Source: Deroplatys truncata
Lineage: Eukaryota; Arthropoda; Insecta; Mantodea; Mantidae
Length of the DNA: 64,000 nt
Reading direction: 5' to 3'
Assembly: GCA_030765065.1 (NCBI GenBank)
Contig: CM060977.1
Coordinates: forward strand, 131,940,295-132,004,294
Part shown: in pieces, positions 1 through 64,000 of the stretch
Layout: each line of letters begins with the position of its first letter
Position numbering within the stretch: position 1 is the first letter of the stretch
The notes under the pieces: generated by a model
Database searches by the model: none
Told to the model about the DNA's origin: nothing
Seen by the model: only the letters and a program-made list of their open reading frames with translations
Made by a program: the position numbers and the translations under genes

Positions 1-262
1 GGGATACGAAGGTTTACTCAGAGCATACATACCGAGATCTCGCGCCGACACTTGCAACCCTGAAAGAAACCAAGCAGACGAAGGTGAAGTGAAATGAGAA
101 TGAATACGAAATGGAGGGACAGGAAACTCGGGGGAGGTAACAATCTTTTCCAGCATTCGTCTGTCGACCCTGGGAAACCCCGGAAAAAAACCATAGGTCG
201 GGAACATCGGCCACGGGAATCGAACCCACGACCTCCCATAGACGTTACCGTCTGAGCCATCC
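1..262 (-). repeat. tRNA-derived SINE, possibly running past the window start
   Basis: Read on the minus strand, the head carries a pol III A box (TGGCTCAGACGG) near 253-242. About 30 bases on it carries a B box (GGTTCGATTCC) near 222-210. The body is non-coding and shares the layout of other SINEs in this window: a tRNA-like head, a 'cccagggtcgacagacgaatg' type segment and a C/T-rich middle. It is not an intact tRNA gene because no acceptor stem closes after the B box. The right end is at about 262; the left end may lie outside the window. Confidence 0.6.
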
Positions 263-1004
263 AATATCTTCAGTTCTTGTGTTTTAATTATGCATTCGGT
301 CGCTAAGCGTATGCTCACAAGTTACAGCCTAGGAAGTACAGCAAAAATTTATTTCGATTACTAAACACCGAACACGCTCACGGTGCCCCATTAATGTCGA
401 CACAGTATACGGATTACGCCGCTATCTATGCTGTAACTCATAATTCTGTCATAGTTAATCTTCAGAAAAATGAGTTACAATAATGTTAAGATATGAAGTT
501 TGGTAAAAAAAGGAACATTTTTATTTTTTAAAATTTTATTACATTTATAAGTTGTACTTTCATTCTACATAATTGACTTTTTTAATATCAACAATTTTAA
601 ATTCACAAATGGCTATTTAAATGTACCATTTAGGTAAGGCACCGCTTTGAACTTTAAATTCTACTTTTCTCAATTCCTTTTTTTTCAACATTTTTTACTA
701 TTCAAAATGATCCTAGGACAACAGTTTACAACGCCTTAGCTGGAAAATTTCAGGATAGCTTCAGAAATTCGAATTTAAAAATTTATGTGACTAGATAAAA
801 AATATTAAATAATTGAAATTAATTATTGTTCTTAACTCACACTGAAAGCTGAACAATTTAATTACATGCACACAACAATTTATTTTCTTTTAAAGTAATC
901 AAAATTAGGACATTTCCACACAACCATTTCTTTGGGTTTGTATATTGAACTCAAATTAAAAATTTGGGAGCAACACGATAATGTGTTGGGTTCAAGGGGC
1001 ATTT
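263..1004. other. AT-rich intergenic DNA, nothing recognised
   Basis: I see no coding potential, tandem repeat or transposon end here. Confidence 0.4.
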
Positions 1005-1019
1005 CATATGATCATATCA

Positions 1020-1389
1020 TTCATTCATTCATTATCTGTTTACCCTCCTCTTATAGAGGACTTACACCCCCCAGGCCTTACAAGCGGGCGCCTGGGGTCA
1101 GAGGCCCGTCGAGGAGCAGACACTCATGGATCAGACAGAGCATCCAAGATGGGTGATCAGCCCGATGCCTGGTATGAAACGATGAAACGAAATGGTGGTG
1201 AAATGGAGGAAAGGAAAGGTGATGATGGAGCAGTGGGTGGAATGAATGGCGGGGGAAACCAGAGAACCCGGAGAAAACCCGCCCAGACGCCGCTTCGTCC
1301 ACCACAAATCCCACATGCAGGTCCCTGGGATTGAACCCGGGCCGCATCGGTGGGAGGCGAGCGGTCTAACCACTCAGCCACGGCGCCGC
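1020..1389 (-). repeat. tRNA-derived SINE (family C) with 15-bp target duplication
   Basis: On the minus strand the head reads GGCGCCGTGGCTGAGTGGTT (A box) and then CGGGTTCAATCCC (B box), as in a tRNA-Ser/Leu-like head. It is followed by a body ending in a short ATTC-type simple tail at 1020-1035. The insertion is bounded by a direct repeat CATATGATCATATCA at 1005-1019 and 1390-1404, a textbook LINE-mobilised target-site duplication. A second copy of the same family lies at 26583-26956. Confidence 0.9.
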
Positions 1390-1404
1390 CATATGATCAT
1401 ATCA

Positions 1405-2050
1405 AAACGTCATTAATTATGAATAAAACAATTGATATCTTAACAATCGTTTGGCACAACTCGTTAAAATTTTGTGTGTAGTACACATTTTATGTTTTAA
1501 GTATCAAACAGTCAAAAAAGTCAGAAGAAAATTATAGATTTTTTAATTTTCACATATGCATCACCCTAAATTAGTGCAGTAATGCTAATTACTGATGTAT
1601 TACGCATTTTAGCACAGTAAGAAAGCTACAATGCCCACAAAGGGTTACAGGCACGTGTAGAAAAAACATGTTTAATGTTTTACTTCTTTATAAAACGTAA
1701 GACAAAATTTAGTGACTGGACATAATGATCAATCTGGCTCACTTTGATCTTCCAAGACTATTTAATTTCGTTTGGCGTAGTTTCTGTCAGCTTGGCACGC
1801 TCTTCTCGGTTGATCTGGCGCCAGAGGTTGATGACTTGGAACTTCAATTCCCCTTTGTTTTTAGGCTTCGTTTTATCAAACCTTTAGCCAACTTCGTTCC
1901 AAAGATTTCTTATTGCGTCCATATCTGGGCCTGTTGGTGGAGGTGACAATACCTCTACATCCTATCCAGAATACATTTCAATTGTGAAATTATGGGTATT
2001 GTATTATGTAAATTATATGATTTTAGGATATCAGTAACAAAAACAAAGAT
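1405..2050. other. AT-rich intergenic DNA
   Basis: No element ends or convincing coding regions seen. A 73-codon ORF at 1725-1946 has no recognisable motif. Confidence 0.35.
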
Positions 2051-2225
2051 TATGGCTTTTAAAGGCAAAAGTCCAGTGGGATCTAACATTATTCTAGAGT
2101 CAAAGTCTAGAGCATGTACCGAATTTTAAATATCTAGGATGTGGTATCAGCTTTAATATAGAAAGAAAACAAAGTAAGGAACGAAACAAAAATAAAATCT
2201 ACAGAGCTATGGCAAAAATTATAGA
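2050..2225 (+). pseudogene. LINE reverse-transcriptase fragment (part normally downstream of the catalytic core)
   Basis: Conceptual translation gives MAFKGKSPVGSN, and after a frame change VPNFKYLGCGISF. Insect non-LTR retrotransposons have this type of sequence just C-terminal of the YADD box. The reading frame is broken by frameshifts and stops. It lies upstream of a second RT fragment (2285-2860) that carries the earlier motifs, so the order is permuted. Confidence 0.55.
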
Positions 2226-2284
2226 GATATACATCTTTTAAATGTAATATACAAAATATACTCTCAAATCATTACTTCTAGAGT

Positions 2285-2860
2285 TATATTTACTGAAGTA
2301 CATATCAATGAAGAACAATATGAATTTAGAATAGGCAGAGGGTGCATAGACAATCTTTTCGCAATAAATCAAATAATAGAAAAACGAAGAGAATATAACT
2401 TAGAAACTCATTTGGTATTTATCGATCTGGAAACAGGTCTGACAAAGTTAGTCGCCCACAGTTATGGAATATATCATTTAAGAAAAGATAACCGAAACAT
2501 TTAATTAAAATTATACAAAACTGATAATTGAATTGGATGAGGTAATAACAAAAGAAATACAAACAAACCGTGGCTTGAAACAGGGATGTAGGTAATCTCC
2601 AATTCGTTTTAATATACTAGCATATACAAGGGAATTAAATGCCCTTGTGTTGGCAGACGACTTAAGTTTTAATATTTGACAAGGAAGATAGGCTACAGAA
2701 AGCAGTAGTACATTAACTGAATCAAATCTGTAAAAAATACGATAAGATAACGAAAGTAACTGCATTCCAGGGAAGATGCCTAGTATGAAGTAAAATAGTA
2801 TTATAAGACAATATATTACAAGTATCACATTTCCAATATCCCGTCTTCAGTGTAAGACCA
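2285..2860 (+). pseudogene. Degenerate LINE reverse transcriptase
   Basis: Joining visible in-frame stretches shows RT motifs in the normal order. EEQYEFRIGRGCIDN is followed by QIIEKRREYNLETHLVFIDL (palm motif A region, FID). Next come NRGLKQGCR-stop-SPIRFN (motif B, normally GvrQGCplSP) and then LADDLSF (motif C, equivalent to YADD). Frames change several times and there are in-frame stops, so this is a dead fragment. No endonuclease domain or poly(A) tail was found. The family is non-LTR; I do not assign a clade. Confidence 0.65.
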
Positions 2861-2869
2861 AGATCAGGT

Positions 2870-3311
2870 TATAAACAAAAAAATCTTATGTGATTCTCTA
2901 CCCTCTATGTTTATTGTTTTTGTGATTTTTGGTATAAACGTTGTTGTATATGGTTTTATTTTTACACGAGAAATTGCGTAGAAGAAAAACATGGAATTTA
3001 ATTGCTTGGTTTACATAAGTACGCCTAAATCGTATTAAAACGTAATTATAAGTTTATCTTCATACTATTATAGTACAGTAGATTGCAACGTTTAATAACA
3101 TATGCATGTCATATAAATTAAGTCCACGGTTCAGTGCTTAATTTAGCACTAAAGGTGCATCCAAGTTATAAGTAATCACAGATCATGGTGAAAAGAAAGG
3201 TCATGACCAAACCTTTGCACCGAAGAAAATAATATTACACAGCAGTATATATTGTATGACAATGACTCAAAATACTAGCAGAAAATCGAAATAGTGCGCC
3301 TTCTGTAAATA
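2870..3311. other. AT-rich intergenic DNA
   Basis: Nothing recognised between the LINE fragment and the mariner insertion. Confidence 0.35.
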
Positions 3312-4622
3312 CAAGGGTGGATCGCGAAGTAACGCACAATAATTTCTTTCTGCCTTGGTACTGAAGCTGGAATGTTGCAATTTCACACAGATATAGTTTG
3401 AAGTTTTCACTATAGACTGTATTTTTTGTTTCATGTGCCGCTGTAGCGAGAGAAGCGTGAACCACGCAATAAAGATGGCCGGTATGTTACTGTCGTCCAC
3501 GTGTGAATAGCAGAGAGGTGCGGTTCGATATTTGTGGGCCAAATGGCATAATCTGAGTGATATTCACAGGGACATGCGTGGCGTGTATGGGGATGATTGT
3601 ATGGACCATAGCAATGTCTCCAGATGGTGTGCATTCTTCCTAAACGGCCGTGTGAACCTAAGTGATTCGCCACGTTCCGGGAGGCCGGTAACAGCTGCAA
3701 CCCCGCAGAATGTCAGAGGAATTGAGGCGGCAATTTTGAACCGGCGTGTACAGCTGCGAACCTTATTGCAACAGTTCAACATTTCCTATGGTGCAGTGTA
3801 CGACATTGTTCATGACACGTTGAAATTTCGTAAAGTTAGTGCTCGTTAGGTGCCTAAGAACCTGACAGACAATCACAAGGGCCAGCGAATGATGACGAGC
3901 TTGGATCACCTAACGCGGTACACCGCAGAAGGGCATGACTTTCTGAAAGGAATCGTCACTGGTGAGAAGTCGTGGGCATACCACTACAGGCCCGAAACCA
4001 AGCAGGCAAGGATGGAGTGAAAACATGCTGGTTCCCCTGTGAAGAAACAGTTCAAAGTGTCTCAATTTACTAGGATAGTGCTTGTGACGGTGTTCTGGGA
4101 TATGCATGGTGTTGTATTGGTGAATTTTGCTGAACACGAAACCACTGTGAATGCTGCAGCCTACATGAAAACTTTGATGAAGTTGCATCGTGCCACAACA
4201 TGAATGCTGACGATGTTAAAATTCTTCATGACAATACTCGCCCCCATGTTGCTGCTGCTGTTCGTCAGAGAATCACCAAATTTGGTTGGAAGGTGCTCCT
4301 GCATCCACCGTACAGTCCGGACCTAGCACCGTCGGACTTTCATCTCTTTGGTCCCATAAAGAAACTCCTGGCCAGCCAACGCTTTGCGACAGATCGGAAG
4401 TGAAATCAGCAGTCCGCAGATGGCTATACTTCAAGGAAACGGACTTCTACGAACAGGGCATATTGAAACTGGTATAACGATGGGAGAAATATGTTGATAA
4501 ACTTGGTGACTATGTCTGAAAGTAGGTAAAAGTTGCAAGTTCATTTGTGATGTTTTTGTTGTTTTAAGTATTAAACTTTTTTGTAAAAAAAACATTGTGC
4601 ATTACTTTTCGATCCGCCCTCG
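3312..4622 (+). mobile_element. mariner transposon, copy 1, inactive
   Basis: The element is about 1311 bp, the usual mariner size, and inserted at TA (3310-3311 and 4623-4624). Its ends are imperfect inverted repeats: CAAGGGTGGATCGCGAAGTA at the left and, on the other strand, CGAGGGCGGATCGAAAAGTA at the right. It contains one broken transposase gene. A second copy of the same family lies at 34022-35273. Confidence 0.9.
3440..4513 (+). pseudogene. mariner transposase pseudogene (DD34D family, first D replaced)
   Basis: The N-terminal half is open at 3532-3849 (WAKWHNLSDIHRDMRGVYGD, a helix-turn-helix of the mariner type). After a stop at 3847 the frame continues through VPKNLTDNHKGQ and HYRPETKQARME, broken by a second stop. 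At 4200-4403 it carries HDNTRPHVAAAV and YSPDLAPSDFHLFG. The second and third catalytic aspartates are present with 34 residues between them. The first catalytic site reads TGEKSW where mariners have TGDESW, so the aspartate is lost. Mariner transposases cut and paste DNA at TA sites; this copy cannot be functional. Confidence 0.88.
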
Positions 4623-4624
4623 TA

Positions 4625-5830
4625 AGTTATCTAGTGACTTCTATGGTTATACCCATATCTAGTGACTCAAGTTTGTCATGTTGAGTGCCCTGACATGCGA
4701 CATCAGCCATATGTGATTTTCAATAACCTCGGTTATGCTCTCCCCTTTAAAACGTCAAAGAAACTTATACTATCCGCAAAATGGTTTTACAAATTTTTAC
4801 CGATGTTTTTCCTTCTAGTTATCATAAATCATTGCTTACAGAAAAATTCTGGATGTAATATAAACTGCACTCTTAACAAACTTATTGCATTTTAAAAATC
4901 TAAATTAGATTGCGACAAATTTTTTCAGGTCAGCATTATATACAATCTAGGGCTGTGTTCCGCGAAACATAGTAATGAAATGCATGAAACTTGTGGGAGG
5001 CTTAGAGCCATATATTTTTCTTTATTCAATTAACGCAACTGGTAGTGAAGTGGCTTTTCTTATCACAATGGAGCTAATGAAGCACGCCGTGACTGAGAAC
5101 AGAATTAGAATTTGGGTAATCCAGAGTAAAGAATATGAAGAGAGAGAAGGAAACAAGGGACTATCTCTGCTTCATGTTGAGACTTCTGTAACTCGTCTCG
5201 TTCCAATTAAGATTTTCTAAGAAAAAAAGAATACACACACCTTCTTTCTGGTGCTGAGATGTTCCATCCAGTCACAACCATTGCAAATGTTAATACTATG
5301 TTTGCATTAACTTATGTGGAATATGATGCGTTTCGAATAAGAAGCTAATTTTCAAATTTATACACAAGCAAGTTCAGGTATTCAGTGGGTAATATGTAAT
5401 ATTCAGGAATTACTAAGAATTCTTATCCTTATACTGTATATTTTACTTTACTTGGTTTCTAAATATTTCCCAGTTAGTTCCAGGCAAAAAGCTCTGAATA
5501 GTTGATACCGTAATTATTAATGTGAATATATAATTAACTAAAGAAATAATAGTAAGATAGAGGAAAAAATTGCAATTAATAATTTCCGTATATTAAATCA
5601 ATGAAAAAGGTTATAAGCTTGAGTGGAAAGATTTGTCCGGAAAGAAGGTAATTAGCGGGCCATGAAAGAAATTCATTTAGCAGCGGAATGGAAAACACAT
5701 TAGCTTAAAGTTTTCGGGGCTCCAGTTTAGAATTAAACTCAGTGCATTTCGAGGAATGTAGACCAAAATTTTGAAAAAGAGAAGTGAAAGCCTGGTCTCC
5801 ATAGCAAGGTAACACAGGCACACGCAGCAT
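4625..5830. other. Intergenic DNA with one unidentified 81-codon ORF
   Basis: An ORF at 4975-5220 (+) begins MKCMKLVGGLEPYIF and is preceded by a pyrimidine-rich AG (ttttttcag at 4919-4928), so it could be an exon. It has no motif I recognise. The rest is AT-rich and unremarkable. Confidence 0.3.
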
Positions 5831-6009
5831 TTTAAGATTGGCTAGCATTAGGGGCAGCGTTGGGTGTGTAATAAAGGTGTGTAATTCTAATTCAAATAGT
5901 TACAGTACCGGCACGGGTACTGATAGACATACCTTCTTGCACACATTCATGCATACATTCGTCACTCGGGATACGAGTCGGTTGTATCCTCACGAGTTGG
6001 GACCAGTCG

Positions 6010-6425
6010 TGAGCTATTTTAAGCACTCAGTGACGCGCTTATGTGAGTGAGACTTGGCGGCCATCACGAGGGGTTTTACCGTAAAGCACTTCAGCGACTC
6101 ACGGCAAGCTACGCTTAATTTCTTTTATTGAGGAAACAGTTATTTCAAGTCGTAAAACTGATACCGCAGAGGATAGCAGGTACAATAATTCAATTTTTAT
6201 AGTTTCAAGTGCTACGATAAATAATAAGTTTCATTCTTTATCTTTAAACGATCGGCAACTCGTTTCAATAGCTCAAGTATTAGATCGCATTAAATTTTTT
6301 AGTCAATTTAAACTAGTGTTATCCTTCACATTACACTCACTCATGTCCTAAGAAAGTATCATAGCTTAGCAGCTGTCACACGAGACAACAGAAAAACTAC
6401 GAGATAACAACATCAGAGGCAAGTA
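6010..6425 (+). repeat. Dispersed repeat D1, copy 1
   Basis: This stretch is clearly related to 29690-30124. Shared blocks include TTTTAAGCaCTCAGTG, GCGACTCACGGCAAG, CGTAAAACTGATA and TTTAAACTaGTGTTATCCTT, all in the same order. No coding region, terminal inverted repeat or poly(A) tail was seen. The class is unknown. Confidence 0.6.
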
Positions 6426-7049
6426 AAGTATGTACGGCTTCAAAAACGCCGACCATTGTTCCTGTATCAAATTGGCGCCCATCGCGGGGCTGACGGCTGT
6501 ATCATAGTGCATATTCCTTATTCACTTTTTCAGTAGTTTGTCGGTACATACATTCATCTTAAAACACATAAAGAAAACTTAAGCATTAAAAAAAGATCTT
6601 ATGCGTTACATTCACAAGATGTTTCTCTACCCACCATCATTTAATCCACAAATTATTCTTACGCAAGTTTTTCTAACTGCTTTACTAGACGCATTTCATT
6701 ATACAAGTGGGATAGGGAAAACCGAATCGGTAGTCAGATGTTTAAAAGCGGCTAGGTATGGCTTTTTAATCCCATACCCTTCCATTATATCCCAAGAAAC
6801 ATTTGAAGAACGACAGGGGTTAAAAAGATTATTTTAAGACATACTATGGAAAGAGAGATACTTCAAACACAACTTCTGGATGGAAGGTAAAGACCCGAAA
6901 ACGACCAGGTCCGGGAGACGACGTGCGCAAGCGTGAACGGAGTCCCTAACGATTCCAGACTGTACGCACCCGACGCCGTTCAAGCCTGTTCACAAGCCTC
7001 GAGCCCTCGGGAGTCATTTAAGAAAAGCCGGTCACAGAGGGCGGCTCCG
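6426..7049. other. Intergenic DNA, unassigned
   Basis: An ORF at 6601-6837 shows no known motif. From about 6880 to 7050 the sequence becomes GC-richer and may be the distal body of the adjoining minus-strand SINE. Confidence 0.3.
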
Positions 7050-7336
7050 TCAGCAGTTCGACCGACGCCAGGAAAGAACCTTCACAACGCACACAACCGC
7101 CCAGCCGCAACATGTCGAACACCGTCGCCTGTTCCTTCAACTCTGAAACAGACGACGATGAAGGAAATTATGGGTACAGAAAAGTCGTTGGAGAGAAGGA
7201 ACCACCCCAGAATTCGCCTACTGATCCGGGGCAACCACGAAAAAGCCATTGTCTGAGTGAGCAGTCTCCGGGAATCGAACCCGGAACCTCCCGAACGCCA
7301 GCCTCACGCGCTACCGCGGAGCCAACTCGCTCAGTA
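7050..7336 (-). repeat. tRNA-derived SINE (family B), copy 1
   Basis: On the minus strand the A box (TTGGCTCCGCGGTAGCG) is followed by the B box (CGGGTTCGATTCCCGG). The body shares with the copy at 20316-20644 the blocks CCCCGGATC-GTAGG-GAAT, GGTGGTTCCT, TCATCGTCGTCTGTTTCAG and TGTTGCGGCTGGGCGG. A short (GA)n tract follows at 7337-7352. No target duplication could be fixed. Confidence 0.75.
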
Positions 7337-7352
7337 GAGAGAGAGAGAGAGA

Positions 7353-8100
7353 TAAAATGTTACAAACCTATCCTACACTGTCTTTCTATTACATGCATGG
7401 TTCTATGGAACAACTGCTTGAGTATAATTAGCTCTTAACTAACATTTTCTTCCGAGAAAGAAAAAAAGAAAGAAAGAAAAACAAACACATCCTGTAAAAA
7501 TGAAGAAGAAAATAAATGAAATAAAAGAAATTTTATGGCCGTCTTCTAAGTTTTAGTACTGTTTCTCTCTTTGGATTTGGAATAAATCTATATCTACATT
7601 AACTTTAATTGGTTCTTCGACATTTGTGGCCGTTTTCAACAACATATTTTGTTTACGTAAATACACAATATATATTCGTAACTCCATATATACCGGGACG
7701 GTTAGGTAAGTTTTAATATTATTTCTTCACTTGAACAAGAAAAGCGCTAAGTTAATTTCTGGTGTGCATGAAAATATAGTTTTCCCGTCGGACAAAACCC
7801 CTTACTTGAATGCTACTTACCTTGCCACGGCTATCTGGATGCATAGATCGATACGTACATGGGCACTAGGAGCTACGTACGTAGTAATGTGAGTGAATGA
7901 GACTTTAAAGCCGCTGTATGAAGGCTGTAAAACGTACCTGCTGCATGGAAAGTTGCGGCTATGGTGCAGAAGTTACAACTCTGCCAGTGCAGAATATTTT
8001 GACAGACTAAAAAGGTTTTATCCAAGTAACAGTTTATATGTATTTTATGCATTAAGGATCCCAATGCGCAGACATAATCTTTAAGTAATGCATTATATGC
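7353..8100. other. AT-rich intergenic DNA
   Basis: No recognisable gene or element. Confidence 0.35.
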
Positions 8101-8104
8101 ACAA

Positions 8105-8530
8105 GGGATGATCAGAAAATAAGGTTACAATAACTGCGATATTCCTGGAGTTTCGTCCGTAATAGAGAAATTAGTAGTGTGCAGTAATTCTAATACATGG
8201 CTGGCAACTGTACAAAGTTTCGTCCACCCGCCAACTACAGCGCTAGATTTAGGTAAACACTAATGGCGACTCGTTTGGAAAACCGATCTCGCGAAGAAGT
8301 CCGCTCCGTTATGTGATTTCTGTGGGCGAAACATGTAACCACGGCTGACATTCACCGGCAGCTGGTACAGGTACAGAGAGACTGCAATGTCTCGTCAGCA
8401 TGTCGCTGAATAGTGCCGAAAGTTTGCGGCCGGTAGAGAAAACGTCACCGATGAGGATCGCAGTGGCTACCCAGCCCAGCACAGCATCAGCAAATTTGAA
8501 CACAGCTGGAAGAGCTATTCAGGAATTGGG
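8105..8530 (+). pseudogene. Truncated mariner: left end plus N-terminal transposase
   Basis: A mariner-like end (AGGGATGATCAGAAAATAAG at about 8105) leads to an ATG at 8262. The reading MATRLENRSREEVRSVM, stop, FLWAKHVTTADIHRQL follows, and then AGRENVTDEDRSGYP after frame changes. This is the paired HTH region of a mariner transposase. The catalytic domain is missing; the similarity stops near 8530. Confidence 0.65.
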
Positions 8531-8554
8531 AATGTCGTTTCCCCCATAATATCA

Positions 8555-8638
8555 AGCAACGTTTATTAAAGACTTTTTTTTCTACAACGCTTAGTTTTGG
8601 AGATATTGTACAGTCTCAAATTAAATGATCCACCCTGT
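8555..8638. mobile_element. Right end of an unrelated TIR element
   Basis: The minus strand reads ACAGGGTGGATCATTTAATT from 8636 and is flanked by TA. This is a typical Tc1/mariner-superfamily terminus. No matching left end was located, so the element is truncated or was joined here by deletion. Confidence 0.4.
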
Positions 8639-8869
8639 ATAATAAGATATGTAATCCTACCATTATATTAATACGAGGGCATTCTTCTTGTCAAACACAT
8701 ATTGGAAAGTCGGTTATCATACACGGATGATACTCTTCATAGTTTCTCGTGGTTTGATGCTGCAATTTTTAGACCTGTGCACCGTGTTCATGAATGTAGA
8801 TGAAGGTAATACAATTTTCGACACCTGAAAGAGCTGCAGGGATAGAGTTGTTAATGTCCCCGGTGGACA

Positions 8870-9105
8870 TTCGTTGCAGAACGAAGGCGTTTATGGGGAT
8901 GAATGTATGGACATAGGCACTGTGCTCGTAACGAAAATCCCAGTGGAGCAGTTCTGAACTTATGTGACAAAAGAGTGGAAGGCCGCGTACTGCAGCTGAT
9001 GAAGCTCATTGAAATTGCGTCGATGAACTCATTAAGCACAAATCGTCGCGCGTTCCCCAGGAACAGCTCTCAATCATTTATAGCATACCACGTAAGCAAG
9101 ACAGA
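8870..9105 (+). pseudogene. Short mariner transposase fragment
   Basis: GVYGDECMD matches the HTH motif GVYGDDCMD of the mariner copies at 3312 and 34022. After frameshifts, GRPRTAADEAH and DELIKHKSS resemble the linker and second helix-turn-helix of mariner transposases. No ends or catalytic residues are present. Confidence 0.45.
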
Positions 9106-9245
9106 CGCGAGAGGTCGAGGTCGTTAGGCAGAGACATGTGAATGGGAGGTGCGCGGTTCGAATGCAGTCCTCCCTGACTAGGTTTTCCTACTAGGGTATT
9201 TTCTCAGTTCTCATGCATGGCAAATGCCAGGCAGTTAACCAAAAC
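9105..9245 (+). repeat. tRNA-like SINE fragment
   Basis: A B-box-like GCGGTTCGAATGC at 9152-9164 follows a weak A-box-like GGCAGAGACATG. The body is short and the ends are not clear. Confidence 0.35.
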
Positions 9246-9316
9246 TATGGGCTAGAATGTTTACTTCCTAAACGTTCTCTCCGAATTATCAAATCACTTC
9301 ATCAAGTGGATGCTCC

Positions 9317-9730
9317 GCGGTAAGATGCGAGGCTAGCATTAGGGAGATCCCGGGTTCAACTCCCGTCGATCGCTGACTCTGACCTTGGGTTTTTCCTCAT
9401 TTTCCCTGGTCGGTAGGCGAATGTTGGGGTGATTTCTCATTTACCACGATTTCATTTCCATTTCATTCCAGCTCCTTCACGACTATCAGGTGTACTTCTA
9501 GGTTTCGTGGCATATAGCGGTGCCGGACAGATGGCGCAGATCCTGGCTCAAAAGAAATATACTCCTCCTCCAAGGGTTGTTTGGTCGACGGGTGTTCCTC
9601 GCCCTCTCTAGACAGCTCCAGCAGTGGGACGGGCCTTCCAGCCTAGACTTGTTAGGGACTTCACCGCGCCTGTGGTTCCTTCACTTCATCCCTTCCTGGG
9701 TTGGTGGTAGCCGCAATAGATCTATGTAGG
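9317..9730 (+). repeat. tRNA-derived SINE (family B-like)
   Basis: A box TGCTCCGCGGTAAG near 9308-9322, B box GGGTTCAACTCCC at 9353-9365, then the body block CCCTGGTCGGTAGGCGAATG and GGGGTGATTTCTC. These correspond block by block to the family at 7050 and 20316. The distal body (from about 9530) differs. Confidence 0.7.
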
Positions 9731-10164
9731 TCGAAGTGTTTGAAGTGTCTCCCTCCGTAATACAACCTACCTATACCATATTTCATTTCATGTGTCATCA
9801 GTGTCTACTACCTGAATGCCGTGCGTGTAGAACGCACATTAAACACTGTAAAACATCAAAAACGTTAGTGACTGTGGGCAAGGTCATAAGACTGTGCTTC
9901 CGAAAAGTTTGTGTACTATAGATGCTTTGAATGTCTATATCTGATTGATAGGACAAAAAAATAAAACAAAACAAAACAATAATCTACAATACGACAATTT
10001 AGTACCTTGTTTCCTACACCAGGATGTGTATTCCAAATTTGTTATTTATTTAAATATTTCTTTCAATTAATACATTATTATTGTACAGATTTTGCTTATA
10101 TTCTAATAAATAAAAGTAGAAAAATAAAAAAAAGGAAATAGATAAAATAAGTAAGCTAAAAATA
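9731..10164. other. AT-rich intergenic DNA
   Basis: Nothing recognised except a low-complexity A-rich run near 9950-9980 and AT-rich sequence beyond it. Confidence 0.35.
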
Positions 10165-10872
10165 CGAGGGTAATCCAGAAAGTTCCAGACGTTTTGAAAT
10201 AAACAATTAAAAAAATGCAAATATCACCGTTTATTATCTACATTTTAAAGGTACACTCTTAAGCTATTTTTCTACACAATCGCCATTCAAATTGAGGCAT
10301 TTACCATACCGTGGCACAAGTTTTTCAATACCCTCTCTGTACAAATCTTCCGCCTGCGACTTCAGCCACTGATTTACACCGGCATGCAGTTCAGCGTCAG
10401 TATCAAAGCATCAATTTGATGCACCAAACTCGGTGAAATTTGGGGAAAATGTTCCAAAAGTTCTGTAATCGTGAAACGACAATTTTCACGAATTTTGTCA
10501 TTCATTTACATTGACAGTTCATCAGTCATAAGGCTAGGTCTACCACTGCGATCCTCGTCGTGAACATTGGTACGGCCATTTTTAAAATCAATGCACCACA
10601 AAATCACAAACTTGATGATAAATTTCAATTGGTTTGTTCTTTTTAGCCAACAAAAACCTAATCACAGACCGCACTTCACAAGTGGCGGGATTCTCTATTG
10701 CAGCGCGCATTTTAACAACTCACAGAGAGCACAGTAAGAAAGGCACAGTCGTCGCGCTACCACAGCTGGGTGCGTACTGAATGTAGGAACGTTCTGACAC
10801 CAAGATGGCGGCTCTAACCCTACTCATCGCCACGATAGGCCAAAACGTCTGGGACTTTCTAGACTGCCCTCG
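10165..10872 (-). mobile_element. Internally deleted mariner element, 708 bp
   Basis: TA-flanked (10163-10164, 10873-10874) with terminal inverted repeats CGAGGGTAATCCAGAAAGTT and, from the right on the other strand, CGAGGGCAGTCTAGAAAGTC. On the minus strand the end of the transposase is readable: QWLKSQAEDLYREGIEKLVP, then RYGKCLNLNGDCVEK. This is the C-terminal signature of mariner transposases. The catalytic centre is deleted, so the copy is non-autonomous. Confidence 0.88.
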
Positions 10873-12100
10873 TAATAATCAAATCAAAACTATAATCATT
10901 ACAGTTAAAATTCAAATCAAAATTATATATTCAAACTACTGTTACTGGTAACCGGCAACATAAAATAACTGGTATCCAGCTATTCCCAATTTCTAAACTA
11001 AACAAAGTAAAGATAACAAGTCTCTATTCTAAATTAAACTATATTCTAACCACTGGTATCCAGCGGTTAAGGTACTGGTAACCAGTACCCAAACTACACT
11101 TAATATAAATATTAATTTTCAACTAATGATAACAATTAATTTCTTTAATATCATACCAAGTTCTAAGTGTTGCGTATAATATTATTTATTCTATTTATCC
11201 CTACTAATAATTTCAACAAAATTCAAAATTCTATCTGTTGTTTTTTTCTTTTTAAAAACTACTACTTTAAATACATTTTCCTCAAAATATATACCTGAAC
11301 GTTTCTGTTTTCTTAATATACTTTAAATGTTTTACAGTGCTCAATAATTTTATTAAACTTATCACTCACTCTGAATTAAACTTACCTTTCTTTTTCACTC
11401 CACTTAACACAATAATCACTGTATTTATTACCTTGCTATAAAATCATCATTTCATTTTCTCTTTAAGAATCATATTTCACTGCACTTAATACTACATTCA
11501 CTTTTATCTCCAATTACCACCATTCACTCCACTTCCCCTCACCACCATCGTCTTCTTCTCCTCCCTGAAAACCATAACTGCTCCATTCACCACTCTCACT
11601 CCAAACTTCTATTCCTATTTCCTATTGGCTCCTCCCCCTCATCATCGTCCTCCTCGCCCATTTTCTTCTTCTCTACTAAAAACTCCATCTCCTCCTTCAT
11701 CCTGCTCCTCATCGCCTCTTCTTTCTTCTTCCCCAACTCTCCTTCATTTGAACCATTTCCTCCTTTACTCTCTTAATTTTCTTCATTAAATTGTCGCAAA
11801 CTATTTCTTTTAGTCAGCTTAAATCATTTCCTCCATTTCATTACTTTATGCTTCTATTTCTTAAATACAATCATCACTGTCAAAAATTGGTATCAATCTC
11901 TATTCTGCACATAATACTTGAATTCTCTCTGATCTTATTTCTTCCTTGGTTACAGGTGGTAATATTACGCTTTCATCTTTTTCAATATCTTGTCCCCATG
12001 CTATTTTGCTAACATTTTAAGCTATTGTATCAAGTTGTGTGTATAAATTTTAATAGGACACGAGGCACGTTAATAGGACACGAGAGACAACCAGCAATTG
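10873..12100. other. AT-rich, then pyrimidine-rich intergenic DNA
   Basis: Between 10930 and 11090 a short dyad (ACTGGTATCCAG or ACTGGTAACC) recurs four times. From about 11510 to 11790 the + strand is very C/T-rich. The minus strand there reads as charged, K/E-rich sequence (GELGKKKEEAMRSRMKEEME), which could be a degraded gag coiled coil, but the frame is broken and no LTRs were found. Confidence 0.35.
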
Positions 12101-12102
12101 TT

Positions 12103-12545
12103 TCAACGCAACGTTGTTTTATAGCAATTTGTTTCAAAACCAACTAAATTCGAGTTCACAATTTCTGCCCTGAAAGGAAGATAAATTGCATACAATTCCG
12201 TCACGAAGTAACTGCACCAGAAATGCTCAAGATTCCGTCGACAGCAAGCAAGCTTACGTCTGCGTCTACAATCCTCTGGGATATTCACGATGTAGTGGAA
12301 TTGGAATCCCCGCAACATCGTCATTTTGAGCACACTAACTCTAACTCCAAAATATCTTAACTTTAATAGATGTGCACGTTGGGCAAACTCTATTTTAATG
12401 ATAATTATTGGTTCTTCCACACAAGCCGTGTGTAGGCTAAAGTTGGAAAGGTATATCAGGTTGAAAAATTCAGTGCCATAGCTGGGATTTGAACCACGAA
12501 TCCCGGCTGTAACATTGAAAACCTTTCCAGCCTCTATTTTAGCAG
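12103..12545 (-). repeat. tRNA-like repeat with long body
   Basis: Minus strand: a B-box-like GTGGTTCAAATCCCAGC at about 12497-12481, with a weak A box upstream. About 370 bases follow that stay open in one frame (155 codons, 12567-12103) but show no protein motif. I read it as a tRNA-headed SINE; the open frame is probably chance. Confidence 0.4.
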
Positions 12546-12660
12546 AATATAAACGTAGGATGCACAAATGGTTTCGATGTCCTCTCTGCCAGATATGGTT
12601 CCATCACATTTTCTTCGTTCTCCTTTTTCGTTCACAAGGAGACTCAAGTGCCTCCATATA

Positions 12661-13859
12661 CACTATGTGATGAAAAGTATTCGGACACCCCCACAAACAT
12701 ACGTTTTACATCTTAGGTGCATTGTGCTGCCACCTACTGCCTGGTACTCATTATCCGCGACCTCAGTAGTCATTAGACATCGTGAAACAGCAGAATGGGA
12801 CGCTCCGTGGAACTCACGGGCTTCGAACGTGGTCAGGTGATTGGGTGTCACTTGTGTCAGAAGTTACGCGAGATTTCCTCACTCCTAAACATCCCTAGGT
12901 CCACTGTTTCTGATGTGATATTGAAGTGGACCTCGTCTGTTGACTAACAGAGACCGCCGACTTTGAAGAGGGTCGTAAAGAGTAATAGGCAGACATCTAT
13001 CCAGACCATCACACAGGAATTCCAAACTGCATCACATCAGAATCCACTCCAACTACTATGACAGTTAGGCCTGAGGTGAGAAACCTTGGTTTCCATGGTC
13101 GAGCGGCTGCTCATAAGCCACACATCACGCAGGAAAATGCCAAACGACGCCTCACTTGGTGTAAGGAGCGTCAACATTACACGATTGAGCAGTGGTAAAA
13201 CGCTGTGTGGAGTGACGAATCACGGTACACAATGTGGCGATCCGATGACAGGGTGTGGCTATGGCGAATGCCCGGTGAACGTCATCTGCAAGCGTGTGTA
13301 GTGCCAACAGTGAAATTCGGAGGTGATGGTGTGGTCGTGTTTTTCCTGGAGAGGGCTTGCACCCCTTGTTGTTTTGCGTGGCACGATCACAGCGCTGACC
13401 TACATTGCTATTTTAAGCACCTTCTTGCTTCCCACTGTTGAAGAGCAATTCGGGGATGGCGATTGCATCTTTCAACATGATCGAACACCTGTTCATACTG
13501 CACGGGCTGTGGCGGAGTGGTTACACGACAATAACATACTTGTAATGGACTGGCCTGCACAGAGTCGTGACTTGAATCCTATAGAACACCTTTGGGATGT
13601 TTTGGAACGCCGACTTCGTGCCAGGCCTCACCGACCTACATCGATACCTCTCCTCAGTTACGCACTCCGTGAAGAATGGGCTGCCATTCCTCAAGAAACC
13701 TTCCAGCACCTGATTGAAAGTATGCCTGCGAGAGTGAACGCTGTCATCAAGGCTAAGGGTGGGTCAACACCATATGGACTTCCAGCATTACCGATGGAGG
13801 GCGCCTCGAACTTGTACTCATTTTCAACCAGGTGTCCGGATACTTTTGATCACGTAGTG
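12661..13859 (+). mobile_element. Tc1-like transposon, copy A
   Basis: 1199 bp, inserted at TA (12659-12660, 13860-13861). Terminal inverted repeats are CACTATGTGATGAAAAGTAT at the left and CACTACGTGATCAAAAGTAT at the right on the other strand, about 30 bp long. Two more copies share these ends (17793-18727, 55574-56810). The element contains a frameshifted DD34E transposase. Confidence 0.93.
12805..13805 (+). pseudogene. Tc1 transposase pseudogene (DD34E)
   Basis: The N-terminus begins near 12805 with ELTGFERGQVIGCHL and NIPRSTVSDVILKW, a Tc1-type paired HTH. Several frameshifts and a deletion near 12930 follow. VWSDESRYTMW (first catalytic D) is at 13208. The C-terminal half is open at 13323-13904 with FQHDRTPVHTA (second D) and DLNPIEHLWD (catalytic E), with 34 residues between them. 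All three acidic residues survive, but the gene needs at least two frame changes, so it is inactive. Tc1 transposases act as DNA cut-and-paste enzymes at TA sites. Confidence 0.9.
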
Positions 13860-13861
13860 TA

Positions 13862-14279
13862 TTTGTCAACTTTCAGTGCTGGATATGCTTCTTCGGTTTA
13901 CTAATCAATTGCTTATTTCCTCTTGCATTCGCTGTGCATTTATAGGACAGTTCTTTCTATTTCGCTAATTATTTTTAACAGTAGGTACTTGATTGTTCAG
14001 TTATAGTTCATTTTATTTAACAACATCCTGTACCGTCGCAATTGGTCTTAGAAAAGCCGCTTCTTCATTGAGAAGATTGTTTTTAATTAACTTGTCTGAG
14101 CCATTGCTACTGCCTGGACAGGGCCTTAAAATCGGCTTAAAGTAAGGTACTTTAACCTCTCCAGCTGCTCGCAGTGGCGTAAGTTGGTGACATCGTATAC
14201 ACTGAAGAATATATTAGCTTACGTTCCTCTAGATGTTTTGTTCGAAAATTCAAATCAGTGATTCTGGGAGTACTGAGAA
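13862..14279. other. Intergenic DNA
   Basis: Nothing recognised. Confidence 0.3.
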
Positions 14280-15400
14280 TTTTCAGAAAATCAAACAAGG
14301 TATAGATTTACAATTTTTTTTCCAAGATATTCACCTTTCACATCTACACATGTTTGCATTCGATGAAACCAGTCCTTAAAGCAATGATGCCACTCTTCCT
14401 GAGGCACTTTAGGAACCAGTTTTTATAATGTTCCACTACTTCGTCTGATGACAAAAAAATGATTCCACGCATTTCATGTTTAATTTTTGGAAACAAGAAG
14501 AAATCACAAGGTGCTAGGTCAGGGCTGTATGTTGGAGCGTCCACAGTTGTGGCCTTAAAGGCATAAAAATACACAGTTGTTAGTTTTGCTGTATGCGACG
14601 AAGCGTTGTCATGATTTAAAACAGATATTTATGAACCAATCGGCAGTAACGGTACGTCTATCTTCTAATGCTATAGTAGTAATGCCCCAATAATGCCATA
14701 GCCCGTTTTATAAAAAAAAAAAAAGCTAGTAACCATCTTCTTACCAGCACTGAGGATTCCTCGGGCTTTTGTAGGCTTAGGTTCTGTTCGAAAGACTCAT
14801 TCAGCCGATTAACTTTTCTTTTCAGAATCATAACACTAAACCCAAGATTCATCACCAGTAACGATATTCCAAACCAAATTTAAAAGTGCCGCTTTGGAAT
14901 TTTTCCAGAGTTTTTCTGCACGAATCAATGCGTTGTTGTTTATGATCGGGAGTCAGTTTATGTGGGATCCATCGACAACAAAGTTTTCTCACGTCTAACT
15001 GTTGATGTAAATTTTTTTGGATTTGACCCATACCAATGCCCAATGTCGCCCGAATAAATTCATAAGATGTCCGTCAATCTTCTTCAAGCATTCTTTGAAC
15101 AGCGGCATTGTTTGCATCAGCAACAGTGTCCTTCCTTGGACGCCCTTCACGAAACTCCTCACTAACAAGAAATCGATCTCTTTTGGAGCAATTATAAATT
15201 GTTGCCTTAGATGAGGATTTATCGCCAAATGCATTTCTAAGCCGATCTTTGCAATTTTTAGACGTTAATGACGATTTAAAATCGGAAAAAATCATAGTAC
15301 GAAAATTTTCTATAGTCAAGTTCATTTTTGGATGAACACAAATTCTTTAAATTATGGTAATTAACAAATTATTACAGCAAATCGAACAAAATATACGGCA
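14280..15400 (-). mobile_element. Degenerate mariner transposon, minus strand
   Basis: The body is a near full-length mariner transposase gene (separate entry). The ends are too diverged for me to fix terminal inverted repeats; the limits given are those of the coding remnant with margins. Confidence 0.75.
14344..15325 (-). pseudogene. mariner transposase pseudogene, DD34D triad present but frame broken
   Basis: Reading from 15325 downward: MNLTIENFRTMIFSDFKSSL and later FREGRPRKDTVADANNAAVQ (HTH domain). After a frameshift comes MGQIQKNLHQQLDVRKLCCR with WIPHKLTPDHKQQR, the linker normally ending WVPHeLt. Then NIVTGDESWV (first D, about 14850), HDNASSHTA (second D, about 14615) and TYSPDLAPCDFFLF (third D). 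There are 34 residues between the second and third D. The three catalytic residues are intact, but at least two frameshifts and a stop after GDESWV inactivate it. It is distinct from the family at 3312 and 34022. Confidence 0.85.
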
Positions 15401-16019
15401 ATCAACCCACAAAACATTAAAAAGTAGCTTCAAATATAAGAAAACTTCATTTCTTTTTAGAAACATCACATTCTAAAATGTTTCAGTATATCCCTTGCGT
15501 CAGATGAATGTGTATCCCAAAGGAGGGGGGGGGAGAAAAAAACATAATCCCATTTGGCCGTGACAATATACAGATATTACTGTATTAACTGAAAACGTTA
15601 TCGTCAAAAATGTATCCAAAATTTAAAACTTCTGCCACTGAATGACAGACAATGTCTGCTACGCCGTTTCCCATGGCTTCTTCGGCTTACAAACAGCTCG
15701 TGAGTTGCATTCTGAAAAATGTAATCTCTGCGAGGTAAATTGTGATCATATCTGGTGTATTCAAAATGCAATGCTATTTAATAGAGAACTAACCATAGCA
15801 ATAAGGCATACAGCGAATTCTTATTAGCTTCTCCATAGTCCGTGAAGATGTCAAAAATCGAGTGTTACAGCTGCCAAATATTCAGTTGTCAAGAAGACAA
15901 CAGTCATTCCAAACTTTGTCCCTCGTTATATTGTAGCGTCCCAGGATTGACAACAAACCCCAGCTACCAGGTTGAGACAACATGCGGGGAAGTGTTGAAA
16001 TTACTCTACGTAATAAATC
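15401..16019. other. Intergenic DNA
   Basis: A short G run lies at about 15525. No gene or element recognised. Confidence 0.3.
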
Positions 16020-16021
16020 TA

Positions 16022-17062
16022 CAGAGTGAGCCAAAAGACTCCGAACCGCCTGCGCGGTGTTTTTCCTCTCCGCGTTCTCGGCGCTCGTTGCCGTCTGCCG
16101 CTATCTTAGAAAGGCGCGGATGAAACCATACATTTTTAAAACTACTTTTAAAGGCTTTATTTACCAACTTTACGAAAGTAGATACTGAAACTGGCTACCG
16201 TCGTTGTCCATTCATTTTTGGCACCTCTTTAGGAAAGTATCCATCACTCGCCGTTCACGCTGAGAAATTTCCTGGTGGATATTTTCTTTTAATTTTTCCA
16301 GGGTGTGTGGGTTTGTCTTGTACACTTTATGTTTTAAGTTACCCCGGAGGGGAATTTTATGAACAATATTACCGGCTGCGCGGTGTTTTTCCACTGGGCG
16401 TGTGGAAATATGATAAAAACATGATAACGCACTGCTGCTATAAACAAAGTCACGCTGTTGTGTTTTGGTTTGCAGTGTGAAGTGCAGTTTTGAGTTGACG
16501 GTGATGCGATGTGGTTCAGCTATTATTATTATTTTGTCCTGTACTTAGTCACAAAGTATATTCTGGCTCAGTATATGCTTTCTACTGCACAGCGTGTATT
16601 TATTTATGATTCGTATGTGTTAATTGGGCCAGCTCGCCAAGTGAAAGTACGATTTGTAGAAAGATTTCCAGGTGTAAAAGTTTCAGGCCGTACACCAATC
16701 CATGAGCTTTACAGTAAATTTCAGGCCACACGAAATGTTCAGGTTAAGAAATTTAAAAGACGGAGTTCAGTTCTTACCGAAGAAACATTAGACGACACCG
16801 GTCATCGTTTGGGAAATTCCCCGCAAAAATTCCATGATGGATAGTTTCCTAAAGAGGTGCAAAAAATGTATGGACAACGACGGTGGCCAGTTTCAGCATC
16901 TCCTTTCATAAAGTTGGTAAGTAAAGCCTTTAAAAACAGTTTTAAAAATGTTATATGCTTTTATCCGCGCCTTTCTATGATAGCGGTAGACGGCAACGAG
17001 CACCGAGGACACGGACAGGAAAAACACCGCGCAGGCGGTTCGGAGTCTTTTGGCTCACTCAG
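16022..17062. mobile_element. Foldback Tc1/mariner-superfamily element (family F), copy 1
   Basis: 1041 bp, flanked by TA (16020-16021, 17063-17064). Terminal inverted repeats of about 200 bp start CAGAGTGAGCCAAAAGACTC and, from the right, CTGAGTGAGCCAAAAGACTC. Both repeats include the end of the same transposase gene. The right arm reads CMDNDGGQFQHLLS-type sequence on + with frame changes, and the left arm reads the same end on minus, preceded by KTNPHTLEKLKENIHQEIS. So both ends of the element are 3' ends of one parent. A second copy is at 30456-31235. Confidence 0.88.
16580..16844 (+). pseudogene. DUF4817-type N-terminal domain of a transposase
   Basis: LSTAQRVFIYDSYVLIGPAR followed by RFVERFPGVKVSGRTPIHEL and RSSVLTEETLDDTGHRLGNS. 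Insect Tc1/mariner-superfamily transposases with an N-terminal DUF4817 domain have this HTH-like pattern. The catalytic domain that should follow is absent: after 16844 the sequence enters the right terminal repeat and resumes only at the last residues of the protein. The ORF can be extended upstream to 16509, but that part looks non-coding. Confidence 0.7.
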
Positions 17063-17204
17063 TAGATTAGCATAACATTATGACGCCTCACAGCGCCAGA
17101 TATTTAAGCTGACGTAATTGAGTTCAGAGGGATAGACCACCACGAAAACGGATACAGAAATCTCCACGCTGGTCGTGGTCACAACGTGTACTTTTATAAC
17201 TTGT

Positions 17205-17300
17205 GAAGGGCGGAGTGACCCAGGCGGAAACGTCTATGGCCCGGATTCAGGAGATCCCAGGCTCAAACACTTACTTACTACATTTAATTTCCTCTTCTTC
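17205..17300 (+). repeat. tRNA-like SINE head
   Basis: A box GAGTGACCCAGGCGGAAACG and a weak B box CAGGCTCAAACAC follow the same spacing as the SINE heads at 1-262 and 57165. The body is short and not clearly alignable. Confidence 0.4.
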
Positions 17301-17790
17301 ACCACCATACCAGGCATTGGGCTGATCATCCATCGTGGATATGCTATCATCCAGAGTTTGCTTGCGCTTGACCCAAGGCATTGGCTTGTAAGTCCATGGG
17401 GGCGTAAGTTCTACAAAGAGGAGGGTAATCCGTTAAAGAAGAAGAAGAACTGAATAAGAAGCAATTATAAACTGAGGTACTTAGCCGTAGGGCTTATAAT
17501 AGTATACCCAGAGTTCTCATTGTCATCGGGACCCGCAGCCCCCTTCTTTATGCCTACCTCTCGGTGGACGCTACAAAATAATGTATAAGGCGCGCGCGCG
17601 GATTCCAAAACTTAAATAGCCTTTGAGTAGACTTCCTCTTAGTGTGTTTATGAAGTGAAGATCAAAGTGAAACTGTGGCTCAGTCGTCGTCGAAATTAAG
17701 AATTGATTATATTAACAAATTGGTCTCTCATTGGTAAAACACATTTGATCATCACAGAGATTATGTGAAGAACTAAATAACCTGTATAGA
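17301..17790. other. Intergenic DNA
   Basis: No gene seen. A short (GC)n-type run lies at 17592-17600. Confidence 0.3.
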
Positions 17791-17792
17791 TA

Positions 17793-18727
17793 CATATGTG
17801 ATCAAAAGTATTCGGACCCCCACAAAAATACTTTTTCATCTTAGGCGCATTGTGCTACCACCTACTGCCTGGTACTCATTATCCGCGACCTCAGTAGTCA
17901 TTGGACATCGTGAAACAGCAGAATGGGACGCTCCGTGGAACTCACGGACTTCGAACGTGGTCAGCTGCTTGGGTGTCGCTTGTGTCAGAAGTCTGTACGC
18001 GAGATTTCCACACTCTTAAAATCCCTTGGTCCACTATTTCTGATGTGATAGTGAAGTGAAAACGTGAAGCGACATGTACAGCACAAAAGCGTACAGGCCA
18101 ACCTCGTCAGTTGGCTGACAGAGACCGCCGACATTTGTAGAGGGTCGTAAAGAGTAATAGGCAGACATCTTTCCAGACTATCACACAGGAATTCCAAACT
18201 GCATCAGGATCCACTCCAAGTACTATGACAGTTAGGCGTGAGGTGAGAAACCTTGGATTCCATGGTCGAGCGGCTTCTCATAAGCTACACATCACGCAAG
18301 AAAATGCCAAACGACGCCTCGCTTGGTGTAAGGAGCGTCAACATTACACGATTGAACAGTGGCAAAACGTTGTGTGAAATGGCGAATCACGGTACACAAT
18401 GTGGCGATCCGATGGCAGGGTGTGGGTTTGGCGAATGCCCGATGAACGTCATCTGCCAGCGTGTGTAGTGCCAACAGTGAAATTCGGAGGTGGTGGTGTT
18501 ATGGTGTGGTCGTGTTTTTCCTGGAGGAGGCTTGCATTCCTTGTTGTTTTGCGTGGCACGATCACTGCGCAGACCTACATTGATATTTTAAGCAGCTTCT
18601 AGCTTCCCCTGTTGAAGGCTAAGAGTAGGCCAACACGATATTGACTTTCAGCATTACCGATGGAGGGCGCCACGAACTTGTACGTCATTTTCAGCCAGGT
18701 ATCCGGATACTTTTTGATCACGTAGTG
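17793..18727 (+). mobile_element. Tc1-like transposon, copy B, internally deleted
   Basis: 935 bp, flanked by TA (17791-17792, 18728-18729). Same inverted repeats as copies A and C, except that the left end lacks a few bases (CATATGTGATCAAAAGTATT). The transposase is readable through the first catalytic region (frameshifted, with a G at the position of the first D: ANHGTQC / NGESRYTMW). The sequence from EEQFGDGD to the C-terminal AKGG is missing at about 18610-18625, so the second D and the E are lost. Confidence 0.9.
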
Positions 18728-18729
18728 TA

Positions 18730-19470
18730 TGTGGAATAAATCCACAAAAACATTTTACTTCTGCTGTGTTAACAACGAAAGAACTTAAAGCATAACTTGT
18801 TAGCTGTTTCGAAGGCACCAAACTAATTAATAAGCTCTGCTTCATCAATGTTATGAAATACTTCTTTCTTCTTCCAAAATAGTACCGGCGTCAATTAATT
18901 TAAGGATACTTACCGTTTAGTTCCAAAGATGTGTCACAGTCGCATAACCTAACAGACGGGAGAGTATTTATTTTACACACGAGGCTTTGTGCCGAAACCC
19001 GCTTCACAGTGTTCTCTCTTCCATGACATTACCAGCGTTTACACTTTGCCGCGCACTCTAACAGATTACTTTATAGTGGGAGACAAGCTTAGCTGAAGTC
19101 ATTTCAATATTTCAGCAATGGCATGAAGAGGACTTGTAGAACCGAATTCCACGATTATTTTGTAAATTGCGACGTACGCTTAAATTCGACACAATTATTA
19201 CGTAAATAGCACACGGACTTTGTTAATTTTCTAAGCTTATCGATAAAAATATGAGTTTCCAGAACTAAATGTATACACCTAGCAAAATAAAAATGCCATT
19301 ACACTAGTCTGCATGAAATCGGATGACTGAAAACTAATAAATGACTCTGACTCACTTTTTTATGCTGATATCAGAACTACTTTTAGTTTTGTTCTATCAC
19401 GTACAGTTTTTTCACAATTTCACTTCAAAAATATAGAGATATAAAGATATTACTTCCGCCACTACACATA
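18730..19470. other. Intergenic DNA
   Basis: Nothing recognised. Confidence 0.3.
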
Positions 19471-19472
19471 AA

Positions 19473-19998
19473 ATTGGGCTTGATGAAGCAATTTGTAAGG
19501 GCTCTACCACAGGATGGACCCTGGTTCAAGTACCTTTCCAAGAAATTTCCCTTCATTACACAACACAAATTAAAGGCTGGAATTTTTGTTGGTCCTCAAA
19601 TAAAGAAATTGATTAAGGATGAAGATTTTGAGAAGACAATGAATGAGAGATAAATAGAAGCATGGACCTCCTTCCGATCAGTTACTGAAAACTTCTTAGG
19701 CAACAACAAAGATCCTAATTACAAGGCCATTGTCGAAACAATGTTGGAAAATTTCAAGAAGATGGGTTGTAACATGAGTGTAAAGGTGCATTTTCTGCAT
19801 TCACTACTTTCATATCTGGGACATAATAGTGTAGAGCAGGGTTAACGCTTTCACCAACATATTAAGGAAATGGAGAGGAACTACCAGGGGAGATGGAATG
19901 AAACTATGATGGCCGACTACTGTTGGATGTTGAGGAGGGACAGCCATCTTCAAGGATCTGCAAGGAAGTCAAAAAAGAGAAAGTTTGAAAAAATTTAA
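19473..19998 (+). pseudogene. Degenerate copy of an arthropod multicopy ORF of unknown function
   Basis: One frame is readable over 170 codons with two in-frame stops. It begins KLGLMKQFVRALPQDGPWF and continues LKAGIFVGPQIKKLIKDEDF. After a stop come SFRSVTENFLGNNKDPNYKA, MGCNMSVKVHFLHSLLSYLG and, after a second stop, RFHQHIKEMERNYQGRWNET then MMADYCWMLRRD. I know this pattern (CNMSLKVHFLdSHLdffP..., RFHQDI, YQGkW, ADYCW.LkRD) as a high-copy ORF found in many arthropod genomes without an assigned function. No ends or target duplications were identified. Calling it transposon-derived is inference from copy number. Confidence 0.7.
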
Positions 19999-20315
19999 AT
20001 GAAACACTTTGACTTCTTGTTTTCTTAAAATATAGTCATGAAATAAATTAGGGGAGTTCTTGAGAGTATTCTTAAAATGTTTCTTGAATAAAAAGCTTAC
20101 CTTGTGTGAAATGGTATTTGAATACTTTTCTACGCTCATTAGTAAAATTGTCAAAAGATTACTTCTTATTTTGTGTAAAAACTTGATGTGATAGAAAAAA
20201 AAACGGAAGTTATTTCTGGAATCAGCATAAAAGCTTGATTCAAGAACACCTACTTTTAAGAAATCATCTGAAAAAAAGTTTGAATATGCAGACTAGTGTT
20301 ATTATTACCTCTTCT
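19999..20315. other. AT-rich intergenic DNA
   Basis: Nothing recognised. Confidence 0.3.
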
Positions 20316-20644
20316 TCCACCGAGTTTCGCGGTAACGTGTGAGGTACCGGGTTGGATTCCCGGCGACCGCTCACTTTGATCATTGGCTTTTAATGGTTTC
20401 CCCGGATCGGTAGGTGAATGATGGGGTGGTTCCTCTTCTACCATGACTTTTCTGCACTCATATCATTTCTTTCATTGTCATCTGTTTCAGGGCTGGAGGA
20501 GCAGGTGACGGTGTTCGCCATGTTGCGGCTGGGCGGTGGAGGTGCCCTTCGTAGAGGTAGGTCGGATTGCTCAGTTAGGACCCGCCTCCGGGTTCTAGGG
20601 CAGAGGTGGGCAGAAGTCAGTTTTGCGTCGACGACATAACATAA
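20316..20644 (+). repeat. tRNA-derived SINE (family B), copy 2
   Basis: A box region GAGTTTCGCGGTAACG, B box GGGTTGGATTCCCGG at 20350-20364. Then the family body CCCCGGATCGGTAGGTGAAT, GGGGTGGTTCCTC, TCATCTGTTTCAGGG and TGTTGCGGCTGGGCGGTGG. It lies directly beside the foldback MITE at 20647. Confidence 0.8.
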
Positions 20645-20646
20645 CA

Positions 20647-21059
20647 CGAGGGTCGTCCAATAAGTAAGTTTCCCTATTTTATAAAAAAAAAACATTACAC
20701 ACAATTGATCATGTTGAATTAATTTTATTTATATTGTACAATGCTTCTGTTACTTTTCTACATATTCAACATGCTTTTCCAAGCATTTTTGGGAACGTGG
20801 CACAGGTTTTTCCAAGCCAGTGTTGTATCAGGTCGGGCCCTGTGCTCGCAACCAGCTGTTCACTGATTTGACTTCATCATGGGTGCTACAAGTGCTTACC
20901 TTTGAGTTGGAGGCATATGTGAAAATGCTTGGAAAAGCATGTTGACTATGTAGAAAAGTAAAGAAGCATTGTACAATATAAATAAAATTAATTCAACATG
21001 ATCAATTGTATGTAATGTTTTTTATAAAATAGGGAAACTTACTTATTGGACGACCCTCG
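20647..21059. mobile_element. Palindromic mariner-type MITE, 413 bp
   Basis: Inverted arms of about 150 bp begin CGAGGGTCGTCCAATAAGTA at both ends. TA follows on the right (21060-21061); the left dinucleotide is CA, probably a mutated TA. Both arms encode the C-terminus of a mariner transposase pointing outwards: KCLEKHVDYVEK-stop on + at about 20928-20966 and KCLEKHVEYVEK on minus at about 20787-20756. The two outer ends therefore both come from the 3' end of one parent. Confidence 0.88.
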
Positions 21060-21464
21060 TACAATGCATCCCTCGCAAGAAACACGGAAGTAAGGCACTG
21101 CTGCGAGGGAAGGAAGAGTTACGGTTGTAGAGGTCATGTAGTTTAGTTCACTATTATATTATGTTTAAGTTGAATTTCTACATTTTTGGAACGGTCTTCC
21201 ATTCTCCATGTAATGATTCTTCAAGATAAATTAATATTATTAAAAATCGGAAGTTCTTGAGGGCGCATGACTTCCACAGCTTTTGTCAGACATAGTTTCA
21301 AAAATTCACCCCCTTGCGAAGGTTTTAGGGACCAACGTTTAGCTACGTAAGTATGTAACTAGTATACTTAATGTTGTATTTACAGTCATGATTTTTCGGG
21401 ACTTTCTATAAAATGTTCTTTGCGGTTAACTCCTGCAATAGTTGCGCATGTTCAATTCCTAAAA

Positions 21465-21505
21465 CAACCACCACCACCACCGCCGCCGCCGCCACCACCA
21501 TCACC

Positions 21506-21544
<39 letters not shown>
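21465..21544. repeat. Compound microsatellite (CCA/CCG)n(AAT)n
   Basis: A CCACCG-type run is followed by about 13 AAT units and ends just before the 2.17-kb foldback element. Confidence 0.95.
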
Positions 21545-21547
<3 letters not shown>

Positions 21548-21639
21548 CAACTATAGGTTCTTTCAACAAGAGTGTCCTATCTTTGAACTTAAACACGTTC
21601 TATAAATGATAGAGGTTTATTTCTATTTTTTATTTTGGA

Positions 21640-22739
21640 ACATAATTAATGTCATTACGTGTGGAAGAGAACATCAGTTAAGTAACCGCCGCGACTTCGT
21701 TGGGTTGCGCGTATACGGTTGACCCAATTTTCAATGACAGAAGAACGTAAATTAGGTCCAACTTCACGAATAACACGCGTGATGTTATTCATAAGATCAT
21801 TTACTGTTTCTGGCTTGTTGACATAAACTCGAGATTTAACATAACCCTACAAGAAGTAATCCAACGGCGTTAAATGACATGACCTCGGGAGCCAGTTAAC
21901 ATCACCACCACGGGAAATGATGAAACCTCTAAACTTCTCCTTCAAAAGATCGATTGTTTCGAGAGCAGTATGACATGTGGCACCATCTTGATGGAAACAG
22001 ATGTTTCCGAGATCCATACCATCCAATTCAGGCCAAAAATAGTCCCTTTTAAGAGCCCGGTATCTCTCTCCATTGACAGTTAGAGCTTCTCAATCTTCAT
22101 CTTGGAAAATATATAGACCCGTGATTCCACCCATACCAAAATCCACACCACACAGTAACCTTTTGGGGGATGAAGTGGTCCTTCTTGAATCTGCATTGGA
22201 TTTTCATTGTTCCAATAGCGGCAATTTTGTTCGTAAACACAACCATCCATCCAAAAGTGGGCTTCGTCGCTAAAGATGATTTTTTGACAAAAATCCAGGT
22301 CAGCTTCCAATTGCCCCGTGGCCCAGTCAGCGAATATACGGCGCAACCTATGGTCGTTGGGCTTTAGTTCTTGAGTTAAAACCATTTTGTAAGCGTGAAA
22401 CGTCAAGTCCAGATGCAGAATTCGCCAAGTTGTGGTCGGCGAAAGTCCCAATTCTTGCGCTCGACGAGCAATTGATTTGTTTCCGTTCTCGCCTACACTC
22501 TCATGAACGGCGCCTATGTTTTCGTTGGAGTGCTTACGTCGATTACGTACAGGCGTTCTTTGATCGCTGACAGAACTTCTTTCAAATTTATCGATCAAAC
22601 GCAGAATCGTCCTCTCGCAGGGACGATTATGCACACCGTAAACTTCATGCAATACACGGAAGGTATGGCGAACAGATGATCCATTTTGATAATCAATTTT
22701 CACAATATCTACGCGTTGCTGAATGCTGTAACGTTCCAT
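21640..22739 (-). pseudogene. DUF4817/DDE transposase, left arm copy
   Basis: The frame is open from MERYSIQQRVDIVKI at 22739 down to 22080. It contains the HTH portion (RTFRVLHEVYGVHNRP-like, RTILRLIDKFE), QELGLSPTTTWRILHLDL, and the first catalytic motif IIFSDEAHFWMDGCV (D), then NCRYWNNENPMQIQ. A frameshift near 22130 separates it from the rest of the catalytic domain, which continues on minus to 21640 (WPQLDGMD, WPPRSCHL-like and an RRVTEVAA-type tail). It is inactive but is the best preserved of this family here. Confidence 0.82.
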
Positions 22740-22799
22740 GGCTATTTGTCAATAACAACTGTAACCACATGAAAAAAATGACTGCTGTAGCTCAATACT

Positions 22800-23627
22800 C
22801 GTTGAGAGTGTACGCGAGAACGGAAAAAATCAATTGCTCGTCGAGCGCAAGAATTGCGGCTTTCACCGACCACTTGGTGAATTCTGCATCTGGACTTGAA
22901 GTTTCATGCTTACAAAGCGGTGTTAACTCAAGAACTAAAGCCCAACGACCATAGGTTGCGCCGTGTATTCGCTGACTGGGCTACGGAGGAATTGGAAGCT
23001 GACCCGGATATTTGTCGAAAAATCACCCTCAGCGACGAAGCCCACCTTTAGATGGATGGTTGTGTTAACAAACAAAATTGCCGTTATTGGAGCAATCAAA
23101 ATCCAATGCAGATTCAAGAACAACCACTTCATCCCCAAAAGGTTACTGTGTGGTGTGGATTTTGGTATGGTGGAATCATTGGTCCATATTTTTTCCAAAA
23201 TAAAGATGGAGAAACTCTAACTGTCAATGGAGAAAGATACCGGGCTCTTAGAAGGGACTATTTTTGGCCTCAATTGGATGGTATGGATCTCAGAAGCATT
23301 TGGTTCTAGCAAGATGGTGCCACATACAATCGATCTTTTGAAGGAGAAGTTGAGAGGTTTCATCATTTCCCGTGGTGGTGATGTTAACTGGCCCCCGAGG
23401 TCATGTGATTTAATGCGTTGGATTACATCTTGTGGGGTTATGTTAACTCTCGAGTTTATGTCAACAAGCCAGAAACAGTAAATGATCTTATGAATAACAT
23501 CACGCGTGTTATTCGTGAAGTTGGACCTACTTTACGTTCTTCTGTCATTGAAAATTGGGTCAAACGTATACGCGCAACCCAACGAAGTCGCGGCGGTCAC
23601 TTAACTGATGTTATCTTCCAAACGTAA
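22800..23627 (+). pseudogene. DUF4817/DDE transposase, right arm copy, 5'-truncated
   Basis: Starts inside the HTH region (ESVRERK, ARRAQELRLS-like with frame changes). Then SDEAHL-stop-MDGCVNKQNCRYWSN, HPQKVTVWCGFWYGGIIGPY, FWPQLDGMDLRSIWF-stop-QDGAT (second D) and LDYILWGYVNSRVYV (third acidic region). The frame at 23418-23627 runs to the C-terminus IENWVKRIRATQRSRGGHLT. It lacks the first 80 or so codons and has several stops. Confidence 0.82.
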
Positions 23628-23729
23628 TGACATTAATTATGTTCCAAATTAAAAAAAGAAATAAACCTCTATCATTTATAGAACGTGTTTAAGTTCAAAG
23701 ATAGGACACTCTTGTTGAAAGACCCTATA

Positions 23730-24485
23730 TAATCAAATGTAACTTACAAAATTAAAATACAACATATAGTTCAGGAAACATAGTAAACTGAAGTTGTGCC
23801 CATCTTTTTTAATCACCTGTATGTACATTTACCTTTACCTCTCCTTCCGCTTTTAAGGACTGTGTCATGACTTGTTCCGACATCAAAGGATCCTTTTAAA
23901 TGCAGCATCCAATGCTCCCCTGGTCCCCCGTATCTCGACTTCCATTTGGATTTTTGGATTATAATTGAAGCAACAAAGCTCATTTAAAAACACTGTCTTT
24001 AATATTCTGACAAAATAGCGCCCTAACTGCTCAAGGAGGACGTTGCAAGCAGTCAAAGGTTTTTATTTCGTGCAGCAACAACACCTATTGTTTGAAAAAT
24101 CTTCTTTTTGTAAGAAACTTAAGTCATTCCTGGTGGTTGGCGGTGTGGTAGGTATTCTTTATTATTGATGCAATACGAAAATGTTAAATGTCAACAATTT
24201 ATTTGCAGTTCAGATAATCTTCAACGAAAATAGTGTTGCAGTTCTGTTAGCAATTCTTTGTATCCGACTTAGGCCGACTTTAAGCTTAAGCTTGGAATTG
24301 AGTTTTACAGTGGGTAGTTCAAGCGATAGGCTGAGCTTATACGTGCTTTGGCTTAAATCGTACTCAACTAAGGTTTATGCTAAGGAGCCGCCGTATTATT
24401 TGAAGAAGACAATATGAGAAAATGCAAATTAATTTAACTGATATACAAAACAGAAGACGATCTAGAATGTTTAGAATGGTCCAAA
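23730..24485. other. Intergenic DNA
   Basis: No gene recognised. A 78-codon ORF at 24181-24417 lacks motifs. Confidence 0.3.
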
Positions 24486-24880
24486 ACTTTTTACTTTCTC
24501 TACTACGTAGAGTAAGTAGGCGAAGTATTGCATTGCACTAAAAAATTCGGTACCGAGATTTCAAATACATGTTTTGAGGCCCCTGAATCCAAAACGTCCA
24601 TGTGTGTATGTCTGTGAACAGCATAACTCAAACACGAAAAGTCGGATAAACACCAAACTTGGTATTTAGATTCAGTATATTTCAAAGATGCGACACGAAA
24701 ATTTTCAAGAAAATCCCCCCAGCCCAGACTACCCTTTGCATGGAAAAATTTTCGAAAATTTATCATATACATTTTTTTGTAGAGTGAACCATTTCCGAGA
24801 TACTCCTTGTTGCTTGTTTGAATTTTCCAATACTTATACTTTTTCGCTATTTTATTTTTATGTCCTGGACATGCAAAGTG
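24486..24880 (+). repeat. R2 repeat fragment 1
   Basis: Starts TACTTTCTCTACTACGTAGA and keeps the family order: GGTACCGAGATTTC, GTCTGTGAACAGCATAACTC, ACACCAAACTTGGTATTTAG, GACACGAAAATTTTCAAG and AGACTACCCTTTGCATGG. It then jumps to the GTGAACCATTTCCGAGATA block and the GTCCTGGACATGCAAAG end. Part of the middle of the unit is deleted. Confidence 0.75.
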
Positions 24881-24942
24881 CGGCGGTTTTAATGTTACTT
24901 ATGTGTTTAACATTAATATAGCACCACGTTTGGGAGCCAATT

Positions 24943-25843
24943 TGCGAGAGCAAATATATGTTTTTACTTCACGCGATGCCATCTTGTGTGACGTCACTCC
25001 TTGTTGGTTTGTTTAGCTCCATCTGGCGTAGCAATTTGTATCAGTTTTGAAATAATTCACTTTAAATGTTCTCCAGCTAGCTATTTAGGTAGACATTTAA
25101 CTCTTGCAGGGTGTGAATCGGAAAGGAATCTTTTATCCAGAAATTATACTGACGAAGAAATTGGTTTTATAACATTTATTGCCGAACACATTCACTAACA
25201 CTTTTTACATATTTATCTGGATACTTGCCAAACTGAAACTGTTTGTAATAACTTCTCACTTTTTAACTCACGTACTTCGACTTTGTGTATATTTAACTGT
25301 ATAATATTTTAGATTCTCGTAATTCTGCTGCGCGTAACTTGACGAAATGAAGGACTGGCTGACGATGTGTAGAGTACACGAAATTTTGATGAACTGAGCG
25401 GCCGACGTGTAGTGTATTGAGAATTCCGTTGAACTGGGGGAACGCTCCCTTGAACCTACACTATTTATAGGCTTGCCTCAAGATACGCCTAAAGATTATA
25501 AATGAACTGCTATTGGCTAATAAAACGCGCCAACATTAGCGTCTATTTTACTATCCAATGAAAACCACTAATACATATTTCTTTTAGGGAACATTCTAGA
25601 AGCTTTTTTACCGAAAAGGCGCGAAACATTACGTAACTTCCTGGTTCCCGGTAATGATAAACAACTCACCCCATTGCTGCATTATTGCGTTATTGTTGAC
25701 AGTTTCAGTAAAGCCGTATATTATTATTTACCAATAATAATTACAATTAATAAACCTCTGAAATCAATGTCACATAAAAATACATATTCATATTACTATC
25801 ATTAATTACATCTGAGTAATTTGTGATACAAATTACCGAATCA
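24943..25843 (-). repeat. 3' LTR of a minus-strand LTR retrotransposon
   Basis: This 901-bp block is repeated at 28171-29071 with constant offset and, as far as I can see, a single mismatch (TTGTTGACAG against TTCTTGACAG near 25695). On the minus strand it begins TGATTCGG and ends TCTCGCA, the TG...CA format of LTRs. A purine-rich tract (AGTGGGGCATA on minus, about 25854-25844) sits just upstream, as a polypurine tract should. Confidence 0.92.
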
Positions 25844-26397
25844 TATGCCCCACTAGAAACATAATTATAAATATTTATAACTTGTTTAGAAATTTTAAAA
25901 TTGTGTTTTTAGTCTCCTAAATCTTGGAACACACGTTATCACTTTCACTTAACACTTCACACGCATTTAACACACGACATATGTTTTCTTTATTATCTCG
26001 CCACTACTTACTGGCTTTGGTTTAATTAATTTAGATATCAATCTGACATCACAAACTTTTTTATAGCAAATACTTTACCCTAAATTATTTAATCACTGCT
26101 ACCAAATTGTTTACTTTCTTAAGTTGTTGACAAAAAATTTATACATTTAAGATTTTTGTAATTATTATACATATTTACCAAAATATTCACCCTCTACATA
26201 TATTTACATCTCTTAAATCTAGGCACTGTTTCACATGTTCTATTTACTACATAAATATTTGTTTTTAAATATTTTTACCCATTTTTTTTATTTTGTACTT
26301 TATTTTAACAATGTTCTTGGAATTATATTTACGTACTTTTCTTTAATATCATATTAAGTTTCAATTATTACCTTCTTCTTTTCAAATTTGTTGCTAT

Positions 26398-27840
26398 TTA
26401 CCCTCCTGGATCAAATTGTGTGTGGCTAAACATTACTCGTAGCCGTAACCTAAACTTCAAATTATTGTTCATGAATAACCTCTTGTATTCATCTGATATT
26501 TCATCACATGATACTATTTGAAAACAACCTAAAGCTTCCTGAACAATGCATCTTTTAACAAGTTTCATTTTCAATTCTTCTATTTTTCATTCATTCATTA
26601 TCTGTTTACCCTCCTCTTATGTAGGACTTACACCCCCCAGGACTTACAAGCGGGTGCCTGGGGTCAGAGGCCCGTCGAGGAGCAGATACTCATGGATCAG
26701 ACAGAGCATCCAGGATGGGTGATCAGCCCAATGCCTGGTATGGGATGAAGGAAGTAGATGAAACGAAATGTTCGTGAAATGGATGAAAGGAAAGGTGATG
26801 ATGGAGCAGTTGGTGGAATGAATGGCGGGGGAAACCGGAGAACCCGGAGAAAACCCGCCCAGACGCCGCTTCGTCCACCACAAATCCCACATGCAGGTCC
26901 CTGGGATTGAACCCGGGCCGCCTAGCGGTCTAACCACTCGGCCACGGCGCCGCCGATTCAATTCTTCTACTATCTCTTTAATTTGAGAGTACTTTAACAA
27001 ATCTGTACTAAACTGTACTGGACTGGAGTTTTCATTTTGAACATCTTGGTACAATTTATTTCTTTGCATTACTGTCTTATTCTGTATTTCTGATATTTCC
27101 CCTCTGAAATTAACTTGCGCCTGATTTACATCTACATTCCTAACCTCTTTTATCTCTCTTATCTCACTTGGAATACTACTCATTTGACTTCCTAACTCTG
27201 TGCATTCTACATTAACCTCACTTTTAGTATTAACCTCACTTTCTTTGTTATCTCTTTCCCTGCTCATGTCTAGCATTTTCTTTGAAATTTCTCCTATCTC
27301 AATCACTATTACTTCCTCATTTTCATCTCTCATTTCTGGCATACTACTATCTAGCTTCATAACTTTCTTTTCAATTTCTCCACTGCTTTGATCTACTTTT
27401 TGCTCTAATATCTCATTACTCCTACCAATATCTTTTCTGTTTTGTTCAAAGCTCCTACGAATATCTTCTCTTAATTCCATATTATTCTTTTCCATATTCT
27501 GAGTTAGTTTTTGTTCTAATTTTTCACTACTCTTTTGCATATCTCCCCTTAATTGATCTGTAATATTCTTTTCCATATCTTCCCTTAATTCTTCCCTCAA
27601 TTCTCTACTCATATTTCTCTGCATTTCCATCATCATACTAGCATCAAGATTAACATTTCCTGCTATTCTATTCTCACTTTCTACACTAACATTTTCATCT
27701 TCAAATCCTAAAAAGTCTGGGCTTCTTTCTGGAACCTGTATTGAATCACAGCTAACTGTTACACTATCTCCCTCCATAATTATTTCTTCTGTATTACTAG
27801 CAGCCATTGTTTTTATTATCCTACCATTCCTAAGGAACAT
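26398..27840 (-). pseudogene. gag-like coiled-coil ORF interrupted by a SINE
   Basis: The ORF begins MFLRNGRIIKTMAASNTEEI at 27840. A long charged coiled coil follows from about residue 75 to 240, with repeats of the type LREDMEKN, LRGDMQKS, LREDIRRS. It lacks CCHC knuckles and any pol domain. At 26970 it runs into the SINE; on the far side it resumes with IEELKMKLVKRCIVQEALGC and ends at a stop at 26400-26398. Removing SINE plus one target copy takes out 387 bases, a multiple of three. The original ORF would be 351 codons plus stop. The role is assumed to be gag-like from position after the primer site and from the coiled coil; there is no direct homology evidence here. Confidence 0.75.
26583..26956 (-). 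repeat. tRNA-derived SINE (family C), copy 2, inside the retrotransposon ORF
   Basis: Same head (GGCGCCGTGGC...) and body as 1020-1389, same ATTC-type tail. Its head lacks about 16 bases present in copy 1 between the A and B boxes. It is flanked by a perfect 13-bp duplication TTCAATTCTTCTA at 26570-26582 and 26957-26969. It is younger than the retrotransposon, whose LTRs are themselves nearly identical. Confidence 0.93.
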
Positions 27841-28170
27841 TGAAATTGATTTACCTTTTTGATGCTGTATGTTGCTGTTACTTTAATGTCCAGCGTTCTG
27901 CCCCATTCTCCTAGATTTGATGTCGCTTCTGCGTTGTGTTATGATGAATCTACGTCGTCTTGTGGTTTTATAGTTGAATTCCTTGTTGCATCGTAATCTC
28001 GGAATTACGATCGAAGTCTGTCGTCCCTGTTGTTTCTGGAATCTGCGTCTTGTAGATCATTTCACCGCTGCATTCCTGGTTACTCTGCTTCATTCCTAGT
28101 TAATTCTGCTACTTCCTGGTTATTCTTGTTCCTTTCCTAGTCATGTAGCCCCACGTTATGGGTGCCAATT

Positions 28171-29071
28171 TGCGAGAGCAAATATATGTTTTTACTTCAC
28201 GCGATGCCATCTTGTGTGACGTCACTCCTTGTTGGTTTGTTTAGCTCCATCTGGCGTAGCAATTTGTATCAGTTTTGAAATAATTCACTTTAAATGTTCT
28301 CCAGCTAGCTATTTAGGTAGACATTTAACTCTTGCAGGGTGTGAATCGGAAAGGAATCTTTTATCCAGAAATTATACTGACGAAGAAATTGGTTTTATAA
28401 CATTTATTGCCGAACACATTCACTAACACTTTTTACATATTTATCTGGATACTTGCCAAACTGAAACTGTTTGTAATAACTTCTCACTTTTTAACTCACG
28501 TACTTCGACTTTGTGTATATTTAACTGTATAATATTTTAGATTCTCGTAATTCTGCTGCGCGTAACTTGACGAAATGAAGGACTGGCTGACGATGTGTAG
28601 AGTACACGAAATTTTGATGAACTGAGCGGCCGACGTGTAGTGTATTGAGAATTCCGTTGAACTGGGGGAACGCTCCCTTGAACCTACACTATTTATAGGC
28701 TTGCCTCAAGATACGCCTAAAGATTATAAATGAACTGCTATTGGCTAATAAAACGCGCCAACATTAGCGTCTATTTTACTATCCAATGAAAACCACTAAT
28801 ACATATTTCTTTTAGGGAACATTCTAGAAGCTTTTTTACCGAAAAGGCGCGAAACATTACGTAACTTCCTGGTTCCCGGTAATGATAAACAACTCACCCC
28901 ATTGCTGCATTATTGCGTTATTCTTGACAGTTTCAGTAAAGCCGTATATTATTATTTACCAATAATAATTACAATTAATAAACCTCTGAAATCAATGTCA
29001 CATAAAAATACATATTCATATTACTATCATTAATTACATCTGAGTAATTTGTGATACAAATTACCGAATCA
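28171..29071 (-). repeat. 5' LTR of the minus-strand LTR retrotransposon
   Basis: Partner of 24943-25843 with the same length and no indels. The primer-binding-site-like sequence follows it at 28167-28148 on the minus strand. Confidence 0.92.
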
Positions 29072-29084
29072 AAAGAGAAAGGAA

Positions 29085-29300
29085 GGCTCCACATAGCAAT
29101 CAGCTCTTAAAAGATTCGACTATCGCTTATAGCCTACGACGTTCCCCTTGCACATAAAAGAAAATTAACAATAAGATAGTTTCTGCAAATGTTTATCTCG
29201 GTTAATATAAATAGATGGAGGATAAGCGTTTGTAAAAATAGTTTGTACAAGAATAGAAAAAGTCAGTGAGTGCAACACATCAGATATGGATTGGTAGAGG
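29085..29300 (+). repeat. R2 repeat fragment 2 (distal part)
   Basis: Contains CCACATAGCAATCAGCTCTT, GAAAATTAACAATAAGATAG, AAGCGTTTGTAAAAATAGTT and a TGTGAGTG/CACATCAGAT-type end, in the order seen at 37100-37340. Confidence 0.65.
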
Positions 29301-29689
29301 ATTTTGTGAGAGATTTCGATTAACTAAACAGCCGGCAATGCTGGTACCAGAAGTTGATACAATTAAACATAAAACTGACTGGTAAGAAGCAAAACTTAAC
29401 TTGGCATGTCCCTAATTTTAAATATATACTTTATACTTTTATCGTATACATTGCCACACTCATTGAGGTCACATCTACATGTAACGTGTTGCTTCATATT
29501 TCAGTAACAAAGTTTCTCGTCAGAAACAATGGCTCTCTTAACATTGAGGTTATATGCAAGTGAAAACTTGCTAATTGTGGAGCTAATTGTGCTAATTGAG
29601 TTAAGAAATAGACGTGCAATTCTAATCAGAGCACATTCGTATCCTTATCTCTGAGAAATAGCTACTTAATCCGGTGATTACTCGTGTGT
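29301..29689. other. Intergenic DNA
   Basis: Nothing recognised. Confidence 0.3.
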
Positions 29690-30124
29690 TGTTATTTTAA
29701 GCGCTCAGTGTCGCGCTTGTATGAGTAAAATTTAGCGGCTATTGCTAGGAGTTTTTCCGGTAGGCATTTTAGCGACTCACGGCAAGTTCAGCTTCCGTTT
29801 TATTTTATTCCGGAAACAGTTAGGTATTTCAAACCGTAAAACTGATATTGCAGAGGTTAACAGGTATAATAATTAAAATGTTATAGCCTCGAGTGATACG
29901 ATTCATAATCACTTTCATTATTTATCTTCAAATGGTCGGAAATCCTTCAATAGATCTATTATTAGATCACATTAAATTTCGCACTCAGTTTAAACTGGTG
30001 TTATCCTTTCAAAATACTCCCACGCATGTACTGAGAGAAAGATCTCATAGCTCTACCACAGCGGCAGCTGGCGCACGAGACAACAGAACGAGCTCTGAGA
30101 TAATGAAAATAACATCAGAGGCGG
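29690..30124 (+). repeat. Dispersed repeat D1, copy 2
   Basis: Aligns with 6010-6425 by many shared blocks, including GCGACTCACGGCAAG, GGAAACAGTTA, CGTAAAACTGATA, ACTGGTGTTATCCTTTC and AACATCAGAGGC at the right edge. Divergence is clearly tens of per cent. No coding sequence. Confidence 0.6.
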
Positions 30125-30169
30125 TTAAAGCATACGCTTCAAATTTTTTCGCCTTGCGTGGCTTTTAAA

Positions 30170-30392
30170 AAAGTTTAGATAACATAGTACCAATGTTTTG
30201 AGATCCCTGAACCAAAAACGAAGTTTTAGAAAAGGGCTATGCGTGTGTGTGTTTGTGAAGTGCATAATTCCCAAATGAAAGCTCTGATAAACACCAAACT
30301 TCATCTTTAAGTTCAGTAGGTATCTACCAAAGATACAACACGAATATTTCAAGAAAATCCCCCCACCACAAACTACCCTTTACTTGGCTTTA
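30170..30392 (+). repeat. R2 repeat fragment 3
   Basis: Short diverged piece with GTTTTGAGATCCCTGAA, TGTGAAGTGCATAATTC, ATAAACACCAAACTTCATC and TTTCAAGAAAATCCCCCCAC. Confidence 0.6.
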
Positions 30393-30455
30393 AGAAAACC
30401 CTTGACTAGGCTCAGGAGCGCGCCTCGGAAGACCACATTTTGCAATCACTATCTA

Positions 30456-31235
30456 CAGGGTGAGCTAAAAAACTACCAATCGGCTGCGCAGTGTTTTCCT
30501 GTCAGCATCCTTGGCGCTCGCTGCCGTCTGCCGCTATCATAGAAAGGCGCGGATGAAACCATACAACATTTTTAAAGGCTTTACTTACCAACTTTATGAA
30601 AGGAAATGCTGAAATTGCACACCGTCGTTGTCTATACATTTTTGTTACATCTTTAGGAAACCATCCATCATTCGCCGTAGTTCACGTTGAGAAATGCTGG
30701 CAATTTTCTGACGCATATTTTGTTTTAATTCTTCCAGGGTGTGTGGATTTGGCTTGTATACTTTGTTTTAAGTTATTACCCCAGAGATAAAAATCGCAGG
30801 GGGTTAGGACGGAGGACCGAAGGGGCCACAAATCTCTACTAATAATTCTGTCCTCAAACACACTTTCTCATCGAAATATTGGCAGTATAAGCTGTTGCAG
30901 AGTCTTGTTGAAAAAAGGCAAAATTACGTTCCCTGGCTGTTAATTCTCTAAAACAAGGGGGCAAAATTGTTTTCACATATGTACGGCCTTTGACTGTTGA
31001 CTCGAAAAAAATTGGTGAGTGATAAAGAGGTGCCAAAAATGTATGGACAACGACGGTGGCCAGATTCAGCATTTCCTTTCATAAAATTGGTAAGTAAAGC
31101 CTTTAAAAGTAGTTTTAAAAATGTTGTATGGTTTCATCCGCTCCCTTCTATGACAGCGGCAGACGGCAACGGGCGCCGAGGACGCGGATAGGAAAAACAC
31201 CGCGCAGGTGGTTTGTAATTTTTTGGATCTCCCTG
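30456..31235. mobile_element. Foldback Tc1/mariner-superfamily element (family F), copy 2
   Basis: 780 bp, TA-flanked (30454-30455, 31236-31237). Ends read CAGGGTGAGCTAAAAAACTA and, from the right, CAGGGAGATCCAAAAAATTA. Each is followed by about 200 bp of inverted repeat shared with 16022-17062. The + strand of the right arm and the minus strand of the left arm both code the transposase C-terminus. The centre keeps part of the DDE domain on minus. Confidence 0.87.
30600..31020 (-). pseudogene. C-terminal DDE half of a family F transposase
   Basis: Reading down from 31020: PIFFESTVKGRTYVKTILPP, CFRELTARERNFAFFQQDSA with TAYTA (second catalytic D in QQD). After a frame change, a DLWPLRSSVLTPCDFYLWGN region (third acidic site) and the NPHTLEELKqNmRQKI-type tail follow. 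It lacks the N-terminus and first catalytic aspartate. Together with copy 1, which keeps the N-terminus, it outlines the parent protein of the family. Confidence 0.75.
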
Positions 31236-31237
31236 TA

Positions 31238-32135
31238 CAACCTCGTATAGCAGCCGTCCTTTGCCGACCGGAATGATTGATGTCAACACAACTAATACTG
31301 AAGCGAGGGAAACCTAGCAGTTGTGTTTTTTAAATTAATTATTTCATGGAGCTTCACGTTCATGCTACATTTTAGAAAAATTCAATCCTATTTTAACATT
31401 TGAAAGAAATTAAGAAACTGTTTGATAATCCTTAAGAAATAACTACAAATGGTTTGTTACTAAGGCTATTAGAAAATGAACGCTTACGTATGTCAGTAGC
31501 AACAAAAGAGTCGATAAAAAGAATCGATAAACGCATTCAGTCGATACAGCAAGACCGCGAAAATGCTACATGTGTTTCGTGAAGTAAGTGGAATAACCCA
31601 ACGCACTTTAAAAGCAAGCGAGCTAGTAATGCCTTCTATCCATTTGATATAATAAACTTTGCTAAGCGAAAAGAAACGGCAGCATAACCGTCCCAAGTAC
31701 AAACAGAAATTGATAAATGTATTGCACTGAATGCTCCATTTTATCCTTAAATAAATATAAAACAAGGCAGGGGAAGGAAAGAAACCGGACTTTAAATCGA
31801 TAAAGGAATAAAACGAAAGACGGAACGAACACGTTATACCGGCCCTGCCCATTCTTCCGGAAAGCTTCTCATTTTCCAGTTCAGACAGCAAAGCTTTCTT
31901 CTTTTTTTCACTTTCTGGCACTATGAGACTATAAGTTCGCATCTAAGTTCTTTCCAATAAGCTGAAAGTTGATTACAATCGTACAAGATGAAATGGTAGA
32001 TTCTAGACAGTTTGCATCATTTGGATTCAACTTGATTCAAGATTTAAAATGAACGGTATAACGCCGCTTAGTGCTGTAGAAAATCTGTAAAACTGCAATT
32101 ACTAATACTAATGTAAACAAATAGGGTATATTGTG
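31238..32135. other. Intergenic DNA
   Basis: A 149-codon ORF at 31942-31493 (-) has no recognisable motif and biased, hydrophobic composition; I do not support it as a gene. Confidence 0.3.
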
Positions 32136-32137
32136 AG

Positions 32138-33247
32138 ATAAAAAAATTTGATGCGATATAATCACATGACTTTCTCTACTCTTGTACAAACTATTTTTAC
32201 AAACGCTTATTCTCCATATGCTTCATGTTAATCGACATGTTAATCGTATTGCTAATTTTCTTGTAGATGCAAGGGGAATTGGTAGGCTTTAAGCGATAGT
32301 CAAATATTTTAAGAGCTGGTTGCTATGTGGAGTATTCAATTCTCTTTGCATTACCAGGACAAAAAAAATGAATAACGAATTTGAGAAAAAGTATAAGTAT
32401 TGGAAAATTTAAGGGAATAATAGGCAATATCTCGAAAATGGTTCACTCAACTAAAAAAAAATGGATATGACATAAATTGTGTATTTTAACGCGATCTACA
32501 TTTTTTCTGTAGCAAAATTTTGTCTATCTCTTATGGTTTACCAGTTATGCAAAAGTCGTTCACAATGAAGAATACTTTTGGAGACATTCCCAGAAAATTC
32601 GACATATACATTTCATTTGTCATGAAAATATCTTAAACATATGATATTTTAATCAAAATCGTTAGAGCCATTTTTGAGAAAATTAAAATTTTCGAAAAAT
32701 GTTCCTTGAAAAGGGTAATCTGGGGTAGGGGGATTTTCTTGGAAACCTTCGTGTCGCATCTCTGGAAGATAGTGAATCTAAATACCAAGTTTGGTGTTTA
32801 TCTGACAGTTCGTTTCTGAGTTATGCTGTTCACAGACACCACACACGGACATGATTCCAAAAATGCTTTTTTATGGATTTTTATGGATTCAGTGGGTCCC
32901 AAAACATGTATTTCCGGTGAAATCTTTTTTTGTTGAGTGAACCATTTTCGAGATATTGCTTGTTATTCCCTTAAATTTTCCAATAGTTTTACTTTTTCTC
33001 AAATTCGTTATTCATTTTTTTATGTCCTGGATATGCAAAGAAAATGGAATGCGCCACATAGCAACCAGCGCTTAAAACATTTGACTATCGCTTAAAACCT
33101 ACCATATTCCCGTTGCACCTACAAGAAAATTAGCAATAAGATTAACATCTCGATTAACATGAAGCATATGGAGAATAAGCGTTTGTAAAAATAGTTTGTA
33201 CAAGAGTAGAGAAAGTCATGTGAGTGTAACATATCAGATTTTTTGTG
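32138..33247. repeat. R2 foldback copy with inverted arms of about 310 bp
   Basis: The left arm (32138-32455) is the inverse of the right arm (32930-33247). Matching blocks include CTCTACTCTTGTACAAACTA, TTCTCCATATGCTTCATGTTA, GATAGTCAAAT and AATATCTCGAAAATGGTTCA. The loop holds the remaining R2 unit in minus orientation (TCTTATGGTTTACCAG, ACCAAGTTTGGTGTTTATC, CATGTATTTCCGGTGAAATC). No ORF. This copy suggests R2 can form a terminal-inverted-repeat element. Confidence 0.7.
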
Positions 33248-33299
33248 TGGTACGTCTTCGTATATCGCTTAACGTTTACCGATTATATAAAACTCCCTC

Positions 33300-33605
33300 C
33301 AAATGAAGAGGATTTCACAGGCTATTCCCAGAAATTCAAGATATCCATTTTATTTGTCATCTAAATATCTTTTAATATATGGTAGACGTTTTAATCAAAT
33401 TATTATAGCCTGTTTTAAAAATCAAAATTTTGGGGTGCGGGGATTTTCTTGCAAATCTTCGAATGACATCCTTGGGGGGTATTGAACTTAAACGCTGGTA
33501 TTTATCCGACTTTTCGTTTTTGAGTTATGGTGTTCACAGGAACGCACAACAGGCATTTCCGGTGAAATCTTGGTATCTAATATTTGGGTGGAATGCAATA
33601 CCTTC
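33300..33605 (-). repeat. R2 repeat fragment 4 (minus orientation)
   Basis: ATTTTCTTGCAAATCTTCGAATGACATCC, TTTTTGAGTTATGGTGTTCACAGG and TTTCCGGTGAAATCTTGGTA are reversed R2 blocks; the family end (actatgcacatggtagagaaagta) follows. Confidence 0.6.
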
Positions 33606-33744
33606 TCTCCCACTATGCACATGGTAGAGAAAGTAAAAGTAGCTCTACAGAAATGATAAATGAAGTGAAGGTGGTTAATGAATGCTCAAGTGTGCCCAGG
33701 TACAATAAGCTGAGTTTCCCCAACATTTGCCTTTATGGGACAAG

Positions 33745-33772
33745 GAAGATGATGATGATAATAATAATAATC

Positions 33773-33813
<41 letters not shown>
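33745..33813. repeat. (AAT)n microsatellite
   Basis: About 20 units with a few interruptions near the left edge. Confidence 0.95.
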
Positions 33814-33815
<2 letters not shown>

Positions 33816-33825
33816 AAGATTTTCC

Positions 33826-33905
33826 AGGCGATCATCGCAACCGAGTATCTAAGCCTAACCCCTGCAGTTTACTACGGAGACGCGCTACCCATTATGCCAT
33901 GAAAG
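33826..33905 (-). repeat. Possible tRNA-like SINE head
   Basis: Minus strand: GGCATAATGGGTAGCGCGTC fits an A box; the B box is weak. Treat as tentative. Confidence 0.25.
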
Positions 33906-34021
33906 TAGGCGAAGGTAAAAGATAAAGGACAAGAAAGAAAGGAAAATACAAAATGACCTTCCTATTGGGGCAACATGGTCCTCAACATATCTGCCCGTGG
34001 AGTGATACATATTTCTAACTG

Positions 34022-35273
34022 CGAGGGCGGATCGAAAAGTAATGCACAGTAATTTTTTCTGCCTTGGTACTGCAGCTGGAATGTTACAATTTCACACAGT
34101 TATAGTTTGAAGTTTTCACTGCAGACGGTATTTTTGGTTTCATGTACAGCTCTAGCGAGAGAAACGTGAACGACGCAACAAAGATAGCGCGGCGCATGTT
34201 ACTGTCGTCCAGGTGTGAAGAACAGAGAGGTGTGGTTCGATATTTCTGGGCCAAAGGGCATAAACCGAGTGATATTCAGAGAGACATGCGTGGCGTGTAT
34301 GGTGATGATTGTACGGACCGTAGCAATGTCTCCAGGTGGTGTGCATTCTTCCTAGAGGGTCGTGTGAATCTTAGTGATTTGCCACGCTCCAGCACGGGGT
34401 AACAGCTACAACCCGCAGAATGTAGGGGCATTGAGGCGGCAATTTTGAACGACCGGCGTGTGTAACTGCGAAACTTATCGCAAAAATTCAACATTTCCTA
34501 TGGTGCAGTATACGATATTGTTCATGACACGTTGAAATTTCGTAAAGTTAGTGCTACCTGGGTGCCTAAGAACCTGACATACAACCACAAGGGCCAGCGA
34601 ATGTTGACGAGCTTGGATCACCTAACGCGCTACACCGCAGAAGGGCATGAATTTCTGAAAGGAATCGTCAATGGTGATGAATCGTGGGCATATCACTAGA
34701 CGCCCGAAACCAAGCAGGCAAGTATGGAGTGGAAACATGCTGGCTCCCCAGTGAAGAAAAAGTTAAAAAGTGACTCAATCTGCTAGGAAAGTGCTCGTGA
34801 CGGAGTTCTGGGATATGATGGTGTTGTATTGGTGGACTTTGCTGAACACGGGACCACTGTGAATGCTGCAGGCTACATGAAAACTTAGGTGAAGTTGCGT
34901 CGTGTCCTTCGTGACAAACGCCACAAGATGAATGCTGACGATGTCAAAATTCATGACAATTCTCGCCCCTATGTTGCTGCTGCTGTTCGTCAGAAAATCA
35001 CAAAATTTGGTTGGGAGGTACTTCAGCATCTACCATACAGCCCGGTAGATGCGGAAGTGAAATCAGCAGTTCGCAGATGGCTATACTCCAAGGAAACGGA
35101 CTTCTATGAACAGGGCATATTGAAACTGGTATCACGATGGGAGAAATGTGTTGAGAAACTTGGTGATTATGTCGAAAAGTAAGTAAAAGGTGCAAGTTCA
35201 TTTGTGATTTTTTGTTTTAACATTAAACTTTTTGTAAAAAAAATTACTGTGCGTTAGTTTTCGATCCGCCCTG
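34022..35273 (+). mobile_element. mariner transposon, copy 2, inactive
   Basis: About 1252 bp. The left end CGAGGGCGGATCGAAAAGTA matches the right end of the copy at 3312. The flanking TA is lost on both sides (TG at left, GA at right). It contains several indels, including a deletion that removes the third catalytic site. Confidence 0.88.
34142..35182 (+). pseudogene. mariner transposase pseudogene with deleted third catalytic residue
   Basis: N-terminus NDATKIARRMLLSSRCEEQR then GVVRYFWAKGHKPSDIQRDM and RGVYGDDCTDRSNVSRWCAF (34142-34402). After frame changes it reads VPKNLTYNHKGQRMLTSLDH and NGDESWAY, so the first catalytic aspartate lost in the 3.4-kb copy is kept here. The second D is in HDNSRPYVAAAV. 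Then PYSPVDAEVKSAVRRW shows an in-frame-looking deletion that removes the LAPSDFHLFGPIKK region and with it the third aspartate. The C-terminus KCVEKLGDYVEK is intact. Confidence 0.87.
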
Positions 35274-35564
35274 GACACCCTACAAGTGAAACCCTTATTA
35301 TGAATGTGCTCTTATCGCTAGAAATACAGGCGCTTGGTGAGAACTGCCCTAGCGCGTCAGAATGCGAGATAAAATCACATGAAACATGTCAATGAAACAG
35401 CAAACTCGCTGCATGCAATACATGCATTGTGCACTCACTTCCATTCATACCGTCACCGCAAGTATATTGCTCCTCAAATCTAGCATTCATAATGAGACGA
35501 CACAATTTGAAATTACCGCGCGAAAGCACACACCCCTGCGTTGTGTATTTGTATGCATTTGAAC
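35274..35564. other. Intergenic DNA ahead of the hAT-like end
   Basis: Nothing recognised. The last eight bases (35557-35564, ATTTGAAC) are the proposed target duplication of the hAT-like element. Confidence 0.4.
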
Positions 35565-35769
35565 TAGTGATGGGACGATACCACTATTTCTCGATATCGA
35601 TACTGATGTCTGAGCACCAATGCTCGATACTGACTTTGTAAAAAAACTGTAAAGGCGATAGCTTGTTCACTGAATTATTTACTTAGTAGTTTTCTGTGTA
35701 TAAACGCATATAACAAATTTTGTATTGTATGCCAATTCCGAAATTGTTCTTGTTTGGCATCCTCCAATT

Positions 35770-36365
35770 GGCAGCAATTTTTACTTTCTCTACTACGTAT
35801 AGTAAGTAGGGGAAGCATTGTATTCCACCCAAAAGATTCGATACCGCGATTTCACCGTAAATACACGTTTTGAGGCCTCCTGAATAAAAAAAAAAACATT
35901 TTTGGAAACATGTCCGTGTGTGTCTGTGTGTCTGTGAACAGCATAATTCAAGAGACCAACAGTAGGATAAACACCAAACTTGGTATTTAGGTTCAGTATC
36001 TTCCAGAGATGTGACACGAAGGTTTACAAGAAAATCCCCCACCCCAGACTACCCTTTACATGCGACATTTTTCGAAAATTTTAATTTTCTCAAAAATGGC
36101 TCTAACGATTTTGATTAAAATATCATATATTTAAGATACTTTCATGACAAATAAAATGTATATCTCGAATTTTCTGGGAATGTCTCCAAAAGTATTCTTC
36201 ATTGTGAACGACTTTTGCATAACTGGTAAACCATAAGACATACATAAACGTTTACTACACAAAAAATGTAGATCGCGTTAAAATACACAATTTATGTCAT
36301 ATATGTTTTTTTGTTGAGTAAACCATTTTGGAGATATTGCATTTTATTCCCTTAAATTTTCCAAT
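35770..36365 (+). repeat. R2 repeat copy 5
   Basis: Begins TTTTACTTTCTCTACTACGT and runs through CGATACCGCGATTTCACC, TGTCTGTGAACAGCATAATTC, AAACACCAAACTTGGTATTTA, GACTACCCTTTACATG, CTCTAACGATTTTGATTAAA, TATATCTCGAATTTTCTGGG and GCATAACTGGTAAACCATAAG. It is followed directly by another copy in the same orientation. Confidence 0.85.
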
Positions 36366-36394
36366 ACTTATACTTTTTCTCAAATGGGAATTCG

Positions 36395-36549
36395 TTATTA
36401 TTACTTTCCTTACTACGTATAGTAAGTAGGGGAAGTATTGTATTCCATCCAAAAATTCGATACCGAGATTTCACCGGAAATACATGTTTTGAGACCTCCA
36501 GAATCCAAAAAAAGCATTTTTGGAAACATGTCCGCGCGTGTGTGTGTGT

Positions 36550-36586
<37 letters not shown>

Positions 36587-37340
36587 TGTCTGTGAACAGC
36601 ATAACTCAGAAACGAACAGTCGGATAAACGCCAAACTTGGTATTTAGGTTCAGTATCTTCCAAGGATGCGACACGAAGGTTTTCAAGAAAATCCCCCCAC
36701 CCCAGACTACCCTTTACATGGAAGATTTTTCGAAAATTTTAATTTTATCAAAAATGGCTCTAACGATTTTGATTAAAATATCATATGTTTAAGATATTCT
36801 TATGACAAATAAAATGTATATCTTGAATTTCCTGGGAATGTTCCCAAAAGTATTCTTCATTGTGAACGACTTTTGCATAACTGGTAAACCATAAGAGATA
36901 GACAACATTTTACTACGCAAAAAATGTAGATCACGTTAAAATACACAATTTATGTCATATACATTTTTTTTGTTGAGTGAACCATTTTCGAGATATTACT
37001 TGTATTCCCTTAAATTTTTCAATACTTTTTTTCTCAAATGGGAATTCGTTATTCATTTTTTTGTCTTGGATATGCAAAGAGTATTAATCTGTGGGAAAGG
37101 GAACGGTGCTGCACATAGCAACCAGCTATTAAGAGATATGTATGTGCCTAAAGGCTACTGTATTTCCAAATTGCCCTTGTAAATATATATTCCCCTTACA
37201 TCTACAAGGAAATTAGCAATAAGATAGAGTCTGCAAATGTTTATCTCGATTAACATGAAGTAGATGGAGAATAAGCGTTTGTAAAAATAGTTTGTACAAG
37301 AGTAGAGAAAGTGATGTGAGTGTAACACATCAGATTTTTT
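36395..37340 (+). repeat. R2 repeat copy 6, the most complete
   Basis: About 945 bp with every block of the family, from TACTTTCCTTACTACGTATA to TGTAACACATCAGATTTTTT. A (GT)n microsatellite at 36537-36594 has grown inside the GTGTGTCTGTGAACAG block, which is short in the other copies. No long ORF; the small minus-strand ORFs over the GT tract are composition artefacts. Confidence 0.85.
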
Positions 37341-37530
37341 TGTCCTGGTAATGCAAAGAGAATGGAATACTCCACATAGCAACCAGCTGTTAAAACATTT
37401 GACTATCGCTTAAAGCCTACCAATTCCCCTTGCGTCTACAAGAAAATTAGCAATAAGATTAATATCTCGATTAATATGAAGCATATGGAGAATAAAGTCA
37501 TGTGAGTGTAACACATCTGATTTTTTTATC
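37341..37530 (+). repeat. R2 distal fragment 7
   Basis: GTCCTGGTAATGCAAAGAGA, CACATAGCAACCAGCTGTTA, ACTATCGCTTAAAGCCTACC and GTAACACATCTGATTTTTTT repeat the distal third of copy 6 in direct orientation. Confidence 0.75.
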
Positions 37531-37572
37531 TTGAGAATGCCACAGGTACATCCCCTATTGTTAGTCAGTAGA

Positions 37573-37595
37573 ATAATAATAGTAATAATAATTAC

Positions 37596-37629
<34 letters not shown>

Positions 37630-37630
37630 T
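37573..37630. repeat. (AAT/ATT)n microsatellite
   Basis: Short AAT units switch to about 13 ATT units; the switch forms a small palindrome. Confidence 0.9.
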
Positions 37631-37644
37631 CTATGCTTCCAACT

Positions 37645-38180
37645 TAATTACTACGTATAGCAATTAGAGGAAGTATGCGCATTCCACCCAAAAATTCGAA
37701 ATCTAGATTTCACCGGAAATACATGCACCTGAATAAAAATAAGCAGGTTTACAAAAAGGGCCGTGACTGTGTCTGTGAACAGAATGACTCAAAAACGACA
37801 TTTCGAATAAACACCAAACTTGGTATTTAAGTTCAGTAACTTCCAAAGCTGCGACACGAAGATTTTCAAGAAAATCCCAGACTACCCTTTACATGAAACA
37901 CTTTACGAAAATTTTTATTTTCTAAAAAATGCTTCTAAGGATTGTGATTAAATACCATATATTACAACTATTTACATTACAAACAAAATGTATAACTGGA
38001 ATTTTCTGGGAACAGCCTGTGAAGTCCTCTTCATTTGGAAGAAATTTCGTATAATCTTGTATAGCTGGTAAACGTTAAGCGACAGATGAATGTGGATCTC
38101 TTTTAAATACTCAATTTATTTCAAATAAGTTTTTTTGTGGTGCAGACCGTTTCTGAGATATTCGTTATTAAAGGCTCGAG
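37645..38180 (+). repeat. R2 repeat copy 8, diverged
   Basis: TTACTACGTATAGCAATTAG, AATTCGAAATCTAGATTTCACC, TGTGTCTGTGAACAGAATG, AAACACCAAACTTGGTATTT, ACTACCCTTTACATG and AATTTTCTGGGAACAGC keep family order with many substitutions. Confidence 0.75.
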
Positions 38181-38439
38181 TTCATTTCTTGATCATTTTC
38201 GTGAAGTCCTTTCAACATTCAGTTGTTTCTCGCGATTCCATGGAAATAGTATGGAATTTTAAGACCAGTTCTTAAACGTTTGGCCATCGCTGTTCTCTTT
38301 GTGTGTATAACAAAATGTATAATGCAAAGGTTTGTTTAGATTAAATGCAGTAGATAGAAAAATAAACTTTAGTAAGAATAGTTTTTATACACACTAATAA
38401 AGATAGCGGGTAGAGAAAGCCATGTTGCGATGGTATTTC

Positions 38440-39470
38440 GATTCGGTGATTGTGGCCCCACGTTTGACAGCCAATTTGTGGTAGGACTTCCGTTTTACGG
38501 TACGGGATTTTTAGGAAAGGTCCCGGGTTCGGTACTAGCTCAGGGTTCTTTGCATGGATCTTGGATCTCGGGTTAGTGGTGAACACGACTGTTGGTTTTT
38601 CTGCTCGTTTATTTTACCGTCACCGTTTTAAGATTTCATTCCTGCTATTTACTTCGACACACACACGCGCGCTTTCTTATTTGTTACACTTCATATCATT
38701 GTGCCTATCCGCTGTCTTCTAAACTTTTCTGCCGCCCATCTCTAAGGAGCTACAACGACCAAATGTGTCTTCCAAAATCTCACGACGAAGTGTTCATCCT
38801 CAAATCTCACGACCAAGTGAGTATTCTAAAATCTTCCGTTTCTCTGTCTCAAACGTTCTGTATCTCCTCATTCCACTATCACCTGATTCCTAGTTCCTTC
38901 ATTGGAGGCCTAAGGCTATCTGGCTTTTGGCGAACATTGGCCCTTTTCTTCTAGCCTGCGTTCCCAGCAACCTAACGGGACGCTTAACAATAGAGAACAA
39001 CCACCCGTTTACGGCCGCTGATGGCCTTGCCTCTCAACCCTTATTTCCACTTACAGTAACATTCGCTTGCCAGTTTTATTTAATACTATCCTCGCCGTTA
39101 GTGATATGTATTCTCCCTATAATCTTAATTTTATTTTACTACTCAAAATATACTGCTTCAATGTGAATGTATTACATCACATTTTGCAACTGTATTTTGT
39201 GCTTAAAACTTTGTTTTGAAGGATTTTCTATCCACAGAAAAACAAATACTAGCAACTTTTCTTTATTCTGCAAGCTTGTAAATATAAACTTATATATATT
39301 TTACATGAAACTCAAACAACTAAAAATAATGTCTTTGTTAAACCATTTTACCACTATTCACAACCACCACATAACATATGTATCTTTTGATCCGGTAATA
39401 AGCAATTAGACAAATAACACTCGGAAACAGCAAGTTTGTGGATTAAGCCTCTCTACTCCGCGCCCTCATA
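38440..39470 (-). repeat. Possible LTR with primer-binding-site-like start
   Basis: On the minus strand 38473-38451 reads AATTGGCTGTCAAACGTGGG followed by GCCAC. It closely parallels the AATTGGCACCCATAACGTGG and GGC junction of the retrotransposon at 28170. The 900 or so bases that would form the LTR (to about 39400) contain no gene. No partner LTR is in the window, so this is tentative. Confidence 0.35.
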
Positions 39471-39534
39471 CATTAGCAGTAGAAATATAATGAGAGAACG
39501 GAGCCATAAAGGATATGCCGCCATCTGATAAGCT

Positions 39535-39790
39535 TCTTTGATCTATGCCGCTAGCCCCGCCCCCTCCCTTTGAGGCCTCACATGCCGCCCCGGTCGCGTG
39601 GCGCTAGCCCCGCCCCCTTCCCTTTGTGGCCTCACCTAATGCCGACAGGTTCTGTGCCGGCAAGTCCTCCCCCCTCCCCCTGTGGTCACGTGCCGGTGAC
39701 CCGCCCCCTCCCTCCCCCCTTCGCTGGGTGGTACGCTCCCTCCCCTTTGTGGTTTGATTGGTTCCCTGTGGATAGGTGGGAGAGTGTGTA
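39535..39790. repeat. GC-rich subterminal region of the left arm
   Basis: A strongly GC-rich patch in an AT-rich setting. It contains a direct repeat of about 50 bp (GCTAGCCCCGCCCCCT, TTTG-GGCCTCAC, ATGCCG) at about 39550-39590 and 39602-39645, plus runs of C. Mirror at 54865-55120. Open frames on both strands here (74 and 128 codons) reflect GC content and repeats, not a gene. Confidence 0.8.
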
Positions 39791-40053
39791 TTGATCCTAT
39801 ACGACGGTCGCGTACCTTCCCTAGGCCTAAATCCCTGCCGTGTGATTGGCTTGGGGTAGGGGATGTGCCGCTCGGGGTGAGGGGTTATATGTGAGGGTTC
39901 TCGGTGCGTGACGTTGGCGATGTGGGAATGCGATTCTCGATGCCTGCCGCACATCGGCAAATCGTTTGAGTACATAATTGTGTCAATCAATTAGGTAATG
40001 TGTGTTATTGAAAAAAGAATCAATGTTTATATACCGCTATTGCAATTAAACGC

Positions 40054-42105
40054 TGTTCGTCGAGCAATTAAGTATTTTTGATTGAATCGCGCGCACCTGC
40101 CCCTAAACCGTCATTTATAACCTACTATTGTCAATAAATTACACGTCTAATGAAACAAGGCTAGTCTGTCGATGAAAACAATTAAGTATTTTTGAATGAT
40201 TAATTGACTCGCACGCAACTGTTCGTTATCGTATATGTGTGGTAGCATGTGTATAATTATTACGAGTAATAACATTTATTTAATTCTACTTTTGAGGGAA
40301 AATATATTTTGGATTTATAAGAATATTACAACACTTAGATGAAAGGACAGACTTGACGTAACACTCGTTATCGCGTGATAATTGCGGTGGAACACCGACC
40401 GCAACCTTCCGCGGCGAGACGTTTCACTGGAATGACTGACTCACGGTGCTTTCAAGGGACAAGTCGACTAGCGCACCCCCTCCACTCACGCTTCAGTTCG
40501 CTACCTACACTAGCGCGCCAAGTGGTAATATGAGTGAAACTCCAGCGAGTGTTCCCTCACAGCGCCCCTGGTGGTCATACCCGAAAGTTGTGAATTCACC
40601 ATATTTAAACTCATTATGGGTGCAAGACGGCCATCTTAACTCTATATAATTCTGCGAAATATGTTGGCTCCGGAGGAATTGATTATGAAATAAATAAAAA
40701 ATAAATAAGACTCTCGCTGATCAATGAATACAATTAAATATTTTTATTAATTAATGTAATTGACTCGCGCTCCTAGAGATATCTCACCTAATTATTCATC
40801 TACCATGAAAATCTCACTTCTAATGAAACGGCGCAGTCTATCGATTAAAAACAATTAAGTATTTTTGATTGATTAATGTAATTGAATCGCGCGCAACTGT
40901 TCGTTATCGTGTATGCGCGATTATTACGAGTAATAACGTTTGTTTAATTCTTCTTTTGAATTGAGGGTTTATAAAAAATATTACATTGCTTAGATGAATT
41001 AAAAAGCAACTTAAAGCGAAATTGCAAATAGCTTGTATGAGACGTTAACACGAGAACCCTTTACGAAAAAACAAGACGCAATGCGACAGCAATGCCCCGT
41101 CCATCATGAGAAGCGGTTAAACCAGGACGCTTGGGTTTTCCCCCAGTACCTGCTCTTAATGGCTAGGGGTATCCAGCACATCGGAGTACGCTTCAACTGA
41201 TGTTAAAAAATAAAAGCCCGCTATGTCTCTTCTCGCACGAGAGAAGTAATAATTACAATTCAAAACAGGCGTACCTGTAACACGCACGAAGACTTCAAAT
41301 ATAAATTTTATATTCGTTTTAAATGTTCTTTCTAAAGACGTAGCGAACTTTGAGAAATTCAACGAATTATTCACTTGCGTACACTTCTTGAAAGAAATAT
41401 GGTGTACACCCCTGAAGAATGCATATGTAAACACATTAGCAGACGACAGTCTCTTCCGCACCATTAATTATCTTCAGACGAAGGTAAAACCAAGGTCTTG
41501 TATAGAGCTCTTAGTGAACAATGACTGTCGTTTCCAGTTGATTAAACAGCCTAAGTGCTCTGAAAAACCACAGACACTCGGGGTAAATAACTATTAGCGA
41601 CACAAAAGATTTTCTTAAGAGCTTCCCCTGTGCAGAAATTCCATCATAGACAGTGGAAAACCAAGTCTAGACATGTTTTAAGCTTACCACAAAAAATGTT
41701 TTCCCGATAATTAATATAATTCTACATGAAGAATATTAATGATTAAGTTTTCAATTAAACGTATACTGTATAGATTCTGTACTTAAACATTCGATTGTAT
41801 CTTTGTCATTATTTAAATACTCGCATACAAGAATTGCAAACATGATATCAAAAAATTAAACTGATTTTTTTTTCGGAATGCTAAACAAAGAAATATGATT
41901 TGGCGAGAGTAATATGAAGAATAAAAAGTATTCAGAATGATAGATATTACATACGTTATTAAAAATAAATAAGGCTCTCGCTGATGGATGAAAACAATTA
42001 AATATTTTTTATTAATTAATTGTATATGGATTGACTTGCGCATCTGATTGGTAACGCATGTGCATGATTATTACGACTAATAGCATTTGTTTAATTCTAA
42101 ATAAA
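40054..42105. repeat. Five-copy interspersed motif in the left arm
   Basis: Copies near 40054, 40168, 40722, 40848 and 41985 share AACAATTAAGTATTTTTGAT, then TTAATGTAATTGA-TCGCGC, then (in three copies) CAACTGTTCGTTATCGT and the imperfect dyad ATTATTACGAGTAATAA followed by GTTTAATTCT. They are 100-130 bp each and absent elsewhere in the window except in the mirror arm (about 52555-54600). The interval also holds an ORF of 102 codons (41464-41156, -) without motif. Confidence 0.7.
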
Positions 42106-42532
42106 TAATGAAATATGGTGCCTAGCCTAAACAATCCTCGTTACTCTTAATTTATTCCATTTTTAAAAAGATTGGGCTTAGTAAACATAGGACGAGTACG
42201 ATTTTAAATACCCCGTCCATTCGAGAGATATTTTTTCGAATATTCCAACATGTTAATATAAACTTAATACACACACACACAAATTCATTTCAAGTAATCT
42301 AACGATATTGAATAAAATATTAAATGTTTAAGATATTGTAATGAGAAATGAAATGCATATCTCGAATTTTCTGGGCCGCAGGCTGCAGGATCGCTCATCA
42401 AATACCGTAATGATTCAGACACCCGAACACCCGAATGGTAAGCATTCTTCAGAGTTTTTAAATAAGTAATGTAACAATTCATATTAACTTCTTGTTCATA
42501 TTCTTTATTATTATTTGTATTATTATTTCCAG

Positions 42533-42658
42533 GAAGTGGACTTTATTTTGGTATCGACCATCCATCGAGCGCTGCACAGGCACCGCCAGGCTTCCAAACC
42601 TTCCTGGTACCAAATCATCATGGAGGCGGCTCTGCCACCCGTACATGCAGCAACACTC
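42533..42658 (+). other. Exon-like module M1
   Basis: Preceded by a pyrimidine-rich TATTATTTCCAG and followed by the donor GTAAGG at 42659. The 126-bp exon keeps phase 1 at both ends and reads SGLYFGIDHPSSAAQAPPGF followed by QTFLVPNHHGGGS. It is similar to M2 and M3; several differences from M2 are at third codon positions (ttt/ttc, caa/cag, ccg/ccc), which favours this frame as coding. The protein family is unknown and no start codon was found. Confidence 0.5.
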
Positions 42659-42979
42659 GTAAGGTAAGAATTTACAGATTGGTGTTCGAGCATTTGTAAC
42701 TAAAAATTACATAATAGTAGACATACATTGGCGATTCTAGCACACAAAGCCCTACCTCCGACAGCATAGAGTTCTGGATTGTATAAGGAGAAAAGGATAT
42801 ATTTAAGGGGAGTTTCTCACCCATATGCAGTCACATAACTCTATCGATCTCCCAGAATGCCATGTATTTTTAACGCAGGTGTTTAAAACATGTATTTTGT
42901 TTTTCACGTATAGAGTGTAGATTCTTTAGAACTCTATACTTAAACATGCTATACTATTATTATTATTTATTTTTTCCAG

Positions 42980-43169
42980 GAAATGGACTTTATTTCCGAG
43001 GCGGTATCGGTCAACATGCGAGCGCTGCACCGGTACCTCCAGGCTTCGCGACCGTTGCACCAGTAGGCTTCGCGACCGCTGCACCGCGACCCCCAGGCTT
43101 CCAGACCTACCTGGTACCACATCAGCAGGGATGGCGGCCCTGCCCCATACATGCAGCAAGCACCGAACG
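42980..43169 (+). other. Exon-like module M2
   Basis: Acceptor TTTTTTCCAG, donor GTAAGAATTT at 43170. The frame matching M1 reads NGLYFRGGIGQHASAAPVPP, GFATVAPVGFATAAPRPPGF and QTYLVPHQQG; the PPGF-T segment is triplicated compared with M1. The length of 190 bp is not a multiple of three, so the join to M3 would shift frame. M2 may therefore be decayed or use another donor. Confidence 0.5.
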
Positions 43170-43244
43170 GTAAGAATTTTTTCAATATTTTACGAAGTTC
43201 TTTTACACATTCTATATTATTATTAATATTGTTATTATTTTCAG

Positions 43245-43270
43245 GAAGTGGACTTTATTTCGGAGGCGGG
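43245..43270 (+). other. Exon-like module M3, cut off by an R2 fragment
   Basis: Acceptor TTATTATTTTCAG, then the same start as M1 and M2 (GAAGTGGACTTTATTTCGGA). After GGCGGG it passes straight into R2 sequence (43266-43560: TTCTGGGAATGTCTCCAAAA onward). The module is therefore truncated. Confidence 0.5.
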
Positions 43271-43570
43271 TTTTTCTGGGAATGTCTCCAAAAGTATTCT
43301 TCATTCTGAACGACTTTTGCAAAATTGATAAACCATAAGAGATAGACAAAATTGTACTACACAAAAAATGGAGATCGCGTTAAAATACATAATTTATATC
43401 ATATACATTCTTGTTGTTGAGTAAATCGTTTTCGAGATATTGCTTGTTATTCCCTTAAAATTTTCAAATACTTTTAACTTTTCTCAAGCGGTAACTCGCT
43501 ATTCGTTTTTCCCGTGGTAATGCATAGAGAATAGAATTATAAAGCCATCACATAGCATCAGACGTTTTTT
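43264..43570 (+). repeat. R2 fragment inside the left palindrome arm
   Basis: Contains TTCTGGGAATGTCTCCAAAA, GAACGACTTTTGCA, AACCATAAGAGATAGACAAA, GAGATATTGCTTGTTATTCC and GGTAATGCATAGAGAATAGA in family order. Its mirror lies at about 51090-51390, so R2 entered before the palindrome was duplicated. A second smaller piece is at 42297-42375. Confidence 0.8.
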
Positions 43571-43947
43571 AAACATCTGTAACGTGTCTATTCACAATCG
43601 AAAGGTTGCTGGTTCGAGGAAAATTATATCTACAGAAACAATACATTATTTTCGCTCTGTGATTAATTTGGTAATGTAACAATAATTAACAATGAATTTT
43701 TAGCGGTAAATGTAAAAAATAAAATATATTTTTTATTTCCTAGCGTCATACGCAGAAGCATTCCCCTTAAGGAACGCTGGCGTGAGCGATGGTTTCCCCC
43801 ATAACAGGTTTAGACTTGCTTACGAAATGTCCCTGTGCGAGGCTAGCATTTCCCTCTCCTTCTCGAATTTTTGGAGTAGCCAATCAAAATTACTGTATTA
43901 TATACCGTCACACCTCTCACCCCTTCAGGTTTTATCAGGCGAAGCGA

Positions 43948-43955
43948 TATAAAAG
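43948..43955 (+). promoter_or_regulatory. TATA box of gene A
   Basis: TATAAAAG, with an initiator-like TTCACT about 30 bases downstream (43975-43980) and the start codon at 44053. The spacing is that of an insect pol II core promoter. Mirror at 50705-50712. Confidence 0.65.
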
Positions 43956-44052
43956 CAATAGCTTCTCCGGCGATTTCACTGTATTGTGACAACACAGCGA
44001 GCTAAGATCTCTGCAAACTTTTCTCATTCAAAGTGAAATTTCAACGAACATC

Positions 44053-45046
44053 ATGTCTGGTAAGTTGTAACAAAACACATCATTTACTTTAAAAGTTAAA
44101 TTACTCTGTACATTTAACTTATATTCGCGTTCTTGTTTTTAATGCATGGCATTTATATGCGAATAGCTGAGTGTTCTAAAAGTTAATAGCTAGACAAGTG
44201 AATTTTCTGAAATGTGAACAATTTAGTTAAGTATTCATTTTAGGCAAGCTTATTCTACATTTAATAGCTAACTGCGCGAATTCTCAAAATGGGAACAATT
44301 TAGTTAAGTATTCACCTTGTTGAGTAATTATTATTCCAGATATTTAAATACAGGATTTCACAGAGTGAATTATATTCCTTTTTGGAGAAAATACAATTAT
44401 TTGAATACCTTATTAACCTTTTTGCTTTAGAATATTACAAAAAGTCTGTTGCGCGAATCATTCGCTCTAACAAAGTAAATATCTGCATTATATTAAAACA
44501 TTTAAATTGAAAAATACAGTACTTAATGAACTTCATTAGTGAATCAGAACCTCAATTATATTTACACATATTATCATTTTCAGAAAAAAGTTAATAAGTT
44601 TGTAACTTTCAAATAAATGAAATTTTGTTATGCAACACATTCTCTAATAAAGAATGTTTTTTTCTCTTCCTAATGCAGAAAGTTTGACATCTCAACTTAA
44701 CACATTGGCTGAGGGTAGCATTTACCCAACCGTTCAAAGACTACAAGATCTTCAGCCAGAGGAGCCTTATAACATAAAATCCTTAAGAAAAATTGATACT
44801 CGATACGGTGCTAGAGTCGTTGCACTTTTAGAGAATAAGCAAGTGTTTCTCCCGACAAGATATTCAACCCTAACAAGCCAACAGTTGGAGGAAATGCCTG
44901 GGAAGTTTCAAATGGTATATCATGGAGTAGTACCAGCCGGCAAGTTTAAGACATGTAAATTGTCTTTTCTTCCTATTAAGGTTTGTAGAAATAATTCAGC
45001 TATCCTTTCAAAGCTTCATTTAGAGTTACATTCGTTGAGTTTATAA
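44053..45046 (+). CDS. Gene A, left copy: spliced 124-residue protein of unknown function
   Basis: Exon 1 is only ATGTCTG (44053-44059). It is followed by a consensus donor GTAAGT and an intron of 619 bp ending TCTTCCTAATGCAG at 44678. Exon 2 runs 44679-45046; joined, they give 375 bases, exactly 125 codons with stop. The protein starts MSESLTSQLNTLAEGSIYP. It contains YNIKSLRKIDTRYGARVVAL then LENKQVFLPTRYSTL and FQMVYHGVV-KTCKLSFLPI. The alternating hydrophobic strands with a central YG and a FLP(T)RY step resemble small OB-fold-like proteins I have seen as multicopy orphans in arthropods; a single-strand DNA-binding role would be speculation. Upstream is a TATA box, downstream an AATAAA at 45809. 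It is convergent with gene B. A direct alternative, the unspliced ORF from 44654, would begin inside the intron. Confidence 0.7.
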
Positions 45047-45055
45047 ATTCGCACT

Positions 45056-45366
45056 TCAGTAGGATAACATTTGTCTAAAGTATACATCAATATGTAAAAA
45101 AATAACGTCCAGGATGTAGTCTGAGCGAGGATCTGCAGAAAGAAGTTTAATAGTCTATTCACTGATTCTTTACCTCAAAGCAGATACCTACAGCAAGTTT
45201 CAAATAATTTCCAGCAGGATAGCAGTTGTCAAAAGCATGCATCACTGTATTAAAAAAATATGTGTAAATAATGTCTAGATTGTACTCTGTGTGATTTCGT
45301 GCAGAAAGAACTTTAATACCCCTTGCAGTGATTCTCCACATCGAAGTATATACCTACAAGAAGTTG
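45056..45366 (+). repeat. 155-bp imperfect direct duplication after gene A
   Basis: Unit 1 (about 45056-45210) and unit 2 (about 45211-45366) share AGGATA-CA-TTGTC-AAAG, TGTAAA-AATGTC-AG, TGCAGAAAGAA-TTTAATA, CAGTGATTCT-AC and ATACCTACA-AAGTT-CAAATAAT. Both lie in the presumed 3' region of gene A. Mirror at about 49290-49600. Confidence 0.65.
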
Positions 45367-45808
45367 CAAATAATGTGAATGTGTGTTACAGGAATGCCCA
45401 GCTGAATGTAAATGAAGAGGAAGAACGAGATAGCTTAAAACATCATAAACAGAAATGTGATAGGAACATTCTCAACACCTCCCAGTAACCTCAATCAATG
45501 AAGAATTGCAGCAGCGCGGAACATACATGGAAAAAACATCCGCGTGTGTAGAATATAACAATAATATATATATATATATATAAATTATGTACTCATTATT
45601 ACTGCTATACCAGCCTATACCATTGATTTCATAAATTATTTCATAATTGTTTAAGGAGAATGCCTATCTTAAAAACATTGATGCTACATGAAATCTAAAC
45701 AAAAAGATTATTGAACTATTACTGAAAGAGACTTGAATAAATGGGAATCTAGAAGCCAGAACCATCTTAATATTGGGCTGTATGATATGAGGTGTATAAA
45801 AAGATTAA

Positions 45809-45814
45809 TAAAAA
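45809..45814 (+). terminator. Candidate poly(A) signal of gene A
   Basis: AATAAA on +. Thirty bases further a minus-strand AATAAA (45846-45841) serves gene B, so the two transcripts would overlap tail to tail. Confidence 0.4.
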
Positions 45815-45840
45815 ATGAGGTCTATGTAATATAAACAACA

Positions 45841-45846
45841 TTTATT
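45841..45846 (-). terminator. Candidate poly(A) signal of gene B
   Basis: AATAAA on minus, about 260 bases after the gene B stop codon. Mirror for the right copy at 48806-48811. Confidence 0.5.
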
Positions 45847-46102
45847 TTTTATAAACATTTTCCTATTACATTCCTATACAAAAAACATACATATTTCCTA
45901 AAGACAAAGGTGATAGTCTAGACATTCTAAAACACTCAGTTATATAATCATATACATCACACAGAAAGAGACCTACATTATCCATAAAAAACTAAACATC
46001 TCAAGAATGTCTGGATGATGTATTTTATAAGTACAAGGTTTTGATATTTCAAAGTTCCTGTTAACCATGACTGTAATTGATTAACACAATTTCTCGATCC
46101 TG

Positions 46103-46570
46103 TCATGCTATAACTTTAGAAGCTTTCAGCTTACTTATAATCTCCTCAATCTCTTGTGTGTGACTATTATTACCAGCATTCCTCGATGCAATTAGTAACC
46201 TCAATATATTTACTAGTCTATTTGGATTTTCAAGCGTAGATATCACTGAATCATCATCATATGAAGATTTCATATTCTCGCGACTCCCGCTGTATCCAGA
46301 TTTTTCACCATCAGTAGTCTCCAGTGAAGGACAGAGGCTTGATCCGGTATAACATCCCCCTCTATACATCTTCGGATCTTCGAGTGTAGGAGAGAGAGTC
46401 GATCCAGTATAACATGCTGTTCTATGAAGCTTAAATCTTGACAAAGAACGATTCTTAAAAATCCGCTCGCATATACAGCATCTAATGACGTGTTTTCCTC
46501 CATGTGTAATGTATGAAAAATTGAGTTTCTCATCCGCTAGTTGCACAGATTTTCTCCGGCAGGAGCTCAT
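46103..46570 (-). CDS. Gene B, left copy: 155-residue C2HC zinc-finger-like protein
   Basis: Single exon, ATG at 46570-46568. The protein starts MSSCRRKSVQLADEKLNFSY. A CCICERIFKNRSLSRFKLHR segment with a later Cys gives a C-x2-C-x14-H-x3-C pattern, a plausible zinc knuckle or finger, at residues 31-53. It is followed by an internal tandem repeat (CYTGSTLSPTLEDPKM, then CYTGSSLCPSLETTDG, then GYSGS) and a helical C-terminus (LVNILRLLIASRNAG to EEIISKLKASK). There is a TATA box 91 bases upstream and a poly(A) signal downstream. The right copy differs by a single residue near position 14 (Asp here, Val there). The conserved frame between arms is expected from their youth, so it is weak evidence for selection. 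No match to a named family; a DNA-binding role is inference. Confidence 0.68.
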   Translation of the reverse strand: MSSCRRKSVQLADEKLNFSYITHGGKHVIRCCICERIFKNRSLSRFKLHRTACYTGSTLSPTLEDPKMYRGGCYTGSSLCPSLETTDGEKSGYSGSRENMKSSYDDDSVISTLENPNRLVNILRLLIASRNAGNNSHTQEIEEIISKLKASKVIA

Positions 46571-46660
46571 GCTAAAACTAAAAGAAATTAAATGAATACG
46601 GGAATGCTAACGCTCGAAGGAATTAGAAGCGAATGAATGAATTCATAACACGCAGCTATG

Positions 46661-46668
46661 TATATATC
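46661..46668 (-). promoter_or_regulatory. TATA box of gene B, left copy
   Basis: Minus strand GGATATATACATAGC, about 95 bases from the ATG. Mirror at 47985-47992. The two promoters point away from each other across the central minisatellite. Confidence 0.5.
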
Positions 46669-46715
46669 CAGTGTGAGGACGCCGGAGGGAATCGGAATCT
46701 TCGCATAGCAGCGGG

Positions 46716-46890
46716 AAAGGATGCTCTCTGGAAACATTGGTGGAGAAGGAGGCTCTCAACAGAACATGGCGAATGCGAGCATGGAAAAAGGATGCTTTCT
46801 GGGAACATTCGTGGAAAAAGGATGCTCTCAACAGAACATAACGAGTGCGAGCATGGAAAAAGGATGTTCTCTGGAAACGTTTGTGGAAAA
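46716..46890 (+). repeat. About 72-bp tandem repeat, 2.5 copies, next to the gene B promoter
   Basis: Units starting at about 46716, 46787 and 46858 share AAAGGATGCTCTCTGGAAAC, TTGGTGGAGAAGGA and CTCTCAACAGAACAT, then GAGTGCGAGCATGGAA. Mirror at about 47765-47940. Confidence 0.85.
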
Positions 46891-46892
46891 GG

Positions 46893-47755
46893 CTGCGTAA
46901 CAATGGAATCACGCTATGTAACAAAGGAATCGCGCTATGTAACAAAGGAATCACGCTATGTAACAAAGGAATCGCGCTATGTAACAAAGGAATCGCGCTA
47001 TGTAACAAAGGAATCGCGCCATGTAACAAAGGAATCACGCTATGTAACAAACTGATCAGGCTATGTAACAAAGAAATCACGCTATGTAACAAAGGAATCA
47101 CGTTATGTAACAAAGGAATCGCGCTATGTAACAAAGGAATCGCGCTATGTAACAAAGGAATCACGCTATGTAACAAACGAATCACGCTATGTAACAAACT
47201 GATCAGGCTATGTAACAAAGAAATCACGCTATGTAACAAAGGAATCGCGTTATGTAACAAAGGAATCGCGCTATGTAACAAAGGAATCACGCTATGTAAC
47301 AAAGGAATCGCGCTATGTAACAAAGGAATCGCGCTATGTAACAAAGGAATCGCGCCATGTAACAAAGGAATCACGCTATGTAACAAACTGATCAGGCTAT
47401 GTAACAAAGAAATCGCGCTATGTAACAAAGGAATCACGTTATGTAACAAAGGAATCGCGCTATGTAACAAAGGAATCGCGCTATGTAACAAAGGAATCCC
47501 GCTATGTAACAAACGAATCACGCTATGTAACAAACGAATCACGCTATGTAACAAATGAATCACGCTATGTAACAAAGAAATCACGCTATGTAACAAAGGA
47601 ATCACGCTATGTAACAAAGGAATCACTCTATGTAACAAAGGAATCACGCTATGTAACAAAGGAATCACGCAATGTAACAAAGGAATCACGCTATGTAACA
47701 ATGGAATCACGCTATGTAACAAACTGGTCAGGTACATAGCGCAATCAGGTTGTTA
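46893..47755. repeat. Central 21-bp minisatellite, about 40 units, on the palindrome axis
   Basis: The unit contains AACAAAGGAATCACGCTATG plus one T. Variants include CGC for CAC, GATCAG-type units and single-base changes. Higher-order order is visible: a block of about 8 units ending AACTGATCAGG recurs. All units share one orientation except a final inverted partial unit at 47732-47757, so the array is the asymmetric spacer of the palindrome. Because 21 is a multiple of three, both strands stay open for over 200 codons (a seven-residue repeat, LCNKGIA on + and LLHSVIP on -). I do not count these as genes. Confidence 0.95.
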
Positions 47756-47984
47756 CGCAGCCTTTTCCACAAACGTTTCCAGAGAGCATCCTTTTTCCAT
47801 GCTCGCACTCGTTATGTTCTGTTGAGAGCATCCTTTTTCCACGAATGTTCCCAGAGAGCATCCTTTTCCATGCTCGCATTCGCCATGTTCTGTTGAGAGC
47901 CTCCTTCTCCACCAATGTTTCCAGAGAGCATCCTTTCCCGCTGCTATGCGAAGATTGCGATTCCCTCCGGCGTCCTCACACTGG

Positions 47985-47992
47985 ATATATAC
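47985..47992 (+). promoter_or_regulatory. TATA box of gene B, right copy
   Basis: GGATATATACATAGC on +, at the same distance from the ATG (48082) as in the left arm. Confidence 0.5.
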
Positions 47993-48081
47993 ATAGCTGC
48001 GTGTTATGAATTCATTCATTCGCTTTTAATTCCTTCGAGCGTTAGCATTCCCGTATTCATTTAATTTCTTTTAGTTTTAGC

Positions 48082-48549
48082 ATGAGCTCCTGCCGGAGAA
48101 AATCTGTGCAACTAGCGGTTGAGAAACTCAATTTTTCATACATTACACATGGAGGAAAACACGTCATTAGATGCTGTATATGCGAGCGGATTTTTAAGAA
48201 TCGTTCTTTGTCAAGATTTAAGCTTCATAGAACAGCATGTTATACTGGATCGACTCTCTCTCCTACACTCGAAGATCCGAAGATGTATAGAGGGGGATGT
48301 TATACCGGATCAAGCCTCTGTCCTTCACTGGAGACTACTGATGGTGAAAAATCTGGATACAGCGGGAGTCGCGAGAATATGAAATCTTCATATGATGATG
48401 ATTCAGTGATATCTACGCTTGAAAATCCAAATAGACTAGTAAATATATTGAGGTTACTAATTGCATCGAGGAATGCTGGTAATAATAGTCACACACAAGA
48501 GATTGAGGAGATTATAAGTAAGCTGAAAGCTTCTAAAGTTATAGCATGA
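48082..48549 (+). CDS. Gene B, right copy: 155-residue C2HC zinc-finger-like protein
   Basis: Mirror of 46570-46103, same length and same C2HC pattern, internal CYTGS repeats and helical C-terminus. It has Val instead of Asp near residue 14 (QLAVEKLNF). Its poly(A) signal is at 48806. It faces the right copy of gene A tail to tail. Confidence 0.68.
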   Translation: MSSCRRKSVQLAVEKLNFSYITHGGKHVIRCCICERIFKNRSLSRFKLHRTACYTGSTLSPTLEDPKMYRGGCYTGSSLCPSLETTDGEKSGYSGSRENMKSSYDDDSVISTLENPNRLVNILRLLIASRNAGNNSHTQEIEEIISKLKASKVIA

Positions 48550-49069
48550 CAGGATCGAGAAATTGTGTTAATCAATTACAGTCATGGTTAATAGGAACTT
48601 TGAAATATCAAAACCTTGTACTTATAAAATACATCATCCAGACATTCTTGAGATGTTTAGTTTTTTATGGATAATGTAGGTCTCTTTCTGTGTGATGTAT
48701 ATGATTATATAACTGAGTGTTTTAGAATGTCTAGACTATCACCTTTGTCTTTAGGAAATATGTATGTTTTTTGTATAGGAATGTAATAGGAAAATGTTTA
48801 TAAAAAATAAATGTTGTTTATATTACATAGACCTCATTTTTTATTAATCTTTTTATACACCTCATATCATACAGCCCAATATTAAGATGGTTCTGGCTTC
48901 TAGATTCCCATTTATTCAAGTCTCTTTCAGTAATAGTTCAATAATCTTTTTGTTTAGATTTCATGTAGCATCAATGTTTTTAAGATAGGCATTCTCCTTA
49001 AACAATTATGAAATTATTTATGAAATCAATGGTATAGGCTGGTATAGCAGTAATAATGAGTACATAATT

Positions 49070-49101
<32 letters not shown>

Positions 49102-49611
49102 ATATTCTACACACGCGGATGTTTTTTCCATGTATGTTCCGCGCTGCTGCAATTCTTCATTGATTGAGGTTACTGGGAGGTGTTGAGAATGTTCCTATCA
49201 CATTTCTGTTTATGATGTTTTAAGCTATCTCGTTCTTCCTCTTCATTTACATTCAGCTGGGCATTCCTGTAACACACATTCACATTATTTGCAACTTCTT
49301 GTAGGTATATACTTCGATGTGGAGAATCACTGCAAGGGGTATTAAAGTTCTTTCTGCACGAAATCACACAGAGTACAATCTAGACATTATTTACACATAT
49401 TTTTTTAATACAGTGATGCATGCTTTTGACAACTGCTATCCTGCTGGAAATTATTTGAAACTTGCTGTAGGTATCTGCTTTGAGGTAAAGAATCAGTGAA
49501 TAGACTATTAAACTTCTTTCTGCAGATCCTCGCTCAGACTACATCCTGGACGTTATTTTTTTACATATTGATGTATACTTTAGACAAATGTTATCCTACT
49601 GAAGTGCGAAT

Positions 49612-50607
49612 TTATAAACTCAACGAATGTAACTCTAAATGAAGCTTTGAAAGGATAGCTGAATTATTTCTACAAACCTTAATAGGAAGAAAAGACAATT
49701 TACATGTCTTAAACTTGCCGGCTGGTACTACTCCATGATATACCATTTGAAACTTCCCAGGCATTTCCTCCAACTGTTGGCTTGTTAGGGTTGAATATCT
49801 TGTCGGGAGAAACACTTGCTTATTCTCTAAAAGTGCAACGACTCTAGCACCGTATCGAGTATCAATTTTTCTTAAGGATTTTATATTATAAGGCTCCTCT
49901 GGCTGAAGATCTTGTAGTCTTTGAACGGTTGGGTAAATGCTACCCTCAGCCAATGTGTTAAGTTGAGATGTCAAACTTTCTGCATTAGGAAGAGAAAAAA
50001 ACATATTCTTTATTAGAGAATGTGTTGCACAACAAAATTTCATTTATTTGAAAGTTACAAACTTATTAACTTTTTTCTGAAAATGATAATATGTGTAAAT
50101 ATAATTGAGGTTCTGATTCACTAATGAAGTTCATTAAGTACTGTATTTTTCAATTTAAATGTTTTAATATAATGTAGATATTTACTTTGTTAGAGCGAAT
50201 GATTCGCGCAACAGACTTTTTGTAATATTCTAAAGCAAAAACGTTAATAAGGTATTCAAATAATTGTATTTTCTCCAAAAAGGAATATAATTCACTCTGT
50301 GAAATCCTGTATTTAAATATCTGGAATAATAATTACTCAACAAGGTGAATACTTAACTAAATTGTTCCCATTTTGAGAATTCGCGCAGTTAGCTATTAAA
50401 TGTAGAATAAGCTTGCCTAAAATGAATACTTAACTAAACTGTTCACATTTCAGAAAATTCACTTGTCTAGCTATTAACTTTTAGAATACTCAGCTATTCG
50501 CATATAAATGCCATGCATTAAAAACAAGAACGCGAATATAAGTTAAATGTACAGAGTAATTTAACTTTTAAAGTAAATGATGTGTTTTGTTACAACTTAC
50601 CAGACAT
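49612..50607 (-). CDS. Gene A, right copy: spliced 124-residue protein
   Basis: Exon 1 at 50607-50601 (ATGTCTG), donor at 50600, acceptor before 49979, exon 2 at 49979-49612. The predicted protein appears identical to the left copy. The TATA box is at 50712-50705. Both arms keep donor, acceptor, branch-side pyrimidines and promoter unchanged. Confidence 0.7.
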
Positions 50608-50704
50608 GATGTTCGTTGAAATTTCACTTTGAATGAGAAAAGTTTGCAGAGATCTTAGCTCGCTGTGTTGTCACAATACAGTGAAATCGCCGGAGAAGCT
50701 ATTG

Positions 50705-50712
50705 CTTTTATA
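50705..50712 (-). promoter_or_regulatory. TATA box of gene A, right copy
   Basis: TATAAAAG on minus, mirror of 43948-43955. Confidence 0.65.
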
Positions 50713-51490
50713 TCGCTTCGCCTGATAAAATCTGAAGGGGTGAGAGGTGTGACGGTATATAATACAGCAATTTTGATTGGCTACTCCAAAAATTCGAGAA
50801 GGAGAGGGAAATGCTAGCCTCGCACAGGGACATTTCGTAAGCAAGTCTAAACCTGTTATGGGGGAAACCATCGCTCACGCCAGCGTTCCTTAAGGGGAAT
50901 GCTTCTGCGTATGACGCTAGGAAATAAAAAATATATTTTATTTTTTACATTTACCGCTAAAAATTCATTGTTAATTATCGTTACATTACCAAATTAATCA
51001 CAGAGCGAAAATAATGTATTGTTTCTGTAGATATAATTTTCCTCCAACCAGCAACCTTTCGATTGTGAATAGACACTTTACAGATGTTTAAAAAACGTCT
51101 GATGCTATGTGATGGCTTTATAATTCTATTCTCTATGCATTACCACGGGAAAAACGAATAGCGAGTTACCGCTTGAGAAAAGTTAAAAGTATTTGAAAAT
51201 TTTAAGGGAATAACAAGCAATATCTCGAAAACGATTTACTCAACAACAAGAATGTATATGATATAAATTATGTATTTTAACGCAATCTCCATTTTTTGTG
51301 TAGTAAAATTTTGTCTATCTCTTATGGTTTATCAATTTTGCAAAAGTCGTTCAGAATGAAGAATACTTTTGGAGACATTCCCAGAAAAACCCGCCTCCGA
51401 AATAAAGTCCACTTCCTGAAAATAATAACAATATTAATAATAATATAGAATGTGTAAAAGAACTTCGTAAAATATTGAAAAAATTCTTAC

Positions 51491-51680
51491 CGTTCGGTGC
51501 TTGCTGCATGTATGGGGCAGGGCCCCCATCCCTGCTGATGTGGTACCAGGTAGGTCTGGAAGCCTGGGGGTCGCGGTGCAGCGGTTGCGAAGCCTACTGG
51601 TGCAACGGTCGCGAAGCCTGGAGGTACCGGTGCAGCGCTCGCATGTTGACCGATACCGCCTCCGAAATAAAGTCCATTTC
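51491..51680 (-). other. Exon-like module M2, right copy
   Basis: Mirror of 42980-43169 with the same splice sites; a few substitutions only. The truncated M3 mirror lies at about 51388-51415. Confidence 0.5.
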
Positions 51681-51998
51681 CTGGAAAAAATAAATAATAA
51701 TAGTATAGCATGTTTAAGTATAGAGTTCTAAAGAATCTACACTCTATACGTGAAAAACAAAATACATGTTTTAAACACCTGCGTTAAAAATACATGGCAT
51801 TCTGGGAGATCGATAGAGTTATGTGACTGCTTATGGGTGAGAAACTCCCCTTAAATATATCCTTTTCTCCTTATACAATCCAGAACTCTATGCTGTCGGA
51901 GGTAGGGCTTTGTGTGCTAGAATCGCCAATGTATGTCTACTATTATGTAATTTTTAGTTACAAATGCTCGAACACCAATCTGTAAATTCTTACCTTAC

Positions 51999-52124
51999 GA
52001 GTGTTGCTGCATGTACGGGTGGCAGAGCCGCCTCCATGATGATTTGGTACCAGGAAGGTTTGGAAGCCTGGCGGTGCCTGTGCAGCGCTCGATGGATGGT
52101 CGATACCAAAATAAAGTCCACTTC
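51999..52124 (-). other. Exon-like module M1, right copy
   Basis: Mirror of 42533-42658 with identical acceptor and donor. Confidence 0.5.
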
Positions 52125-52554
52125 CTGGAAATAATAATACAAATAATAATAAAGAATATGAACAAGAAGTTAATATGAATTGTTACATTACTTATTTAAA
52201 AACTCTGAAGAATGCTTACCATTCGGGTGTTCGGGTGTCTGAATCATTACGGTATTTGATGAGCGATCCTGCAGCCTGCGGCCCAGAAAATTCGAGATAT
52301 ACATTTCATTTCTCATTACAATATCTTAAACATTTAATATTTTATTCAATATCGTTAGATTACTTGAAATGAATTTGTGTGTGTGTATTAAGTTTATATT
52401 AACATGTTGGAATATTCGAAAAAATATCTCTCGAATGGACGAGGTATTTAAAATCGTACTCGTCCTATGTTTACTAAGCCCAATCTTTTTAAAAATGGAA
52501 TAAATTAAGAGTAACGAGGATTGTTTAGGCTAGGCACCATATTTCATTATTTAT

Positions 52555-54600
52555 TTAGAATTAAACAAATGTTATTAGTCGTAATAATCATGCACATGCG
52601 TTACCAATCAGATGCGCAAGTCAATCCATATACAATTAATTAATAAAAAATATTTAATTGTTTTCATCGATCAGCGAGAGCCTTATTTATTTTTAATAAC
52701 GTATGTAATATCTATCATTCTGAATACTTTTTATTCTTCATATTACTCTCGCCAAATCATATTTCTTTGTTTAACATTCCGAAAAAAAAATCAGTTTAAT
52801 TTTTTGATATCATGTTTGCAATTCTTGTATGCGAGTATTTAAATAATGACAAAGATACAATCGAATGTTTAAGTACAGAATCTATACAGTATACGTTTAA
52901 TTGAAAACTTAATCATTAATATTCTTCATGTAGAATTATATTAATTATCGGGAAAACATTTTTTGTGGTAAGCTTAAAACATGTCTAGACTTGGTTTTCC
53001 ACTGTCTATGATGGAATTTCTGCACAGGGGAAGCTCTTAAGAAAATCTTTTGTGTCGCTAATAGTTATTTACCCCGAGTGTCTGTGGTTTTTCAGAGCAC
53101 TTAGGCTGTTTAATCAACTGGAAACGACAGTCATTGTTCACTAAGAGCTCTATACAAGACCTTGGTTTTACCTTCGTCTGAAGATAATTAATGGTGCGGA
53201 AGAGACTGTCGTCTGCTAATGTGTCTACATATGCATTCTTCAGGGGTGTACACCATATTTCTTTCAAGAAGTGTACGCAAGTGAATAATTCGTTGAATTT
53301 CTCAAAGTTCGCTACGTCTTTAGAAAGAACATTTAAAACGAATATAAAATTTATATTTGAAGTCTTCGTGCGTGTTACAGGTACGCCTGTTTTGAATTGT
53401 AATTATTACTTCTCTCGTGCGAGAAGAGACATAGCGGGCTTTTATTTTTTAACATCAGTTGAAGCGTACTCCGATGTGCTGGATACCCCTAGCCATTAAG
53501 AGCAGGTACTGGGGGAAAACCCAAGCGTCCTGGTTTAACCGCTTCTCATGATGGACGGGGCATTGCTGTCGCATTGCGTCTTGTTTTTTCGTAAAGGGTT
53601 CTCGTGTTAACGTCTCATACAAGCTATTTGCAATTTCGCTTTAAGTTGCTTTTTAATTCATCTAAGCAATGTAATATTTTTTATAAACCCTCAATTCAAA
53701 AGAAGAATTAAACAAACGTTATTACTCGTAATAATCGCGCATACACGATAACGAACAGTTGCGCGCGATTCAATTACATTAATCAATCAAAAATACTTAA
53801 TTGTTTTTAATCGATAGACTGCGCCGTTTCATTAGAAGTGAGATTTTCATGGTAGATGAATAATTAGGTGAGATATCTCTAGGAGCGCGAGTCAATTACA
53901 TTAATTAATAAAAATATTTAATTGTATTCATTGATCAGCGAGAGTCTTATTTATTTTTTATTTATTTCATAATCAATTCCTCCGGAGCCAACATATTTCG
54001 CAGAATTATATAGAGTTAAGATGGCCGTCTTGCACCCATAATGAGTTTAAATATGGTGAATTCACAACTTTCGGGTATGACCACCAGGGGCGCTGTGAGG
54101 GAACACTCGCTGGAGTTTCACTCATATTACCACTTGGCGCGCTAGTGTAGGTAGCGAACTGAAGCGTGAGTGGAGGGGGTGCGCTAGTCGACTTGTCCCT
54201 TGAAAGCACCGTGAGTCAGTCATTCCAGTGAAACGTCTCGCCGCGGAAGGTTGCGGTCGGTGTTCCACCGCAATTATCACGCGATAACGAGTGTTACGTC
54301 AAGTCTGTCCTTTCATCTAAGTGTTGTAATATTCTTATAAATCCAAAATATATTTTCCCTCAAAAGTAGAATTAAATAAATGTTATTACTCGTAATAATT
54401 ATACACATGCTACCACACATATACGATAACGAACAGTTGCGTGCGAGTCAATTAATCATTCAAAAATACTTAATTGTTTTCATCGACAGACTAGCCTTGT
54501 TTCATTAGACGTGTAATTTATTGACAATAGTAGGTTATAAATGACGGTTTAGGGGCAGGTGCGCGCGATTCAATCAAAAATACTTAATTGCTCGACGAAC
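52555..54600. repeat. Five-copy interspersed motif, right arm
   Basis: Mirror of 40054-42105, all five copies retained. Confidence 0.7.
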
Positions 54601-54864
54601 AGCGTTTAATTGCAATAGCGGTATATAAACATTGATTCTTTTTTCAATAACACACATTACCTAATTGATTGACACAATTATGTACTCAAACGATTTGCCG
54701 ATGTGCGGCAGGCATCGAGAATCGCATTCCCACATCGCCAACGTCACGCACCGAGAACCCTCACATATAACCCCTCACCCCGAGCGGCACATCCCCTACC
54801 CCAAGCCAATCACACGGCAGGGATTTAGGCCTAGGGAAGGTACGCGACCGTCGTATAGGATCAA

Positions 54865-55120
54865 TACACACTCTCCCACCTATCCACAGGGAACCAATCA
54901 AACCACAAAGGGGAGGGAGCGTACCACCCAGCGAAGGGGGGAGGGAGGGGGCGGGTCACCGGCACGTGACCACAGGGGGAGGGGGGAGGACTTGCCGGCA
55001 CAGAACCTGTCGGCATTAGGTGAGGCCACAAAGGGAAGGGGGCGGGGCTAGCGCCACGCGACCGGGGCGGCATGTGAGGCCTCAAAGGGAGGGGGCGGGG
55101 CTAGCGGCATAGATCAAAGA
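54865..55120. repeat. GC-rich subterminal region of the right arm
   Basis: Mirror of 39535-39790, including the 50-bp direct repeat. Confidence 0.8.
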
Positions 55121-55184
55121 AGCTTATCAGATGGCGGCATATCCTTTATGGCTCCGTTCTCTCATTATATTTCTACTATTAGCA

Positions 55185-55571
55185 TATACATGTTTAATAC
55201 AAAGGCATATTAGACACAATTAAAAAGTTGAAGAAAAAAGTCAAGGAAGTATCATATGAAATGCACAGATATAAGGAAAGCAAATATTTTTGTTTAAGAA
55301 CCGAGAATTCGTGACAGAACAAATATTTCCGTGCGGTGTATTATCTCACGAGCTAAGTTCTGATTTGTTTCTGCCGGATTCACATATTTTGGTCACTGAA
55401 GTAGGTAACTGTAATGGCAGAGAGTGAGTCACCAATCCAGGCTATTGTAGAAATGTTATCTAGTGAGGCAGTTAAATCAGCTTCATTCGCAACTCAGTTA
55501 ATGCTGAATGTTACATGAGTATCTCTACTCCTCCTGTTTTGAATGTCTTTACTTTGACACAAGAGTCTATA
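55185..55571. other. Possible native part of the hAT-like element
   Basis: Unique sequence between the palindrome and the Tc1 insertion. A frame reads AESESPIQAIVEMLSSEAVK then SASFATQLMLNV at about 55414-55510; no hAT motif is clear. Confidence 0.3.
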
Positions 55572-55573
55572 TA

Positions 55574-56810
55574 CACTATGTGATCAAAAGTATCCGCACA
55601 GCCCGACAAACACACTTTATCATCTTAGGTGCATTCTGCTACCATCTACTGCCTGGTACTCAATATCCGGACCTCAGTAGTCATTAGACATCGTGAAACA
55701 GCAGAATAGGACGCTCCGTGGAACTCACGTACTTCGAACGTGGTCACGTGATTGGGTGTCACTTGTGTCAGAAGTCTGTACGCGAGATTTCCACACCCCT
55801 AAACATCCCTAGGTCCTCTGTTTCTGATTTGATAGTGAAGTGGAAATGTGAAGGGACATGTACAGCACAAAAGCTTACAGGCCGACCTCGTCTGTTGACT
55901 GACAGAGACCGCCGACATTTGAAGAGGATCGTAAAGAGTAATAGGCAGATATCTATCCAGACCATCACACAGGAATTTCAAACTGCATTAGGATCCACAC
56001 CAAGTACTATGACAGGTGTGAGGTGAGCAACCTTGGATTCCATGGTCGAGCGGCTGCTCAAAACCCACACATCACGCAGTAGAATGCCAATCGACGTCTC
56101 GCTTGGTGTAAGGAGCGTCAACATTACGCGATTGAACAGTGGCAAAACGTTGTGTGGAGTGACGAATCACGGTACATAATGTGGCGATCCGATGGCACGG
56201 TGTGGGTATGGCGAATGCCCGGTGAACGTCATCTGCCAGCGTGTGTAGTGCCAACAGTGAAATTCGGAGGTTGTGGTGTTATGGTGTGGTCGTGTTTTTC
56301 CTGGAGGGGGCTTGCACCTATTGTTGTTTTGCGTGGCACGATCACAGCGCAGACCTACATTGCTATTTTAAGCATCTTCTTGCTTCGCACTGTTGAAGAG
56401 CAATTCGGGGATGGCGATTGCATCTTTCAACACGATCGAGCACTTGTTCATACTGCACGGGCTGTGGCGGAGTGGTTACACGAAAATAACATCCCTGTAA
56501 TGGACTGGCCTGCACAGAGTCCTGACTTGAATTCTATAGAACACCTTTGGGATGTTTTGGAACGCCGACGCCAGGCCTCACGGACCTACATCGATACCTC
56601 TCCTCAGTTCCGCACTCTGTGAAGAATGGGCTGCCATTCCCCAAGAAACCTTCCAGCACCTGATTGAAAGTATGCCTGCGAGAGTGAACGCTGTTATCAA
56701 GGCTAAGGGTGGGCCAACACCATATTGACTTCCAGCATTACCGATGGAGGGCGCCACGAACTTGTACGTCATTTTCACCCAGGTGTTCGGATACTTTTGA
56801 TCACGTAGTG
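55574..56810 (+). mobile_element. Tc1-like transposon, copy C, most complete
   Basis: 1237 bp, flanked by TA (55572-55573, 56811-56812). Ends read CACTATGTGATCAAAAGTAT and, from the right, CACTACGTGATCAAAAGTAT. It retains almost the full transposase and is inserted in the presumed hAT-like remnant just right of the palindrome. Confidence 0.93.
55718..56730 (+). pseudogene. Tc1 transposase pseudogene (DD34E), copy C
   Basis: First block 55718-56026: MELTYFERGHVIGCHLCQKS, NIPRSSVSDLIVKWKCEGTC then GRPRLLTDRDRRHLKRIVKS (paired HTH and GRPR-like hook). A frameshift near 56020 (missing bases in TMTGVR, where copy B reads TMTVRREVRNLG) leads to the second block 56152-56622. There MWSDESRYIMWRSDGTVWVW has the first D, FQHDRALVHTA the second D, and DLNSIEHLWD the catalytic E. 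A further deletion after LERRRQASR shifts frame before the C-terminus. One stop-free domain each side, but not a functional gene. Confidence 0.9.
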
Positions 56811-57063
56811 TAGATTCACCCACAAGAAACGCAGTGAAGATCTATCCAGAACTATAGTCCAGCAACTCTAGGCAATAACGTGAAGTCTCGACTCCTTTCA
56901 TTCCTTATTTAACAAAATTTAATGCAAAAACGTTCAATAATGCAAAACTTAAAAATTTGAAAGTATCGAAGGTTTATCTCAAACTATTAGACATACTTCG
57001 TCAGCACTGACTATCACAGTATCGAGATATCGACGGTATCGAGGTCCCATCCCTAATTTAAAC

Positions 57064-57164
57064 TCCATGCATACAGTTCCGGATAGTTTAATATATCTTC
57101 AGAGAAGGAATGCATTTCCTTGGAGTTTGATGCCATCTTAACAAGAATGCACAAATAAATTCTA
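57064..57164. other. Flank of the hAT-like element
   Basis: Short unique stretch after the target duplication at 57056-57063. Confidence 0.4.
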
Positions 57165-57345
57165 CCGAGCGAGATGGCACAGGCGGTAACGTCTGTGGCC
57201 CGCATTCGGGAGGTTCCGGTTTCAAATTCATGGGCCAACCAAACTGAGTAGGTTCTTTCGTGGTTTACCTCAGCCGCTAAGAATTGAATATTTAATACCA
57301 CGACCCAAAGTTCCATCTTACGTATAAAACACAATAGTAACAACG
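57165..57345 (+). repeat. tRNA-derived SINE
   Basis: A box GAGATGGCACAGGCGGTAAC and B box region TTCCGGTTTCAAATTC. The head is similar to that at 1-262 (reversed). The body after 57250 is short. Confidence 0.6.
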
Positions 57346-57374
57346 AAAATAGGTGGTAATAGTCTATCCACAGA

Positions 57375-58333
57375 CAATGAAAGCAGTTGGACTGGACGGC
57401 ACCCTAATGCCATCTGAACGGCACGAATCAGAAAATCTGGCTACTATGCGCTAGGGTCTCTGTGAACACGTGTAGAAGCAAGATGGTGTGATTACAGGGG
57501 TGAGACCTGGAAGGCTAACTGTCCGCCTTTCTATATGAAAGCAGCAGTTGGACTGGACTGCACCCTAATACCATCTGCACGGCACGAAGCAGAAGATCTA
57601 TTTGCTATGCGCTAGGGTCTCTGTGAACACATGACGAAACAAGATGGTGTGGTTACACGGAGGAGACCTAGAAGGCTAACTGTCCGCCTTTCTATATGAA
57701 AGCAGCAGTTGGACTGGACGGCACCCTAATGCTATCTGCACGACACGAATCAGAAAATCTGGCTACTATGCGCTAGGGTCTCTGTGAACACGTGTAGAAG
57801 CAAGATGGTGTGGTTACACGGAGGAGACCTAGAAGGCTAACTGTCCGCCTTTCTATATGAAAGCAGCAGTTGGACTGGACGGCACCCTAATGCTATCTGC
57901 ACGGCACGAATGAGAAAATCTGGCTACTATGCGCTAGGGTCTCTGTGAACACGTGTAGAAGCAAGATGGTGTGGTTACACGGAGGAGACCTAGAAGGCTA
58001 ACTGTCCGCCTTTCTATATGAAAGCAGCAGTTGGACTGGACGGCACCCTAATGCTATCTGCACGGCACGAATCAGAAAATCTGGCTACTATGCGCTAGGG
58101 TCTCTGTGAACACGTGTAGAAGCAAGATGGTGTGGTTACACGGAGGAGACCTAGAAGGCTAACTGTCCGCCTTTCTATATGAAAGCAGCAGTTGGACTGG
58201 ACGGCACCCTAATGCTATCTGCACGGCACGAATCAGAAAATCTGGCTACTATGCGCTAGGGTCTCTGTGAACACGTGTAGAAGCAAGATGGTGTGGTTAC
58301 AGGGATGAGACCTAGAAGGCTAACTGTCCGCCA
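57375..58333 (+). repeat. Satellite array, six units of about 161 bp
   Basis: Starts of the GTTGGACTGGACGGCACCCT block occur at about 57386, 57546, 57707, 57868, 58030 and 58191. Each unit continues CTGCACGGCACGAATCAGAA, GGCTACTATGCGCTAGGGTC, TCTGTGAACACGTGTAGAAG and CTAACTGTCCGCCTTTCTAT. Units 3-6 are almost identical; units 1 and 2 differ more (CATCTG for TATCTG, ATTTGCT for GGCTACT). The last unit ends abruptly after GTCCGCC. Confidence 0.95.
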
Positions 58334-60625
58334 CACCTTATCTAAGAGTTATCCACTATCCGGCGCGATATGACCATGTAAGAAAAGCGACGTAAAATAA
58401 ATAGAGTAATAAAAGAATAAAATAAATTCTGTGGATGCCACCAAGCCGCGCGGTAAAGTCTAACTCCAATTTTCGTTGCAGGGATTTTGTTCGCGTGCAT
58501 GTTTAAATTCCTATTGGTCAATCGCTTTGTCGTCTTTGTTGCGTCCCGGATAATGTTCCATTGTGAATTGGGCATTACGCGAGTTTCGTCAGCTTAAAAG
58601 TCTGGAATTGGCTGCATTTGCAGAAATTTTATTATTCATACTTTTGACATGCCTCACTCATCTGATTATCCTTTCTTGCATTCTGTTTAAATTACTATAT
58701 TTTCATTTCACTTGTAATATCTAATATCTAGGCTACCTAATCTTGTACATGTAGGAATCTCATATCCTCTGCTTCTATTTTACGACGTTGTTTTTCAGAA
58801 TGACTCAAGTTTCTGTTCTACAGAGCAATACTGGTGTTGCCATAAATTTCATATAAACCCTACTTCTTCTCTTAGCTCTGAATGTTCTATTTATTGTGCC
58901 ACATACAGTCCACGATTGCAAAAAGCACCAATCTACAGTTTTCTAAAGTTTTGCTCTTTTGGCAGCATTAGACAATCACAGGAAAGTCTGTAGCTTATGT
59001 CCCTCCTATGATTGCTTGTTCTGTAATCTGATCGCCTACTATAATCCTAGATATCGTGGTAGGTTTTGCTCTAATTTTGTTTTCTAATTCCAATCTGAAC
59101 TTAGAAGTTTGCACATCAGATGATACATCGCCTTATACTCACTACTATCAGACTGTCAACAAACAAAGTTAATGTACTGTTTCAGTATCCATAAATACGC
59201 CTTGGTGTGCTAAAAGTCCCCTTCTCAAACGATTTAGGTTGTGTACATAATGTTAAATGCTATCTATATATCCAGTCACTATGCATAACTGCGAAGTTAT
59301 CGATGGCTATTTAGCTAGACATCTAAGGAATTGTTTGTTCTTATCCTCCTGTTTAAACATTATCTTCTACGCTAGGAAACTGAAAATAAAGAAATGCATA
59401 TTTTTCTGAAAAGTGTGCTCTTTATCGCGAAGCCTTTGGTACCATTCTGTGCTATTCTGTAACAAAATCTTTTTCACTTCTTTCAATTTCCGTAATGCAC
59501 ACTAAATTGTCTGCCAGGTCTTCTGTGCCTAAGGATGCGGTTTCGATTCTGGTCCAGCATTATGATATTTTGTTGCACTTAAATGAGACAACCCCCTGTC
59601 AATACATTTATTGGAGTTTAAAGGAACCGTTGAACGAAATTCCAGCACGCGATACCATTATCACTTGCGTTGTTACATAAACGTTACAATAAATAACATA
59701 AAAAAAGAAAGAAAAAAGCAACTCTAATAGCTATACCACTGTGCTGCAGACATCATTGTCAGTACAGGGATTTTGTCTCTTAAGTTTATGCAGTGCTGTC
59801 GAAATCTTAGAACAGGTTAAAGTGAATATTCGAATCGACACAACAGGTTTGTTCTAACAACAGTCTCTGATCAAGTTTATCCAAGTGAGCGCATTAAAGG
59901 AATCTGCCTGACAATGTGCTCCAACAAATTCTTATCGCGTCCGCGTAATGCCATCAACAAGCTTCTAATGCGGTCAGAAACCGTCATAATTGATACATAA
60001 GACATGTATCACGTCTTACTGTCAACTGTTGCCATGTCAATTTGTTATTAATAGTTCTTACATCCGTTTTTACTCGTACGACACTACAGGCGTTGGACGC
60101 GGATGATAGATGAAATGAAACCATACAAATGAAAGTCGGGAAGGTAACGCCTCAAACTTGGGTTTAGGCTACCTGCACGGAATTTGCCAGTTACTGGAGC
60201 TGCGCGACGTTGCCACGTGTTAAAGGGCGGATCCAAGTTAAAAGCGTAAACCAGGAAGAAAACTGTAAACCCTGTTCCGTACACACTTTGTCTTGTATCT
60301 CTTAAATGTCACCTGTGTTAATCACCTCTTATTGGCTTGAATAGACTGTTGTACAATACATTTATCTTAGTATATTCGAAGAGAATTGTCAAATTTACAT
60401 TTTCATAACCACATGAATCAAATGTATTACGTTAATACATCTGGAATGCATATAAATTGTTATGAACTTATGGGTAAGAGGATCTTTCAGTTTAAAGCTG
60501 TCCCTCAGCGTGCATGTATTAAAACAGTGCTTTTATAGCCTGACTTTGCATTGCACAAGGATTGTTTGTCATACATCGTCATTCAAAACTGTACTGTAGT
60601 GAACGTAAGAGTGAATTGTTAGAGA
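58334..60625. other. Intergenic DNA, nothing recognised
   Basis: Small ORFs (61-77 codons) have no motifs. No element ends or tandem repeats were seen. Confidence 0.35.
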
Positions 60626-60628
60626 TTT

Positions 60629-60629
<1 letters not shown>

Positions 60630-60666
<37 letters not shown>
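60630..60666. repeat. (GT)n microsatellite
   Basis: About 18 uninterrupted GT units. Confidence 0.95.
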
Positions 60667-60668
<2 letters not shown>

Positions 60669-60799
60669 TACTGCATAATGGCAGAATCTACCACTGGATT
60701 TTGAATAAATCATTGAGAGGGTAAACCTTTACGAAGCGTCGAAAAGTGAATTGTGGTGCATGTGTTTAATACCTCACAGAGAAGAATTCATCTTTGCCA

Positions 60800-60970
60800 A
60801 TTAAAACAAACAAAAATCGAGCAGCTCTGTTCTGAACTTTCAGGTGTAAATTTTCGATCTGGGGGCTTTAGTGCGCTCAAAGTGTTCGATCCATAAGAGC
60901 ATCTGATAGCTGACAGCGAATCCGATTCTGGGATAGAAGGAATTATTCCATTAACAGATTTTTCATAAAT
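60800..60970 (+). pseudogene. Weak transposase N-terminal fragment
   Basis: KIEQLCSELSGVNFRS and, after a frame change, SESDSGIEGIIPLTDFS resemble the stretch SELSGVSVRSVGKSRKEIKT with SESDSDREGIE at 62740-62880. Together they suggest the HTH region (ATGVS-RSV-RI-KE pattern) of an IS630/Tc1-like transposase family. Very short, low support. Confidence 0.3.
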
Positions 60971-60989
60971 GTGTGAGCTGAGCTTCATT

Positions 60990-61690
60990 ATAAATTGTTA
61001 TTTTTGTATGTCTTTAAGTACACCTTTATTTGCTTTATTTGAATGTTTTTATTTATATTACCGAAAATTATGGCCATTATTGTAGGTTTCCACATGGCCT
61101 GAAAGGCATAACTATGGCGCCAAAACGTTAGCCATTCAAAGGAATTGGGAAGAAAAGGGAGCGCGGAAGAATATATGTCAGGAGACAAGGTTATAAGAAA
61201 CAGAGTATGCAGGTTTCCGCAAGGTCAGGTGCAATAATATCGTGATCGAGTTATAACTTGAAAGTCTCATCTTGATAACAACAACAAATGTTGTGCAGGC
61301 CAAGCAGAAAATTTCTTGTGACAAAGCAGTTGCACCGTATCAAAATGATTTTTAAAAATAATACACGCTGTAAATTATATTCCTGCTCTGGTATCGCAAA
61401 ACTTCCCATTTGAGTATTATTGGTTCTTTCTCGCCGCTCGTACATTGCTCATTAAGTGACAGTATGGCTAAGCCCAATAAATAGAGCAAACACAATCACT
61501 GTAAACTGTTCTACGAGCGCTCACTGATTTATAACCGATAACGCGAAAGCTACAACTTTTGCTGAAGGTAAAACCTAACTTCAACTAAAGCTGAACGTGG
61601 TTTCTGTTGACTATTTTTGTATCACATGGTGACGGAAATACAGGCCAAGAAAGGCGACTTTAAAGCTTTGGCGCGTAGCAGCATCCCTTG
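60990..61690. other. Intergenic DNA
   Basis: Nothing recognised. Confidence 0.3.
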
Positions 61691-61939
61691 CTAAAGGATG
61701 AGTTCCAATGTGTGTTATTACCTCGGCAAGCAGTTAACGTACTGTAAGCTTCTGACGAGAAAACGTTTGCGGGGTGCTCTGCTCTCCGGAGGAGTGAGGG
61801 GGGGATGGTACCACGTGGCAGCTCACGATAATGTCATAAATAGACCTACTATCTACATAAAAAAAAACTCGCGCAACGTTAGTATTCCAGCGTATTTCGT
61901 TTGGAGCAGTGCGTGTCTTCTAGTGATAAAGTTATTTAC

Positions 61940-62880
61940 AATGCACAGTAAGAAAGAAAGAATTCTACACAGTCAAGTCCAAGAAATAGTTTATAACGTT
62001 AAAATCTGTAACGAGGAAAGCAAACACAATCAACTGGTCATTCAAGATTACTTGCAGAAGAGCTTATGTTTTCTAAGAGGCCTTTAAGTCTTGTTGATAT
62101 GTTGAAAGAAGAGCCGTAATCCTTCTCAGTTAACGATAGAACTATTGATGTCAACACATTCCTTACAGACACGTTCTGGCAAGAAGAACACAGTACATCG
62201 AGCTTTCCCTTACTTTACTCCGCATATAAATAAAAGCAAGTGTATCTAGTCTTCTCTTACTAGCTGCAGGACGCATAAGCGCTTACTCCTGAGTTTAAAA
62301 CAGCAGTTTGCCTTTATATATTGGAAGAACCACAATAAAATTATGTTTACTGCAAGCACATGCCTGAAATTAGTATGTAGAGGCTGAATTATTTGTATAT
62401 TTAACACATAAGTATTGTGAAGTTTGTGGGAGGTTGCTTCTCATGTTTAAACTTGATTCGTGTAGCAGAAGGCACACACCTTTTTGATTAAATTACCGCA
62501 GGTGTTTGATCGCAGATTAATACTTCAATCAACCGCACAGCTGAACTGCATTACTGATTGTTATCCAGTGAAAGCGTGTGAAATCTTACTCGTATATATG
62601 CTCCATAATGAGAGAATCCGCAAGAATGGTACCTCTGACTTCAAACATGATAAGGAGGAACCCACTATTGCGAGTAAAAAGTCCTGTTACAGTTTTTAAT
62701 GTCATTTCGGAAATAAATTCAACAATACCAATACAACAAATTGAGGTGTTCGTATCTGAACTTTCGGGTGTAAGTGTTAGAAGTGTAGGGAAATCTAGAA
62801 AGGAAATTAAGACAACCGGAAAGTCCTTCCGAACCTGATATCACGGAATCAGATTCCGACAGGGAAGGAATTGAGACACT
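61940..62880 (+). pseudogene. Scattered HTH fragments of an IS630/Tc1-like transposase
   Basis: At 61941 MHSKKERILHSQVQEIVYNV and then CNEESKHNQLVIQ matches the pattern (K-R-L-SQ-RE-VYNV--F-EEA) that opens a family of insect IS630/Tc1-like transposases. At 62690-62840 VFNVISEINSTIPIQQIEVF and SELSGVSVRSVGKSRKEIKT may be the following helix-turn-helix. The pieces are separated by about 700 bases of unrelated sequence and no catalytic domain was found. Confidence 0.35.
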
Positions 62881-62908
62881 AGCGAGCACTCCGTAAATCT
62901 AAGTTATA

Positions 62909-64000
62909 CAGTGTGATTTTAAATGATGTACCCATTTTATAAAATTCGTATTTATTAAAGCAAAAATGCAACATGAACAATCTGTATAACAATGAAAAGA
63001 GGAAGTTTCAAAGGTTTTTTCGGCGGGCGTGATGGTTTTTAGAAGCGGCCGGTAGAGTGCTCCCGCAAGACCGCCATTGCGTTTCACTGTCAGTACGTAG
63101 TGAGATGGCTACTGTGGAGCACAAGGTTTTCTGTGTTGTTGAGTTCGCAAAAAGTGAGTCGCAAATTGTAGTGCAATTGGTTTACGCAATTTAAACAGAC
63201 TGGAAGTGTGTGTAAAGCACAGGCCGACCGCGTGTGTCAGAGGAGGACGTCAGACGGATTGAAGACAGTTTTGTTCGCAGTCCACGTAAGTCTACCCCTA
63301 GAGCTAGTAGAGAACTTGGAATACCCCAAACAACTGTATGGAAAGTTCTGAGACGGCGTTTGCTGTACAAGCCCTACCGATTACAACTTGTGCAGGCTCT
63401 TAAACCTAAAGACAAAGAGAAGCGTCTCGAATTTTGTGGTTATGTGCTAGGAATGATAGAGTATGACGCGTTTCTACAGCGTATCATTTTTAGCGATGAA
63501 GCGACTTTCCACCTTAGCGGAAAAGTCAACAGACACAATGTTCGCATTTGGAGTTTGCAAAATCCACATTCAACATTGCAACACGAAAGAGACTCACCGA
63601 AGGTAAACGTGTTCTGTGCCTTATCCCGTATAAAGGTTTATGGACCATTTTTCTTTGCGGAAAAAACTGTAACTGGAATAACGTACCTGGACATGTTGGA
63701 ACAATGGCTGTTCCCTCAAATTATAGAAGATTCACAGGACCTCATTTTCCAACAGGATGGAGCTCCGCCCCATTGGCACAGCGATGTACGAGGCTTTTTG
63801 AATGAATCCCTTCCTCAGCGCTGGATAGGTCGCAGGGTAAATGAAGACCTGGCTCTACGCTTCTGGCCATCGAGATCTCCTGATCTCACCCCATGTGACT
63901 ATTTCTTAAGGAAGCTATTTACGTCCCGCATCTACCGCAACTCTGGACGACCTGCGGAACCGTGTCACTGCTGCCGTGCACTCAGTAACAGAAGATACGC
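62909..64000 (+). mobile_element. DUF4817/DDE transposon cut by the window end
   Basis: The left end CAGTGTGATTTTAAATGATG is preceded by TA (62907-62908) and followed by GTACCCATTTTATAA, as in Tc1/mariner-superfamily elements of this class. The transposase starts at 63105. The right end lies beyond the window. Confidence 0.8.
63105..64000 (+). pseudogene. DUF4817/DDE transposase, partial at window end
   Basis: MATVEHKVFCVVEFAKSESQ is followed by a deletion of roughly 20 codons and a frameshift at about 63180-63200. It then reads TGRPRVSEEDVRRIEDSFVR, SPRKSTPRASRELGIPQTTV, QRIIFSDEATFHLSGKVNRH (first D), IFQQDGAPPHWHSDVR (second D) and WPSRSPDLTPCDYF (third D, about 46 residues after the second). 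After YFL the usual WG is lost and a frameshift appears (RKLFTSRIYRNSGRP). The catalytic triad is intact, but the N-terminal defect makes it a pseudogene unless splicing repairs it, for which I see no sites. Confidence 0.85.

Follow-up and report, generated by a model that had tools for sequence, protein, structure and literature searches.

The window analysed here, a stretch of 64,000 nucleotides from contig CM060977.1 of the Deroplatys truncata assembly GCA_030765065.1, contains a palindrome of 15,700 bp (39478-55177) in which two arms of ~7.4 kb, 99.4% identical, lie around a 21-bp minisatellite. The features are collected in Table 1. When aligned from the ends inwards (39478-46903 against 55177-47750), the arms give 7,434 columns at 99.41% identity around an axis at 47327.5 and differ by 30 mismatches and 14 gap columns. 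The large palindrome reported in a preliminary description of this DNA, with its axis placed at 47327, is therefore real. The outer boundaries given there are corrected to A39478 as the first base and T55177 as the last, and the termini of the element are AGTAGAAATATAA...TTATATTTCTACT. Each arm carries two open reading frames, ORF A and ORF B, and the N-terminal part of ORF B contains a C2HC-like finger recognised by eye. No matches were obtained when the window was scanned for Rfam families and tRNAs. Elsewhere in the genome an ND2-like frame, named by eye, is found upstream of COX1 and on its strand; the two are translated with the invertebrate mitochondrial code, which together with a genome of 4.29 Gb suggests an insect, perhaps a polyneopteran. 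The junction at which this palindrome family was born is concealed within the minisatellite.

Table 1. Features of the palindromic element and its target site in the window. C11 is the full-length copy described in the text.
Feature	Position	Strand	Remark
Left target-site duplication	39472..39477		ATTAGC
Left arm	39478..46903	+	terminus AGTAGAAATATAATGAGAGAACGG
Outer arm segment	39478..42298		94% identity to C11 right end, 21247-18337
Arm segment	42376..43267		89% identity to C11 16082-15171
Arm segment	43272..44409		89-90% identity to C11 17930-17666 and 17455-16496; not in the C11 order
ORF A, 130 aa	44654..45046	+	no Pfam or PHROGs match
ORF B, 155 aa	46103..46570	-	new N-terminal part plus 41-aa tail of a Polinton ORF
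72-bp repeats, 2.4 copies	46716..46890		at inner end of arm; similar 71-bp repeats at 47757-47936
Loop, 21-bp minisatellite	46897..47723		39 copies, single orientation
Right arm	47750..55177	-	inverted copy, 99.4% identity to left arm
ORF B, right-arm copy	48082..48549	+	
ORF A, right-arm copy	49612..50004	-	listed from upstream start as 49612-50043
Right target-site duplication	55178..55183		ATTAGC

The element is flanked by an exact target-site duplication of 6 bp. The sequences CATTAGCA and TATTAGCA, previously read as an 8-bp duplication with one mismatch, each contain these 6 bp, bordered on one side by the element's terminal A or T and on the other by a base of the flank. A perfect 6-bp duplication and the termini AGTAG...CTACT were present in every one of the 15 copies that were read at both ends. 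An 8-bp duplication of the hAT or P type, with which the element had been compared, was thus ruled out. The palindromic copies read at both ends (13 of 13) each have two different flanks next to a matching duplication. Joined to each other, the flanks of the window element match repeat copies elsewhere, and all 40 that were scored span the join at 85-88% identity; the window element is therefore a true insertion. The matched 6 bp and the unoccupied paralogous sites bear out the earlier proposal that a single linear unit had integrated; that proposal had named empty sites in related strains as support, and the ones found here lie in the same genome. Like ends, palindromes and 6-bp duplications also occur at other loci, with duplications differing between copies as the preliminary description had anticipated, and so both chance and a local assembly artefact fail as an explanation. 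The 15.7-kb palindrome is a real mobile element that was inserted recently.

Far from lacking a second copy, a possibility raised at the outset, the window palindrome is one among hundreds of like copies. An exact 30-mer from ORF A occurs 606 times in the genome and one from the capsid gene 209 times. Among 150 ORF A matches, 56 of 56 pairs were in +/- orientation and 38 matches were unpaired, and the first 100 exact ORF-A word matches listed gave the same picture (45 of 45 pairs +/-, 10 unpaired). There are at least five palindrome make-ups, one right-end family and four left-end. One copy, C16c, is only partly palindromic, with 3.3-kb arms within 11.1 kb and a single copy of ORF A.

The relationship of the arms to a known transposon was apparent from C11, a full-length copy of 20.6 kb in the same genome. 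It encodes a double-jelly-roll capsid (PF21738, 1.3e-110), an A32-type packaging ATPase (Pox_A32, PF04665, 5.7e-7), an RVE integrase (rve, PF00665, 2.2e-9; NCBIfam IS481 at 8.2e-17, under its cut-off), a phospholipase A2/Adeno_PX protein and a 1279-aa ORF in which PolB motifs were recognised by eye. This PolB-like ORF gave no significant match in Pfam, NCBIfam, PHROGs or PDB; matches to PF03175 were found at other loci of the same genome. C11 is a Polinton/Maverick. Its inverted repeats and those of a further full-length copy, C5, are 0.63 kb long as against the 7.4-kb arms of the window element. The window arm is collinear in blocks with the right end of C11, about two thirds of it being derived, with rearrangement, and the rest being new sequence. 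Together with the ends and the duplication length, this assigns the element to the Polinton/Maverick family of the same genome and not to an undescribed class as first suggested. Searches of the window element found no RVE integrase, protein-primed family B polymerase, double-jelly-roll capsid or packaging ATPase. Given that the RVE integrase was found in C11 but not here, the window element was classed as a non-autonomous derivative and not as a complete Polinton, and since neither integrase nor polymerase was found in the unit, it has probably moved in trans, as had also been proposed. No relatives of ORF A, PolB or the capsid were confirmed in viral contigs.

In an outer arm segment, the two arms of an element differ by 0.14-0.8% in seven of eight cases, whereas 1.5-4.8% separates them from the nearest other element; in element C8 the outer arms are non-sister. 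The closeness of sister arms indicates that both came from one recent parent molecule or have been kept alike. Several arms are, in their inner segment, closer to another element than to their own partner. Gene conversion between the arms after insertion could be another way of keeping them alike. The window copy has zero mismatches in the outer 1.95 kb of its arms, but the idea of terminal homogenisation was dropped because six right-end elements pooled showed no such trend: their mismatches, counted kb by kb inwards from the terminus, numbered 50, 34, 28, 29, 35, 27 and 24.

The junctions of the left-end palindromes can be read directly. Each of the four inverted capsid-gene pairs among the best 100 capsid matches proved to be one palindrome of the left end, flanked by a 6-bp duplication, and no two of the four share a junction. 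In C9L and C16L only 22 and 18 nt separate the forward from the reverse copy and short self-complementarity was seen by eye (4-bp AAAA/TTTT and 3-bp AGC/GCT). C10L and C4L join points that lie 6.1 and 4.5 kb from each other on the parental map and share at most 1 nt of sequence. Of the four junctions, C9L and C16L fit a fold-back at short inverted repeats, and the other two do not. Each palindrome make-up, we infer, represents an independent birth, and the existence of other palindromic forms of the same transposon suggests that fold-backs arise repeatedly.

Taken together, the window palindrome is very probably a non-autonomous Polinton/Maverick derivative that arose through fold-back or a strand switch as linear DNA was replicated and was then integrated by a helper. 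The setting would be the extrachromosomal replication of a linear, protein-primed Polinton molecule, in which the growing strand would fold back at a short inverted repeat, or switch to the opposite strand, and would then copy back to the end at which it had started. Both ends of the product would be alike and would bear an origin and a tip for integrase binding, so that a helper Polinton, acting in trans, could replicate the product and use its own integrase to insert it, as with a defective-interfering genome. To judge from gene content, palindromic Polintons presumably need such a helper. One product would then have gained ORFs A and B and the minisatellite loop and given rise to a very successful repeat family including the window member.

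An alternative to fold-back priming, which we regard as possible though clearly less likely, is that two copies of a single replicating linear molecule broke and were joined end to end. The junctions of C10L and C4L, with their distant joined points and next to no shared sequence, are of the kind expected, but they suit the joining of two replicated molecules and strand switching equally. The short gaps and self-complementarity of C9L and C16L argue for fold-back, as breaks made independently would seldom lie this near to each other. Both routes may operate.

It is highly improbable that the element is autonomous and of a new class with ORF A or ORF B as its mobility enzyme. Both ORFs occur in right-end palindromes, ORF A is missing in both C11 and C5, and none of the best-scoring 150 ORF A matches, a selected set, contains an internal stop. 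However, the full-length copies, which lack ORF A, produce the same 6-bp duplication, and the variation in ORF A and in the C-terminal part of ORF B is about that of non-coding DNA (0.82% and 0.71% against 0.77%; N/S rate ratios of 0.60 and 0.79, from few sites). Profile and fold searches gave no enzyme fold or family for either ORF, contrary to the unrecognised enzyme suspected there earlier; the AlphaFold model of ORF A was poor (pLDDT 37).

An artefact of assembly or library, where a fold-back read or a collapsed inverted copy creates a false palindrome, is largely refuted and highly unlikely: long palindromes are a known artefact class and the arms of the complex copy C16L align with 29 gap openings, but all 13 palindromic copies read at both ends have differing flanks and, at their outer edges, a perfect 6-bp duplication. 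The divergence of arms by substitutions (the 30 of the window copy), the hundreds of loci and the paralogous empty sites also stand against it. A chromosomal rearrangement, either head-to-head Polinton insertions with loss of the intervening DNA or inverted duplication in place, is scarcely credible even in a genome with many Polinton copies, as independent insertions would have unmatched outer 6-mers, which match in 13 of 13, and the left-end arms differ by 0.13-0.3% as against about 1.8% between two full-length copies. The paralogous empty site likewise tells against a local inverted duplication and a neighbouring double insertion.

The Polinton palindromes have counterparts in the palindromic defective genomes of protein-primed linear DNAs, such as adenovirus defective-interfering DNA and the yeast pGKL1 derivative F1. 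These too consist of one end as an inverted dimer with origins at both ends and with essential genes lost, so that a helper is presumably required, but the Polinton palindromes are integrated in the host genome in hundreds of copies. A bolder reading, which we consider unlikely though not negligible, is that palindromic Polintons form a self-sustaining, inherited transposon family of hyperparasites resembling defective-interfering genomes. Each amplification would form the palindrome anew from one parent strand, hence the like arms, and ORFs A and B would serve replication or competition with the helper. Foldback and MITE-like elements are also non-autonomous, with long inverted repeats and minisatellite content; they belong to other transposase classes with other duplication lengths, whereas the arms and ends of the window element are those of a Polinton.

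Vertebrate (PMC8097293) and stick-insect (PMC5691397) Mavericks share with the window family the 6-bp duplication and the AGT.../...ACT termini, and they too measure about 15-20 kb. A further likeness comes by way of C11, with its capsid, ATPase, RVE integrase and PolB-like gene, while the window element differs in being a palindrome of one end in which no core genes were found. Inverted amplicons formed in yeast by ODIRA (PMC10766183) likewise owe their junctions to a strand switch at short inverted repeats in the course of replication, but these are chromosomal, arise at cellular replication forks and involve no mobile element. For Polinton-like viruses the authors' filter admitted terminal inverted repeats of 100 bp to 8 kb according to the main text of PMC12220804, so repeats of kilobases are possible, and the duplications are short at about 4-6 bp. 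Those are gene-bearing viruses with terminal repeats; the passages compared describe no near-complete palindrome, and the string 'palindrom-' is absent from that main text. Among the open-licence papers listed by the literature searches, no title or opening part of an abstract dealt with palindromic Polintons.

To our knowledge, Polinton replication has so far been inferred from genes and never seen directly. With their readable fold-back junctions and intact ends, the integrated palindromes look like fossil traces of errors in linear extrachromosomal replication, and as such are indirect evidence that Polintons replicate as free linear DNA. Annotators of large genomes should bear in mind that a giant palindrome can be a mobile element and not an artefact. 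The palindromic Polintons offer a natural and datable case of defective genomes turned into a successful parasite family.

The window element was inserted as one linear unit. The window (G000:C3:131940295-132004294, in a source genome of 4.29 Gb and 818 contigs) contains two inverted arms which align with 99.41% identity over 7,434 columns, of which 30 are mismatched and 14 gapped. The termini are exact, AGTAGAAATATAA and its complement, and the target, ATTAGC, is duplicated exactly over 6 bp. The preliminary description gave an 8-bp duplication with one mismatch because the repeat as read took in one base of the element itself, its terminal A or T, as well as a flanking base. When the two 120-base flanks were joined with one copy of the 6-mer retained, the junction was spanned in all 40 scored places in the same genome (85-88% identity; 2,828 candidates). 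This indicates that the element lies inside an older repeat, other copies of which lack it.

The preliminary description had looked to an end search for further copies with the same ends and different duplications, and these were found. The first 201 bases matched 40 scored places at 94-100% identity (3,003 first-look candidates), 32 of which form 16 pairs, all +/-, spaced 11-21 kb. Each of the 15 elements read at both ends begins with AGTAG, finishes with CTACT and is flanked by an exact 6-bp duplication; besides that of the window element, the duplications are CATGTG (twice), AAGTTA, CTACTC, CACGTA, CCCCCC, GGCATA, AGTAAG, TACAGG, CATGCT, AATGAA, CGTGTC, GGTGTC and AACAGG. The sample was non-random, comprising the window element, nine copies from the tip search, four from inverted capsid-gene pairs and one, of which the ends alone were read, from the ORF-A list. 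The script used selected pairs of matching 6-mers and so by itself gives no independent evidence of duplication; its positions agree to a few bases (C10L, within 11) with palindrome or terminal-repeat bounds found without the 6-mer condition. The ends of the right-end element C16c, which had no tip match in the first end reading, rest on palindrome bounds and this script. Thirteen of the 15 are palindromic, C16c partly so (3.3-kb arms in 11.1 kb); the full-length copies C11 and C5 have inverted repeats of about 635 bp only.

Judged by sequence, the parent of the window element is a Polinton/Maverick and the arms are a rearranged right end of a C11-type copy, with C11-derived blocks making up approximately two thirds of each arm (see table). 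C11 and C5 are both 20.6 kb and are 98.2% alike over 17.3 kb. The gene scan covered the ten ORFs of C11 and found a double-jelly-roll capsid protein (PF21738, 1.3e-110), a phospholipase A2-like/Adeno_PX protein, an rve integrase and a Pox_A32-type ATPase, the last also matching phrog_197 (Zot-like, 1.9e-4). A 1279-aa ORF gave no significant family or PDB match; by eye it contains YADIES, NNLYGASM, MNNAVYGK and YMDTDS, which we take to be family-B polymerase (PolB) motifs. The PF03175 polymerase profile is matched at other loci of the genome by ORFs that reach roughly 1,300 aa; the example tabulated is absent among the 84 scored C11-family PolB matches listed, and such ORFs probably belong to other Polinton lineages. 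The vertebrate Mavericks described in PMC8097293 have 6-bp duplications and AGT/ACT end motifs.

Features of the window and related elements (C11 positions refer to the full-length reference copy)
Feature	Position	Detail
Window element arms	window 39478-46903 and 55177-47750	inverted
21-bp minisatellite	window 46897-47723	between arms
Arm block 1	C11 21247-18337	94% identity
Arm blocks 2	C11 16082-15171 and 17930-16496	89-90% identity
New sequence	inward of C11 16082-15171/17930-16496 blocks	holds ORF A
Innermost C11 piece	C11 9176-9049	short, inside ORF B
C8 right-end element	G000:C8:39725842-39742422	
C10L junction	C11 forward to 11934, back from 5849	
C4L junction	C11 7862 / 12380	
C9L junction	C11 11522 / 11500	
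C16L junction	C11 8925 / 8907	twice in double palindrome
28.7-kb double palindrome	G000:C16:687828382-687857108	two copies of one fold-back, axis near C11 8925
PF03175 match (example)	C3:71465795-71467303	
Direct repeats	window 24916-25843 and 28143-29071	929 bp, 99.5% identity, spacing 2.3 kb
398-aa ORF	window 26644-27840, minus strand	between direct repeats; no Pfam match at 0.01
DDE_3 transposase fragments	window 13323-13904 and 56152-56622	
Repeat, two copies	window 12929-13861 and 55884-56812	92% identity
Tandem repeat	window 57382-58332	161 bp, 5.9 copies, 95% matches; 2.2 kb outside palindromic element
COX1 groups (examples)	C16, 611.2-611.4, 638.0-638.3, 672.5-673.0 Mb	

The direct repeats and their enclosed ORF are possibly an LTR-type element. 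COX1 matches number 99 in the genome, mostly on chromosome-size contigs and some grouped on the 707-Mb C16, which suggests nuclear mitochondrial insertions duplicated later.

Each of the eight right-end palindromes read from end to end carries ORF A (130 aa; a single copy in C16c), which was not found in C11 or C5; the C-terminal end of ORF B corresponds to a Polinton ORF tail. Some copies of ORF A are broken in the right arms of C6 and C8. With C16c left out, mean pairwise variation was 0.82% for ORF A and 0.71% for the C-terminal part of ORF B, level with the 0.77% of non-coding DNA. The nonsynonymous to synonymous (N/S) rate ratio was 0.60 for ORF A (17 N, 8 S) and 0.79 for the ORF B part (11 N, 4 S), and no constraint is evident in these figures at the shallow depth compared. 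An exact ORF A 30-mer has 606 occurrences, 299 on one strand and 307 on the other, which on halving gives about 300 palindromes with that word, and a capsid-gene 30-mer has 209 (106 and 103); as single words these undercount diverged copies. Reversed control 30-mers gave zero matches in the genome. The best 150 ORF-A matches include 56 pairs, all +/-, 3.5-12.7 kb apart, and 38 unpaired; the first 100 exact words listed give 45 pairs, all +/-, and 10 unpaired.

In the outer segment the partner arm is the nearest relative in seven of eight elements, at 0.14-0.8% divergence with the nearest other element at 1.5-4.8%. Gene conversion after insertion may keep arms alike. C8 is the exception: its two outer arms are closest to different sequences, a pattern that would fit two half-molecules from separate copies becoming joined or recombining. 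For the inner ORF-A segment, partners are 0.1-0.46% apart in the five elements with the partner arm among the three nearest, and the nearest other element is at 0.3-0.9%, or 2.3% for C16c, of which one arm only was comparable. C8, C13 and one C6 arm are in this segment at least as close to another element as to their own partner, which indicates that the ORF A-ORF B module is younger or was spread by recombination.

Left ends are also found as palindromes. The best 100 capsid matches include eight in four pairs, all -/+, and 92 unpaired. Reading of the four pairs showed each to be a single insertion with the left end duplicated, a 6-bp target duplication and a junction that differs from the other three. 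By eye, the strand reverses in C9L between AAAA and TTTT, which enclose an 18-nt loop, and in C16L at AGC...GCT; the C10L and C4L junctions share at most 1 nt. The halves of the double palindrome, itself a single insertion with a 6-bp duplication, are linked by a stretch of roughly 1 kb that shows no similarity to C11. Arm-to-arm identity in the left-end palindromes is 99.7-99.9%, against about 98% between C11 and C5, and thus both arms come from one parent. On C11-map positions none of the four holds the whole PolB ORF, and C16L ends before the integrase as well; the 84 scored PolB matches contain no pair.

The window element has Polinton ends without the core genes, and palindromes of several make-ups exist. 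The most likely route, we infer, is that in a linear, protein-primed Polinton a displaced or growing strand folds back or switches strand, and that the product is an inverted dimer, functional at both ends, which the polymerase and integrase of a helper amplify and insert. Among the matches listed from open-licence literature, no title or abstract opening dealt with palindromic Polintons. Their nearest parallels are defective adenovirus genomes and derivatives of yeast linear plasmids.
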